Shown here: piece after piece, positions 1-46,508 of the stretch
Position numbering within the stretch: position 1 is the first letter of the stretch
Layout: every line of letters starts with the position of its first letter
Assembly: GCA_003343805.1 (NCBI GenBank)
Contig: QAKM01000085.1
Location: forward strand, 1 to 46,508
DNA from: Bacillota bacterium
Lineage (GTDB): Bacteria; Bacillota; Clostridia; Christensenellales; Borkfalkiaceae
Length of the DNA stretch: 46,508 nucleotides
Direction: 5' to 3'
The notes under the pieces: model-generated
What the model saw: the letters and a program-made list of their open reading frames with translations, nothing else
Databases searched by the model: none
Told to the model about the DNA's origin: nothing
Made by a program: the position numbers and the translations under genes

Positions 1-1040
1 GCGCCGATGGCGACGCACTCGTCGGGGTTGATGCCCTTGAAGGGCTCCTTGCCCGAGATCTGCTTGACCTTTTCGACGACGGCGGGCACACGGGTGGAAC
101 CGCCGACCAGGATGACCTTATCAAGATCGTTGTAGGAAAGACCCGCATCCTTCATCGCAAGACGCATGGGTTCTGCGGTCTTGTCAACAAGGTCGGAAAT
201 GAGCGCTTCAAACTTCTGGCGCGTGATGTCCATCTCGAGGTGCGCGGGGCCCGCATCCGTCATGGAGATGAAGGGCAGCGAGACGGAGGTCGAAGTCATG
301 CCGGAAAGCTCGATCTTCGCCTTCTCGGCAGCCTCCTTCAGGCGCTGCATCGCCATCTTGTCCTTGGAAAGATCGACGCCGTGGCTCTTCTTGAACTCGT
401 CGACCATGTAGTCCATCAATCTCTTATCGAAGTCGTCGCCGCCCAGACGGTTGTTGCCGTTGGTCGCCAGCACTTCAAAGACGCCGTCGGAAATTTCGAG
501 GATGGAGACATCGAAGGTACCGCCGCCGAGGTCGTAGATCATGACCTTGCTGTTTTCCTTCTCCTTATCGAGGCCGTAGGCAAGCGCTGCCGCCGTGGGC
601 TCGTTGATGATACGAAGCACATTGAGGCCCGCGATCTTGCCCGCGTCCTTGGTCGCCTGACGCTGGGAGTCGGTGAAGTATGCGGGGCAGGTGATGACGG
701 CGTCCGTCACTTTGGTGCCGAGATATGCCTCCGCATCCGCCTTGAGCTTGCTCAGGATCATCGCGGAAATTTCCTGCGGGGAATATGCCTTGTCGTCGAT
801 CTTCACCTTGTAGTCGGAACCCATCTCACGCTTGATGGAGATGACCGTCCGGTCGGGGTTGGCGACTGCCTGACGCTTTGCCACCTGCCCGACGATACGG
901 GTGCCGTCCTTCTGGAAGGCGACGACGGAGGGCGTCGTGCGGGAGCCCTCTGCATTGGCGATCACGACAGGCTCACCACCCTCCATGACCGCGACACACG
1001 AATTGGTCGTACCAAGATCGATACCGATAACTTTCGACAT
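1..1040 (-). CDS. dnaK: DnaK (Hsp70) chaperone, N-terminal part, runs off window edge
   Basis: ATP-dependent Hsp70 chaperone of the cytoplasm, working with DnaJ and GrpE. The visible 346 codons start with [20 protein letters not shown], the phosphate-1 motif of the actin-like ATPase fold, and continue through the phosphate-2 motif ([14 protein letters not shown], about residue 165) and the adenosine motif ([10 protein letters not shown]) near the cut. The remaining nucleotide-binding residues, linker and substrate domain lie outside the window. The segment between KREMGSDYK and YSPQEISA lacks the ~23-residue insertion of Gram-negative DnaK, which supports a monoderm host. It lies 72 bp downstream of grpE on the same strand. 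hrcA is not in front of the pair and I see no CIRCE inverted repeat. The start is ATG with a GGAGAAA-type ribosome site. Confidence 0.98.
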
Positions 1041-1112
1041 AACTGTTTTCTCCTTTCTCTCTCTGATTTTTAGGGATCGCCCGCTTTGACTTAAAGCCGC
1101 GCGCGGCGTTGT

Positions 1113-1703
1113 TTATTTTGTGACGAGCACCTGCGCATAGCGCAGCACTTTTCCGTTCTGTTCGTAACCCTTGACGAACACCTGCTTGACGATGCCGCTC
1201 TCCTCCCCTTCTTCGGGATCGGATGCCATGATCGCCTCGCACTTCTCGGGGTCGAACGCCTGCCCGACGGGATCGATGGGGGTGATCTTCTCCTCCTCCA
1301 GGATCTTCAGGAAGGCCTGCATCACCATCGCGATGCCCTTGTGCGTCTTTTCGTCCTGACAGGACGCAAGTGCGCGCTCGAGGTTGTCCGCCACGGGGAA
1401 GAGCTTCCCCACGACGTCCGCCCTGCCCTCGGCATAAGCCGATGCGCGGGTGGAGGCGGTGCGCTTCCGGTAGTTGTCATATTCGGCCGTCACCGAATAC
1501 CACTTGCGCTTGTATTCTTCGGCGGCCGCCTTTGCTTCCTCCGAGGCCTTGAGCGCGGCAGCAAGCTCCGCGTTTTCGACTTCTTCGACGGCTTCCGCCT
1601 CTTTCATCTCCTCCGCGGCGTCTGCCTGTGCTTCGGAGACGGGGACTTCTTCTTTGATCTCTTCTTTGCTCATACCGCCCTTTGCCTTTTCGATTTCATT
1701 CAC
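1113..1703 (-). CDS. grpE: GrpE nucleotide exchange factor
   Basis: Nucleotide exchange factor that releases ADP from DnaK. The first ~80 residues are very acidic and alanine/glutamate-rich, matching the long coiled coil. YKRKWYSVTAEYDNYRKRT is the classic GrpE core, and FDPEKCEAIM and VKQVFVKGYEQNGKVLRYAQVLV form the beta domain that contacts DnaK. At 196 residues it is normal length. The start is uncertain: Met1 (1703) has a poor ribosome site, and Met11 (1673) sits after AAAGGGCGG and would give a 186-residue protein starting MSKEEIKEE. A TATATT -10-like box (1708-1713) sits so close to Met1 that Met11 is attractive. It leads the grpE-dnaK transcript. Confidence 0.97.
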   Translation of the reverse strand: MNEIEKAKGGMSKEEIKEEVPVSEAQADAAEEMKEAEAVEEVENAELAAALKASEEAKAAAEEYKRKWYSVTAEYDNYRKRTASTRASAYAEGRADVVGKLFPVADNLERALASCQDEKTHKGIAMVMQAFLKILEEEKITPIDPVGQAFDPEKCEAIMASDPEEGEESGIVKQVFVKGYEQNGKVLRYAQVLVTK

Positions 1704-1780
1704 TTCTAATATAAGGTGATTTTCGCCCGCTTAAACGCTTTTTTGCCACTTTTTTCTCGCTTTGCGGGATTTTTTTACAC

Positions 1781-1809
1781 AAAAAAAGGCGGACCGCCGG
1801 GGATCCGCC
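1781..1809 (-). terminator. Rho-independent terminator of the pyr operon
   Basis: On the minus strand a GGCGGA/TCCGCC stem (1788-1793 with 1804-1809) around a 10-nt loop is followed by seven T. It lies about 57 bp past the pyrE stop codon and separates the pyr operon from grpE. Confidence 0.85.
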
Positions 1810-1865
1810 CTGTCCGATGCTCTTCCGCGCCGCCGATGTGCCGCGCGTTCCCGCATCCGCTCTTT

Positions 1866-2519
1866 TTACGCGCCGTATTGGGCACGATATGCCTTCATGG
1901 CGTCGAGATACTCTCTTCCTTCGATGACGCCCTCCTCGATGGCCGCGATGATGTCCTCCATCGTGACGATGGAATACACCCTGATGCCGAACTCGTCAAA
2001 GGCTTCTTCAACGGCAGACTTTTCGCCCGTGCCCTTCTCCTGACGGTCGACGGAGATGATCATCGCCTCGACGTCCACCTTCGCCTCCGCTTCGATCTTG
2101 GGCAGGATCTCGCGGAGCGCCTTGCCCGAGGTCATCACGTCCTCGATGATGCACACCTTGTCGCCGTCTTCGAGCTTCTGGCCGACGAAGAGGCCGCCCT
2201 CGCCGTGGTCCTTGACTTCCTTCCGGTCGAAGCAGAAGCCGACGTCCACGCCGTGATTTTTGGCAAGGGCGATGGCCGTCGCAACGGCGAGCGGGATGCC
2301 CTTGTAGGCGGGGCCGACAAGCGTCTTGACCGAGACGCCGTGCTCCAGGAAGCACTCTGCATAGTACTCGCCGAGCTGGGCGATCTGCGTACCCGTGCGG
2401 TACTTGCCCGCGTTGATGAAGTAGGGCGCCTTCCGGCCGCTCTTTAAGGTGAAGTCGCCAAAGAGCAGCACTTCGTTTTCCACCATGAATTTGATGAACC
2501 GCTGTTTGTAGTTGAGCAT
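1866..2519 (-). CDS. pyrE: Orotate phosphoribosyltransferase
   Basis: Makes orotidine monophosphate from orotate and PRPP, step five of de novo UMP synthesis. The 217 residues include the type I phosphoribosyltransferase PRPP motif IIEDVMTSGKA (about 124-134), the substrate-facing LKSGRKAPYFIN segment near the N-terminus, and the mobile loop RKEVKDHGEGG (100-110) that carries the active-site lysine and histidine. Length and motif order are normal. It is the last gene of the pyr operon, 21 bp after pyrD, with a GGAGAA-type ribosome site, and is followed by a terminator. Confidence 0.97.
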   Translation of the reverse strand: MLNYKQRFIKFMVENEVLLFGDFTLKSGRKAPYFINAGKYRTGTQIAQLGEYYAECFLEHGVSVKTLVGPAYKGIPLAVATAIALAKNHGVDVGFCFDRKEVKDHGEGGLFVGQKLEDGDKVCIIEDVMTSGKALREILPKIEAEAKVDVEAMIISVDRQEKGTGEKSAVEEAFDEFGIRVYSIVTMEDIIAAIEEGVIEGREYLDAMKAYRAQYGA

Positions 2520-2540
2520 ATCGTTTTCTCCTTTTGTTGT

Positions 2541-3443
2541 TTACTGTAATGCGCCGGTGAGCTCGGAAACGTGCGAAACGCCGTGGCGGTCGCACCAGTC
2601 GTTGAGCCCCGTGATGATCTTGGGGCAGGCGAAGGTATCGGTGAAGTTGTGCGTGCCCACCTGCACGGCGGAAGCCCCCGCCATGAGGAACTCCACCGCG
2701 TCCTCGGCGGTGCAGATGCCGCCCATGCCGATGACGGGGATGTGCACGGCATGGCTCGCCTCGTACACCATGCGCACGGCGATGGGCTTGATGCCCGCGC
2801 CCGAGACGCCGCCCGTCGTGTTGGCAAGCAGCGGCTTTCTTTTTTCGATGTCGATGACCATGCCCGTGAAGGTATTGACGAGGGAGATGCAGTCCGCCCC
2901 GCCCTTTTCCGCCGCCTTCGCATTGACGGCAATGCTCTCCACATTGGGCGAGAGCTTGACGATGAGAGGGGTATTGGGAAGGCTCTTTTTGGCGGCGCGC
3001 GTCACTTCCCCGATGGTCTCAGGGCGGATGCCGAACGCCATGCCCCCGCACTTTACATTGGGGCAGGAGATGTTGAGCTCGACGAAATCGACGAGCCCGT
3101 CAAGGCGCGCACAGATCTGAGCATAGTCCTCGATGGTGCTGCCCGCGACGTTCGCAAGAACGCGCGTTTTGCTCTTCAGCCACGCGAGATCGTGCTCGAG
3201 AAAGGCGTCGATGCCCGGATTCTGCAATCCCACGGCGTTGAGGATGACGCTGCGCCCCTCCGCGATGCGCGGCACGGGGTTGCCGAGGCGGGGCTTTAAG
3301 GTGAGGCCCTTGGTCGCCACGCCGCCCAGGCAGGAAATATCGTAGAGTTCATTGAACTCCCGCCCGAACCCGAAGGTCCCGGAAGCGGGGATGACGGGGT
3401 TTTTGAGCGTGACCCCGCACACATTTACCGAAAGATCAGCCAT
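2541..3443 (-). CDS. pyrD: Dihydroorotate dehydrogenase, class 1B catalytic subunit
   Basis: FMN-containing subunit that oxidises dihydroorotate to orotate and passes electrons to PyrK and NAD+. This 300-residue TIM barrel has NPVIPASGTFGFG near the N-terminus, the catalytic-cysteine segment NISCPNVKCGG (124-134), and the FMN phosphate-binding IGMGGICTAEDA and AGASAVQVGT near the C-terminus. A cysteine base rather than serine marks the soluble class 1 enzymes, and a pyrK gene in the operon fixes it as 1B. A 158-bp gap with a stable hairpin lies just upstream, unusual in an operon where most other junctions overlap. The ribosome site is AAGGA, 8 nt before ATG. Confidence 0.97.
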   Translation of the reverse strand: MADLSVNVCGVTLKNPVIPASGTFGFGREFNELYDISCLGGVATKGLTLKPRLGNPVPRIAEGRSVILNAVGLQNPGIDAFLEHDLAWLKSKTRVLANVAGSTIEDYAQICARLDGLVDFVELNISCPNVKCGGMAFGIRPETIGEVTRAAKKSLPNTPLIVKLSPNVESIAVNAKAAEKGGADCISLVNTFTGMVIDIEKRKPLLANTTGGVSGAGIKPIAVRMVYEASHAVHIPVIGMGGICTAEDAVEFLMAGASAVQVGTHNFTDTFACPKIITGLNDWCDRHGVSHVSELTGALQ

Positions 3444-3601
3444 TGTTGATTCCTTATTTCAAAGCCTTTCCGGCTCCTTTGACGTTGAAAGCTGCGTTTA
3501 CAGCTTGCATAAATTGCTTTTGCCGAGCCGCCGGAAAACCGGCGGAAGACCGGGCCGCACCGCTTGGGCGTTTTGGCGCAGGACGGGTGCGTTCCCGCGC
3601 T
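3444..3601 (-). other. Gap inside the pyr operon with a hairpin and possible short reading frames
   Basis: This 158-bp stretch is the longest spacer in the operon. On the minus strand it contains a perfect 7-bp hairpin with a 4-nt loop (CCGCCGG/CCGGCGG, 3528-3545) and no following T run, so it is not a normal terminator. A 35-codon frame starts with an ATGA overlap on the stop of the upstream gene (ATG at 3605), and another frame runs from 3615 to 3454 (53 codons). Neither resembles a protein I know. It may be an mRNA processing or stability element, or the remains of a further gene copy. Confidence 0.4.
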
Positions 3602-4075
3602 TCATCGGACGGCATCCTCTTTAGAAAACTTCTGAATGACGCCGATAAAGTAGGCATAGACCCCATCCACATCGGCAACGCAGTGAGCCGTCAGACGGCG
3701 TCCGTCCTTGAGTTCCACGACGATCTTCCCCCAGGTGGGAGCATAGATGCTGCGATGAGGCGGACGGTACCGCCGCACGCGCCAAAGCTCTTCGGCCGCG
3801 AACTCCCCCTTGGGGAAGAAGAAGGTATCTCCCTCCCGCAGGATGACATCCTCGGGCGTTCCTGCCCGCCGCACGAGATAATAAACGGCCACCCCTGCCG
3901 TGACCAGAACGGCGACGGCGAGGAGGACGACGCCTGCGATCCTGCCCGCAGAGGGCGGAAGCCCGAGCCATACCGCCACCGCCGCGGCGGCGAGGACCGC
4001 TGCAACGATAAACCACGGGATGCTGAACGGGATGGGCCCGTCCGAACGTTCGGCAACAACTTCTCTTGTGATCAT
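3602..4075 (-). CDS. Small two-helix membrane protein, copy C of a tandem family
   Basis: I do not recognise this family. The 157-residue protein has a short charged N-terminus (MITREVVAER), two hydrophobic helices (about 18-42 and 46-68) and a soluble, probably cytoplasmic C-terminal domain of ~85 residues. That domain shares a pattern with the two genes upstream: P-x-x-V/I-x-x-R-E, a glycine/phenylalanine strand, EEL-x-x-VR, then a DGR turn and VADV. The layout (two helices, then a compact beta-type domain) resembles small bacterial PH-like membrane proteins, but that is only a guess from architecture. It is the most diverged copy: its last ~20 residues lack the RLIALM motif of the other two. 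It lies 18 bp after copy B and before pyrD. Confidence 0.85.
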   Translation of the reverse strand: MITREVVAERSDGPIPFSIPWFIVAAVLAAAAVAVWLGLPPSAGRIAGVVLLAVAVLVTAGVAVYYLVRRAGTPEDVILREGDTFFFPKGEFAAEELWRVRRYRPPHRSIYAPTWGKIVVELKDGRRLTAHCVADVDGVYAYFIGVIQKFSKEDAVR

Positions 4076-4093
4076 AATTTTCCTCCGAATATG

Positions 4094-4555
4094 TTACGGT
4101 TCCTCCTCCGTCGCGCCCTCTTCCATGAGGGCGATGAGGCGACCGCGTACCTCCTTCACGTCGGCGACGCAGCGGCAGCGCACCTTCCTCCCGTCCGAAA
4201 AGACGAGCCTGAGCGTGCCGTAGGGATCCGCAAGGAAGGGATAGGAGATGTGGCAGCGCACTTTCTTCAGCTCCCGCAGGGGATAACTCTCCCCCAGCAC
4301 GTCGAGCTGCTCCTCCCGCCGCACGATGATGACGGAAGGCGTCCTGCGCGCCAGGGCATAGGCGACCGCTCCCCAGAGGATGAACGCGCTCCCGAGCGCG
4401 AACAGCAGATACTCTGCACCCCCGCGGAGGAGCGACGAGGAGAGCACGCCCGAGGCAGCAAGGAACACCCCCGCCGCAAACAGGACGCCCCCGAAGAGGA
4501 GCTTGCCTGCGGCCAGCCATACGGCGCTCCGCTCCCGCTCGGCGATGACCTCCAT
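4094..4555 (-). CDS. Small two-helix membrane protein, copy B of a tandem family
   Basis: Unknown function. The start codon overlaps the stop of copy A by one base (TGATG), implying translational coupling; a longer upstream frame exists but would run through copy A, so I chose this ATG (MEVIAERE). The 153-residue product has two hydrophobic helices (about 16-37 and 46-68), then a soluble domain with REEQLDVLGESYPLRELKKV, an SDGRKV turn and CVADVKEVRGRLIALM. Most of these positions match copy A, so the two arose by duplication. The position inside the pyr operon predicts co-expression with UMP synthesis, but no motif ties it chemically to pyrimidines. Confidence 0.85.
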   Translation of the reverse strand: MEVIAERERSAVWLAAGKLLFGGVLFAAGVFLAASGVLSSSLLRGGAEYLLFALGSAFILWGAVAYALARRTPSVIIVRREEQLDVLGESYPLRELKKVRCHISYPFLADPYGTLRLVFSDGRKVRCRCVADVKEVRGRLIALMEEGATEEEP

Positions 4556-5034
4556 CACGCGCTCTCCTTTGCGGCATATTCGCGCATGAGCGCGATGAGG
4601 CGGTCGTGCGCTTCCTCGACGTCGGCGACGAAGTAAGCGACACAGCTCCTGCCGTCCTTCCGGACGACGGTGAGCCTGCCCCAGCCGAGGAACCAGCCCA
4701 TGCCGCCCCAGCCGTGATGATAATGGGCAAGGCGGTAGCGCACGTTCGCGAGCTCTTTTAAGGGGAAGGTCTGCCCCAGAAAGGTGAGCATATCCCCCTC
4801 GCGCACGGCGATCTCCTGCGGCATCCTCATCCCCTTGATGAAGTAGAAGAGGGAAATGCCCGTAAAGAAGAACCCCGCGAGCACGAACACGATGAGAAGA
4901 AAGCCCATGGGCGCGCCCGTCGTGAAGCCCAGCCAGGCAGCCACGCCCGCAAACACGAGCCCGAAGAGGGCGGTAAAGAGATAGATCCAGCGGGGCGCGC
5001 CCGCGCGCCGGGCGATGACTTCGCGCTCCGTCAT
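4555..5034 (-). CDS. Small two-helix membrane protein, copy A of a tandem family
   Basis: First of three consecutive paralogs. Its ATG overlaps the pyrK stop codon by four bases (ATGA), so it is translated as part of the pyr operon. The 159 residues comprise MTEREVIARR, two hydrophobic helices (about 16-38 and 43-67), and a C-terminal domain with REGDMLTFLGQTFPLKELANV, a tryptophan/glycine-rich loop (HHGWGGMGWFLGWG), RKDGR and FVADVEEAHDRLIALM. No signal peptide, cysteines or catalytic signature are visible. A membrane-anchored sensory or scaffold role is possible but unsupported. Confidence 0.87.
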   Translation of the reverse strand: MTEREVIARRAGAPRWIYLFTALFGLVFAGVAAWLGFTTGAPMGFLLIVFVLAGFFFTGISLFYFIKGMRMPQEIAVREGDMLTFLGQTFPLKELANVRYRLAHYHHGWGGMGWFLGWGRLTVVRKDGRSCVAYFVADVEEAHDRLIALMREYAAKESA

Positions 5035-5783
5035 AACGTGACCTCGTTGATATCAAAGACGGGACCGTCCTTGCAGACGCGGGCGTGCGCGCCGTCCGTC
5101 TTTTCGCACACGCACACGAGACAGGCGCCGATGCCGCAGCCCATGCGCTCCTCCAGGGAGACAAAGACGGGGATGTTCCTGTCCGCCGTCGCCTTCTTCA
5201 GCGCGTGCAGCATGGGAACGGGCCCGCAGGAGAGCACGACATCGGGTTTTACATCGTCGATCTCCGCCATGAACGCCTGCACGGAGGTGCCGCGGAAGCC
5301 CATACTGCCGTCGTCCGTCGCGACGACGAGGCGGTCGCTCCGCTGGAGTTCGTAGGGAAGGCAGTACGCCGCGCGGTTTTTAAAGCCCATGTAAGAATAA
5401 ACTTCCTTCCTGCCCGCATAGGCACGGATGGCGGAGATGAGCGGGAAGATGCCCACGCCGCCGCCCACGAGGGCGACGCGCTTTTCCTCGTCCTTCACAT
5501 AAAAGCCGTTGCCCAAGGGAAGGAGGACGGAGAGGGTTTCGCCCTGCTTATAGTTTTCGGCAAGGGTATGCGTCCCCGCACCCTTGACCTGATAGCACAC
5601 GGTGATGCGCTCGCCCTCCGCCTTGCACACGGCAATGGGACGGCGCAGGGGGAAATTCTGCACGCCCACCATGCAGAACTGCCCGGGGCGCACGCTGATC
5701 TCCTCCTCCGTCGCAAACGTCAGAGAAAAGATGTTCTCGGCGATGCGCACGTTCTCTAAAATGGTAGCCGTTACTTCGCGCAT
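5031..5783 (-). CDS. pyrK: Dihydroorotate dehydrogenase electron transfer subunit
   Basis: Iron-sulfur flavoprotein that carries electrons from PyrD to NAD+. The 250 residues contain the FAD-binding RRPIAV (48-53), the NAD-binding GGGVGIFPL (107-115), and a C-terminal [2Fe-2S] cluster with Cys216, Cys221, Cys224 and Cys237 (C-x4-C-x2-C-x12-C). An in-frame start further upstream would add 32 residues lying over pyrF; MREVTATI overlaps pyrF by 13 bp and gives the family's normal length, so it is preferred. The next gene overlaps by ATGA. It pairs with pyrD although three unrelated genes separate them. Confidence 0.96.
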   Translation of the reverse strand: MREVTATILENVRIAENIFSLTFATEEEISVRPGQFCMVGVQNFPLRRPIAVCKAEGERITVCYQVKGAGTHTLAENYKQGETLSVLLPLGNGFYVKDEEKRVALVGGGVGIFPLISAIRAYAGRKEVYSYMGFKNRAAYCLPYELQRSDRLVVATDDGSMGFRGTSVQAFMAEIDDVKPDVVLSCGPVPMLHALKKATADRNIPVFVSLEERMGCGIGACLVCVCEKTDGAHARVCKDGPVFDINEVTL

Positions 5784-6682
5784 ATTGCCCCCAACACGTT
5801 CTGAAGGTCCGCCCGCATCTCGAGGCAGGCAGCGCGCGCCGCTTCGTCGTAAGTACCGCCGCGCTTCTGATAGGCGCACAGCACCCCGCGCGAGTTGTTG
5901 ACGACGCCGCCGAGGCCGTTTGCGTCAAAGCAGTTTTTGAGCATCTCGGCATTCGCGCCCTGCGCGCCGTAGCCGGGCACAAGGAAGAAGGTATGAGGAA
6001 GCCTTGCGCGCAGCACCTTGGCCTCTTCGGGATAAGTCGCGCCCACGACGGCGCCCACGCAGGAGTAGCCGTACTTGCCGACGGTGCCCTCGCCCCAGCG
6101 CTCCACCATGTCGCCCATGCACTCATAGACGGTGCGGCCGTCCTCGAGCTTCAGATTCTGCAATTCACCCGAGGAGGGGTTGCTCGTCTTGACGAGCACG
6201 AAGATGCCCTTATCGTGGTTCTTGCACTGCTCCACGAAGGGCGTGATGCCGTCCGAGCCCAGGTACCCGTTGACGGTCAGGAAATCGGAAGGGAAGGCGG
6301 AGAAGGTGTTCTCCCCCACGTTCGTCTCGCCGAGGAAGGCGGCGGCGTACTGCGAGGCGGTCGCGCCGATGTCGTTGCGCTTGGCGTCCGTGATGACGAC
6401 GAGGCCCTGCTCCTTCGCATAGCGCAGCGTCTCGTAAAAGGCGCGAAGGCCCGCGGTGCCGTACTGCTCGTAATAGGCGATCTGCACCTTGACGGAGGGC
6501 ACGATGTCGGAAACGGCGTCGATGATGCCGCGGTTGAACATGAGGATGGCCTGCGCCGCGTCCTCCAACGAGGTTGCGCCCGCGCGCATCGTTTCGGGCA
6601 GATAAGAGAACGAGGTATCCAGCCCCACGCAGGTGGGATTTTGCTTTTCGATGATTTTTTCAATGAGCGTATCGACGATCAT
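5771..6682 (-). CDS. pyrF: Orotidine 5'-phosphate decarboxylase
   Basis: Decarboxylates OMP to UMP, the last step of the pathway. At 303 residues it belongs to the longer (type 2) bacterial subfamily. The catalytic Asp-Lys-Asp array is in DAKRNDIGATA (99-109), the N-terminal CVGLDTS forms the first strand, and VPGYGAQGAN near the C-terminus is the phosphate-binding loop. The start MIVDTL was chosen because its ATG overlaps the pyrC stop (ATGA); a longer frame would intrude on pyrC. The 3' end overlaps pyrK by 13 bp. Confidence 0.96.
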   Translation of the reverse strand: MIVDTLIEKIIEKQNPTCVGLDTSFSYLPETMRAGATSLEDAAQAILMFNRGIIDAVSDIVPSVKVQIAYYEQYGTAGLRAFYETLRYAKEQGLVVITDAKRNDIGATASQYAAAFLGETNVGENTFSAFPSDFLTVNGYLGSDGITPFVEQCKNHDKGIFVLVKTSNPSSGELQNLKLEDGRTVYECMGDMVERWGEGTVGKYGYSCVGAVVGATYPEEAKVLRARLPHTFFLVPGYGAQGANAEMLKNCFDANGLGGVVNNSRGVLCAYQKRGGTYDEAARAACLEMRADLQNVLGAICAK

Positions 6683-7941
6683 TTGCGTTCCTCCGAATAT
6701 TTGATATTTCCGTCCACAACGGTATATTTCACGCGGCCGTACACTTCCCTGCCCGTGAAGGGGGTGTTCTTGCCCTTGGAGACGAAGTCCTTCGGGTCGA
6801 TGGTCCACTTCTCCTCAAGGTCGACAGCGGTGAAGTCGGCGGGTGCTCCCACTTCCAGCGCGCCGCCCTCCAGGTTCAGGATACGGGCGGGGTTGGAGCT
6901 CATCTTCTTTGCAAGCTCTTCGAGCGAGAGCGCGCCGCCTTTGACGAGCGCGGTATAGGAGAGCGCAAAGCTCGTCTCGAGCCCGCTGATGCCGAACGCC
7001 GCCTGATCGTACTCCACGTTCTTGTCGTCCGCATGATGGGGCGCGTGGTCGGTGACGATGCAGTCGAGCGTGCCGTCTTTGAGGCCCTCGATGACGGCGA
7101 GGCGGTCTTTCTCCTCGCGGATGGGCGGGTTGACCTTGGTGTTCGTATCAAACGAGGCGATGACTTCGTCGGTCAACGTAAAGTAGTGCGGGCAGGTCTC
7201 CGCCGTCACCTTCACGCCGCGCGCCTTGGCCTCGCGGATGAGCTGCACGCCGCTGTAGGTCGAGACGTGGCAGATGTGCACGGGGATATCGAGGCTCTCC
7301 GAAAGGCAGATCTCGCGGGCGATGATGATGTCCTCCGCCGCGCGGATGCTGCCCTTGAGCCCCGTGAGCGTCGAATAGTACCCCTCGTTGACGACGCCGC
7401 CGTCGACGAGCGACTTGTCCTCGCAGTGGCAGAGGCAGATGAGCCCGAAGTCGGAGGCGTACTTCATGGCGTTTGCCATGAGCCCGGTGCTCACGACGGA
7501 CTTGCCGTCCTCGCTGAGCGCCACCGCGCCCGCCGCCTTCATGCCGCCGATCGAGGCGAGTTCTTTGCCCTCCTGCCCTTTGGTAATGGCTCCGATGGGC
7601 CGCACTTTGCATAGGCCGACGTCCTTCGCGCGCGATAAGATATAGGTGACGACCACCTTGCTGTCCGTCACGGGGTTGGTGTTTGGCATACAGCAGATCT
7701 GCGTAAACCCGCCCTTGACGGCGGCTTTGGAACCGCTTTCGATGTCCTCTTTGCGTTCAAAGCCGGGCTCGCGCAGATGGACGTGCATATCGATGAGCCC
7801 CGGGAAGACGGTGAGCCCGCTCCAATCGACACCCTCGCCTTCGAGGTGTTCGGCGATCTCCGTGATGCGCCCTTCTTCGACGCGGATGTCGGCGCGGCGC
7901 ACGCCGTCGGGCAAAATACAAATTGCGTTTCTGAAGATCAT
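6679..7941 (-). CDS. pyrC: Dihydroorotase
   Basis: Zinc amidohydrolase that cyclises carbamoyl-aspartate to dihydroorotate. The 420 residues show the type I dihydroorotase set: HVHLREPG (53-60) with metal-binding His53 and His55, CMPNTNP (84-90), histidines near 172 and 225 (CHCED and HICHVS), and VTDHAPHH (296-303) with catalytic Asp298. Length is normal for the Gram-positive class. The start overlaps the pyrB stop by four bases (ATGA) and the end overlaps pyrF the same way, giving a tightly coupled pyrB-pyrC-pyrF block. Confidence 0.97.
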   Translation of the reverse strand: MIFRNAICILPDGVRRADIRVEEGRITEIAEHLEGEGVDWSGLTVFPGLIDMHVHLREPGFERKEDIESGSKAAVKGGFTQICCMPNTNPVTDSKVVVTYILSRAKDVGLCKVRPIGAITKGQEGKELASIGGMKAAGAVALSEDGKSVVSTGLMANAMKYASDFGLICLCHCEDKSLVDGGVVNEGYYSTLTGLKGSIRAAEDIIIAREICLSESLDIPVHICHVSTYSGVQLIREAKARGVKVTAETCPHYFTLTDEVIASFDTNTKVNPPIREEKDRLAVIEGLKDGTLDCIVTDHAPHHADDKNVEYDQAAFGISGLETSFALSYTALVKGGALSLEELAKKMSSNPARILNLEGGALEVGAPADFTAVDLEEKWTIDPKDFVSKGKNTPFTGREVYGRVKYTVVDGNIKYSEERK

Positions 7942-8858
7942 ATCTCCTCCTTGGTGAGCAAAAAGAGCATGGCCATTCTCACCGCGATGCCCGAGAGCAC
8001 CTGTTCTTCGATGCGGCTCGTCTCGCCGTCGATAAGCCCGCTCGTCAGCTCCACGCCGCGGTTGACGGGCCCGGGGTGCATGACGAGGGCATTCGGCTTT
8101 GCGTACTTCATGAGCGCCTCGCTGACGCCGTAGAACTTGCTGTATTCGCCGAGCGAAGGGAAGTTGCCCGCGTGCTGGCGCTCAAGCTGGATCCTCAGCC
8201 CCATCACGACGTCGGCGCCCTCCACCGCCTCCTCGCGGGAGCGGCAGATCTTCGCCCCCATCCTTTCGATGCCCGTGGGGATGAGCGTTTTCGGCGCATA
8301 CATGGTGACTTCCGCCCCCAGCTTCTTTAAGCCGAAGAGGTTGCTCTTCGCAACGCGCGAGTGGGAGATGTCGCCCAAAATGGCGACCTTGAGCCCCTCG
8401 ATGGAGCCGAAATTTTCGCGCATCGTCAGCATATCCAGAAGCGCCTGCGAAGGATGCTCGTTCATGCCGTCGCCCGCGTTGACGACGTGTGCCTTCACCG
8501 TCCTCCCCAGAAGGGCGGGCGCTCCGCCCATCGGATGGCGGATGACGATGATATCGTTCTTCATCGCATCCAGCGTCTTGCCCGTATCGACGAGCGTCTC
8601 CCCCTTCTTGACGGAAGAGGAATCCGCCGAGATGTTGACGACGTGCGCGCCCATGTATTTGGCAGCGAGCTCGAAGCTGCAGCGCGTGCGCGTCGAGTTC
8701 TCGTAAAAGAGCGTCGTCACCGACTTGCCCTGCAAGTGCGGCAGTTTCTTGATGTTCTGCTTTAAGAGCTTCTTCATGCTCATGCCCACATCGAGGATCT
8801 CGTCGATCTCCTCTGCGGGCATTTCGCGAAGCCCTAAGATGTCCTTACTCTTCAGCAT
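7938..8858 (-). CDS. pyrB: Aspartate carbamoyltransferase catalytic subunit
   Basis: Condenses carbamoyl phosphate with aspartate, the first committed step of the pathway. The 306 residues contain the carbamoyl-phosphate motif STRTR (55-59), RHPMGGAP (108-115), HPSQALLD (135-142) and the aspartate-domain segment near HPGPVNRGVE. There is no pyrI regulatory subunit, as expected in Bacillota, so control is likely transcriptional. MLKSKDI was chosen over an upstream in-frame Met because a GGGAGGG ribosome site precedes it. It overlaps the pyrR 3' end by 14 bp. Carbamoyl phosphate must come from carAB genes outside this window. Confidence 0.97.
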   Translation of the reverse strand: MLKSKDILGLREMPAEEIDEILDVGMSMKKLLKQNIKKLPHLQGKSVTTLFYENSTRTRCSFELAAKYMGAHVVNISADSSSVKKGETLVDTGKTLDAMKNDIIVIRHPMGGAPALLGRTVKAHVVNAGDGMNEHPSQALLDMLTMRENFGSIEGLKVAILGDISHSRVAKSNLFGLKKLGAEVTMYAPKTLIPTGIERMGAKICRSREEAVEGADVVMGLRIQLERQHAGNFPSLGEYSKFYGVSEALMKYAKPNALVMHPGPVNRGVELTSGLIDGETSRIEEQVLSGIAVRMAMLFLLTKEEI

Positions 8859-9390
8859 GGTCCCTCCCGACAATGGCGAGCTCGTCGCACTCCGCACCGA
8901 GCTCTCTAAAGTGTACGCTCACATATTCCGAGCGCGACGTGGGCACGTTCTTGCCCACGAAGTCGGCACGCACGGGAAGTTCCCTTCCTCCGCGGTCGAC
9001 GAGCACGAGAAGTTCGATGCGCTCCGGCCGCCCGAGGCGGAAGAGCGCTTCGATGCCCGCCACGGCGCTTCTGCCCGTGTGCAGGACGTCGTCGCACAGC
9101 ACGACGCGCTTGCCCGTGATGTCAAAGCCCAGCTCGTTCACGCCCGCATCGGGCACGAAGAAGGCGGAGACGAGGTCGTCCCTCGTCATGCCGATGTCGA
9201 GGCCCGCGCAGGGAAGCGTTATCCCCGCAGCCGCCGCGATCTCCTCCTTCAGCCGTTCCGCGACGACCTCGCCGCCCCGCTTGACGCCGACGAGCACGAC
9301 GCCGTCGAAGCCCTCGTTCCTTTCCTCGATCTCGTGCGAGAGGCGGATGAGCGTGCGCTTCAATCCTTTTTCATCCAAAATGACCGGCAT
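8845..9390 (-). CDS. pyrR: PyrR pyrimidine operon attenuation protein / uracil phosphoribosyltransferase
   Basis: Bifunctional family: a UMP/UTP-responsive RNA-binding regulator of pyr leaders with weak uracil phosphoribosyltransferase activity. The 181 residues include VLVGVKRGG (32-40), the PRPP-binding VVLCDDVLHTGRSA (96-109) and the C-terminal PVRADFVGKNVPTS (139-152), all PyrR hallmarks. The start MPVILDEKG lies 6 nt after GGGAGGG. It is the first gene of the operon and sits behind a leader that contains an intrinsic terminator, the usual autoregulatory arrangement. Confidence 0.96.
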   Translation of the reverse strand: MPVILDEKGLKRTLIRLSHEIEERNEGFDGVVLVGVKRGGEVVAERLKEEIAAAAGITLPCAGLDIGMTRDDLVSAFFVPDAGVNELGFDITGKRVVLCDDVLHTGRSAVAGIEALFRLGRPERIELLVLVDRGGRELPVRADFVGKNVPTSRSEYVSVHFRELGAECDELAIVGRDHAEE

Positions 9391-9400
9391 GGTCCCTCCC

Positions 9401-9435
9401 TGCGGTATCCGCAAAATTCGTTCAGACGACTGAAC
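9401..9435 (-). promoter_or_regulatory. Two small hairpins between the attenuator and the pyrR ribosome site
   Basis: On the minus strand GTTCAG/CTGAAC (9420-9435, 4-nt loop) is followed by TGCGG/CCGCA (9401-9413, 3-nt loop), directly 5' of the GGGAGGG ribosome site (9394-9400). The second hairpin repeats the core of the upstream terminator: TTGCGGAT, a few bases, then CCGCAGGG occur in both places. Confidence 0.5.
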
Positions 9436-9460
9436 TTTCCCGCCCGCCCTGTGCAGGCAC

Positions 9461-9496
9461 AAAAAAACAGCCCTGCGGCGTGATCCGCAAGACTGT
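9461..9496 (-). terminator. pyrR: Intrinsic terminator in the pyr leader (attenuator)
   Basis: On the minus strand ACAGTCTTGCGG (9496-9485) pairs with CCGCAGGGCTGT (9478-9467) over 12 bp including G-U pairs, with a 6-nt loop, followed by a run of seven T. It lies between the promoter and pyrR, so transcription of the whole operon must read through it. This is the expected output stage of pyr attenuation. Confidence 0.88.
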
Positions 9497-9546
9497 GCTC
9501 TCCCTGAAAAAACGGGCGCGCTGCCCTTCGCTTTCATGCGTATGGC

Positions 9547-9562
9547 GTCTTGTCGGCATCAC
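9547..9562 (-). promoter_or_regulatory. Antiterminator arm of the pyr leader
   Basis: Minus-strand GTGATGCCGACAAGAC can pair with GTCTTGCGGATCAC, the 5' arm and loop of the downstream terminator, over 14 bp with two single-base bulges; one more C-G pair is possible at the end. The pairing is mutually exclusive with the terminator. I did not find a convincing match to the published PyrR-binding consensus, so the ligand is inferred only from the gene order. Confidence 0.6.
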
Positions 9563-9589
9563 GGTACCGCTCTTAAAAACGACACCTAT

Positions 9590-9618
9590 ATGATACCACG
9601 CCGCCCGCAAAAAGTCAA
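9590..9618 (-). promoter_or_regulatory. Sigma-A-type promoter of the pyr operon
   Basis: TTGACT (9613-9618) and TATCAT (9590-9595) are separated by 17 bp on the minus strand. The predicted start, near 9583, leaves a leader of about 190 nt before pyrR. The -35 box sits 6 bp beyond the stop codon of the metallophosphoesterase gene. Confidence 0.88.
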
Positions 9619-9624
9619 CCCCTT

Positions 9625-10320
9625 TCAAACAATTTGCGTGAGGGCAAACCGCGCCTTGTCGCACGAGGTCAGAAAGTATTCGATGCCGTTCTTCTCGCAC
9701 TTCAAAGGGAAGTATGCGCTCCCGTGCAGATGCCCGAATACGACTTTATCCACCCCGTTCTCCTCAAAGAGTTCGGTAAACAGGGTATCCTCCCTGCGGA
9801 TGCCGAAGGGCGGATAGTGGATGAGGGCTATGAGGGTATCCCCCTCCTTCCTCACCTTCTTCACTTCCGCAAAGGCGAGGCGGAAGCGCTCCCCCTCGCG
9901 GCGGTAGAGTGCCTCGTCGTGCTCGGTATAGTCGGCGCTGCCCGGGCAGTTCCACCCGCGCGAGCCGGCGATGACGACATTGCCGATGCGCACGCAGTCA
10001 TTCTGCAGAAAGACAAAGCTGTCGTCGGGCGCGGCGGCGCGCACCCGTGTGATGCCGTTCCACCAATAGTCGTGGTTGCCGCGGATGAACACCTTGCGGC
10101 CCTTGAGGGGGGCAAGGGATGCGACGTCGAACATCCCCTCGTCGAGATACATCCCCCACGAGGTATCGCCGCCGATGAGGACGACGTCCTCCTCCGTGAC
10201 CTTCTGCTCCCAGTCCGCCTTGATTTTCTCGAAATGCCCCTCCCAGTCGGCGCCAAACACGTTCATCGGCTTATTGCACTTGCCGGAAAGATGCAGATCG
10301 CTGATCGCAAACACCTTCAT
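9625..10320 (-). CDS. Calcineurin-like metallophosphoesterase
   Basis: Predicted dinuclear-metal phosphohydrolase of the cytoplasm; substrate unknown. The 231 residues show every metal motif in order: ISDLHLSG (6-13), GGDTSWG (50-56), GNHDYWWNG (81-89), a histidine in IALIHYPP, and FGHLHGSAY near the C-terminus. GDTSWG with GNHDYWW is typical of the COG1768-type subfamily common in Clostridia. It has no signal peptide. It sits just upstream of the pyr promoter on the same strand, and I see no terminator between, so some read-through is possible. Its promoter is so close to the ATG that the mRNA is probably leaderless. Confidence 0.93.
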   Translation of the reverse strand: MKVFAISDLHLSGKCNKPMNVFGADWEGHFEKIKADWEQKVTEEDVVLIGGDTSWGMYLDEGMFDVASLAPLKGRKVFIRGNHDYWWNGITRVRAAAPDDSFVFLQNDCVRIGNVVIAGSRGWNCPGSADYTEHDEALYRREGERFRLAFAEVKKVRKEGDTLIALIHYPPFGIRREDTLFTELFEENGVDKVVFGHLHGSAYFPLKCEKNGIEYFLTSCDKARFALTQIV

Positions 10321-10327
10321 GCTGCAG

Positions 10328-10356
10328 ATTATAGCATAATTTTACGCAAATATCAA
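10328..10356 (-). promoter_or_regulatory. Promoter of the metallophosphoesterase gene, probable leaderless start
   Basis: TTGATA (10351-10356), a 17-bp spacer and a perfect TATAAT (10328-10333) lie on the minus strand. Only seven bases separate the -10 box from the ATG at 10320, so the predicted transcript starts at or within a base or two of the start codon. The seven bases (CTGCAGC) contain no ribosome site. Confidence 0.8.
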
Positions 10357-10520
10357 GCGTTTCCCCCAAAGGGGGAAGCCCCTTCCTCCCGCCGTCCACG
10401 CGAGATGCGGCGGCAGAACGAAGGGCGCCGTCCGCACCGCATTTTTCCATTCGCCTGAAATATATCGGGCGCGGCACACAAATGCACCAAAAATGACGTA
10501 AAGAAATTTTAAATTTGCTC

Positions 10521-10549
10521 TTGACACACAAGCCTTTTTATAGTACAAT
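10521..10549 (+). promoter_or_regulatory. Promoter of the FtsX-like permease gene
   Basis: Consensus TTGACA (10521-10526), a 17-bp spacer and TACAAT (10544-10549). The predicted start near 10556 leaves about 33 nt before ATG with a strong GGAGGAGGG ribosome site. The rest of the divergent region (10357-10520) holds only a short CCCCC/GGGGG hairpin. Confidence 0.88.
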
Positions 10550-10588
10550 AAAGATACATAATCAGTACAGGATCCGGAGGAGGGAATC

Positions 10589-12145
10589 ATGAAAACAAAC
10601 CTGCCGTTTTGGATGAGCTTGCGGCTCAGCCTGCATGGAAGATGGGTGACGAAGTGCTTCACCGTGCTGCTTTCGGCGGCGGCATTGATGCTGTTTGCCA
10701 TTGCTTCCACTGCCTTTACATTCGACGTATTTGATTTTCAGGTCAGAGGATATCAATACTATATGTCGGATAAGGACTATTATCTGTTCTCAAATACTAC
10801 CAGTGGTACCGGTTATGCCCCCGGGGATCCCGAGCTGCTGTTGACGGAAGAGGAAGTCGTTTCTATTGAAAGCGGAGTGGACTTGAATTTTGTCACTTCC
10901 TGCAGGAATCAGATCGATGTGGGGTATTTCTTCGACAAGAGCTATTTTCGCGGCGAAAAGTACAAATATGACGAAAACGAGGAGATCGAGGACTATACCG
11001 ATGAGTATAAGGCATATCTGAAAGAGGTCGAAGGAAGGTCTCTTGCATATTCGGTGAGTGATGTAACGGTCGGCTCCGAGGCTACTTATGACGACTTGAA
11101 CTATCGGCTGCTGGCGGGGCGGTATCCCGAGGCAGTGAACGAGATCGCCGTCTCGGAAGAAATTTACGAAATGTTTGCCTGGGGCGGATATGTCGATGCG
11201 ATTGCGGAGGGCTGCTATACCCTGCAAGAGTTTACCTTCGTCTTTGAAAAATACGAGGCGTATGCGTGGGATGATACCGTGATTCCGCCCGAGGAGGCGA
11301 GGGAGGCGATCAAATCCTACGACGATCTTTTGGGCAAGACGCTTGCGAATTACGAATTACAGGAGGAAAACTCCAACGAACGACACGAAACGATGCCGGA
11401 CGAGGTCGTCATCGTGGGGATCGTGGAGATGGAAAATCGCCCCGCCTGGCCGCGCAGATATTCACCGCCATATTTTAGCGGGATCCTGCGGTCTGAGGCA
11501 TGGCGGCAGGAGCAGATCGCGGCGGATAAGCTGTATGCCGAGGCGCTGGTCGCACGCAACTTTAACAACAGCGAGCAGGTCGTGCGGGACGCCGTCTCTC
11601 TCACGCTCGAACTTTCGGAATTGGCAAGGCCCCGCTTTGAGGGGCTTACGCCGTATGTCGACCTCAACGTCGGGGCTTATACTGTCAGCTCTCTTGCCGA
11701 TCACATCGTAGATTCCAATTTATATATCTTGATCTTGATCGTCTGCGACGTCGGCGTTGTGTTCTTGGTCTTCGCCGTGCTCCTGAATGCGCATCTCATA
11801 ACGGCGATCATGGAGATGAAGCGTAAACAGATCGGCGTGCTCCGCGCGCTCGGCGGGAGCGAACGAAGGGTGCGGGTGATCTATCTGACGGGTACGGCGG
11901 TGCTTGGGGTGTGCATCTTCCTGCTTTCGCTGGTATTCACCGTAGCCGTGTTTTATGGCTTCTGGCAGGAAATGTGGGAGTTTTCGTCATTCGGCGTCAG
12001 CCCTTTCGTGTTCAACGGCTGGAATGTACTCATTTTGGCTGTTCTATCGTTTGCGGTGCCGTTGTTGAGCGCACTTGTGCCGTTAAAGAGATTTTTCAAG
12101 AAATCTATCGTCGACAATATATCGGGAGAGAACCCGAAAAAGTAA
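10589..12145 (+). CDS. FtsX/MacB-like ABC permease, orphan
   Basis: The 518-residue membrane protein has one N-terminal helix (about 24-45), a large extracytoplasmic region of ~325 residues rich in acidic and aromatic residues, and three C-terminal helices (about 373-395, 428-455 and 474-496). This is the FtsX/MacB topology. The intracellular loop between helices 2 and 3 carries MEMKRKQIGVLRALGGSERRV, the conserved FtsX loop that contacts the ATPase. Such proteins couple ATP hydrolysis to periplasmic or surface events (lipoprotein release, peptide export, wall hydrolase control). No ABC ATPase is adjacent, so a partner elsewhere is required or the gene is decaying. Its codon use is more AT-rich than its neighbours, suggesting separate origin. 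Confidence 0.88.
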   Translation: MKTNLPFWMSLRLSLHGRWVTKCFTVLLSAAALMLFAIASTAFTFDVFDFQVRGYQYYMSDKDYYLFSNTTSGTGYAPGDPELLLTEEEVVSIESGVDLNFVTSCRNQIDVGYFFDKSYFRGEKYKYDENEEIEDYTDEYKAYLKEVEGRSLAYSVSDVTVGSEATYDDLNYRLLAGRYPEAVNEIAVSEEIYEMFAWGGYVDAIAEGCYTLQEFTFVFEKYEAYAWDDTVIPPEEAREAIKSYDDLLGKTLANYELQEENSNERHETMPDEVVIVGIVEMENRPAWPRRYSPPYFSGILRSEAWRQEQIAADKLYAEALVARNFNNSEQVVRDAVSLTLELSELARPRFEGLTPYVDLNVGAYTVSSLADHIVDSNLYILILIVCDVGVVFLVFAVLLNAHLITAIMEMKRKQIGVLRALGGSERRVRVIYLTGTAVLGVCIFLLSLVFTVAVFYGFWQEMWEFSSFGVSPFVFNGWNVLILAVLSFAVPLLSALVPLKRFFKKSIVDNISGENPKK

Positions 12146-12421
12146 AGGGGACATCGCAGCGATCGGAAGTCGATCGGAAGGGAAGCCCGTTATATGATGC
12201 GGGGAAGCGATCGGATAATTAACTATCATTTGACCGGTCTTGATAAAAGGATCGATCATGAACTATACGGATGTTTCCGGACGGGCGTATGACCCGGACG
12301 CTTTCGCTCGGAAAAGAAAAAAAGCAACACGGCCTGCTTGCTCCTTCGAGTCTTTCGGGGCAGCTTGAACGGCACCTGTGAGGTCTCACGGGTGTCGATT
12401 TTTATGGGGACGGGAGCGCAG
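12146..12421. other. Intergenic stretch with a possible 36-codon frame and a hairpin
   Basis: Convergent spacer between the FtsX-like gene and the LacI gene. A 36-codon plus-strand frame (12258-12368, starting MNYTDVSGRAYDPDAF) follows AAAGGA but resembles nothing I know. A 10-bp stem with a 2-nt loop as written (12373-12394) followed closely by TTTTT could terminate plus-strand transcripts. GATCGG occurs three times between 12158 and 12215. I see nothing else. Confidence 0.35.
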
Positions 12422-12454
12422 CAAAAGAGCCGAGAGAGTCCCTCGGCTCTTTTG
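12422..12454. terminator. Bidirectional terminator between convergent genes
   Basis: A perfect 13-bp inverted repeat, CAAAAGAGCCGAG with CTCGGCTCTTTTG, around a 7-nt loop. Four T follow the GC-rich part on either strand. It ends 6 bp beyond the stop of the LacI-family gene. Confidence 0.85.
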
Positions 12455-12460
12455 CTGTAT

Positions 12461-13483
12461 TCACGTCGTCTGACGCAGAATTTGCTTGGATTGCAGGTAG
12501 ATGACCTGCGATTTTTCGCGCGGGCGGCCGATGCGGGCGAGCAGCACATCGAGAAGCTTTCGCCCCAGCCCCGTCTTGTCCACATTGAAGGTGGTGAGCG
12601 CGGGGTCGCAGTTCTTTGCCTCGGGCAGGTTGTCGAACCCCGCCACCATGACGTCGCGCGGAACACGCTTTCTCAGCAGTTTCAGGGCGCGGATGACGCT
12701 GACGGCGATGGTATCGTTGGCGCAGATATAGCACTCGGGGATTTGGGTGCGGGCGAGGGCGCGCGCCAGCGCCTCGGGGTCGCCGTAGGGGAAGGAGTCC
12801 TTCTCGATGAAGGAGCAGTCGGCGTCGTACTCCATACCCGCAAGGAAGAGTGCCTCGCGCATGGCGAGGAAGCGCTCGTAAAAGGAGGTGCAGTGGGTGT
12901 AGTCACCCACGAACCCGAGGGAGCGGATGCCCCGCTCGCGGATGAGCGTCAGGCAGAAGTTCTTGACGGAAGTGAAGCTCTCGGGCAGGACGACGTCGTA
13001 ATTGCCCGAGACGGAGAGGTAGATGGGGAAGTCGAAAAACACGGTGGGGAAGCCCAGCGAGATGAGGCGGGGCACATAGTCCGCGCCGAACAGCTCGATG
13101 CAGATGATGCCGTCCACCGCGTTTTCATGCAGATAGTCGACGAGGCGGTCGAAGAAGAACGCCTTGGAGACGGTGAACTGCAAAAGTTCGACGTTGTCCA
13201 TCTCGTCCAGCCTCAGTTCGATGGCGCGCACGAGCTGGATGAAGAAGGTCATCGTCATGAGATGCTTGGACGTGATGAGCACGATGCGCAGGTGCTTTTT
13301 GTCCAGATCCGTCGAGGCGACGGTGCCGTAGCTCTTGTAGCCCATCTCGATGGCGGCAGACAGCACCCGCTCGCGCGTGCGCGGCGGGACATACTGATTG
13401 TTGAGCGCTTTTGAGACGGTGTTGCGCGAAAGCGAGAGTGCGTCCGCGATGTCCTGCACCGTGATGCGGTCCTTTTTTCCCAT
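12461..13483 (-). CDS. LacI-family transcriptional regulator of the fructan locus
   Basis: A 340-residue DNA-binding regulator. The N-terminal helix-turn-helix is ITVQDIADALSLSRNTVSKAL (7-27) with the hinge-proximal YVPPRTRERVLSAA; the rest is a periplasmic-binding-like effector domain (IRSLGFVGDY, CYICANDTIAVSVIRAL, VAGFDNLPEAKNCDPALTT). It is divergent from the sugar permease operon at 13695-23292 and shares a 211-bp intergenic region with it, so repression of that operon with a fructo-oligosaccharide or derivative as inducer is the natural inference. The effector pocket cannot be read from sequence. Confidence 0.94.
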   Translation of the reverse strand: MGKKDRITVQDIADALSLSRNTVSKALNNQYVPPRTRERVLSAAIEMGYKSYGTVASTDLDKKHLRIVLITSKHLMTMTFFIQLVRAIELRLDEMDNVELLQFTVSKAFFFDRLVDYLHENAVDGIICIELFGADYVPRLISLGFPTVFFDFPIYLSVSGNYDVVLPESFTSVKNFCLTLIRERGIRSLGFVGDYTHCTSFYERFLAMREALFLAGMEYDADCSFIEKDSFPYGDPEALARALARTQIPECYICANDTIAVSVIRALKLLRKRVPRDVMVAGFDNLPEAKNCDPALTTFNVDKTGLGRKLLDVLLARIGRPREKSQVIYLQSKQILRQTT

Positions 13484-13503
13484 AATGGTTTCCCCTCGGT
13501 TCG

Positions 13504-13531
13504 ATTATAGCACACTTTATGGGTTTGTCAA
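13504..13531 (-). promoter_or_regulatory. Promoter of the LacI-family gene
   Basis: TTGACA (13526-13531), a 16-bp spacer and TATAAT (13504-13509) on the minus strand, about 20 bp upstream of the start codon. Confidence 0.85.
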
Positions 13532-13599
13532 GATTTATTTTGCTTTTTGTCAAAATTCCCGCACAGAATTTGGGCAAATGTAAAAAATTCTAAGAGATT

Positions 13600-13639
13600 T
13601 TTTCACAAATATTGACAAATTTTCACATAACGGTATAAT
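13600..13639 (+). promoter_or_regulatory. Promoter of the fructan operon with a direct repeat
   Basis: TTGACA (13612-13617), a 16-bp spacer and TATAAT (13634-13639). TTTTCACA occurs at 13600-13607 and again at 13620-13627, 20 bp apart, flanking the -35 box; this could be a pair of regulator half-sites on one face of the helix. No typical CG-centred LacI operator palindrome is evident. Confidence 0.8.
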
Positions 13640-13694
13640 GGGAATACAAGAAACACAGCGGGTGTTTCAAAACAAAGATAAGGGAGGTAAGCGT

Positions 13695-14732
13695 ATGGCG
13701 AAGAGGCTTTTCCGTGATGCCGAAGCTGCCGATCTGCCTGCGGAGGAGATCTCCGGGACAGGCGCGGCGGCCGAAGCGGTCGCGGAAGTCGGACAGGACG
13801 CAAAGGATGGCTTGTGGACAAAGTTCAAAAAGACTGACTTTGCGCGCAACTTCAAGCGGAACTGGACGTATCTGCTCTTTTTGATCCCGGCGGTGGTCGT
13901 CACCTTCATCTTTGCATATATCCCGATCTACGGTCTTCTGATCGCATTTCAGGACTATATGCCGGGCGACTCCATCCTGCACGGGTATTGGATCGGATTT
14001 CAGAACTTCGAAGAGTTTTTCGGGAACTATGTTTTCTGGGATCTGATGGGGAATACGTTTCTTTTGTGTATTCTGGGATTTATCATCGGGTTCCCGCTCC
14101 CGATCATCGTGGCGCTCATGCTCAACTCCACGAAGAACAAGAAGCTGAGCAAGGTGCTGCAGACGCTCTTCAACGGGCCGCACTTCATCTCGCTCGTCGT
14201 GCTTGTCGGTATGCTCTATCTGTTCTTCGGGCGTTACGGGCTTGTGAACAACATCATCGAGAGTGTGGGCGGGGAGCGGTACTCCTTCTTCCTGGAGTCA
14301 GGTGCGTTCCGTCCCATGTACATCCTTTCGAGCAACTGGCAGGACTTCGGGTGGAGCTCCATCGTGTACCTTGCGGCGCTCTCGGGCGTCGACACGGCGC
14401 AGCATGAGGCGGCCACCATCGACGGCGCTTCCCGCTTCCAGCGCGTGCTGCACGTCGACTTCCCCGCCATCGCACCCATCGTCTCGGTCATGCTCATCAT
14501 GTCCATCGGCGGGCTCATGGGCGTCGGGTACGAGAAGGTGCTCCTGATGCAGACGGACGGCAACCTTGAGACGAGTGAGATCATCGCGACCTACGTCTAC
14601 AAGCAGGGCATCAAGAACCTCCGCCAGGGCTATGCGACGGCGGTCGGCCTCTTCAACTCGGTCATCAACCTCGTCCTGCTCGTCATTGCGAACACTTGCT
14701 CGCGGAAGTTCTCAGAGAACTCGCTCTTCTGA
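13695..14732 (+). CDS. Sugar ABC transporter permease, LplB type
   Basis: One of the two membrane subunits of a carbohydrate importer. The 345 residues start with a ~55-residue cytoplasmic tail, then six hydrophobic helices, the first at NWTYLLFLIPAVVVTFIFA. The EAA loop that docks the ATPase is EAATIDGASRFQRVLHVDFP. Similarity of layout (long tail, SLVVLVGML, KFSENSLF at the C-terminus) is to LplB-like permeases. The start ATG follows AGGGAGGT; an upstream in-frame Met lacks a site. It is first in an operon with a second permease 12 bp downstream and a binding protein. No ATPase gene is present, so it should use a shared MsmK-like ATPase. Confidence 0.95.
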   Translation: MAKRLFRDAEAADLPAEEISGTGAAAEAVAEVGQDAKDGLWTKFKKTDFARNFKRNWTYLLFLIPAVVVTFIFAYIPIYGLLIAFQDYMPGDSILHGYWIGFQNFEEFFGNYVFWDLMGNTFLLCILGFIIGFPLPIIVALMLNSTKNKKLSKVLQTLFNGPHFISLVVLVGMLYLFFGRYGLVNNIIESVGGERYSFFLESGAFRPMYILSSNWQDFGWSSIVYLAALSGVDTAQHEAATIDGASRFQRVLHVDFPAIAPIVSVMLIMSIGGLMGVGYEKVLLMQTDGNLETSEIIATYVYKQGIKNLRQGYATAVGLFNSVINLVLLVIANTCSRKFSENSLF

Positions 14733-14744
14733 GGAGGTAGGAAT

Positions 14745-15689
14745 ATGCAGAATACGGCAACCGAAAACATCTCTGGCAGTGTGCAAAAGCACGAAAAGCC
14801 TAAGAAACACCGCGTCAGGGAGAGCCGCGGAGACCGCGTCTACTACGCGATCGTCTACTTCGTGCTTCTCCTTCTTGCGCTCATCGTCGTCTACCCGCTC
14901 TACTTCGTCGTCATTGCCTCCTTCTCGAGTGCGGACGCCGTGCTCGCGGGCAAAGTGTATCTCTTTCCCGTCGATATTGATTTCACGGGCTATATCCGCT
15001 GTCTCGAGCGGACAGACATCTGGATCGGTTACGGCAACACCATCTGGTACACGCTTGCCTACACCATCCTCTCTGTCGTCTTTACGGTGACGGCCGCATG
15101 GGCGCTCTCCCGCAAGACGCTGCCCTTCCGCAAGTTCTTTATGATCTTCTTCACGATCACCATGTTCTTCGGCGGCGGCCTCATTCCCTTCTACAAGGTG
15201 GTCAGCGATTTGGGGATGCTCGACAACCCGCTGTCCATCATCCTTCCCGGGACGGTCTCGGCATGGAACTTGTTCATGGCCAAGACCTTCTTCCAGACGG
15301 GCGTCTCGGACAGCATCATCGAGGCCGCCGAACTCGACGGCGCGAACAGGCTGCGCCTCTTCGTCTCCGTCATCCTGCCTCTTTCAAAGCCCATCGTGGC
15401 GGTGCTCGCGCTCTATTACGCGGTGGGGCAGTGGAACAGCTACTTCAACGCCATGATCTTCCTTCAGGACGCCGATCTCTTCCCCCTGCAGCTCGTCCTG
15501 AAGGAGATCCTGACGGCTTCCGAGTCGACGACGGGCGGTTCGGGCGAGACCATTCTCGAACAGTTCCGCCTCGCCAACCAGCTCAAGTACGTCACGGTCA
15601 TCATTTCGAGCCTTCCCGTGTTCTGCCTCTATCCCTTCGTGCAGAAGTTCTTCGCACAGGGCGTCATGGTCGGCTCGCTCAAGGACTAA
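14745..15689 (+). CDS. Sugar ABC transporter permease, YtcP/MalG type
   Basis: Second membrane subunit of the importer. The 314 residues carry a charged N-terminus, six helices and the EAA loop EAAELDGANRLRLFVSVILP; the C-terminus YPFVQKFFAQGVMVGSLKD is the signature ending of YtcP-like permeases. It forms a heterodimer with the preceding LplB-type protein. The binding protein follows within 28 bp. A GGAGGT ribosome site precedes the ATG. Confidence 0.95.
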   Translation: MQNTATENISGSVQKHEKPKKHRVRESRGDRVYYAIVYFVLLLLALIVVYPLYFVVIASFSSADAVLAGKVYLFPVDIDFTGYIRCLERTDIWIGYGNTIWYTLAYTILSVVFTVTAAWALSRKTLPFRKFFMIFFTITMFFGGGLIPFYKVVSDLGMLDNPLSIILPGTVSAWNLFMAKTFFQTGVSDSIIEAAELDGANRLRLFVSVILPLSKPIVAVLALYYAVGQWNSYFNAMIFLQDADLFPLQLVLKEILTASESTTGGSGETILEQFRLANQLKYVTVIISSLPVFCLYPFVQKFFAQGVMVGSLKD

Positions 15690-15716
15690 AAAAATTTTTT
15701 GATAAGGAGAATTATG

Positions 15717-17405
15717 ATGAAGAAAACGATTGCGGCGATCGCGCTCGGCTGCGCGGCCATGTTCGCCCTCACCGCCCTCACCGCCTGCGGCGGCGGAGAC
15801 GACCGCGAGAGCAATTCTGTCGATGCCCTCGTCGAAAATTACGGCTACCAGTGGGAGGACACTTCCGCACCCATTCTCAGTGAAAAGGGCGCGCAGGAGA
15901 TCTCCTTCCGCATCTACTCGTCCAAGAATGCGTCCGCGAAGGACTACAACGACATGGACATCATGCAGACGCTCTATGAGGACACCAACGTCTTCGTCGA
16001 GTGGGAGAACGTCTCCGAGTCCATCTACGCGGAGCAGAAGAACCTCATCTTCAGCAACACCAACAACCGCCCCGACGCCATCTACCACGCCGGTATGAGC
16101 GCGAGCGAGATCATCCGCTATGCGTCGAGAAAGGTGCTGCTGCCCATCAGCGACTATCTCGAATATATGCCCAACTTCAGCCGCATCCTTGAGGAGCGTC
16201 CCGACATCCGCAAGCAGATCACCAACGTCGAGGACGGCAAGATCTACTCCCTGCCCCGCGTCGAGGAGATGGGGCTTTTACAGAATCCCAACCTTTTGTT
16301 CCTCAACAAGAACTGGACGCTCGAGGCCATCGAAGCGGGCGCTGTTTCGGGCCTCACCGCAGAGGACGTCAAGGACGGTATCCGCCTCACCGCGGCGCAG
16401 ATGGAGAGCCTTCTCACCTACTTCCTCAACAACGACATGAACGGCAACGGGCAGAACGATGAGCGCCCGATGACCTTCGTCTACAACAACTGGCAGGGCA
16501 ATCAGTGCGACCTCTACGGCATGTTCGGCCTCAACGACAACACCGACCACCGCGTCATCGTCGACGGCAAAGTCACTTACACGGTGCTCGACGACCGCTT
16601 CAAGGAAGCCACGCAGTTCATCAACGGCTGGGTGGAGAAGGGCCTCATCGACGAGGTCTCCTTCGAGCAGACGCAGGATAACTTCCTTGCAAACGGCAAG
16701 GGCACCGAGCTCTACGGCGCCTTCTATTGGTGGGAGAGTGAGACGGTCGTCTCCGATCCCGAGAACTACGTCGTCTGCCAGCCCCTCGTCGGCCCTAACG
16801 GCGATCAGACCATCTGCGTCTCCAACAACCCCGAAGTGGGCACGGGCGAACTCGTCGTCTTTGCGGGCACGCCCAACGTCGAGGTGCTGCTCACCTACTT
16901 CGACCGCTACTACGATCCCATGATCTCCGCACAGATCAACTACGGCCCCATCGGCATCGTCTACGAAGAGGAGCTTGATGAGAACGGTATGCTCGTGCAG
17001 AAGGAATTGCCCGAAGACAAGACGGCGGACGAGCTTCGCCTTGAGAACGCGCCCCTCGGCATCTGCTATTTGAGCGACTACGCATGGGAGAACGTCGTGC
17101 ACATGGAGCCCCGCGCCCGGCTGCGCCTCGAGCGCCTCGAAGCGTACGCAACGCCCTACGTTCCCGCAGGCGTGCAGCCCGTTCCCAACCTTCAGTTTAC
17201 GCAGGAGGAGCTCAACACGCTCACCCTCTATGAGACCAATATCGTCAACTACATCAACCAGCACCTCATCACCTGGCTGAGGAACGGGCTTACGGACGCC
17301 GACTGGGAGGCCTTCAAGACCGAGCTTTTGAGCACGCGCGTCGGCCTGAACGAAGTCCGGAAGGTATATCAGGCGGCCTACGACAGGTATGTCGCCGAAA
17401 ACTGA
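15717..17405 (+). CDS. Extracellular sugar-binding lipoprotein of the fructan importer
   Basis: A 562-residue substrate-binding protein (LplA/LipO-like, solute-binding family 1). It has a type II signal peptide with lipobox LTAC (Cys24), so it is anchored to the outer face of the membrane. The mature part begins with a glycine/aspartate linker, then EISFRIYSSKNASAKDYND and NVFVEWENV typical of the large DUF3502/LplA-type proteins. It delivers oligosaccharide to the two permeases just upstream. The start MKKTIAA is placed 7 nt after AAGGAG; the preceding ATG is too close to the site. The pathway context (two GH32 enzymes and a fructokinase) suggests fructo-oligosaccharide as ligand. Confidence 0.94.
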   Translation: MKKTIAAIALGCAAMFALTALTACGGGDDRESNSVDALVENYGYQWEDTSAPILSEKGAQEISFRIYSSKNASAKDYNDMDIMQTLYEDTNVFVEWENVSESIYAEQKNLIFSNTNNRPDAIYHAGMSASEIIRYASRKVLLPISDYLEYMPNFSRILEERPDIRKQITNVEDGKIYSLPRVEEMGLLQNPNLLFLNKNWTLEAIEAGAVSGLTAEDVKDGIRLTAAQMESLLTYFLNNDMNGNGQNDERPMTFVYNNWQGNQCDLYGMFGLNDNTDHRVIVDGKVTYTVLDDRFKEATQFINGWVEKGLIDEVSFEQTQDNFLANGKGTELYGAFYWWESETVVSDPENYVVCQPLVGPNGDQTICVSNNPEVGTGELVVFAGTPNVEVLLTYFDRYYDPMISAQINYGPIGIVYEEELDENGMLVQKELPEDKTADELRLENAPLGICYLSDYAWENVVHMEPRARLRLERLEAYATPYVPAGVQPVPNLQFTQEELNTLTLYETNIVNYINQHLITWLRNGLTDADWEAFKTELLSTRVGLNEVRKVYQAAYDRYVAEN

Positions 17406-17415
17406 GGAGACATTC

Positions 17416-19296
17416 ATGAAAAAGACATTTGCATTGCTTCTTGCTTCTGCGCTCTCGCTGGGAGCGCTCGCGGGCTGCACCCCTGCAGGGTCCGATGAGG
17501 ACAACGTTGCACCCGTCATCTCGGGCGTTGCAAACACGGCGACCACCGTCGCAGGAGAAGCGTTCGATGCCCTTCAGGGCGTTACCGCCTCCGACGCGGA
17601 GGACGGCGATCTCACGGAAAGCATCACGGTGGAGTCCATTCCCGACCTCACCTTCACTGACGGCGTCGCGACGCCTTCCATGCCGGGCAGCTATGAACTC
17701 ATCTATTCCGTCGTCGACTCGGACGGCGCGGAGGGCAACGCATACTGCACCCTCACCGTCACGCGGGCAGCCTCGGAGGCCAAGGAGCTTTACTCCTTCG
17801 ACTTCTCCGACGTCACTCCCGCGGAGAGCGACAAGCGCGGCTGGACGGCCGGCATCGACGAGAGCGTCGACGGAACCGCCGAGCTCAGGCAGGGCGCGTA
17901 TGTCTTCGACATCGCCTCCCTCGGGACGGCGGGCGACGGCAGCGTGACGCTCAACAAGGTGCTCGAGAACCCCGTCGCGGGCGACTACGAGATCTTCGTC
18001 TACGCGAAGTCCACCGTTCCCACTTATATGCACGTCATCGCAGAAGATGCCTCCACGGATGATTGGAAGGGTATCGGTGGCGGGTATAATCTCAAGGTAG
18101 GGGAGACGACGCAGGCGCTCTCCGCCAGGTTCACCCTCGGCGAGGACAACATGACGGACGCCGTCGACCTCCGCATCCACATGGGCAGGATCACCCCCAA
18201 CCCCGAGAACCCCGCTGATACCTCGGCAGACGCCTTCACGCTCTTCATCGAGAAGATCGCCCTCTACTGCACGACGGGCACCGAGACGCGCGTCGACCTG
18301 TATTCTCAGGACTTTGCCGAGGACGCTTCCTCGGTCACGACGCAGGCGGGCGACGGCGCGGCGGCGACGGTCACCGCAGAGGGAGGCGCTGCAAAAGTGG
18401 ACATCGCCTCCTACCACGACGAGGGCGCGGGCGGCGTCTGGAGCCTCAAAGTCGACCTCTCTCTTGCGAACGTCACCATCGAAGAGGGCGTCAAGTACGG
18501 CTATTCGATCAGCGTCGGCGCAGAGAGTGCGCAGGCGGGCGAACTGCTCGTCGAGAGCAGGGACGCGGGCGTGCGCGCCAACTTCAACGCCTTCTCCGTT
18601 GCGGCGGGCGAGACCAAGACGGTGTCGGGTGTCTTCACGTCAGAGGCGGGCATCGCCTCCGATCCCGTGCTGCGCTTCCAGATCGGCAATCCCGAGGCGG
18701 GCGTCTCTTCCAACGTGCTCACGCTGGACGATCTCGTGTTCTACCGCCTCGACGGCGACAAGCGCACCGACAGGATGCTCCTCGACAGGTTCCTGCTCTT
18801 CGGCGCAGGTTCCTCCAACGAATTCAACGAAGAGAAGCCCTACGAAGTGTTCAACGGCTCGGACGACAGAGCGTCGCAGCGGGGCATCGGCACCATGTAC
18901 GTCGAAGACGGTAAGCTCGTCTATCACATCGAAGAGGCGGGCGAGGCGGACTGGCACAATAAGCTCGTCCTGGGCTACAAGGCCAACCCGCTCGTCCTTC
19001 CCGGCAACTCCTATTACACCTTCATCATCAAGATCAAGGCGAGCGCGCCCGTCACGTTCAACTTCTATGTGCACGACCTCAACGCCATCGATTGGGACAG
19101 CGGCCTTCTCGTGCGTGAGAACGGCGTCTCCATCGGCACCGAGGAAGTCACCCTCGAATATACGACCACCAACGCGCCCATCGGCGAGAGCGGCTACGAA
19201 ATGCTCTTCCAGTTCGGTTCGGCTGCCCTTGCGGCCGTCGGCGACGTCGTCATCGAAGTCTCCGAGATCACCGTCCTGCAGAGCGAACTCATCTGA
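17416..19296 (+). CDS. Accessory surface lipoprotein with Ig-like and carbohydrate-binding-like modules
   Basis: A 626-residue lipoprotein (lipobox LAGC, Cys21). Residues ~33-115 resemble the cell-surface Ig-like/DUF5011 repeat: PVISGVANTATTVAGEAFDAL, DAEDGDLTESI and MPGSYELIYSVVDSDG. Then come three beta-rich segments (about 120-285, 290-450 and 455-620) with patterns such as FTLFIEKIALYC, NVLTLDDLVFYRL and DVVIEVSEITVL at their ends, the usual final strand of CBM-like jelly rolls. No catalytic motif is visible. It begins 10 bp after the binding protein stop codon. The likely role is capture of fructan at the surface, comparable in logic to SusE/F proteins, but the ligand is not shown by sequence. 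Confidence 0.85.
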   Translation: MKKTFALLLASALSLGALAGCTPAGSDEDNVAPVISGVANTATTVAGEAFDALQGVTASDAEDGDLTESITVESIPDLTFTDGVATPSMPGSYELIYSVVDSDGAEGNAYCTLTVTRAASEAKELYSFDFSDVTPAESDKRGWTAGIDESVDGTAELRQGAYVFDIASLGTAGDGSVTLNKVLENPVAGDYEIFVYAKSTVPTYMHVIAEDASTDDWKGIGGGYNLKVGETTQALSARFTLGEDNMTDAVDLRIHMGRITPNPENPADTSADAFTLFIEKIALYCTTGTETRVDLYSQDFAEDASSVTTQAGDGAAATVTAEGGAAKVDIASYHDEGAGGVWSLKVDLSLANVTIEEGVKYGYSISVGAESAQAGELLVESRDAGVRANFNAFSVAAGETKTVSGVFTSEAGIASDPVLRFQIGNPEAGVSSNVLTLDDLVFYRLDGDKRTDRMLLDRFLLFGAGSSNEFNEEKPYEVFNGSDDRASQRGIGTMYVEDGKLVYHIEEAGEADWHNKLVLGYKANPLVLPGNSYYTFIIKIKASAPVTFNFYVHDLNAIDWDSGLLVRENGVSIGTEEVTLEYTTTNAPIGESGYEMLFQFGSAALAAVGDVVIEVSEITVLQSELI

Positions 19297-19304
19297 AAAT
19301 GACC

Positions 19305-19328
19305 TTCCCCGCCCGTGCGGGCGGGGAA
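19305..19328 (+). other. Intercistronic hairpin
   Basis: A perfect 10-bp stem, TTCCCCGCCC/GGGCGGGGAA, with a GTGC loop between the accessory lipoprotein gene and the kinase gene. The AAGGAGG ribosome site of the kinase starts a few bases later and no T run follows. An mRNA processing or stability element that uncouples levels of the surface proteins from the enzymes is plausible. Confidence 0.6.
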
Positions 19329-19341
19329 TAAGGAGGATATC

Positions 19342-20292
19342 ATGAACACCCTTTATGCCATCGGGGAAATGCTCATCGACTTTACGGCTCAGGAGCCGGG
19401 CGTCTTGGAGCTCGCTTCGACCTTCCGCAAGAACGCGGGCGGCGCGCCCGCCAACGTCGCGGTGTGCGCGGCACGGCTGGGCTGCCCTGCGAGCGTCATC
19501 ACCAAGCTGGGAAAGGATCCCTTCGGCAACTTCCTTGCAAACACCCTTGCGAGCGAGAACGTCGGCACGCAGTACGTCTTCCGCACGGGCAAGGCGAACA
19601 CGGCGCTTGCCTTCGTCGCCCGCGACGAGCGCGGCGAGCGAAGCTTCTCCTTCTACCGCAATCCCTCGGCGGATATGCTGCTCGAAGAGGAGGAGGTGCG
19701 CACTATTCCCTTTAAGGAGGGAGACATCCTGCACTTCTGCAGCGTCGACCTGTGCGACGCCCCCGTGCGGATGGCCCACGTCGTCGCCATCGAGCGGGCG
19801 CGGGCGGCGGGAGCGCTCGTCAGTTTCGACCCCAACCTCCGATACAACCTCTGGGAGAGCGCCGAGGAACTCCTGCGCGTCGTGCGCGAATTTTTGCCCC
19901 TTGCCGACATCGTCAAGGTGAGCGATGAGGAGCTCTTGGACATCACGGGCATCGAGGACGAGAGAAAGGCGGTCGAGAGCCTCTTTAAGGGCGAAGTCAA
20001 GCTCGTCTTCGTCACCAAGGGCAAGGGCGGCGCGGCCGCCTACACCAAGGAGACGGAGGCGTGGGAGCCGACCGACCTTACCTCCCCCGTCGTCGATACG
20101 ACGGGCGCGGGAGACAGCTTCATCGGCACCATCCTCTCGATCATCCTTGAAAAGGGCGTCGCTCTCTCGCGCGAGGACCTTTCGGAAATGCTCAGGACCG
20201 CCAACCGTGCGGCCACCATCGTCGTCTCGCGCGAGGGCGCCATCCCCGCCATGCCAACGCGGGCGGAACTTTTCGGGGAGAATAAGGCATGA
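19342..20292 (+). CDS. PfkB-family carbohydrate kinase, probable fructokinase
   Basis: Phosphorylates a free sugar with ATP; context indicates fructose to fructose 6-phosphate. The 316 residues contain the N-terminal GEMLIDF (8-14) and KNAGGAPANVAVCAARLG (30-47), the PfkB signature 1 region of fructokinases, and DTTGAGDSFIGTIL (252-265) with catalytic base Asp258. The ribokinase-fold length is normal. The start MNTLYAIG follows AAGGAGG. It overlaps the secreted GH32 gene by four bases (ATGA). Fructose released by the two GH32 enzymes is the obvious substrate, making it functionally a ScrK-type enzyme. Confidence 0.93.
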   Translation: MNTLYAIGEMLIDFTAQEPGVLELASTFRKNAGGAPANVAVCAARLGCPASVITKLGKDPFGNFLANTLASENVGTQYVFRTGKANTALAFVARDERGERSFSFYRNPSADMLLEEEEVRTIPFKEGDILHFCSVDLCDAPVRMAHVVAIERARAAGALVSFDPNLRYNLWESAEELLRVVREFLPLADIVKVSDEELLDITGIEDERKAVESLFKGEVKLVFVTKGKGGAAAYTKETEAWEPTDLTSPVVDTTGAGDSFIGTILSIILEKGVALSREDLSEMLRTANRAATIVVSREGAIPAMPTRAELFGENKA

Positions 20293-21800
20293 GCAAGAGA
20301 CATCTCGTCACGGCGGCCGTCCTCACGGCGATCGCGCTTTGCCTAGCCGCGGGCTGCGGCGGGGGAGGGGAGCCGACCGTCGATCACGACGAGCACGACA
20401 AGGACTTTTCTCCCTACCGCACGGCGGGGGCGATGGAGAAGGCCTACGACTACAGCCACTTCTTCCTCCCCGAGGAGGACGGCGGCGAGCAGCCCTATGT
20501 GGGCGACCCCATGCCCTACTATGAGGACGGCGTCTACTACATCTACTACCTGAAGGAGGGCGGCGATTCCTACAACCACTCGCTCTACCTCACGACCACA
20601 GAGGACTTCGTCACCTACGAGGAAGTGCAGGAGCCCATTCTCGAGGCCTCGCGCGGATCCGAACAGGACGCGTGGGTGGGCACGGGTTCCGTCGTTAAGG
20701 TGGGGGAGAAATACTACCTCTTCTATACCGGCCACAACGACGGCCGCGACATCCACGAGACCATCATGGTCGCCGAAGGCACGAGCCCCACGTCCTTTGA
20801 GAAGAAGGAGGGGTGGGAGATCGCGCCTCCCGCGGAGCTCGGGCAGAAGAACGACTTCCGCGATCCTCAGGCCTATTACGACGAGACGACGGATACCATC
20901 ACGCTCACCATCACGGCGGCGCAGAACGACATCGGCAGGGTGGTCAAATACACTCTGAACGGCGATCTGAGCGACCCGCAGTACGGCGGCGTCATCTTCA
21001 CCAATCCCGAGGAGATCGTGGGCGACGTGTGGAATCTCGAGTGCTCGGACACCTTCCGGATCGGCGACAAGTGGTATCTCACCTTCTCCGCGCAGGACGG
21101 CGTCCTCTGGTACACCTCGGCAGATACGCGCTACGGCGTGTATGAGGCCGAGCCCAAGCCCCTCGACGGGCACCTCTTCTACGCAGCCAAGTCGGTGACG
21201 GACGGCGAGGACACCTACATGGTGGGCTGGGCGCGCCGCTCGGAGTCTCCTTCCTCGACGCAGGACGTCAGGGCATGGGCGGGCAACCTTGTCGCACAGA
21301 AGGTGGTCGAGACGGAGGACGGCATCGTCCTTGCGCCTCTCGACGCTTACCTCGCGGCGGACATTCAGCGCACGCTGCTCTCCGAGAGCGAGGTCTCTCC
21401 CGCCGCAGGCGAGTATGTGGACAGCTTCACCTGTCAGGAGCGCTATATCGTGACGGGCAGCTTCACCTTCGAGGGCACGGGCGACTTCGGCTTCGCCTTC
21501 GACTACAACGGCAGGAAGGACCGCTATAAGCTCGTCTCCTTCTCGCCCGAGCAGCAGGCGATGACACTTTCTTTCAACCTCGGCACGACGCCCATCACCT
21601 CGGTGCCCGTCTCGCTTGAAGCGGGAAGATCCTATCCCTTCACCTATGTGCAGGAGGGATCGGTGGGCATCCTCTACCTCGACGGACAGGCCGCGCTCAC
21701 CGTGCGCGTCTACGGCGTGAGCGGGAGAGCCGTCAAGCTGTACTCGGAGGACGGGAACGTCACCTTTTCCGATCTCAAACAATTCACCTATTCTTACTGA
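20289..21800 (+). CDS. Secreted GH32 lipoprotein (beta-fructosidase family)
   Basis: A 503-residue membrane-anchored glycosidase. The signal peptide ends in the lipobox AAGC (Cys23). The five-bladed propeller begins near residue 68 with VGDPMPYYEDGVYYIYYL, where Asp73 corresponds to the GH32 nucleophile; FRDP (190-193) is the transition-state-stabilising motif and NLECSD (249-254, Glu251) the acid/base motif. A beta-sandwich C-terminal domain follows (about 375-503). The nucleophile segment is not the usual WMNDPNG, marking a distinct GH32 branch. It likely trims fructan or sucrose-like chains outside the cell before import. It starts with an ATGA overlap on the kinase gene. Confidence 0.92.
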   Translation: MSKRHLVTAAVLTAIALCLAAGCGGGGEPTVDHDEHDKDFSPYRTAGAMEKAYDYSHFFLPEEDGGEQPYVGDPMPYYEDGVYYIYYLKEGGDSYNHSLYLTTTEDFVTYEEVQEPILEASRGSEQDAWVGTGSVVKVGEKYYLFYTGHNDGRDIHETIMVAEGTSPTSFEKKEGWEIAPPAELGQKNDFRDPQAYYDETTDTITLTITAAQNDIGRVVKYTLNGDLSDPQYGGVIFTNPEEIVGDVWNLECSDTFRIGDKWYLTFSAQDGVLWYTSADTRYGVYEAEPKPLDGHLFYAAKSVTDGEDTYMVGWARRSESPSSTQDVRAWAGNLVAQKVVETEDGIVLAPLDAYLAADIQRTLLSESEVSPAAGEYVDSFTCQERYIVTGSFTFEGTGDFGFAFDYNGRKDRYKLVSFSPEQQAMTLSFNLGTTPITSVPVSLEAGRSYPFTYVQEGSVGILYLDGQAALTVRVYGVSGRAVKLYSEDGNVTFSDLKQFTYSY

Positions 21801-21816
21801 GCGACAGGGAGCCAAC

Positions 21817-23292
21817 ATGAAACCCAAACAGCAGACAGGCAATGTCAACGCGACGAACGTCGCGGATTCGTACATCGTACACAGTCTCGCATCCGTCAAA
21901 AAAGGATACCGCCATACCTATCACGTCATGCCGCCCGTCGGCTGGATGAACGACCCGAACGGCTTCTGCTATGCGTTCGGCAAGTATCAGCTCTTCTTCC
22001 AGTTCTACCCTTACGGCGCGGCATGGAACTCCATGCACTGGGGCCACTATACCACGGAGGACTTCGTGAAGTGGCAGCTCCAGCCCACCGCGCTCGCCCC
22101 GAGCGGCACGGCGGACCGCGACGGCTGCTATTCGGGCTCGGCGATCGTCAAGGACGGTAAGCTCTACCTCATTTACACCTCCGTCCTCGGCAGCCGCCAG
22201 ACGCAGTCGCTCGCCGTCTCTTCGGACGGTGTCCACTTTGAAAAGCTCGGCGAGGTCATCAAGAGCGACCAGCTCCCCAAGAGCTGCGCCCGCTCTGACT
22301 TCCGCGACCCCAAGGTGTTCAAGCGCGGGGAACTGTATTACGCCGTGCTCGGCTCGCTCTCGACGCAGCAGGAGGGGCAGATCCTCTTATACCGCTCGCC
22401 CGACCTTTTCAAATGGGAGTATGTCGGCACGCTGCGGAGGGATATGCTCACGACGCGCGGCATTTACGAGTGCCCCGACCTCTTCTCTCTCGGCGGCAAG
22501 GATGTCCTCATCGCGAGCCCGCAGGGGTACGAGACGCAGGACTGGCGGTACGAAAACCTCCATTCCTCCATCTATATGGTGGGGGAGCTCAACACCGAGA
22601 AGGGGAGCTTCCACATCGACGACGAGGACGAGATCGACTGCGGCATGGACTTCTATGCCCCGCAGACACTCTCGGCGCCCGACGGACGCACCATAATGAT
22701 CGCCTGGATGCAGATGTGGTCGCGCACCACGCCCACCGCACAGCACGGCTGGGTGGGCAGCATGACGCTGCCGCGCGAGCTCACGCTGAAGGACGGAAAG
22801 CTCTATCAGGCGCCCGTCCGAGAGATCGAACGCTACCGTTGGAACGAGGTGTACGTTGACCGCGTTCCCCTTTCGGGAGAGGTCACGCTTGCGGATGTCA
22901 AGGGGATCTGCGTCGAGCTTTCGTTCACGCTCGAACCGGGCACGGCGGAGCGCGCCGGCGTCAAAGTCTTCAGCGACGGCACGCATGACGCCCGCATCTA
23001 CTACGACCGCGCGAGCGACAAGGTGGTGTTCGACCGTTCCCGCATGGGAATCGACATCGCCTGCGACGTCAAGGAGCGCGACGCAAGCATCCGCAGCGTC
23101 AGAGTGGACCACGGGAACGGACGCATCTCAATGCGCATCTTCCTCGATGTATCCAGCTGCGAGGTGTTCCTGAACGGCGGCGAACGCACGATGACGGGCA
23201 ACGTCTATTCGGAGGGCAGCGGCATCTCCTTCTTCGCGGAGGGCGGCGAGGCGGTCCTTGCGGATATCAAAAAGTACGACATTGTCGTTTGA
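21817..23292 (+). CDS. Cytoplasmic GH32 beta-fructofuranosidase / sucrose-6-phosphate hydrolase-like
   Basis: A 491-residue intracellular fructosidase without signal peptide. It has all three GH32 motifs: WMNDPNG (43-49) with nucleophile Asp46, FRDP (162-165), and YECPDLF (217-223) with acid/base Glu218. A C-terminal beta-sandwich follows (about 345-491). It would hydrolyse imported fructo-oligosaccharide or sucrose to free fructose for the adjacent kinase. Since transport here is ABC-type, unphosphorylated substrates are more likely than sucrose 6-phosphate. It is the last gene of the operon and is followed by two hairpins. Confidence 0.95.
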   Translation: MKPKQQTGNVNATNVADSYIVHSLASVKKGYRHTYHVMPPVGWMNDPNGFCYAFGKYQLFFQFYPYGAAWNSMHWGHYTTEDFVKWQLQPTALAPSGTADRDGCYSGSAIVKDGKLYLIYTSVLGSRQTQSLAVSSDGVHFEKLGEVIKSDQLPKSCARSDFRDPKVFKRGELYYAVLGSLSTQQEGQILLYRSPDLFKWEYVGTLRRDMLTTRGIYECPDLFSLGGKDVLIASPQGYETQDWRYENLHSSIYMVGELNTEKGSFHIDDEDEIDCGMDFYAPQTLSAPDGRTIMIAWMQMWSRTTPTAQHGWVGSMTLPRELTLKDGKLYQAPVREIERYRWNEVYVDRVPLSGEVTLADVKGICVELSFTLEPGTAERAGVKVFSDGTHDARIYYDRASDKVVFDRSRMGIDIACDVKERDASIRSVRVDHGNGRISMRIFLDVSSCEVFLNGGERTMTGNVYSEGSGISFFAEGGEAVLADIKKYDIVV

Positions 23293-23305
23293 TCCCGCAG
23301 TCGGC

Positions 23306-23341
23306 AAAGAACAGCACTCTTTCCCCCAATATCTGTTCTTT
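23306..23341 (+). other. Inverted repeat after the fructan operon
   Basis: AAAGAACAG (23306-23314) and CTGTTCTTT (23333-23341) form a perfect 9-bp stem with an 18-nt loop, placed between the GH32 stop codon and the terminator. Function unknown; it may protect the 3' end. Confidence 0.5.
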
Positions 23342-23352
23342 CCCTATATGCG

Positions 23353-23382
23353 GCGGAGCCTTCGGGCTCCGCTTATTTTTTC
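23353..23382 (+). terminator. Terminator of the fructan operon
   Basis: GCGGAGCC/GGCTCCGC (8 bp) with a TTCG tetraloop, followed by TTATTTTTT. Confidence 0.92.
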
Positions 23383-23385
23383 TGC

Positions 23386-23414
23386 ATAAAAAACAGGCGT
23401 CCGTGCGGACGCCC
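23386..23414 (-). terminator. Terminator of the nucleoside-type permease gene
   Basis: On the minus strand GGCGTCC/GGACGCC with a 4-nt loop is followed by TG and six T. It lies about 25 bp past the permease stop codon. Confidence 0.85.
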
Positions 23415-23436
23415 GTTTTATATTTGTTTGGAATGG

Positions 23437-24414
23437 TCATCTGTCCTCGCGGAAGTAGGAGAGGCCCAGGCTTGCAGGGGGCTGCATCTCGCGGTAGCCG
23501 ATGATGCTCGTGGTGATGAGCACGAGGATGGTCACGGCGAAGGGGACGATGTTGAGCAATTGGATCTGCACGAAGGAGATCCCCTCGATGTAGGAGGCGA
23601 GGATGTACAGCGCGCCGAAGAGGATGGAGCCGAGGATGGCGAGGGCAGGCTTCCACATCGTGAAGATGACGAGCGCGATGCTCAGCCAGCCGATGCTCTG
23701 GATGGTCTGGTCGACAGTGGAGCCGACGATACCGTTCATGTAGTCCATGACGTAGCACAGCCCGCCGATGCCCGCGATCGCTGCGCCGAGGACGATGGCG
23801 GTGTACTTGTAGCCCGTCACGTTGATGCCCACGGCATCCGCCGTTGCGGGGCTTTCGCCCACCGCCCGCAGGCTGAGGCCCGCCTTTGTGTAGCGTAAAA
23901 CGACGGCCGCGATCACGGCGATGACGATGGCAAGATACACAAGGATGCCGTGGTCCAAAAAGAGGGTGCCGAACCAGCCCGTCGTCTCCGCGCCCGGCAG
24001 GGGTGCGTTGAAGAAGTTGAGTCCTGCCTGCGAGAGGTTGGCGCTCACGCCCTCGGTGAGCACGGCGTTGTTGAGGAAGAAGGAGGTGAATCCCACGCCG
24101 AAGATGGTGCAGGCAAGGCCCGTCACGTTCTGATTGGAGCGGAGGGATACCGTCAAAAAGCCGTAGACGGCGCCGAGGGCTGCCGCAAACAGCATCGCGA
24201 ACAGGATGCCCGCGAGCACGACGAGGAAGGCGTTCGGGGCGGGGGAGGCGAGATAGCACAGCTTGACGCCGAGGCATCCGCCCGCCGCGCCCATGCACAT
24301 GATGCCGGGGATGCCGAGGTTGAGGTGACCCGACTTTTCCGTCAAAATTTCACCCACGCAGCCGAAGAGGAAGATGACGCCGAATTCGATGGCGCTTGTC
24401 AGAAAGGTGAGCAT
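23437..24414 (-). CDS. ABC transporter permease, branched-chain/nucleoside (BPD_transp_2) type
   Basis: A 325-residue integral membrane protein with 8-10 hydrophobic helices and no signal peptide. Motifs such as GEILTEKSGHLNLGIPG near the N-terminus, SNQNVTGLACTIFGVG and YTKAGLSLRAVGESPATADA are characteristic of the second permease of BMP-dependent nucleoside or purine importers (YufQ/NupQ-like). In such operons a lipoprotein, an ATPase with two nucleotide-binding domains and a first permease normally precede it; here only a damaged tail of the first permease remains. It starts directly after the TGA of that remnant (TGAATG). Without partners it is probably non-functional unless complemented elsewhere. 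Confidence 0.92.
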   Translation of the reverse strand: MLTFLTSAIEFGVIFLFGCVGEILTEKSGHLNLGIPGIMCMGAAGGCLGVKLCYLASPAPNAFLVVLAGILFAMLFAAALGAVYGFLTVSLRSNQNVTGLACTIFGVGFTSFFLNNAVLTEGVSANLSQAGLNFFNAPLPGAETTGWFGTLFLDHGILVYLAIVIAVIAAVVLRYTKAGLSLRAVGESPATADAVGINVTGYKYTAIVLGAAIAGIGGLCYVMDYMNGIVGSTVDQTIQSIGWLSIALVIFTMWKPALAILGSILFGALYILASYIEGISFVQIQLLNIVPFAVTILVLITTSIIGYREMQPPASLGLSYFREDR

Positions 24415-24577
24415 TCAGTTTGCCTCCTTTGCGCCCGTCCCTTCGGGGAGCGGCGCCGTCTCCTGCGCGTCCTGCGCTTCGCCTTCCGCCTCGGGGAGGA
24501 AGGGGCGCCGCATCCGCCTTTGTGTTTTTGCGGCTCCCCGCAAAATGCACGCGGTAGCGGATGAAGAATTCACAGCC
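24415..24577 (-). pseudogene. 3' remnant of the upstream nucleoside-transporter permease gene
   Basis: Immediately upstream of the intact permease, one minus-strand frame reads EFFIRYRVHFAGSRKNTKAD, a typical permease C-terminal tail, while a different frame carries the acidic ending FLPEAEGEAQDAQETAPL and then KEAN-stop with TGA abutting the next ATG. A single-base slip in the C-rich stretch near 24505-24515 would join them. No more of the gene is present: the homology stops next to the hairpin at 24581. I read this as a decayed fragment. Confidence 0.6.
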
Positions 24578-24580
24578 ATT

Positions 24581-24628
24581 ATAGACTCAGTTGAACCATA
24601 AAGAGGTTTACAACCGAGTCTATTTTTT
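24581..24628 (+). repeat. Long imperfect hairpin followed by a T run
   Basis: ATAGACTC/GAGTCTAT (8 bp) extends through GTTG/CAAC and AACC/GGTT to a 7-nt loop, and six T follow on the plus strand. It sits exactly at the truncation point of the permease remnant. It could be a stray terminator carried by the rearrangement or the end of a small mobile element. Confidence 0.6.
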
Positions 24629-24726
24629 GTTCGGATTTGTCTGGTTCTTATACAATAATTTAGTTTTTTCCTCCTGAAATTTTTGCCGTTTCGTTTGGGA
24701 AGTATAGCACAGCGTCCGCAAAACGT

Positions 24727-24864
24727 CACCGCGGGAAAAAATAATTGCCCCGCAGGGAGCTCATAATCTGTATCCTCACCGAGTAAGCCATAAAAGGGCT
24801 TGCCCGGTTTTTTCTTTGGGGCAAATATGCTGCCCGCAAGCAATTATTTTTTGCCCTGTCGGTG
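24727..24864. repeat. Imperfect ~30-bp inverted repeat enclosing about 75 bp
   Basis: AAAAAATAATTGC at 24736-24748 recurs inverted at 24840-24852, and the match extends outward (CACCG, GGG) and inward (GC, GGG) with gaps. Inside is a TTGCCC/GGGCAA hairpin (24800-24824). The whole could fold into one cruciform or structured transcript. No transposase is present, so a MITE-like remnant is one reading. Confidence 0.5.
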
Positions 24865-24923
24865 GAAAATTTTTGCGAACATAAACCCTCATGAGCCTTT
24901 TTCCGAGCAGGTTTCCAAATAAC

Positions 24924-24965
24924 TTGCCCGGTATTTTTTTTGCTCCAACAGTCTGCTTCGGGCAA
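24924..24965. repeat. Second TTGCCCG/CGGGCAA hairpin
   Basis: TTGCCCG (24924-24930) and CGGGCAA (24959-24965) repeat the motif of the hairpin at 24800-24824, each followed by the same AATAT-type bases. The remaining sequence between 24629 and 25087 is AT-rich with many T runs, and I see no credible gene in it. Confidence 0.45.
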
Positions 24966-25087
24966 ATATTTTCCCCCTTTTTCGCTGACCTTTTGGCGAC
25001 GAAATATCAATTAGCTATGTCCCGACGTCCGCCGTGCTTTGCCCTCCCCTGCCGAAAGGCAAAAAGAAAATTCGGAGGTAGTTCCAA

Positions 25088-25306
25088 ATGAAGAAAGTAG
25101 TTTATTCCGTTTCGAGAACAAATCGTTATGGAAGCACCAAGATGACCGGCCTCGGGTTCGTCACCGAGAGCGACCTCATCATCGCCTGCAACGGCAAGAG
25201 CGGCAAGGCGTACATTCGCGTATTCGAGGATTGCGTTAAAGATTGCCATGCCGTTCCGAACCGCCCCGATGAGTTCGTCCCGTGCGATTTTCATACACAC
25301 TCCTAA
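25088..25306 (+). CDS. Small hypothetical protein, 72 residues
   Basis: Not recognised. A clear GGAGGT site lies 9 nt before the ATG, and the codon use is G/C-rich at third positions, unlike the flanking spacer, which supports a real gene. The product starts MKKVVYSVSRTNRYGSTKMT and ends CDFHTHS; it has three cysteines (two spaced as CVKDC), is mostly beta-prone, and has no membrane helix. It lies between the palindrome-rich spacer and decayed fragments, so it may be a cargo gene of a small acquired segment or the surviving part of a longer gene. Confidence 0.55.
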   Translation: MKKVVYSVSRTNRYGSTKMTGLGFVTESDLIIACNGKSGKAYIRVFEDCVKDCHAVPNRPDEFVPCDFHTHS

Positions 25307-25333
25307 ATGCAAAAAAGCTTCATATTCCCTTTA

Positions 25334-25520
25334 TCAGATAACTTCTTCCATCACGGACTGCATCGTGTTTTCAACCAGGAATCCGGTTGAAAGACTTGAA
25401 ACGAACAAATATCCGGCACCTTTCGCCAAGGTTTTAGCAGACATTCTATACCCTTTTTGCAGAGTTTTCGTAAATCCCGATTTGAAAACCTGCTGCCAAC
25501 TATGGCTTCCCTCCGTAACG
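25334..25520 (-). pseudogene. Unidentified decayed protein-coding fragment
   Basis: A minus-strand frame reads through VTEGSHSWQQVFKSGFTKTL and MSAKTLAKGAGYLFVSSLST and ends MEEVI-stop at 25334. It has the composition of a real protein but no credible start, and stops where the opposite-strand fragment begins. A 36-codon version starting at 25444 is the only complete reading frame. I cannot name the family. Confidence 0.3.
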
Positions 25521-25527
25521 CCGGGGA

Positions 25528-25698
25528 TACGACGACAAGATCGAGATCTATTACAACTTCACGGATACGAAAAAGCCTGATGACTTCGAGCATCAGGCTT
25601 TTCTCATATATACGGGAGAATGGGAATATACGACCAACGACCCTGCATATCGGGAGATGGGGTATAAAGCAAAACTTGCGGTGGAATTATATATCTGA
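25528..25698 (+). pseudogene. C-terminal fragment, possibly of a serine recombinase
   Basis: The plus-strand frame YDDKIEIYYNFTDTKKPDDF continues to VELYI-stop (56 residues) without a start codon; an in-frame TAA lies just upstream. KIEIYYNF near a C-terminus recalls large serine recombinases, but the match is short and from memory. The same DNA contains a perfect 12-bp hairpin (AAAAGCCTGATG/CATCAGGCTTTT, around 25570-25602) that looks like a bidirectional terminator, so part of the frame may be coincidental. Confidence 0.3.
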
Positions 25699-25713
25699 GC
25701 GGCGGAAACCTTC

Positions 25714-25733
25714 ATTTCGCAAATTTTATATTT
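25714..25733. repeat. Left inverted repeat of the ATPase cassette
   Basis: ATTTCGCAAATTTTATATTT lies 2 bp outside the stop codon of the ATPase gene. It matches the reverse complement of 26980-26999 at 18 of 20 positions. It also forms an 11-bp hairpin with AAATTTGCGAA at 25738-25748 inside the last codons of the gene. Confidence 0.7.
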
Positions 25734-25735
25734 TT

Positions 25736-26935
25736 CTAAATTTGCGAAGTGTGGAGCCATTCGGCGATGTCGATGATACGGATGCCTTCCACCTGACTCT
25801 CGGGGTGCTTCGTGCGGGCGACGATCATTTTCGGATAGGCGTCCTTGATGGAGAGCAAGGGGGCGACTTCCCGCTGCAGCGTTTCGGGGCGGGAAATATC
25901 GTCACATACCTGGATATAGGTCTTTACGCCTTCTTTGACGGCGACGAAATCGACTTCTTTTTCGCCGAGCTGCCCGACGTAGACTTCGTATCCGCGGCGC
26001 AGCAGTTCGATGGCGACGAGATTTTCATAGAGATGCCCGTAATCGGCGTTTTTCGTGCCGATCGTGGCGTAGCGGAAAGAGAGGTCTGCAAGGTAGTATT
26101 TTTTATCCGATTCCAGATAGCGCTTGCCCTTGACGTCGTACCGCTTGAAGGGGTAGAACAGGAAGCTGCGGCAGAGATATTCTACATAAGCGCCGCACGT
26201 CTTATCGTTCGTCTTATAGGTGTTGGAGGTGAGCGTGTTTGCGATCTTGCGGATAGACGTCTTGCTGCCGATATTGTCCATCAAAAAATCGGCGATCATG
26301 TTCAGCAGATCTTCGTTTTCGATTCTGAACTTGGTGACGATGTCTTTCGTGATGGTCGTGCGGACGATGCCCGCAAGGTATTTCCTTGCGTCTCTTTGAT
26401 CTTTGTAGAGATACGAGCCCGACATCCCGCCTTCGATCACATAGCGGTCGAACGCCGCCTGGATATCGCTCTCGGGATAATACAGGAGATATTCGCGGAA
26501 GGAGAAGGGGAACAATGCGATCTCAAAGACGCGGCCGCCGAACAGGGTGGCGAGGTCGCTGGAAAGGAGAAAGGCATTGGAGCCGGTCAGATAGATATCG
26601 AAGCATTCTTCCTCGTACAGGCTGTTGATGACGGTCTCAAACCCGTCGCAAAGCTGCACTTCATCGATGAAGAGGTAATTTGTAACGCCTTCCCGGTAGC
26701 GTTCGTCGATATAGCGGTAGAGCGCGTCCCCCGCTTTCAGAGCCTCAAACTGTTTGAGATTGAGCTTGATACGGACGATGTTCTTGGGCGCTCCGTCTTT
26801 TTCTAAAAGAGAAATAAAAGCGTCCATCAGCTTTGATTTTCCCGAGCGCCGCACGCCTGTGATGACTTTGATGTCGGGCGTTCCAATAACGTTTTGAAGC
26901 TGTTTCAGATAGGATGTCCTTTCGATGAGTTTCAT
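25736..26935 (-). CDS. AAA-type ATPase with DUF4143 domain (copy 1)
   Basis: A 399-residue member of the AAA_14/DUF4143 family. The N-terminal ATPase has Walker A GVRRSGKS (27-34), Walker B LFIDEVQ (88-94) and a sensor-like YLTGSNAFLLSSDLATLFGGR. The C-terminal DUF4143 domain contains LYENLVAIELLRRGYEVYVG and EKEVDFVAVKEGVKTYIQV, which resembles a PD-(D/E)xK nuclease core (E-V-D-F with a following Q). The family is widespread and often multicopy in anaerobes; its function is not established. It has its own promoter and an AGGTGA ribosome site, is more AT-rich than its neighbours, and is bracketed by an inverted repeat, all consistent with acquisition as an islet. Confidence 0.92.
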   Translation of the reverse strand: MKLIERTSYLKQLQNVIGTPDIKVITGVRRSGKSKLMDAFISLLEKDGAPKNIVRIKLNLKQFEALKAGDALYRYIDERYREGVTNYLFIDEVQLCDGFETVINSLYEEECFDIYLTGSNAFLLSSDLATLFGGRVFEIALFPFSFREYLLYYPESDIQAAFDRYVIEGGMSGSYLYKDQRDARKYLAGIVRTTITKDIVTKFRIENEDLLNMIADFLMDNIGSKTSIRKIANTLTSNTYKTNDKTCGAYVEYLCRSFLFYPFKRYDVKGKRYLESDKKYYLADLSFRYATIGTKNADYGHLYENLVAIELLRRGYEVYVGQLGEKEVDFVAVKEGVKTYIQVCDDISRPETLQREVAPLLSIKDAYPKMIVARTKHPESQVEGIRIIDIAEWLHTSQI

Positions 26936-26952
26936 GATTTCACCTCGGCAAT

Positions 26953-26981
26953 AGTATAACTCATTTCGCATTTTTTGTCAA
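26953..26981 (-). promoter_or_regulatory. Promoter of ATPase copy 1 with an operator-like palindrome
   Basis: TTGACA (26976-26981), a 17-bp spacer and TATACT (26953-26958) on the minus strand. ATTTCGCA (26963-26970) and TGCGAAAT (26992-26999) form an inverted repeat around the -35 box that could bind a regulator. Confidence 0.82.
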
Positions 26982-26999
26982 ATGCAAAATTTGCGAAAT
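26980..26999. repeat. Right inverted repeat of the ATPase cassette
   Basis: Its reverse complement, ATTTCGCAAATTTTGCATTT, matches 25714-25733 at 18 of 20 positions. Together the two repeats enclose 1,286 bp containing only the ATPase gene and its promoter. Confidence 0.7.
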
Positions 27000-27117
27000 A
27001 AGAATGATTTCCGTCGGATGGCGGGCTTTTTGGTGGAAAAATTACTATTTTTGTGCCGAATTGTAATAGAAAAGCGGGGGAAGGGGCGATATAATGGGGC
27101 AAAAAGGAGGAAAATGT

Positions 27118-29349
27118 ATGGACGACATCAAAGTTTTGATCAAAAAGATGACCCTGGAAGAGAAGGCGGGGCTGTGCTCGGGGAGCGATTTCTGGCACAC
27201 GAAGGCGGTGGAGCGGCTCGCCGTTCCCGCCGTCATGGTGAGCGACGGCCCCCACGGTCTGAGGAAGCAGGAGGAGGGGGCGGATCACCTCGGCATCCAC
27301 GACAGCATCCAGGCGGTGTGTTTCCCTGCTGCCTGCGCGACGGCGTGTTCCTTCGACCGTGCGCTCCTTTACGAAATGGGGAGCGCGCTCGGGAAGGAGT
27401 GCCGCGCGGAGGGCGTCGCCGTGCTGTTGGGCCCTGCCGTCAACATCAAGCGTTCTCCCTTATGCGGGCGCAACTTTGAGTATTTTTCCGAAGATCCTTT
27501 TCTTGCGGGCGAGCTTGCCTGTGCCTTTGTTCAGGGCGTGCAGGGTGAGGGGGCGGGGGTGAGCGTCAAGCACTTTGCCGCCAACAACCAGGAGACGAGG
27601 CGGATGTCCGTCTCCTCCGAAGTGAGCGAGCGGGCGCTGCGGGAGATCTATTTTCCCGCCTTTGAGAAGGTCGTAAAGGATGCAAAGCCCGCGACCGTGA
27701 TGTGCTCTTACAACAAGATCAACGGGGTGTATGCCTCGGAGAATGAGTGGCTGCTGACGGACGTCCTCCGCAAAGAGTGGGGGTTTGACGGCTTTGTCGT
27801 GAGCGACTGGTACGCCGTCTCCGACCGCGTGAAGGGCCTGAAAGCGGGGCTCGACCTCGAGATGCCGGGCGGCGACGAGGAGAACGACAAAAAGATCGTG
27901 GCGGCGGTGAGAAGCGGCGAACTTCCCGAAGAGGTGCTCGATGAGGCGGTGGAGCGCATTCTGCGCGTCATCCTGCCCCTCCATACGGAGCGGACGGCGC
28001 CCTTTGACCGCGAAAAAGACCATGCAAAGGCGGTTTCGATCGCAGAGGAGAGCGCCGTGCTGCTGAAAAATGAGGGCGCACTGCCGCTTGCGCTCGGGAA
28101 GGATGTGCTCTTTGTGGGCGAATTTGCAAAAAGACCGCGCTTCCAGGGCGGCGGGAGTTCCCACATCAATGCCTGGAAGGCGGAGGGAGCCCTCGCGTTT
28201 GCGGACAGCGTGCGCTATGTGCGCGGGTTCGGCGTGGACGGCGAGGGAACGCAAGAAGAATGTTCGGAGGCGCTTGCCGCCGCGAAGGAGGCAAAGACCG
28301 TCGTCGTCTTTGCGGGGCTTCCCGATCGCTATGAGTCGGAGGGCTACGACCGCACGCATATAAAGCTGCCCGAGGCGGAGAATGCGCTTATCGACGCGCT
28401 GTGCGAGGCGGGGCATAAGGTCGTCGTGGTGCTCCACAACGGCTCTCCCGTCGAGATGCCGTGGATCGGGAAGGTGAATGCCGTGCTCGAGATGTACCTT
28501 GCGGGCGAGGGCGCGGGGGAGGCTGCGGTGCGCCTTCTGACGGGTGAAGTCAACCCTTCGGGCAAGCTTGCAGAAAGCTTCCCGCTTCGCCTCGTGGATA
28601 CGCCCTCCTACCTCAACTTCCCGGGCGACAGGGAGCGCGTAAAGTATGCCGAGGATATCTTCGTCGGTTACCGATATTATGACAGCAAAAAGGAGGAAGT
28701 GCTCTTCCCCTTCGGGCACGGGCTCTCCTATACGACGTTTGCCTATTCCGATCTCCTGCTTTCTTCCGATGAATGGCATGAGGGGGAGCGCCTTGAAGTG
28801 ACGCTCACCGTCACCAATACGGGAACGCGGGCGGGGAAAGAGGTGGTCGAGCTGTATGTCTCCGACCAAAGCGGCGAAGCCGTGCGTCCCGTGCATGAGC
28901 TCAAGGGCTTTGAAAAGGTGGCGCTCGCCCCCGGCGAGAGCCGAGAAGTGAGCTTTGCCCTCGGGGAACGCGCCTTTGCCTTCTTTGACGAAAAAACGCA
29001 CGGCTGGCGCGTGCCGGACGGAAAATTTGTGGTTGAAGCCGGCGCTTCGTCGCGCGATCTCCGCCTCGTTGCGGAAGTTATGGTGCACGGAAGGGCGGCT
29101 GCCTTCCGTGTGGACGGTGATACGACCGTGGAGCAGCTCTTTGCCCACCCCGCGACGCGCGCCGTCATGCAGGGGCTTCTGAAGAAGTTCCGCCCGGGGA
29201 GCCCGGACGACAAGATGGGCGATACCGACCGCGAGATGATGCGCGCCGCTTACTTGCAGGCGCCCCTCAGAACGGTGCGGCTTGCCCTCAACATGACGAA
29301 GGAACAGTACGAAGGGCTTTTGAACGCCCTCAACGGAGCGTTCGAATGA
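27118..29349 (+). CDS. GH3 beta-glucosidase-type enzyme, cytoplasmic
   Basis: A 743-residue family 3 glycoside hydrolase without signal peptide, so it should act on imported oligosaccharide. The N-terminal barrel holds the substrate-binding VSDGPHGLRKQ (41-51), GPAVNIKRSPLCGRNFEYFSEDP (about 105-127), KHFAANNQE (151-159) and GFVVSDWYAV with nucleophile Asp230. A second alpha/beta domain and a fibronectin-III-like C-terminal domain follow (FPFGHGLSYTTF, GKEVVELYVSD). This three-domain order matches beta-glucosidases and beta-xylosidases; specificity cannot be read. MDDIKVL follows AAGGAGG by 7 nt. It overlaps the next gene by ATGA and leads a four-gene operon. A TATAAT at 27090-27095 may be the -10 box, but its -35 is poor. 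Confidence 0.95.
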   Translation: MDDIKVLIKKMTLEEKAGLCSGSDFWHTKAVERLAVPAVMVSDGPHGLRKQEEGADHLGIHDSIQAVCFPAACATACSFDRALLYEMGSALGKECRAEGVAVLLGPAVNIKRSPLCGRNFEYFSEDPFLAGELACAFVQGVQGEGAGVSVKHFAANNQETRRMSVSSEVSERALREIYFPAFEKVVKDAKPATVMCSYNKINGVYASENEWLLTDVLRKEWGFDGFVVSDWYAVSDRVKGLKAGLDLEMPGGDEENDKKIVAAVRSGELPEEVLDEAVERILRVILPLHTERTAPFDREKDHAKAVSIAEESAVLLKNEGALPLALGKDVLFVGEFAKRPRFQGGGSSHINAWKAEGALAFADSVRYVRGFGVDGEGTQEECSEALAAAKEAKTVVVFAGLPDRYESEGYDRTHIKLPEAENALIDALCEAGHKVVVVLHNGSPVEMPWIGKVNAVLEMYLAGEGAGEAAVRLLTGEVNPSGKLAESFPLRLVDTPSYLNFPGDRERVKYAEDIFVGYRYYDSKKEEVLFPFGHGLSYTTFAYSDLLLSSDEWHEGERLEVTLTVTNTGTRAGKEVVELYVSDQSGEAVRPVHELKGFEKVALAPGESREVSFALGERAFAFFDEKTHGWRVPDGKFVVEAGASSRDLRLVAEVMVHGRAAAFRVDGDTTVEQLFAHPATRAVMQGLLKKFRPGSPDDKMGDTDREMMRAAYLQAPLRTVRLALNMTKEQYEGLLNALNGAFE

Positions 29350-30149
29350 TGACGCTTGTGGAGTTGCTGCGCCTCATCGGGCTGCCCGAAGAGGCGGCGG
29401 AGGGCGTTTTCGCGTTTGCGGAGCGCGGCTTGGAAGGGGCAGAGCCGCTTGTTGCCGCTCTCACGGACCCCCTGCATGCCGAACGCGCCGAACGCGAATT
29501 GGAAGAGCGGCTGCGGGGGGAGAAGTGGGGCGTGCTTGCCTGCCTGCTCCTTGCCGCCGCAAGTGCGCATGGGGAGTATGTGCGCCTCGGCATCCCCGAA
29601 AAGGTCTATGTAGATACGATGGGCTGTTTTGTGCGCTTTGTGAAGGAGCACCGCGCGCTCACGGGCGAATGGGGCTTTGACCGCGGCCGGTGGGCATGGC
29701 GGGCGACTTGCCTGCGGATCTTCCGCATCGGTACGCTCGAATATGAGCTTCTTTCGGGGGAAAAGCGCGCGCTGTCGCTGCATATCCCTTCCGATGCGAG
29801 CCTTGATCTGAAAGCGTGCCGCTCCTCGCATGAGGCGGCGCGGACATTCTTTGCGGCGTATTTCCCCGCCTATGCGCGGGCGCCCGTTGTGTGCAGCTCG
29901 TGGCTGCTGCATCCCGCCCTCAAAGAGCTGCTGGGAGAGGAAAGCAATATCGTGCGCTTTCAGTCGCTCTTTGACATCGTGCGCGTGGACGAGGACGATA
30001 TTTCGTACCGCGCCTTTGTGTTCCGCCGCACGGACGGGGACATTGCAGATTATCCCGAAAATACGACTTTGCAGCGGCGGCTCAAGGAACATCTTCTCAG
30101 GGGCGGGCATATGGGTTCCGCCCTCGGCATTTGGAAGGAGACAGAATGA
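29346..30149 (+). CDS. Acyltransferase-domain protein (NAT_N / GNAT_C type)
   Basis: A 267-residue cytoplasmic protein translated through an ATGA overlap from the GH3 gene. The N-terminal half is helical (LVELLRLIGLPEEAAEGVFA and AERELEERLRGEKWGVLACL); the C-terminal half has the aromatic/arginine-rich pattern RIFRIGTLEYEL, LSLHIPSDASLD and VCSSWLLHPALKELLGEESNI of the clostridial acyltransferase-domain family with a GNAT-like fold. The acyl donor and acceptor are unknown. Its position in a glycosidase-esterase operon suggests it acts on a sugar or aglycone released from the same substrate, for example moving an acyl group. Confidence 0.75.
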   Translation: MMTLVELLRLIGLPEEAAEGVFAFAERGLEGAEPLVAALTDPLHAERAERELEERLRGEKWGVLACLLLAAASAHGEYVRLGIPEKVYVDTMGCFVRFVKEHRALTGEWGFDRGRWAWRATCLRIFRIGTLEYELLSGEKRALSLHIPSDASLDLKACRSSHEAARTFFAAYFPAYARAPVVCSSWLLHPALKELLGEESNIVRFQSLFDIVRVDEDDISYRAFVFRRTDGDIADYPENTTLQRRLKEHLLRGGHMGSALGIWKETE

Positions 30150-30844
30150 AACGGCCTTTTGGCTTCCGCGCCCAAGTGCGGGCGTACATCAGATTTTTGG
30201 AACAAAAAAAGCTTGCGCGGATCAAGGCGCTTGCCCGTTATCCGCGAAGGGGCGGCATCCTCTTTCTCGGCGATTCCCTCACCGAGGAGTTCCCCTTCGC
30301 CGATCTTCTGCCCGAGTTTGATATCGTCGGGCGGGGATACAGCGGCGATACGGCGGGAATGCTGAAGGAGCGGCTCTCCTATACCTGCGCGCCCTATGCG
30401 CCGCGGGCAGTCTTTCTGCAAGTCGGCATCAACGATCTGCAGCGGGGGAGCTCGCCCGAGGAGACGACCGCGGCTGCCGCGGAGGCGCTCGATGCTGTCC
30501 GTGCGCTCTGTCCTGCGGCGAAGCTGCATCTTCTGGCGCTCTATCCCGTCAATGTGACGGCAGAAAAATTTGCGCTCATTCGCCCTCGTGCGCTTCGGAA
30601 GCCGGAGGCGCTTGAGAAGATCGCCCGGTGCAACGCGCTGCTTTCGGCGGCTGCCGCGGAGCGGGAGATCGGGTTTTTGGACCTCGTGGCGCGGCTGAAG
30701 GACGAAAGGGGAGAGCTCAGGGAGGCGTATTCCTGCGACGGGCTGCATCTCACCGTGGAGGGCTATGCCGCGCTTGCGGAAGCGCTCGTGCCTTCTCTCG
30801 TGCGCTGCGGCCAAACGGAAGAACATACGGAGGTATTATCATGA
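30146..30844 (+). CDS. SGNH/GDSL-family hydrolase
   Basis: A 232-residue esterase-type hydrolase. Block I is LFLGDSLTEEFP (39-50) with nucleophile Ser44, block II GRGYSGDT, block III QVGINDL and block V DGLHLTVEGY with the catalytic Asp-His pair. No signal peptide is present; residues 8-30 are a basic helix. This subfamily commonly deacetylates carbohydrates. It starts in an ATGA overlap with the acyltransferase gene after AAGGAG, and ends in an ATGA overlap with the next esterase, so the genes are translationally coupled. The likely substrate is an acylated oligosaccharide imported by the nearby transporter. Confidence 0.93.
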   Translation: MKRPFGFRAQVRAYIRFLEQKKLARIKALARYPRRGGILFLGDSLTEEFPFADLLPEFDIVGRGYSGDTAGMLKERLSYTCAPYAPRAVFLQVGINDLQRGSSPEETTAAAAEALDAVRALCPAAKLHLLALYPVNVTAEKFALIRPRALRKPEALEKIARCNALLSAAAAEREIGFLDLVARLKDERGELREAYSCDGLHLTVEGYAALAEALVPSLVRCGQTEEHTEVLS

Positions 30845-31770
30845 AAGTATTGCAGTTTGAGATCGGAGAAAACGGGGCGAAGCTTACCTGCTATCTGCAG
30901 GACAGTTCGCCCGCCATCTATGGTTCGGAGCGGCGGCCTGCCGTCGTCATCTTCCCGGGCGGGGGATATGAGTTCGTCTCCGACCCCGAAGGGGAGCCCG
31001 TGGCGCTCGCGTATGCGGCGGAGGGGTTCCAAAGTTTCGTCCTTACCTATTCGGTGGGAGAAAAGGGCGTCTTTCCCATTCCGCAGCGGGAGGCGTTTGC
31101 CGCCATCGCCCTCGTCCGGAGACACGCGCGGGAGTGGGGCGTCGATGAAGGGAAGATCGCCGTCGCTGGTTTTTCGGCGGGCGGACACCTTGCGGCGAGC
31201 TGCGGCGTCTATTGGAAGGACGGGCGCGTCAACCCGGAAGCGGACAAACGGGCCTGCCGCCCCGATGCGCTCGTCTTGGGCTATCCCTGCATCACGGCGG
31301 GGGAATACGCCTATCCCGGCATCAACACGGTCCACGGGAAGGGAACGGCCTTTCCGGAGCTCCTGAGCCTTGAAACGCACGTGGACGGGGATACGCCGCC
31401 CGCGTTCGTGTGCCATACCTCGGACGATACCTGCGTTCCCGCGATCAATTCTCTCCTCTTCTGCACCGCGCTCGCAAGGGCGAATGTCGCTTACGAGCTG
31501 CACATCTACAAGGAGGGCCCGCACGGCATGAGCCTTGCAAACGGGGCCGTCTCCTCGCCGCTGCTTGCTGCGCAGGACGAGGACGTGCGCCATGCCGTGG
31601 GGGCGATCGCCCGCCGCTTTTCGGGGTGGCTGAAAGAGAGTGTCGCCTTTCTGAAACAGGTGTTCGAGCCCGTCCGCTTCGGCATCCGCGACGGAAAGCT
31701 CGTTCTGCTTCCTTCTTGCGGGAAAGAGGGGACGGGATGTTCCGATGACAAGAAAAATGTGAACAAGTGA
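30841..31770 (+). CDS. Alpha/beta-hydrolase carbohydrate esterase
   Basis: A 309-residue alpha/beta hydrolase of the acetyl-xylan-esterase/BD-FAE-like group. It has VIFPGGGYEFVS (oxyanion region, 36-47), the nucleophile elbow GFSAGGHLAAS (110-120, Ser112), the acid in HTSDDTCVP and the histidine in GPHGMSLA. The C-terminal ~60 residues are variable. It is cytoplasmic by sequence. With the SGNH protein it gives the operon two different esterase folds, which is usual in loci for heavily acetylated hemicellulose or pectin. It ends the operon; no clear terminator follows before the next transport genes. Confidence 0.93.
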   Translation: MKVLQFEIGENGAKLTCYLQDSSPAIYGSERRPAVVIFPGGGYEFVSDPEGEPVALAYAAEGFQSFVLTYSVGEKGVFPIPQREAFAAIALVRRHAREWGVDEGKIAVAGFSAGGHLAASCGVYWKDGRVNPEADKRACRPDALVLGYPCITAGEYAYPGINTVHGKGTAFPELLSLETHVDGDTPPAFVCHTSDDTCVPAINSLLFCTALARANVAYELHIYKEGPHGMSLANGAVSSPLLAAQDEDVRHAVGAIARRFSGWLKESVAFLKQVFEPVRFGIRDGKLVLLPSCGKEGTGCSDDKKNVNK

Positions 31771-31901
31771 CAGAATTGAGTTGATATTTTGCTACAACTC
31801 GTGGAATTTTTAATATAAAAAAGGGCCTCCTTGTCTTACAATGATGGCAGAAACAGGGGCGGGGAGCGTAACTGCGCAACCGCCGGAATAAGGAGGAAAC
31901 G
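31771..31901 (+). promoter_or_regulatory. Spacer before the second sugar importer, with an inverted repeat
   Basis: GAGTTG (31778-31783) and CAACTC (31795-31800) form an inverted repeat with an 11-bp centre, and AT-rich -10-like sequences follow (TAATAT near 31811, TACAAT near 31837). No promoter with a good -35 stands out. A strong AAGGAGG precedes the binding-protein start codon. Confidence 0.4.
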
Positions 31902-33551
31902 ATGAAACACAAGGTACTTTGTATCGCATTGAGCGCGGTCGTCGCGATCGGCGTGGTCGGCGCGGCAGCAGGCTGTAAAGAGGTGGAAGAGGACCTTGAC
32001 ACCATCAAGATCTTTCTGCCTTTCGAGGTCGTGAACGGTTATACGAGTTACAGTCAGCTCCCCGTCTATCAGGAGCTCGAAAAGCGCACGGGCGTGAAGG
32101 TGGAGTACACCCACGGCGTGTACAACGACATCCAGCAGATGTGGACGGGCGACTACGAGAACTACGACGTCATGATCATCAGCGATGTGCAGGTGGGTGC
32201 GGGCTATCCCGGCGGCATCGAGAAGGGGATCTCGGACGGCGTCATCTGGGATCTCACCCCCTATATGGAGGAGAGTGCGCCCGACTACCTCAAGGCCATC
32301 GAAGGAAGCTATGCGTCCGTGCAGAAGTTCACCAAGACGGACAGCGGCAAGTATGCGGGCATCTACAGCGTTCCCATGGAGGAACAGGGCCCCTGGTACG
32401 GCTTCGTCATGCGCGAGGATTGGCTGCGTGCATGGCAGGAGGCGGAGGGCATCATCGAAGAGGGGGCGGAAGTCGTCGATCCCGTCACCTATGACGATTG
32501 GGAGGCCTTCCTCACCTATGTCAAGGAGAATCTGAACGGCGGCAAGGCTCCGCTCTTCCTCTACTACACGGGGACGGATATGGTCGGCACGCTGAATGCG
32601 GGCTTCCAGGTCTCGAGCGGGCTGTATCTCAAGAACGGCAATACCGTCGCCTATGGCGCTGCCGAGCCCGAATATCAGCAGTATCTCGACAAGATGCGCG
32701 ATTGGTACGCAAAGGGCCTCATCGATGCCAACTTCTTCACCAACAATGAGGGCACCGAGTCGCAGCAGCCGCAGATGCCCGCGATGGATTCCTTCGATCT
32801 TACGACCTATCAATACACGCCGGCGCAGTACGCGGCCTTCCCCATGATCTACACCTACATCCACACCTATGAGGATCTGATGGCCAACTATGCGCCTCTC
32901 TACGAGGCGACGGGCAAGGACGTTTACGACCTTCGTCCCGTGTCGGCGCCCAAGCAGGATGCCGACGACGAGCTGCACATCCGTTATACGGAGAAATCTT
33001 CCGCTTATGCCGTCATCACCAACCGCGTCAAGACGGAGGAGAAGGTGCGCGCCATCCTCGAATGGTTCAACTATCTCTTCACGGATGAGGGAAGCCTTCT
33101 CATGAACTACGGTATCGAGGGCGATACCTTCGAGTATGTGAACGGCGAGCCCATGTTCACGGAGAAGATCACCGCCAACAGCGAGGAGCCGCCGCTCAGC
33201 TTCTCGGATGCCATCAACAAGTACTGCTCGCTCAACTTCATCTTCCGCTATGAGTGGGAGCGCGAATTGCAGGTCGTCAACGATGAAGAGAAGAGCGCCA
33301 TGACGGAAGTGTGGAACTGCGACAACTCCTATGTGCTGCCCACCGTCACGCTCACCGAGCAGGAAGGAAAGGTCTCCGAACTGTACGAGCTCAACCTGAC
33401 CAAGTTCAAGGATGAGTTTACCGTCAACTACATCATCGGCAAGAATACGCAGAGCTTCGATGAATTTGTGGCAACGATGAAGTCGACCTATCACATGGAC
33501 GATCTCGTCAAGGTATATGCCGACGCTTATGCAAGATATCTGAAGCGATAA
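31902..33551 (+). CDS. Extracellular sugar-binding lipoprotein of the second importer
   Basis: A 549-residue solute-binding protein with a type II signal peptide (lipobox AAGC, Cys25). The mature part includes LPVYQELEKRTGVKVEYTHG, typical of LplA/LipO-like binding proteins, then IYSVPMEEQGPWYGFVMREDW and a C-terminal domain rich in aromatic residues expected to stack on sugars. It is followed by two permease genes in the order binding protein-permease-permease, the reverse of the fructan locus. The ligand is unknown; the flanking GH3, esterase and apiosidase-like genes suggest a plant cell wall oligosaccharide. Confidence 0.94.
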   Translation: MKHKVLCIALSAVVAIGVVGAAAGCKEVEEDLDTIKIFLPFEVVNGYTSYSQLPVYQELEKRTGVKVEYTHGVYNDIQQMWTGDYENYDVMIISDVQVGAGYPGGIEKGISDGVIWDLTPYMEESAPDYLKAIEGSYASVQKFTKTDSGKYAGIYSVPMEEQGPWYGFVMREDWLRAWQEAEGIIEEGAEVVDPVTYDDWEAFLTYVKENLNGGKAPLFLYYTGTDMVGTLNAGFQVSSGLYLKNGNTVAYGAAEPEYQQYLDKMRDWYAKGLIDANFFTNNEGTESQQPQMPAMDSFDLTTYQYTPAQYAAFPMIYTYIHTYEDLMANYAPLYEATGKDVYDLRPVSAPKQDADDELHIRYTEKSSAYAVITNRVKTEEKVRAILEWFNYLFTDEGSLLMNYGIEGDTFEYVNGEPMFTEKITANSEEPPLSFSDAINKYCSLNFIFRYEWERELQVVNDEEKSAMTEVWNCDNSYVLPTVTLTEQEGKVSELYELNLTKFKDEFTVNYIIGKNTQSFDEFVATMKSTYHMDDLVKVYADAYARYLKR

Positions 33552-33585
33552 TCGCAAGAAAATTTTGGAAAGGGGGTAAGACGAG

Positions 33586-34593
33586 ATGAAAGATACGGCG
33601 TTAGAGGCGGTTTGTGAGCGCGCGGAGGGAGTGCCTTCCGCCGCCCGCGGACCGTCCAAATGGAACCGGGTGAAGAGAGATGTGAGGCGCAACTGGCCGC
33701 TGTATCTGATGATCCTGCCTGTCGTCGTGTTCTTCCTCGTCTTTTCCTACTTTCCGATGCTGGGACTTCTGGTCTCCTTCAAAGATTACAGCACGGTGCA
33801 GGGCATCTTCGGCAGCCCCTGGGCGACCGATCTTGCGGGGAACACGGACATCTTCTTCCACTTCAAGACGTTCTTCTCCGATCCCTACTTCGGGCGGCTC
33901 ATAAGGAACACGCTCATCTTCAGCCTGATGGACATCGTGTTCGTGTTCCCGGCGCCCATCGTGGTGGCGCTCCTCATGCACTCCATCCAGAACAAGCCCT
34001 ACCGGCGTGCGACTTCCACGATGATGTATATGCCGTACTTCATCTCGATGGTCGTCGTCTGCGGTATCGTCAGAGACTTCACGTCGGTGAGCGGTATCTT
34101 CAGCGTCATCGCGCAGCGCCTCGGCATCGTCGCCGATGAGACTGCCATCCTGGGCGATACCCGCTTCTTCCGCTGGATCGTCATCATTTCCAATATCTGG
34201 CAGGCGACGGGGTACGGGAGCATCATCTATATCGCGGCGCTGTGTTCCATCGACACGACGCTCTACGAGGCGGCGGATATCGACGGCGCGGGGCGCATGG
34301 CGAAGCTCTTCCGCATCACCATCCCCTCCATCATGCCCACCATCATGATCTTCCTGCTCCTGAAGATCGCGGCGATCCTCAACTACAACTTCGAGAAGAT
34401 CCACCTTCTCTACTCCATCCCGACCTATGAAGTGGGGGATATCCTCTCGACGTATATCTACCGCATCGGCATCGAGCAGGGGCGCATCAGTTACACGACC
34501 GCCATCAGCTTCTTCAATTCCGTCGTCGGGTTCGTGCTGCTCCTCATTTCCAACTGGTTCTCGAAGAAGTTCGGCGGGAACAATCTCTTTTAA
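33586..34593 (+). CDS. Sugar ABC transporter permease, LplB type (second importer)
   Basis: A 335-residue membrane subunit with an N-terminal cytoplasmic tail, six helices starting at NWPLYLMILPVVVFFLVFSYF, and the EAA loop EAADIDGAGRMAKLFRITIP. It ends WFSKKFGGNNLF, matching the LplB ending of the fructan permease (KFSENSLF). It starts 34 bp after the binding protein with an AAGGGGGT ribosome site and is followed 11 bp later by its partner. No ATPase gene accompanies it. Confidence 0.95.
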   Translation: MKDTALEAVCERAEGVPSAARGPSKWNRVKRDVRRNWPLYLMILPVVVFFLVFSYFPMLGLLVSFKDYSTVQGIFGSPWATDLAGNTDIFFHFKTFFSDPYFGRLIRNTLIFSLMDIVFVFPAPIVVALLMHSIQNKPYRRATSTMMYMPYFISMVVVCGIVRDFTSVSGIFSVIAQRLGIVADETAILGDTRFFRWIVIISNIWQATGYGSIIYIAALCSIDTTLYEAADIDGAGRMAKLFRITIPSIMPTIMIFLLLKIAAILNYNFEKIHLLYSIPTYEVGDILSTYIYRIGIEQGRISYTTAISFFNSVVGFVLLLISNWFSKKFGGNNLF

Positions 34594-34604
34594 GGAGGCA
34601 AAGT

Positions 34605-35492
34605 ATGGCAGTCAGATCGAAAAAGCCGTCCGACGTCATCGTCCGGATCGCGACGTACTTCTTTACCGCTCTCTTTGCCGTCCTGTGCGTGCTGCCCATG
34701 TGGCACGTCATCATGGCGAGTTTTTCCGACCCCATCCGCCTTTCGCTCTATGAAGGGTTCCTCTTCAGCCCGCTCACGTTCTCCGTCGAGGGCTATGAGC
34801 TGCTCTTTTCCTACGACGGCCTGTGGCGGAGCTACCTCAACACCGTCATCTACACGGCGGGCGCGACGGGGCTGGGGCTCGTGCTCGATCTTCTCGCGGC
34901 GTATGTGCTCTCCCGCAAGAAGGTGCTCTTCAACCGCCCGCTGATGGTGTTCATCATCATCACGATGCTCTTCAGCGGCGGTATCATCCCGCTGTATATC
35001 GTCGTGCGGGCGCTCGGGCTCACCAACACGATGGGCTCGATGATCATCCCCGCCTGCTGCAACGCGATGAGCATCATCATGCTCAAGAACGGCATGGAGT
35101 CGGTGAACGATTCCATCTGCGAAGCGGCGCAGATCGACGGCGCGGGCCATGTACGCATCCTCGTGCAGATCATGCTCCCGCTCACGACTTCCTTCATCGC
35201 CACGGTGGTGCTCTTCAACGCCATCGGACACTGGAATTCCTGGGTGAACGCCTCGATGTTTCTGAGTCGCTCGCACAAGGATCTCTATCCGCTGCAGCTC
35301 ATCATGCGCGATATCCTCATCAACAACAGCGCAGAGGGCGTGCTCTCCCCGTCGGGATATCCCATCTCCTTCTACCTCGCTTCCCTGCGGGTGGTGATGG
35401 TGGTGGTCGGCTCGTTGCCGCTCATCATCCTCTATCCCTTCGTGCAGAAGTACTTCGAGACGGGCATCATCATCGGCGGCGTCAAGGAGTGA
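34605..35492 (+). CDS. Sugar ABC transporter permease, YtcP/MalG type (second importer)
   Basis: A 295-residue membrane subunit with six helices, the EAA loop EAAQIDGAGHVRILVQIMLP and the diagnostic C-terminus YPFVQKYFETGIIIGGVKE. It pairs with the preceding permease. It is the last gene before a strong bidirectional terminator shared with the convergent LacI gene. Confidence 0.95.
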   Translation: MAVRSKKPSDVIVRIATYFFTALFAVLCVLPMWHVIMASFSDPIRLSLYEGFLFSPLTFSVEGYELLFSYDGLWRSYLNTVIYTAGATGLGLVLDLLAAYVLSRKKVLFNRPLMVFIIITMLFSGGIIPLYIVVRALGLTNTMGSMIIPACCNAMSIIMLKNGMESVNDSICEAAQIDGAGHVRILVQIMLPLTTSFIATVVLFNAIGHWNSWVNASMFLSRSHKDLYPLQLIMRDILINNSAEGVLSPSGYPISFYLASLRVVMVVVGSLPLIILYPFVQKYFETGIIIGGVKE

Positions 35493-35520
35493 GCGCACAA
35501 AAACAAAATACGAGAAAGGA

Positions 35521-35549
35521 AAAAGGCGCAGCTTGGAGCTGCGCCTTTT
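35521..35549. terminator. Bidirectional terminator between the importer operon and the LacI gene
   Basis: A perfect 13-bp stem AAAAGGCGCAGCT/AGCTGCGCCTTTT with a 3-nt loop as written, giving a T run on either strand. It ends one base before the LacI stop codon. Confidence 0.92.
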
Positions 35550-35550
35550 C

Positions 35551-36561
35551 TCATGCCGAGGTGCGGCGGATGAGCGATGTGCCGATCTCGATCTTGACGG
35601 GCGGAAGGCGTCCGTCTTTTATTTTTTCGAGGATCCGCTTTGCGGCGGCCTTTCCCATCTCCTGTTTGGGAACGCGCACCGTCGTGAGCGTGGGCGAGGT
35701 GTAGCTGCACAGGGGCATATCGTCAAAGCCGACGACGGCAACATCCTGCGGGATGCGTTTTCCCCGCTCCGTGAGTGCCCGCATCGCGCCCGCCGCGATG
35801 AGGTCGTTGTCGGCAAAATAGCAGCGGGCAAGCTCTTCGCCGCGGTCCAAAAGCTCGAGCATATCCGAATAGGCGCCTTCGGCAGAGGGCGTCAAACGGT
35901 GCACGATGCTGCGGGACGGGGAGTGGCCGCTCTTTCGGATGGCCTTATAGAAGCCGTCGGCGCGCTCCGAGAAGTTGTTGATGGGGTAGGAGGAGTTGAG
36001 ATACCCCGCCTGCGTGCGGTATTTGGTGATGAGATAGCTCGTCGCAAGATACGCCCCCTGCACGTTGTTGATGAGCACGCTGTCGTAAGGGGCGCCCTCG
36101 AAGTAGGTGTCGAGGAGCACGAAGGGAAAGGGGAGAGCGGCAAGGAGGGGAAGATCGCCCTCGTCCATCTCGGTGCCGAGGATGATCGCCCCGCCGAAGC
36201 CCTCTTTTGTGGCAAGGGAAAATTGCGTGCGGCTGTCCTCCTCATAGACATAGCGCACGACAAGGCGGTAGCCGCTTCTCCGCGATTCCGCTTCGATGCC
36301 CTGCGTGAGTTCGGCAAAGAAGGGGGTGTCGGTGACCACGGCGCCGTGCTTTTTATAGATGAGGAAGAGAAGGTTGCCCTCGGGGTGGTCGTGCTCGAAT
36401 TGCCTTTCCCTGATGCGCGAAAAGTCGTAGCCGTATTCCTCGGCGGCCTTTAAGACGCGCTCGCGCGTGCGTTCGCTGACGCCCGCTCTGCCGTTGAGCG
36501 CCATCGAGACGGCTGCTTCCGAAAGGCCGAGCATTGCTGCAAGTTCTTTGGCGGTGATCAT
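35551..36561 (-). CDS. LacI-family transcriptional regulator of the isomerase/kinase locus
   Basis: A 336-residue regulator: helix-turn-helix [20 protein letters not shown] (2-21), hinge helix [15 protein letters not shown], and an effector-binding domain with [37 protein letters not shown] and [22 protein letters not shown]. It lies convergent to the second importer and divergent from the glycosidase-isomerase-transketolase-kinase operon. A 28-bp palindrome between them overlaps its own -35 box, so autoregulation and control of the divergent operon are likely. Its effector is probably the sugar or phosphosugar of that pathway. Confidence 0.95.
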
Positions 36562-36591
36562 GTTTGCCTCCTGCTGCGGGTTCTTGTCTTG

Positions 36592-36620
36592 ATTTTAGCA
36601 AATTAAGCAAATTAAGTCAA
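36592..36620 (-). promoter_or_regulatory. Promoter of the second LacI-family gene
   Basis: TTGACT (36615-36620), a 17-bp spacer and TAAAAT (36592-36597) on the minus strand. The -35 box lies inside the palindrome at 36609-36636. TTAATTTGC is repeated in tandem in the spacer. Confidence 0.82.
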
Positions 36621-36636
36621 GAGTTTGACTTAATTT
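36609..36636. promoter_or_regulatory. Operator-like palindrome between divergent genes
   Basis: AAATTAAGTCAA and TTGACTTAATTT form a perfect 12-bp inverted repeat around a 4-bp centre. The left arm is preceded by another AAATTAAG. It covers the -35 of the LacI gene and lies just upstream of the divergent promoter, the expected place for a repressor site. It lacks the CG centre of classical LacI-family operators. Confidence 0.7.
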
Positions 36637-36639
36637 CTG

Positions 36640-36668
36640 TTGAAGAGGGACGAAGTTCAGTTTAAAAT
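36640..36668 (+). promoter_or_regulatory. Promoter of the glycosidase-isomerase-transketolase-kinase operon
   Basis: TTGAAG (36640-36645), a 17-bp spacer and TAAAAT (36663-36668). The start codon follows 24 bp after the -10 box. Confidence 0.7.
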
Positions 36669-36692
36669 TAAGGAAAAAGCAAGGGGGCTTTT

Positions 36693-38159
36693 ATGAACGT
36701 AAAGCAGTATGACATGGTGGAATTTTCCGTTGAGGATGCGCCGTCCGTCGCCGAGTTCTGGCAGGGCGAGGAGCGCGTGCGGGCGGAGAGCTTTTTGAAG
36801 GCAAAGGGCGATTACGCCGTGCGCTTCATGCCCGATGCTTTGGGCGAGTGGCGCTACCGCATCGGGGAAAAAGAGGGGAGCTTCGGATGCGTCCCAGATG
36901 AGGGTGTGCACGGGCGCGTGCAGGAGAAGGGAACGCATTTTTGCTATGAGGACGGCACGCCCTTCTATCCCTTCGGCACGACTTGCTATGCCTGGACGAG
37001 CCAGGAGGACGCGCTCGTGGAAGAGACGATTTTCACGCTGAAGACGGCGCCCTTCAACAAGATCCGCATGTGCATCTTCCCCAAGCATATGCCCTATAAC
37101 CACAACGAGCCGCCCTACTTCCCCTTCGAAAAGGACGAGAAGGGGGAGTGGGATATGGAAAAGCCCGACTTCCGCTATTGGGATCGGCTCGACCGCTGCC
37201 TTTCGGCATTGCGTGAGATGAACATCGAGGCGGACATCATCCTCTTTCACCCCTATGACCGCTGGGGCTTTTCGAGGCTCGGGATGGAGAAAAACTTGCA
37301 GTATCTGAGGTATGCCGTCGCCCGCCTTTCCGCTTACCGCAATGTGTGGTGGAGCCTTGCCAACGAGTACGAAATGGTGACGGCGCTCTCCTTGGACGAT
37401 TGGGATACGATCGGGCGCTTTATCGCGGAAAAGGACGCTTATCATCATCTCATCGGCGTGCATGATTGGGTCTGCCCCTTCCCCAAGAAGAAATGGCTGA
37501 CGCATGCCTCCATCCAGAGCGGCGAGGTGAGAAGGGTCGCTGCCTGGAAGAAGGAGTATGGCATCCCCGTCATCATCGATGAATTCGGCTATGAAGGCGA
37601 TCTTCCGTTCGGATGGGGGAATTTATCCGCCTTTGAATTTATAAACCGCGCATGGAGCATTGCGGCGGTCGGCGGATATGCGACGCACGGCGAGACCTTC
37701 CACCGCGAGGACGAAGTCTTGTGGTGGGCGAAGGGCGGCAAACTTTACGGCAAGGCGCCCGAACGGTTTGCTTATCTTAAGAGCGTGATCGAAGAAGTCG
37801 GGGCGTTGGAGCCCGTTTCGGCGCTGCCGCAAGACCCCAACGGCAACGACGGGAACGATTGGGTGAGGAAGCTTGTAGAAGGGTTTCCTGTCCGCGAACA
37901 GTGGCAGATGGAGCTCTGTTTTGCCGAGTTTTACGGCCGCAACGAGGGACACCGTATTCTGTATCTCGGCCGTCAGTGCGCGCGGTATCTGGAGCTCGCG
38001 CTTCCCGAAAAGGGCGAATACCGCGTGGAAGTCATCGATAGTTGGGAGATGACGCGGAGAACGGCATATGAGGCTGCCTGCGGCAAGGTACGCGTGGAAC
38101 TGCCCGCCAAAGAGGGCATGGCGCTCCTTGTCACGCGTTTAAGCGGAGAAAATTTATAA
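36693..38159 (+). CDS. DUF5060/DUF4038-type (apiosidase-like) glycoside hydrolase
   Basis: A 488-residue cytoplasmic glycosidase. Residues ~1-75 form a small beta-sandwich of the DUF5060 type (YDMVEFSVED, YAVRFMPDALGEWRYRI). A TIM barrel follows from YPFGTTCYAWTS (92-103), with NKIRMCIFPKH, ILFHPYDRWG, the putative acid/base in WWSLANEYEM (219-228, Glu225) and the putative nucleophile in VIIDEFGYEGD (293-303, Glu297). A C-terminal beta domain (about 400-488) resembles DUF5605. The DUF4038 barrel is the apiosidase-like catalytic domain, whose characterised members include GH140 enzymes; whether this protein cleaves apiosides is inference from family and neighbours. It is first in a five-gene operon. 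Confidence 0.85.
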   Translation: MNVKQYDMVEFSVEDAPSVAEFWQGEERVRAESFLKAKGDYAVRFMPDALGEWRYRIGEKEGSFGCVPDEGVHGRVQEKGTHFCYEDGTPFYPFGTTCYAWTSQEDALVEETIFTLKTAPFNKIRMCIFPKHMPYNHNEPPYFPFEKDEKGEWDMEKPDFRYWDRLDRCLSALREMNIEADIILFHPYDRWGFSRLGMEKNLQYLRYAVARLSAYRNVWWSLANEYEMVTALSLDDWDTIGRFIAEKDAYHHLIGVHDWVCPFPKKKWLTHASIQSGEVRRVAAWKKEYGIPVIIDEFGYEGDLPFGWGNLSAFEFINRAWSIAAVGGYATHGETFHREDEVLWWAKGGKLYGKAPERFAYLKSVIEEVGALEPVSALPQDPNGNDGNDWVRKLVEGFPVREQWQMELCFAEFYGRNEGHRILYLGRQCARYLELALPEKGEYRVEVIDSWEMTRRTAYEAACGKVRVELPAKEGMALLVTRLSGENL

Positions 38160-38175
38160 AATTCGGAGGATAGAT

Positions 38176-39576
38176 ATGGATAAGATCGTTTTGGGATTTG
38201 CGCCGACGAGGCGGAGCATTTTCTCCGCGCCTGCGGCGGTGGAGTATGCAAACTACACGCGCGAGAAGCTGCGCGCAATGGGCGTGGAGTTCGTCGATAT
38301 CGACGATATTTCTTCGGACGGGCTGCTGCACGACGATAACGACCGCGTGAAGATCGCCCAAAAATTCAAGGCGGCGGGGGTGGACGGACTCTTCTTCCCG
38401 CACACCAACTTCGGCACGGAGTATGAAGTCGCCCGCCTCGCAAAGGAGATGGGGCTGCCCGTCCTTTTGTGGGGCCCGCGCGATGAGCGCCCCGATGAGA
38501 ACGGCGTGCGCCTGCGCGACAGCCAGTGCGGGCTCTTTGCAACGGGCAAGGTGCTGCGCAGATTTCAGGTACCCTTCACCTATCTTTGCAACTGCAATTT
38601 GGAAGACGAGGCGTTTGAGCGGGGCGTGAAGCTGTTCCTTGCCGTCTGCAACACGGTGAAGGCATTCCGCAAGACGCGCATTTTGCAGATCGGCCCGCGC
38701 CCCTTCGACTTCTGGTCGACGATGTGCAACGAAGGGGAGCTCCTTGAAAAGTTCAACATCCAGCTTGCGCCCGTGCCGCTTCCCGAGCTCACCGCCGAGA
38801 TGAAGAAGGTGAAGGCGGACAAGGAACAACTTGCAAAGATCGTCGCCTTCTGCCGCGAACAGTTCAAGATCTCCGTCTCCGACGAACAACTCGAAAACGT
38901 TGCGGCGCTCAAGGGCGCCATGCGCAACCTGGCGGAAAAGTACGGCTGCAATGCAGGGTGCATCCAATGCTGGAATGCTTTGCAGGATGAGATCGGCATC
39001 ATGCCGTGCGCCGCGAACAGCCTTCTCAATGAGGAGGGCTTCCCCGTCGCCTGCGAGACGGACATCCACGGGGCGATCACTTCGGTGCTGGTGGAAGCCG
39101 CGGGCATGGGCGTGAAGCGCTCCTTCTTCGCCGACTGGACGGTGCGCCATCCCGACAACGAGAACGGGGAGCTCCTGCAGCACTGCGGACCGTGGCCGTC
39201 TTCCTGCTTGAATTGCAAGCCCGAGATCTGCTATCCTTTGGCTTTCGACTATCCCGGCGCGGTGGCGGGCGAAGCCAAGCACGGCACGATGACGCTCGCC
39301 CGCTTTGACGGCGACAACGGCGAATATTCGCTGCTCCTCGGCAACGCGAAGGGCATCGACGGGCCGTACACCAAGGGCACCTATGTGTGGGTGGAAGTCA
39401 GGAACTGGAAGCGGCTGGAGGCGAAGATCGTCGAAGGGCCGTACATCCATCACTGCGTGGGTATCCATCAGGACGTCGTGCCCGTCCTCTATGAGGCGTG
39501 CAAGTATCTGGGCATCAAGGCCGATCTCTATGACGATATAGAGGAAGATGTGAAGGCATATATCCGGGGGGAATGA
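38176..39576 (+). CDS. L-fucose/L-arabinose isomerase-like sugar isomerase
   Basis: A 466-residue protein of the fucose isomerase superfamily. The N-terminal domain (about 1-160) has the Rossmann-like LGFAPTRRSIFSAPAAVEYA and DGLFFPHTNFGTEYEVARLA; the second carries TRILQIGPRPFDFWSTMCNEGELL; the C-terminal domain has CNAGCIQCWNAL, CETDIHGAITSVLVEAAG and IHHCVGIHQDVVPVLYEACK, whose Glu, Asp and His residues are candidates for metal binding. It would interconvert an aldose and a ketose. It lies between the glycosidase and a split transketolase, with a FGGY kinase downstream, so it likely isomerises the released pentose or deoxyhexose. The specific sugar cannot be read from sequence. Confidence 0.85.
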   Translation: MDKIVLGFAPTRRSIFSAPAAVEYANYTREKLRAMGVEFVDIDDISSDGLLHDDNDRVKIAQKFKAAGVDGLFFPHTNFGTEYEVARLAKEMGLPVLLWGPRDERPDENGVRLRDSQCGLFATGKVLRRFQVPFTYLCNCNLEDEAFERGVKLFLAVCNTVKAFRKTRILQIGPRPFDFWSTMCNEGELLEKFNIQLAPVPLPELTAEMKKVKADKEQLAKIVAFCREQFKISVSDEQLENVAALKGAMRNLAEKYGCNAGCIQCWNALQDEIGIMPCAANSLLNEEGFPVACETDIHGAITSVLVEAAGMGVKRSFFADWTVRHPDNENGELLQHCGPWPSSCLNCKPEICYPLAFDYPGAVAGEAKHGTMTLARFDGDNGEYSLLLGNAKGIDGPYTKGTYVWVEVRNWKRLEAKIVEGPYIHHCVGIHQDVVPVLYEACKYLGIKADLYDDIEEDVKAYIRGE

Positions 39577-39577
39577 G

Positions 39578-40396
39578 ATGGACGAACTCACAAAAAAATC
39601 GTATCGGCTGCGGCGCATCGTCCTCGAGGCGGTGTATCGCTCCTCGTCGGGACACATCGGGGGCGATCTCTCCGTCGTCGATATTCTCAATGTGCTGTAT
39701 AATAAGATCATGAACGTTTCGCCCGAGAAAGTGCACGATCCCGACCGTGACCGCTTTGTTCTGAGCAAGGCGCACTGCGCGGACTGCTTGTATGCGGTGC
39801 TCGGCGACAGGGGGTATTTTGACCTTGAGGAATACCTTAACACCTTCGAGCGTTTTCAAAGCCGCTTTATCGGCCACACGAATACGGATATCCCCGGCGT
39901 GGAGATGAACGGCGGCTCTTTGGGGCACGGCCTTGCGGTGGGCGTCGGCATGGCGCTCGCGGCGAAGATGGATAAGAGGGCTTACCGCACTTATGTCGTC
40001 CTCGGCGATGGGGAGATGGCGGAGGGCAGCAACTACGAGGCCATGATGGCGGCGGCGCAGTACGGTTTGGATAATCTCTGTGCGACCGTCGATCTCAACG
40101 GGCTGCAGATCTCTGGCACGACGAAGGAAGTCATGAACAGCGCGCCTTTGGCGGAAAAGTTCAAAGCATTCGGCTGGAACGTGGTGGAAGTTGCGGACGG
40201 AAACGACTGCGAACAGTTGATTGCGGCCTATGAGGCGGCAAAGAACTGCAAGGGGATGCCTACTGCCGTCATCGCGCACACGGTGAAGGGCAAGGGAGTC
40301 TCCTTCATGGAGAACAACGCGAAGTGGCATCACGGCGTGATGAGCGCCGAACAGTACGAGCGCGCGGTGCGCGAATTGGAGGCGATGTATGAATAA
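39578..40396 (+). CDS. Transketolase-like protein, N-terminal (TPP-binding) subunit
   Basis: A 272-residue thiamine-diphosphate subunit of a two-gene transketolase. It has the invariant histidine in SSGHIGGDLS (23-32), KAHCADCLYAVLGDRG, GSLGHGLAVGVGMA, and the TPP motif from GDGE (143-146) to the asparagine of VDLN (171-174). It begins one base after the isomerase stop codon and overlaps the C-terminal subunit gene by eight bases. Split transketolases occur in pentose pathways of many anaerobes and, as AptA/AptB, in D-apiose catabolism, where they cleave apulose 4-phosphate. Which reaction applies here is inferred from neighbours only. Confidence 0.95.
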   Translation: MDELTKKSYRLRRIVLEAVYRSSSGHIGGDLSVVDILNVLYNKIMNVSPEKVHDPDRDRFVLSKAHCADCLYAVLGDRGYFDLEEYLNTFERFQSRFIGHTNTDIPGVEMNGGSLGHGLAVGVGMALAAKMDKRAYRTYVVLGDGEMAEGSNYEAMMAAAQYGLDNLCATVDLNGLQISGTTKEVMNSAPLAEKFKAFGWNVVEVADGNDCEQLIAAYEAAKNCKGMPTAVIAHTVKGKGVSFMENNAKWHHGVMSAEQYERAVRELEAMYE

Positions 40397-41315
40397 AGTG
40401 ACCAACCGCCAGGTCATCTGCGATACGCTGCTTGCGGCGGCAAAGGAAGATCGGAATATCATCGTCGCCTGCTCCGATTCGCGCGGGTCGGGCTCCATGA
40501 CCGCCTTTTTTGAGCAGTTCCCTGCCCAAAGCGTGGAAGTGGGCATTGCGGAGCAGGATCTCGTCTCCATTTCGGCGGGGCTTGCGGCGTGCGGGAAGAA
40601 GGTGTTCGCCGTGTCGCCCGCCTGCTTCCTCTCCACCCGCTCCTATGAACAGGCGAAGGTGGACGTCGCTTATGCGGAGACCAACGTCACGCTCGTCGGC
40701 ATTTCGGGGGGCATTTCCTACGGGGCGCTCGGCATGACGCACCACTCGCTGCAAGATATTGCGGCAATGTCGGCTCTGCCCGGGATGCGCGTGTATCTTC
40801 CTTCCGACCGCTTCCAAACGAAAGCCGTCGTCGAGGAATTGCTCCAGGACGAAAAGCCTGCCTACATCCGCGTTTCGCGCAGTGCGAGCGAAGATCTCTA
40901 TTCCGAAGACACCGTTTTCTCGGGCGGCGCAAAGGTGCTGAAAGAGGGGAAGGACGTGCTGTTCGTTGCCTGCGGCGAACTCGTTGCGCCCTGCCTGCAT
41001 GCGGCGGAGCTGCTCGAAAAGGAGGGCGTTTCGGCGGGCGTTGTCGATGCCTACCGCGTCAAGCCGCTCAATGAGGAACTTATTTTGAAGGCGGCGGAAG
41101 GGGTGCGCCTTGTGGCGGCGGCGGAGGAACATTCGCCCTACGGCGGGCTGTTTTCGATGACGGCGCAGCTGTTCTCTTCGAAGTGCCCGAAGAAAGTCGT
41201 GGGGCTCACCCTGCCCGACGGGCATATCGTCACGGGGACGCAATCGGAGGCCTTTCAGTACTACGGGCTGACCGCAGAAGGCATCGCAAGGCGCGTGAAA
41301 AAGGAGCTCGCATGA
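40389..41315 (+). CDS. Transketolase-like protein, C-terminal (pyrimidine-binding) subunit
   Basis: A 308-residue partner of the preceding gene. It has the catalytic glutamate in VEVGIAEQDLVSISAGLAA (49-67, Glu55), the YEQAKVDVAY region, GALGMTHHSLQDIAAMSALP, and the C-terminal transketolase domain with GGAKVLKEGKDVLFVACGEL and VVDAYRVKPLNEELI. The two proteins would form an alpha2beta2 enzyme. It overlaps the kinase gene by ATGA, so all five genes are closely coupled. Confidence 0.95.
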   Translation: MNKVTNRQVICDTLLAAAKEDRNIIVACSDSRGSGSMTAFFEQFPAQSVEVGIAEQDLVSISAGLAACGKKVFAVSPACFLSTRSYEQAKVDVAYAETNVTLVGISGGISYGALGMTHHSLQDIAAMSALPGMRVYLPSDRFQTKAVVEELLQDEKPAYIRVSRSASEDLYSEDTVFSGGAKVLKEGKDVLFVACGELVAPCLHAAELLEKEGVSAGVVDAYRVKPLNEELILKAAEGVRLVAAAEEHSPYGGLFSMTAQLFSSKCPKKVVGLTLPDGHIVTGTQSEAFQYYGLTAEGIARRVKKELA

Positions 41316-42727
41316 AGACGGTACTTTGTATCGACCAGAGCACGCAGGGCACAAAGGCGCTCCTTCTCGATGAAGAGGGGCGGGTGATCGCGCGCGCCGC
41401 AAGGCCGCACAGGCAGATCGTCGACGGGCGGGGATATATCTCCCATGACCTCAATGAGATCTGGCAGAATGTGCTTCTTGTCGCCCGCGAGTGCGTGGGG
41501 GAGAATGCCGCGAGCGTGAAAGCGGTCGGCATCTCCAACCAACGGGAGACGAGCTGTATGTGGAACGATGAGGGCCCGCTTGCAGATGTCGTCGTGTGGC
41601 AATGTGCGCGGGCAAAGGATATTTCCGACGCGCTCGCCCCCTATTCTGAGACCATCCGCCAAAAGACGGGGCTTCCTCTCTCGCCCTATTTCCCCGCTGC
41701 CAAATATGCGTGGCTCCTGCGTCATACAAAGGCGAAAGGAAGGGTGCACCTCGGCACGGTGGACAGTTATTTGGTCTGGAAGCTGACGGGCAGCTTTTAT
41801 ACAGACTATTCCAATGCTTCGCGCACGCAGCTCTTTGATCTCCATACGCTGCAATGGGATGAGGAGCTGTGCCGCCTCTTCGGCGTGCCCGTCGAAGCGC
41901 TGCCCGAGGTCAAAGACAGCGACGGCGTGTTCGGCTATACCGACCTGGGTGGGCTGTTCCCCGAAAAGGTGCCCGTGTGCGGCGTTCTGGGCGATTCGCA
42001 CGCCGCCCTCTTCGCCGAGGGATGCCTTGCCGCGGGGCAGCTCAAAGTCACTTACGGCACGGGAAGCTCCGTGATGATGAACGTGGGGGAGAAATTCGTT
42101 GAGAGTCGCTGCGGGCTCGCTTCTTCGCTCGCATGGAAGCGGAAGGGGAAAGTCAGTTATGTGCTCGAAGGGAATATCAATTATTCCTGTGCCGTCATCA
42201 CCTGGCTGAAAGACGATCTGGGGCTCCTGAACGACGCGAAGGAGGCGGGCGTGTTGGCGGCGGAAGCGAATGCGCAGGACGAGACGGTGCTCATCCCCGC
42301 CTTTTCGGGGCTTTCTGCGCCCTATTGGAAGCCGGAGGCAAGGGCCGCCATCCTCAACATGAGCCGCACGACGGGCAAAAAGGAGCTTTGCCGTGCGGCG
42401 GAGGAGAGCATTGCCTTTCAGATCGCCGATATTCTGGATGCGCTCCGCGCCGATACGGGGCTCGAAGCCCGCGAAGTGCGGGCGGACGGCGGCGCCGCGG
42501 GGGATGCGTTCCTCATGCAGCTGCAGGCGGACGTTTCAGGGGCAAGCGTGCTTGCTTCCTGTGAGCGTGAGCTTTCCCCGCTCGGGGCGGGCGTGCTTGC
42601 GGGCATTGCGGCGGGGGTGTACCAAGAGGACGTCCTCCAAGGCGAGGTGCGCCGTTTTACGCCCCGCGAAAATGCGCGCGTCATAGCTTCCCGCGCTCGC
42701 TGGAAAAATTGTCTGAAACAGCTATAA
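41312..42727 (+). CDS. FGGY-family carbohydrate kinase
   Basis: A 471-residue sugar kinase. It has the phosphate-1 motif CIDQSTQGTKALLLD (6-20), SNQRETSCMW, YGTGSSVMMNVG and the adenosine-side ADGGAAGDAFLMQLQADV. LPLSPYFPAAKYAWLL and NINYSCAVITWLKDDLG are closer to glycerol-kinase and ketopentose-kinase branches than to typical xylulokinase. In this operon it should phosphorylate the ketose made by the isomerase, giving the substrate of the split transketolase. MKTVLCID was chosen because it has an AAGGAG site and an ATGA overlap with the preceding gene. A terminator follows at once. Confidence 0.93.
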   Translation: MKTVLCIDQSTQGTKALLLDEEGRVIARAARPHRQIVDGRGYISHDLNEIWQNVLLVARECVGENAASVKAVGISNQRETSCMWNDEGPLADVVVWQCARAKDISDALAPYSETIRQKTGLPLSPYFPAAKYAWLLRHTKAKGRVHLGTVDSYLVWKLTGSFYTDYSNASRTQLFDLHTLQWDEELCRLFGVPVEALPEVKDSDGVFGYTDLGGLFPEKVPVCGVLGDSHAALFAEGCLAAGQLKVTYGTGSSVMMNVGEKFVESRCGLASSLAWKRKGKVSYVLEGNINYSCAVITWLKDDLGLLNDAKEAGVLAAEANAQDETVLIPAFSGLSAPYWKPEARAAILNMSRTTGKKELCRAAEESIAFQIADILDALRADTGLEAREVRADGGAAGDAFLMQLQADVSGASVLASCERELSPLGAGVLAGIAAGVYQEDVLQGEVRRFTPRENARVIASRARWKNCLKQL

Positions 42728-42735
42728 GCACAAAA

Positions 42736-42758
42736 GCCCGCGAAGTGCGGGTTTTTTT
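42736..42758 (+). terminator. Terminator of the kinase operon
   Basis: CCCGC/GCGGG stem (extendable by a G-T pair) with a short loop, followed by seven T. Confidence 0.9.
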
Positions 42759-42857
42759 GCGGCAAAATAGAAAACGATTTGATACAAAATAAAACAATTT
42801 TGCAAGACGAGGAGGGGCGGTTTGTGCTATCATAGAGAAAAACTCCGGAGGCGAAAG

Positions 42858-43124
42858 ATGGACGAACAGGCGATCAAGCAATTCAGAGACTACATGATCG
42901 AGGCGGGCAGGCGCAACAGAGAACAGAAGTACGAAAAGTACCGCCGTCTCAACGCGTTCTGCGAGAAGGGACAGATACTGTTTACGGGATCCTCGCTCAT
43001 GGAGTACTTTCCCGTCGTTGAGATGGCGCAGGGGCTGCGTTCAATCTTATCGTTGTGTCGCTCGATCTCATCTTATACTTCCGCAATCTGCGCCTTGATA
43101 AAAAGGCGGCGGGAAACGGAGTGA
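42858..43124 (+). pseudogene. Truncated SGNH-hydrolase gene
   Basis: After GGAGGCGAAAG the frame starts MDEQAIKQFRDYMIEAGRRN and reaches GQILFTGSSLMEYFPVVEMA, the first block of an SGNH hydrolase with the nucleophile serine. It then breaks near 43035 into unrelated sequence and ends after 88 residues, whereas such enzymes need about 200 with later Asp and His blocks. A TG-extended -10 (TATCAT, near 42827) precedes it. The truncated product cannot be active. Confidence 0.75.
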
Positions 43125-43132
43125 AAGAGTAA
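43040..43132 (+). pseudogene. C-terminal fragment of an unidentified membrane protein
   Basis: In a different frame, directly at the SGNH break, FNLIVVSLDLILYFRNLRLD is followed by a basic tail and a stop. A hydrophobic helix plus basic tail is typical of a membrane protein end. The join of two gene pieces here marks a deletion or inversion endpoint. Confidence 0.45.
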
Positions 43133-43147
43133 GTGATGATTTGTATC

Positions 43148-43184
43148 GCCGCGGCGGCGGGGCAAACTGCCCCGCCGCCGCGGC
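43148..43184 (+). terminator. Long GC-rich hairpin
   Basis: A perfect 17-bp stem (43148-43164 with 43168-43184) and a 3-nt loop; TTTC follows on the plus strand. Probably the terminator of the gene whose tail ends at 43132. Confidence 0.7.
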
Positions 43185-43188
43185 TTTC

Positions 43189-43223
43189 AAAAAAGGCGCC
43201 CTGCGGTTTATGCCGCAGGGCGC
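43189..43223 (-). terminator. Terminator of the galE remnant
   Basis: GCGCCCTGCGG/CCGCAGGGCGC, an 11-bp stem with a 6-nt loop, followed on the minus strand by C and six T. It lies 19 bp past the galE stop codon. Confidence 0.88.
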
Positions 43224-43242
43224 ACCATGTTGATTTGCTTCG

Positions 43243-43870
43243 TTAATTTGCTTCGTAGCCGTTCGGGTTATGGCTTTGCCAGTTCCACTGGTCGCGGCAC
43301 ATCTCCTCGATGCCGTTTTTTGACTCCCAACCGAGCTCTCTCTTTGCCTTGGAGGCGTCTGCATAGCAGACGGCGATATGCCCGCGCGGCGGGGCTTGAT
43401 CTCATAGGGGAGCGTCTTCCCGCACGCCTTTTCGAAGGCGTGGATCATATCGAGCACGCTGTAGCCGACGCCCGTGCCGAGATTATAGACGTACACGCCC
43501 GCTTCCTTGCAGCCCTCGATGAGGGAGAGATGTTCGGGCGTGCCGTAAACGGTCGCAGAAGACGAGAAGACGAGCTTTTTGACGTTATGCGCCTTCATCG
43601 TTTCGAGGAGCACGAGGGTGCCGTAGAGGTTGTTGTCGTAGTATTCGATGGGTTTTTGCACGCTCTCGCCCACCGCTTTGAGACCCGCGAAGTGGATGAC
43701 GGCGTCAAACGTGTTCTCCGAAAAGATGCGCTCCATTGCGGTGCGGTTGCGGATGTCCGCATTGTAGAATGCGACCTCTTTGCCCGTGATCGTTTTGACG
43801 CGGCGGAGCGATTCTTCATTCGAATTGGAAAGATTGTCGACGACGACCACCCCGTAGCCGCGCTCTTCTT
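43243..43870 (-). pseudogene. galE: UDP-glucose 4-epimerase pseudogene
   Basis: Three lesions are visible. The N-terminal TGGAGYIGSH nucleotide-binding motif is missing; homology begins at GYGVVVVDNLSNSNEESL. From VFSSSATVYGTPEHLSLIEG the frame jumps to GVYVYNLGTGVGYSVLDMIH, removing about 130 central residues including the YxxxK catalytic pair. After [10 protein letters not shown] one base is missing, and the true ending ([20 protein letters not shown], then [21 protein letters not shown]) continues in another frame. The surviving parts are close to consensus, so decay is recent or the region was joined by rearrangement. Confidence 0.9.
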
Positions 43871-44104
43871 CAGGAGCAATATCCCTTCCTTTGGCCATCC
43901 AATGCCTTCATCGGGAACGTCCTGTGCCATTCCGTTTTGGCGCGTGAGGAAAGAAAAGAGCAGCTCCTCTCCGAGATCAAGGACTGCTATCTCTATATAG
44001 CCGACCGCACGGGCACTCTGTGGGAGAACAACGAGCCGACTGCCTCCTGCTGCCACGGGTTCGCCTCCGTTGCTGCCGTCTGGCTGAAGGAGATCTTCGC
44101 TTGA
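43871..44104 (+). pseudogene. C-terminal fragment of a GH78-like (alpha-L-rhamnosidase-type) protein
   Basis: An open frame without a start reads QEQYPFLWPSNAFIGNVLCH and ends TGTLWENNEPTASCCHGFAS, VAAVWLKEIFA-stop. TGTLWE followed by ASCCHGFAS is the end of the six-hairpin domain of GH78-like glycosidases. It abuts the broken galE 5' end in opposite orientation. The stop codon lies within the -35 box of the next gene's promoter. Confidence 0.6.
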
Positions 44105-44129
44105 CAGGTGCGTGCGATTGCGGTAAAAT
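44101..44129 (+). promoter_or_regulatory. Promoter of the O-acetyltransferase gene
   Basis: TTGACA (44101-44106), a 17-bp spacer and TAAAAT (44124-44129). AAAAAGGAGGG precedes the start codon. The -35 box overlaps the last codons of the GH78-like fragment. Confidence 0.85.
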
Positions 44130-44149
44130 GACAGAAAAAGGAGGGCGTC

Positions 44150-44767
44150 ATGACAGAGCGCGAGAAACTGCATACGGGGGAGCTGTATCTTCCCGGCGAT
44201 GAGGAGATCATGAAGGAGCAGACGGCGTGCCTTGAAAAGCTGTATGACTACAACGCGACGCGGCCTTCGGAAGGGGAGAAGCGGGCGCGGCTCCTCAAAG
44301 AGATGTTTGCCTCGATCGGCGAGGGGTGCTACATCGAACCGCCGCTGCATTCCAACTGGGGCGGGAAGCACTGCCACTTCGGAAAGAACGTGTACGCCAA
44401 CTTCAATCTGACGCTCGTCGATGACACGCACATCTATGTGGGCGACAATGTGATGATGGCGCCCAACGTCGTGCTCGCGACGGCGGCGCATCCCGTCCTT
44501 CCCGAGCTGCGCGAAAAGGGGTATCAGTACAACGCGCCCGTCCGCATCGGGGAGGACTGCTGGCTGGGAGCGGGGGTCATCGTGCTGCCCGGCGTGACGA
44601 TCGGACGGGGGAGCGTCATCGGCGCGGGGAGCGTTGTGACGAAGGACATCCCCGAGAACGTGGTGGCGTTCGGAAACCCCTGCTGTGTGGTGCGGCCGGT
44701 CGGGGAGCGGGACCGGGAATTTTATTTTCGCGACCGCAGGATCGATCCCGCTATGCTGAAGGGATAG
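44150..44767 (+). CDS. Maltose/galactoside-type O-acetyltransferase
   Basis: A 205-residue acetyl-CoA-dependent sugar O-acetyltransferase with a left-handed beta-helix. The N-terminal TEREKLHTGELYLPGDEEIM and YDYNATRPSE match the Maa/LacA leader domain. Hexapeptide repeats follow, including the catalytic-histidine region ATAAHPVLPELREKGYQYNA and IGEDCWLGAGVIVLPGVTIG, then VIGAGSVVTKDIPENVVAFG. The C-terminal tail ends RIDPAMLKG. The protein appears complete and has its own promoter. A second, headless copy of its last ~30 codons lies 1.7 kb downstream. The role is probably acetylation of surplus sugars for export. Confidence 0.95.
   Translation: MTEREKLHTGELYLPGDEEIMKEQTACLEKLYDYNATRPSEGEKRARLLKEMFASIGEGCYIEPPLHSNWGGKHCHFGKNVYANFNLTLVDDTHIYVGDNVMMAPNVVLATAAHPVLPELREKGYQYNAPVRIGEDCWLGAGVIVLPGVTIGRGSVIGAGSVVTKDIPENVVAFGNPCCVVRPVGERDREFYFRDRRIDPAMLKG
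44691..44750 (+). repeat. 60-bp direct repeat, copy 1
   Basis: Lies in the last codons of the O-acetyltransferase gene. It matches 46388-46447 at 57 of 60 positions; all three differences are transitions at third codon positions. Confidence 0.9.
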
Positions 44768-44923
44768 ACGATAGGAAAGCGATCTGCGTATCCCGATCGG
44801 GAAGCAAAATCGAAGCGGATAATATCGTGCATAACAAACGAGGCGGTGTACGTTCCGTGAAAAGGGGGCTGCAAGGTAGAAAAACGGCAAGCGATTAAAA
44901 ACCGCTCGCCGAAACAAAATAGG
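44768..44923. other. Spacer with no recognised gene
   Basis: The 156 bp between the O-acetyltransferase and the second ATPase are AT-rich with several short repeats (GCGATC, CCCGATCGGG). I see no gene and no clear terminator. Confidence 0.4.
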
Positions 44924-46162
44924 TTAAAACGCAGGGGAAAGTAGGAACTCAATTATATTTTTATGGATAATGCCGTTGTTTGAGAAATCATGTTTGTCGC
45001 TGCTGACGACATATTTCGGGAAGTTGTCTTCAATTTTCAGAAGCGGACGGAACTCTCGTTCTATGACCGACCGATCTGCAAGCAGGTACGCGACTTGAAT
45101 ATAGATTTTCTCCCGTCCTTTCAGGCAGATGAAATCAACTTCATAATCTCCGATCTTACCGACATGGATCTCATATCCACGGGAGAGCATTTCGATAAAT
45201 ATAATATTTTCGTATAATTTGTTGTAATCTACGAGGTCAGAACTTTTTACATTGTTCCGCAAGCCGAGATCGGTAGCGTAATATTTTTCGTTTGTTGAGA
45301 GCAGGGCTTTGCCTTTCAGATCATAGCGGGGAGCGGTCAGGACAACCATTGCGTTTTTTATTGCGGAGATATAGTTCATCAAAGTAGCTACGGTCGTCTT
45401 TACACCTTCGCTTTTGAGCTTGTTGCAGATCGCGTTTGCGGAGAACGGATTGCCGACGTTTTCCAAAAGAAAAGCAGTTAAGCGTCTTAAAAGATCGACG
45501 TCGCTTATTTTGTTTCGAGCAATTATATCCTTAACGACGATTGTGTTGAAGACATCGTCCAAATAAACGCGGATGGATTGTTCGTCCTCCAAAAGAAATC
45601 TTTGAGGCAGCCCACCAAAGCGCAGATAATCGTCAAAATATGTTTCCTCGGTTGTAAATACTCTCGGAAAACTCATAGGAAAAGTAACGCCCGCACCGCC
45701 TTTCAATTCCAAATATTCGGAAAAAGTGAAAGGATAAACGGTGAAGTGAACATATCGTCCGGCAATATAAGTGGCGAGTTCACCGGAAAGCAGATTTGAG
45801 TTTGAGCCGGTAATGTAAATGTCGCAGTCAATATCAACCGAGAACGAATTGATGACTTTTTGCCAATCTGATACCTCTTGTATCTCATCAAAAAACAAGT
45901 AAAGCCTTTTCCCGGATACGGCTTTGCTTTTTTGTAAAACGTGTTCATAGAGTGCATCGGCAGTCTGATATTTGCGGTTGGCAAACGATTCAAAGTTTAT
46001 ATCTACGATGCGTTCGTTGTTAATGCCCGCTGCTTGAATATGCTCTCGCACTTGAGAGAGGAGAACGGTTTTTCCGCTGCGTCTTACGCCGATGATTACT
46101 TTAATGAGCGGTTTATCGATGAAAGGGATTATTTTTTGAAGATATTTTGTGCGCTTGATCAT
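44924..46162 (-). CDS. AAA-type ATPase with DUF4143 domain (copy 2)
   Basis: A 412-residue AAA_14/DUF4143 protein, related in layout to the gene at 25736-26935 but clearly diverged. Walker A is GVRRSGKT (25-32), Walker B LYLFFDEIQ (87-95), followed by YITGSNSNLLSGELATYIAGR. The C-terminal domain has LYENIIFIEMLSRGYEIHVG and DYEVDFICLKGREKIYIQV, the same nuclease-like pattern as copy 1. The coding sequence is markedly AT-rich compared with all neighbours, suggesting recent transfer. A strong AGGAGGTGA ribosome site precedes the start. It lies between two direct copies of the O-acetyltransferase 3' end. Confidence 0.93.
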   Translation of the reverse strand: MIKRTKYLQKIIPFIDKPLIKVIIGVRRSGKTVLLSQVREHIQAAGINNERIVDINFESFANRKYQTADALYEHVLQKSKAVSGKRLYLFFDEIQEVSDWQKVINSFSVDIDCDIYITGSNSNLLSGELATYIAGRYVHFTVYPFTFSEYLELKGGAGVTFPMSFPRVFTTEETYFDDYLRFGGLPQRFLLEDEQSIRVYLDDVFNTIVVKDIIARNKISDVDLLRRLTAFLLENVGNPFSANAICNKLKSEGVKTTVATLMNYISAIKNAMVVLTAPRYDLKGKALLSTNEKYYATDLGLRNNVKSSDLVDYNKLYENIIFIEMLSRGYEIHVGKIGDYEVDFICLKGREKIYIQVAYLLADRSVIEREFRPLLKIEDNFPKYVVSSDKHDFSNNGIIHKNIIEFLLSPAF

Positions 46163-46184
46163 TCTTCACCTCCTATTTTTTATT

Positions 46185-46213
46185 ATTTTATCAAATAAAA
46201 CCAAGTTAGTCAA
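46185..46213 (-). promoter_or_regulatory. Promoter of ATPase copy 2
   Basis: TTGACT (46208-46213), a 17-bp spacer and TAAAAT (46185-46190) on the minus strand. Confidence 0.8.
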
Positions 46214-46362
46214 GAGTTTTGATTAGTATAGAGATATAAAATCAGAAAAAATCTTGTCGATTTATAGTGTATGCGTGCATTTCACGGGCGAGCTATGGTA
46301 TCATTCACTTGGGAATGGTAGGGAATGAAAAAGGGATGGATTTGGATAGACGGTTGATTTAT

Positions 46363-46464
46363 TTCGGATGCAGCCCCTGCCGCGTAGTGCGGCCGGTCGG
46401 GGAGCGGGACCGGGAGTTCTATTTCCGCGACCGCAGGATCGATCCCGGCCTTTTAGAGGAATGA
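46363..46464 (+). pseudogene. 3' fragment of a second O-acetyltransferase gene
   Basis: The frame contains PCRVVRPVGERDREFYFRDR and ends RIDPGLLEE-stop, matching the C-terminus of the intact O-acetyltransferase (there RIDPAMLKG). All hexapeptide-repeat coding sequence is missing. A longer open frame upstream (from 46267) is unrelated sequence. The different last codons show this is a paralog tail rather than a simple duplication. Confidence 0.75.
46388..46447 (+). repeat. 60-bp direct repeat, copy 2
   Basis: Matches 44691-44750 at 57 of 60 positions in the same orientation and reading frame. The two copies enclose the second ATPase gene. Confidence 0.9.
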
Positions 46465-46508
46465 AACATGGGCGGCGGTGCTTTTAGCTCCGCCGCATAA
46501 AACAACGG

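Follow-up and report, generated by a model that had tools for sequence, protein, structure and literature searches.

Which sugar is consumed by an operon in which a glycosidase, an isomerase, the two subunits of a split transketolase and an FGGY kinase are coupled? The original prediction for this locus was apiose, a rare branched plant sugar found in higher-plant cell walls as well as in flavonoid glycosides (apiin, for example). Carter et al. (2018) reportedly described the D-apiose route (ApsI, AplK, AptA/AptB), including the steps catalysed by AplK and AptAB. The part of PMC13001218 drawn on here uses the names AptA, AptB and AplK for genes of E. coli SE15, and states that cluster-bearing strains of E. 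coli and E. fergusonii grew on D-apiose.

The window is the whole stretch of 46,508 nt that was analysed (contig QAKM01000085.1 of GCA_003343805.1, Bacillota bacterium, Borkfalkiaceae; positions 1-46,508, forward strand); Rfam and tRNA scans of all of it gave no matches. The five coupled genes that had been described were all found in the order GH-ISO-TKN-TKC-KIN (Table 1), the two transketolase subunits were recovered by their domains, and both the divergent LacI gene and the operator-like palindrome, with perfect arms, were located upstream of the operon. GH and ISO are separated by 16 bases and ISO and TKN by 1 base, while TKN/TKC overlap by 8 bases and TKC/KIN by 4, the latter overlap (with the TKC stop) being given by the ATG at 41312, the KIN start that fits the family; the mechanical ORF start lies at 41183.

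Table 1. Positions of the operon and of neighbouring features in the window.
Feature	Position	Strand	Description
ABC transporter operon	31902..35492	+	Upstream; Pfam BPD_transp_1 in both permeases
Candidate binding protein	31902-33551	+	First gene of the ABC operon; without BPD_transp_1
Permeases	33586-34593 and 34605-35492	+	BPD_transp_1
13-base inverted repeat	35521..35549	.	In the gap between the ABC operon and lacI, which end towards each other; likely terminator
LacI-family regulator	35551..36561	-	Pfam LacI + Peripla_BP_3; divergent from the operon
Inverted repeat AAATTAAGTCAA-GAGT-TTGACTTAATTT	36609..36636	.	Perfect 12-base arms around a 4-base spacer; candidate operator for LacI
GH	36693..38159	+	Pfam DUF5060-Apiosidase-DUF5605
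ISO	38176..39576	+	Pfam Fucose_iso_C; L-arabinose-isomerase fold
TKN	39578..40396	+	Transketolase_N; N-terminal (ThDP-binding) subunit of split transketolase, AptA group
TKC	40389..41315	+	Transket_pyr + Transketolase_C; C-terminal subunit of split transketolase, AptB group
KIN	41312..42727	+	FGGY kinase, AplK group (tree and pocket)

TKN and TKC are 46% and 35% identical to AptA and AptB of E. coli SE15, respectively. In trees whose references were AptA, AptB and AplK of this strain and their Klebsiella and Rahnella homologues, TKN groups with AptA (100/99) and TKC with AptB (100/98), both apart from other transketolases of the same genomes. The best match of AptA was the cassette TKN in all eight genomes searched, above other transketolase genes among the matches listed.

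The kinase requires a closer look. The top NCBIfam models of KIN are those of GlpK, both under their cut-offs (451 against 590 and 455 against 498), and the XylB model scores 171 against a cut-off of 380, in agreement with the predicted closeness to the glycerol kinase type rather than to xylulokinase. In pairwise comparison KIN is no closer to AplK (37.9%, 294 bits) than to E. coli GlpK (38.4%, 360 bits), so its placement with AplK comes from the tree and the pocket. In the tree it groups with AplK (97/92), whose branches are long, apart from the glycerol kinases of the same genomes; tree placement, which had been proposed as a check, thus joins all three proteins to AptA, AptB and AplK and not to ordinary enzymes. 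As for the pocket, with the GlpK numbering (Phe270) and list of glycerol contacts that we assume, Q246 and F270 are both replaced by Ser in 21/21 cassette kinases sampled and in 3/3 AplK, whereas Q and F are present in 10/10 GlpK; Y135 is kept in the cassette kinases and is Leu in AplK. KIN is an FGGY kinase 38% identical to E. coli GlpK and belongs to a separate clade. The chemistry is consistent: apulose amounts to glycerol with a glycoloyl group on C2, which suits a GlpK relative with a pocket opened by the change of Phe270 to Ser, and KIN is proposed to be a D-apulose kinase.

These observations also bear on a reading in which D-apiose is still the substrate and the order of the steps is swapped: the transketolase would convert free apulose to xylulose 5-phosphate and dihydroxyacetone, and KIN would phosphorylate the dihydroxyacetone. 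This order is unlikely, given that the tree joins KIN to AplK rather than to GlpK, that its pocket is larger than that of GlpK, and that TKN/TKC group with AptA/AptB, whose substrate we take to be apulose 4-phosphate. In its favour are the GlpK-like character of KIN, for which pairwise comparison gives equal closeness to GlpK and AplK, and the existence of split transketolases whose substrates are sugars without a phosphate, for which the portion of PMC11659671 used here provides SqwGH of the sulfoquinovose transketolase pathway.

With regard to the isomerase, ISO matches Fucose_iso_C (31.4, cut-off 29.3) and has the fold of the L-arabinose/L-fucose isomerase superfamily across its whole chain. 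The predicted fucose-isomerase affiliation thus survives in the domain match, but the fold is that of L-arabinose isomerase, with which identity is 12-17%; E. coli FucI and AraA gave no usable sequence alignment with ISO. The isomerase of the enterobacterial apiose clusters (presumed ApsI) is homologous over its full length, with 26% identity, but ISO sits on a separate branch of the tree and the two do not appear as orthologues. Since the isomerase that adjoins AptAB in the Klebsiella and Rahnella clusters belongs to the same superfamily, the suspected difference from the known enzyme is one of branch and not of fold. Four enterobacterial clusters were examined (L117, L118, L121 and L122); the isomerase lies beside AptAB in two of them, and not in Erwinia or K. 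aerogenes. Judging by conservation, E294, D320, H336 and H426 are the inferred metal-site residues, and ISO is proposed to be a D-apiose isomerase. Its nearest paralogues (37-45% identity) likely serve other sugars, as suggested by six neighbourhoods (L176-L181), of which just one (L177) has a split transketolase pair and one (L180) a distant FGGY match, while at L178 a class II aldolase adjoins the paralogue.

In NCBIfam, ISO matches a single model, that of the sulfoquinovose isomerase SftI, which could point to a variant of the sulfoquinovose transketolase pathway. However, the score of 108 is far from the cut-off of 700, the isomerase of the enterobacterial apiose clusters reaches much the same value (114), and the operon contains a kinase; on the two scores this pathway was rejected, and its probability is practically negligible.

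GH scores 52.5 bits against Apiosidase PF13204 (gathering cut-off 26.5), and also carries DUF5060 and DUF5605. It is a clan GH-A glycosidase with invariant motifs N224-E225 and D296-E297. The catalytic residues of GH140 are presumably, from BT1012, the Asp in GGD and the Glu in EPxYE; both motifs are visible in alignments with GH140 proteins, but the catalytic Asp was not found in the window GH, which has Glu225 at that position. Compared with the GH140 apiosidases 8t9w and BT1012 (5msy), GH has the extra DUF5060 and DUF5605 and 13-16% identity, and its best structure match is 4n0r, an uncharacterised protein. Of the predicted link to GH140, then, DUF5060 and the PF13204 match stand and membership of GH140 itself does not, the protein being a DUF5060/DUF5605-type clan-A enzyme. 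Lacking the GH140 catalytic motif, it has a likely but unproven role as an apiosidase. No leader peptide was seen by eye in GH, which is therefore probably cytosolic.

Among the 69 relatives whose sequence continues for 3.5 kb or more downstream, 66 have the complete set ISO-TKN-TKC-KIN, so that the comparison of neighbourhoods called for in the original prediction reveals an order kept far beyond chance. The same set is found in many gut Lachnospiraceae and in one Listeria record, and in a sample of 250 genomes from a single Lachnospiraceae family 46 have ISO; the route is not special to the source organism. At least 31 of these 46 genomes encode a further Fucose_iso_C protein, which at about 590-690 aa has the length of an ordinary L-fucose isomerase, and the core has no recurrent aldolase or epimerase next to it. 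Both facts argue against an ordinary pathway of isomerase, kinase and transketolase for L-arabinose, D-xylose or L-fucose, as does the distance of KIN from XylB in model score and tree. That alternative, with which the L-arabinose-isomerase fold and Fucose_iso_C domain of ISO agree, is very unlikely.

In the same 250 genomes, a strong PF13204 protein (190 bits or more) is found in 25/46 with ISO and in 1/204 without it (p 1e-20, although Fisher p values here and below overstate independence, the genomes being related). Any PF13204 match over the cut-off occurs in 34/46 and 14/204, respectively, counting the ISO-free rows G167 (fragments), G374 and G203 (27-29 bits), which lie outside the strong and weak sets. 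The link is far weaker for the pectin-family control PF07470 (27/46 and 57/204). A strong PF13204 protein from Blautia parvula aligns with the GH140 apiosidase 8t9w at 292 bits. An apiosidase-type GH lies within the examined stretch of 33 of 80 loci, and none was found there in the other 47. At the level of the class (243 genomes) the link between ISO and apiosidase is looser, strong matches being present in 3/8 genomes with ISO and 20/235 without (odds ratio 6.5, p 0.03), and any match over the cut-off in 6/8 and 27/235 (p 9e-5); this harder test weakened a one-to-one link. Among the 101 nearest relatives, two of the four genomes with an ISO at least 89% identical have no PF13204 match genome-wide, and in these two LacI directly precedes ISO, with no GH between.

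The ABC operon upstream is possibly an apioside importer; its second permease has a 98% identical copy at the same position in another locus, L022. No ABC transporter of the apiose type, which has DUF2291 and adjoins the enzymes, was found in the window; parts of one occur in 8 of 80 relatives, the DUF2291 lipoprotein being common to relatives' loci and the apiose-type transporter cluster. The binding proteins of seven of the 80 loci are 47-56% identical to that of the Klebsiella apiose cluster but reach no more than 29% identity with the E. coli binding proteins for ribose, allose and galactofuranose, and one of the seven has as its best PDB match 5ibq, presumably solved with D-apiose. The ABC ATPase of L061 was dropped as a part of this transporter, being closer to ribose. 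A different sugar, branched or short and glycerol-like at one end (e.g., hamamelose or erythrulose), degraded by enzymes in common with the apiose route, would be compatible with the KIN pocket, which says only that the ligand exceeds glycerol, and with the uncharacterised nature of 4n0r. The link to apiosidase-type proteins and the apiose-type transporter of the eight loci leave it a slim prospect.

Taken together, the tree placements of TKN, TKC and KIN support the predicted route, and the operon quite probably serves D-apiose utilisation. An apioside would be imported and D-apiose freed by GH in the cytosol; ISO would convert it to D-apulose and KIN the latter to apulose 4-phosphate, from which TKN/TKC would transfer a two-carbon ketol to glyceraldehyde 3-phosphate, yielding xylulose 5-phosphate and dihydroxyacetone phosphate. 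Enzymes of the AptA, AptB and AplK groups are thus joined with an isomerase in one operon, as in the ApsI/AplK/AptA/AptB route; the differences are an isomerase that comes from a different branch within the arabinose/fucose isomerase superfamily, the presence of a glycosidase and an import module that varies by locus. We lean, somewhat less firmly, towards a broader proposal: that Gram-positive D-apiose catabolism recruited its isomerase separately from the enterobacterial one, with kinase and transketolase in the same clades; that the cassette is one of the main routes by which Lachnospiraceae use D-apiose, combined with import and glycosidase modules of three kinds; and that it explains the unassigned lmo1030-1036 operon of Listeria monocytogenes.

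A search of open-licence literature found no assignment of apiose to Lachnospiraceae or Listeria. According to the portion of PMC13001218 used here, Carter et al. (2018) report that gut Clostridia use apiose, and some of these findings may therefore already be published. As a dependable marker set, ISO-TKN-TKC-KIN would show which gut and rumen bacteria consume apiose and would correct the current labels "glycerol kinase" and "L-fucose/L-arabinose isomerase family protein". For a Listeria operon that is listed with no function it also supplies one that can be tested, and it presents a case in which two branches of the same enzyme superfamily have each provided one step of a conserved pathway.

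Regarding regulation, LacI would repress the operon from the palindrome until the sugar is present. The palindrome shares bases with the first hexamer of a promoter-like site that points towards LacI; the region contains three sites of this kind, where chance alone would give 2.5. Of the palindrome, the core (9-base arms) occurs in the window and in none of the other loci compared at that stage, and an operator common to the cassette loci was rejected. Among the 71 loci where an ISO was called, 11 have exact 9-base palindromes upstream of it; since their sequences differ, no common regulon is drawn. A LacI-like gene occurs within 4.5 kb of ISO in 49/80 relatives, whereas the enterobacterial apiose clusters have a regulator annotated as "sugar-binding transcriptional regulator".

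The operon very probably encodes a variant of the known D-apiose pathway (apulose kinase AplK and the two apulose-4-phosphate transketolase subunits AptA and AptB; reference E. coli SE15), with D-apiose as its substrate. Both share the kinase and transketolase clades, whereas the operon's isomerase comes from a different branch, its glycosidase and import kit differ, and its variant is spread widely in Gram-positives. Five tightly coupled genes occupy positions 36693-42727 of the plus strand, exactly where the original prediction placed them, and the names it gave them agree with Pfam and NCBIfam: a glycosidase (GH), followed by a cassette of isomerase (ISO), transketolase N and C subunits (TKN, TKC) and FGGY kinase (KIN). 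The divergent LacI gene and the palindrome that it described were also found, the palindrome overlapping a promoter-like site that faces LacI.

Positions of the operon genes and of neighbouring features
Feature	Position	Strand	Remark
GH	36693-38159	+	gene call
ISO	38176-39576	+	gene call
TKN	39578-40396	+	gene call
TKC	40389-41315	+	gene call
KIN	41312-42727	+	gene call
LacI gene	35551-36561		divergent from operon
Palindrome	36609-36636		two perfect 12-base arms
13-base inverted repeat	35521-35549		between lacI and upstream ABC-transporter operon

According to the available text of PMC13001218, ECSF_RS02700, RS02710 and RS02715 of E. coli SE15 are named aplK, aptA and aptB, and E. coli and E. 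fergusonii strains having that cluster grow on D-apiose. This region served as a tree reference together with two plasmid clusters, from Klebsiella pneumoniae and Rahnella aquatilis, which hold homologues of AptA, AptB, the kinase and the transporter; the Klebsiella record, a linear plasmid of 11.6 kb, has an Rpn-type nuclease/transposase gene within its apiose cluster (L117 4633-5604). The tree placement proposed with the original prediction came out in its favour: in maximum-likelihood trees TKN grouped with AptA (branch support 100/99) and KIN with AplK (97/92), with E. coli GlpK, XylB and TktB outside, and TKC grouped with AptB (100/98). Also outside the AptA/AplK groups were further enzymes of eight cassette-bearing genomes, namely nine glycerol kinases and eleven split transketolases, and the top match to AptA was the cassette TKN in 8/8 of these genomes. 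The join of KIN with AplK is the weakest of the three: the branches leading to AplK and to Listeria are long, two of the AplK rows are unusual in composition, and in pairwise comparison KIN reaches 360 bits (38.4%) against E. coli GlpK but 294 bits (37.9%) against AplK.

The kinase pocket was compared at seven positions, numbered as in E. coli GlpK, that contact glycerol there. R83, E84, W103 and D245 are retained in all 34 rows of the alignment; positions 246 and 270 are Ser in 21/21 sampled cassette kinases and 3/3 AplK, and Gln (Q246) and Phe (F270) in 10/10 GlpK, while Y135 is kept in the cassette kinases and is Leu in AplK. Apulose is glycerol bearing a further two-carbon group, and a pocket opened at F270 would suit it as a substrate. 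A kinase-first D-apiose route is predicted with reasonable confidence; a route in which the transketolase would come first is improbable.

A scan of named-species genomes with an alignment of 13 isomerases confirmed 584 places, of which the best 80 were kept. Judged by record title, most hosts are Lachnospiraceae, among them the genera Blautia, Lacrimispora, Butyrivibrio, Roseburia, Fusicatenibacter and Anaerocolumna, and a few carry other MAG labels. TKN, TKC and KIN all lie downstream of ISO on the same strand in 66 of the 69 loci with at least 3.5 kb beyond it (the remaining 11 of the 80 end earlier), the exceptions being L048 and L079, which lack KIN, and L088, which lacks all three. Identity across these cassette loci is 72-95% for ISO and mostly lower for the transketolase and kinase. 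Clustering of the proteins called around the 80 loci, 71 of which had a called ISO, showed wide recurrence only for the cassette, for a LacI gene (56 loci) and for an apiosidase-type GH (23 loci); beyond these, no cluster exceeded 7 loci. The core ISO-TKN-TKC-KIN is a conserved cassette. An ISO of at least 89% identity occurs in only 4/101 relatives (L001-L004), with LacI directly preceding it in two; since only two of the four have a GH gene before ISO, a recent gain or loss of GH is probable. An ISO paralogue, 38% identical (L178 6955-8304), adjoins a class II aldolase, a MocA oxidoreductase and a TIM-barrel isomerase, a neighbourhood that is a candidate for another sugar pathway.

Co-occurrence with apiosidase-type proteins was evaluated with p values that treat genomes as unrelated. 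Among 250 genomes from the family of Blautia parvula, 46 have ISO (E <=1e-150), and strong matches (at least 190 bits) to PF13204, the Pfam Apiosidase family, occur in 25/46 of these versus 1/204 others (odds ratio 242, p 1e-20). Weak matches (48-76 bits, a few of them partial) occur in 18/46 versus 10/204 (odds ratio 12.5, p 9e-9), and any match over the cut-off in 34/46 versus 14/204 (odds ratio 38, p 8e-21). The pectin-related control PF07470 gave 27/46 versus 57/204 at E ~1e-25 or better (odds ratio 3.7, p 1e-4) and 33/46 versus 85/204 at E 1e-3 (odds ratio 3.6). PF13204 also exceeds the cut-off in 34 of the 39 cassette genomes with long flanks among the best 80 of 584 loci. Two further samples count against the link: in 243 genomes from the window's class, eight of them with ISO, strong matches number 3/8 versus 20/235 (odds ratio 6.5, p 0.03), and those over the cut-off 6/8 versus 27/235 (odds ratio 23, p 9e-5); for the 101 nearest relatives, PF13204 is found in 2/4 genomes with ISO of at least 89% versus 4/97 others (p 0.02). 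Because apiosidase-type genes without ISO are common outside the Blautia parvula family, other apiose routes or other uses of these genes must exist. PF13204 is unusually expanded in two relatives, with 17 matches in G073 (many in a row on contig G073:C43) and 10 in G100, and the search of the 101 relatives returned no ISO match in either.

Import differs between loci, here again the best 80 of 584. At least 7/80 have by the cassette a binding protein 47-56% identical to that of the Klebsiella apiose cluster, versus no more than 29% to its counterparts for ribose, allose and galactofuranose in E. coli; against corresponding sets, apiose-type ATPases (46-48% versus at most 41%) and permeases (47-55% versus at most 37%) each occur in at least 6 loci. 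Some part of such a transporter is present in at least 8/80, a lower bound from a comparison that covered members of five neighbour clusters. Where scanned, in the Klebsiella cluster and in one Lachnospiraceae copy, the lipoprotein that goes with the transporter is a DUF2291 protein, and the top PDB match of one Lachnospiraceae binding protein of this type is 5ibq (302 bits), a D-apiose complex. In the fetched stretches, several of which are incomplete, no apiosidase-type GH was found at these 8 loci, a DUF4038 GH at 6/7 loci with a PTS transporter cluster, and a DUF5605-type GH at 8/11 loci matching the window's ABC permeases. The window, in which no apiose-type ABC transporter was found, follows this third pattern of ABC permeases and DUF5605-type GH.

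In a Listeria monocytogenes record (NZ_LR134403.1 4004-13086, L119), LacI, ISO (70% identity), TKN, TKC, a 'glycerol kinase', PTS IIBCA and a DUF4038 protein (313 bits against PF13204) follow one another. Their order and names are those of lmo1030-1036, numbers assigned on that basis, which the available text of PMC2996996 includes among disparately distributed genes, naming no pathway for them. Apioside use is predicted for this operon.

Directly upstream of the window's ABC operon, 27094-31770 encodes a GH3 glycosidase, a GNAT_C/NAT_N acyltransferase and a BD-FAE-type esterase, which may target the same plant glycosides. A second sugar operon (12461-23292), with LacI, ABC permeases, a PfkB kinase, two GH32 proteins and two long genes without a Pfam match, looks like one for fructan or sucrose use. 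A shortened NAD-epimerase gene (43068-43898, minus strand) has its domain match confined to residues 12-124; by eye, the remainder of its product resembles the distal part of a UDP-sugar epimerase, the middle seemingly missing. Two AAA_14/DUF4143 ATPase genes of one architecture (25736-26971 and 44924-46162, both on the minus strand) bracket the stretch containing the GH3 gene together with the ABC operon and the apiose cassette.
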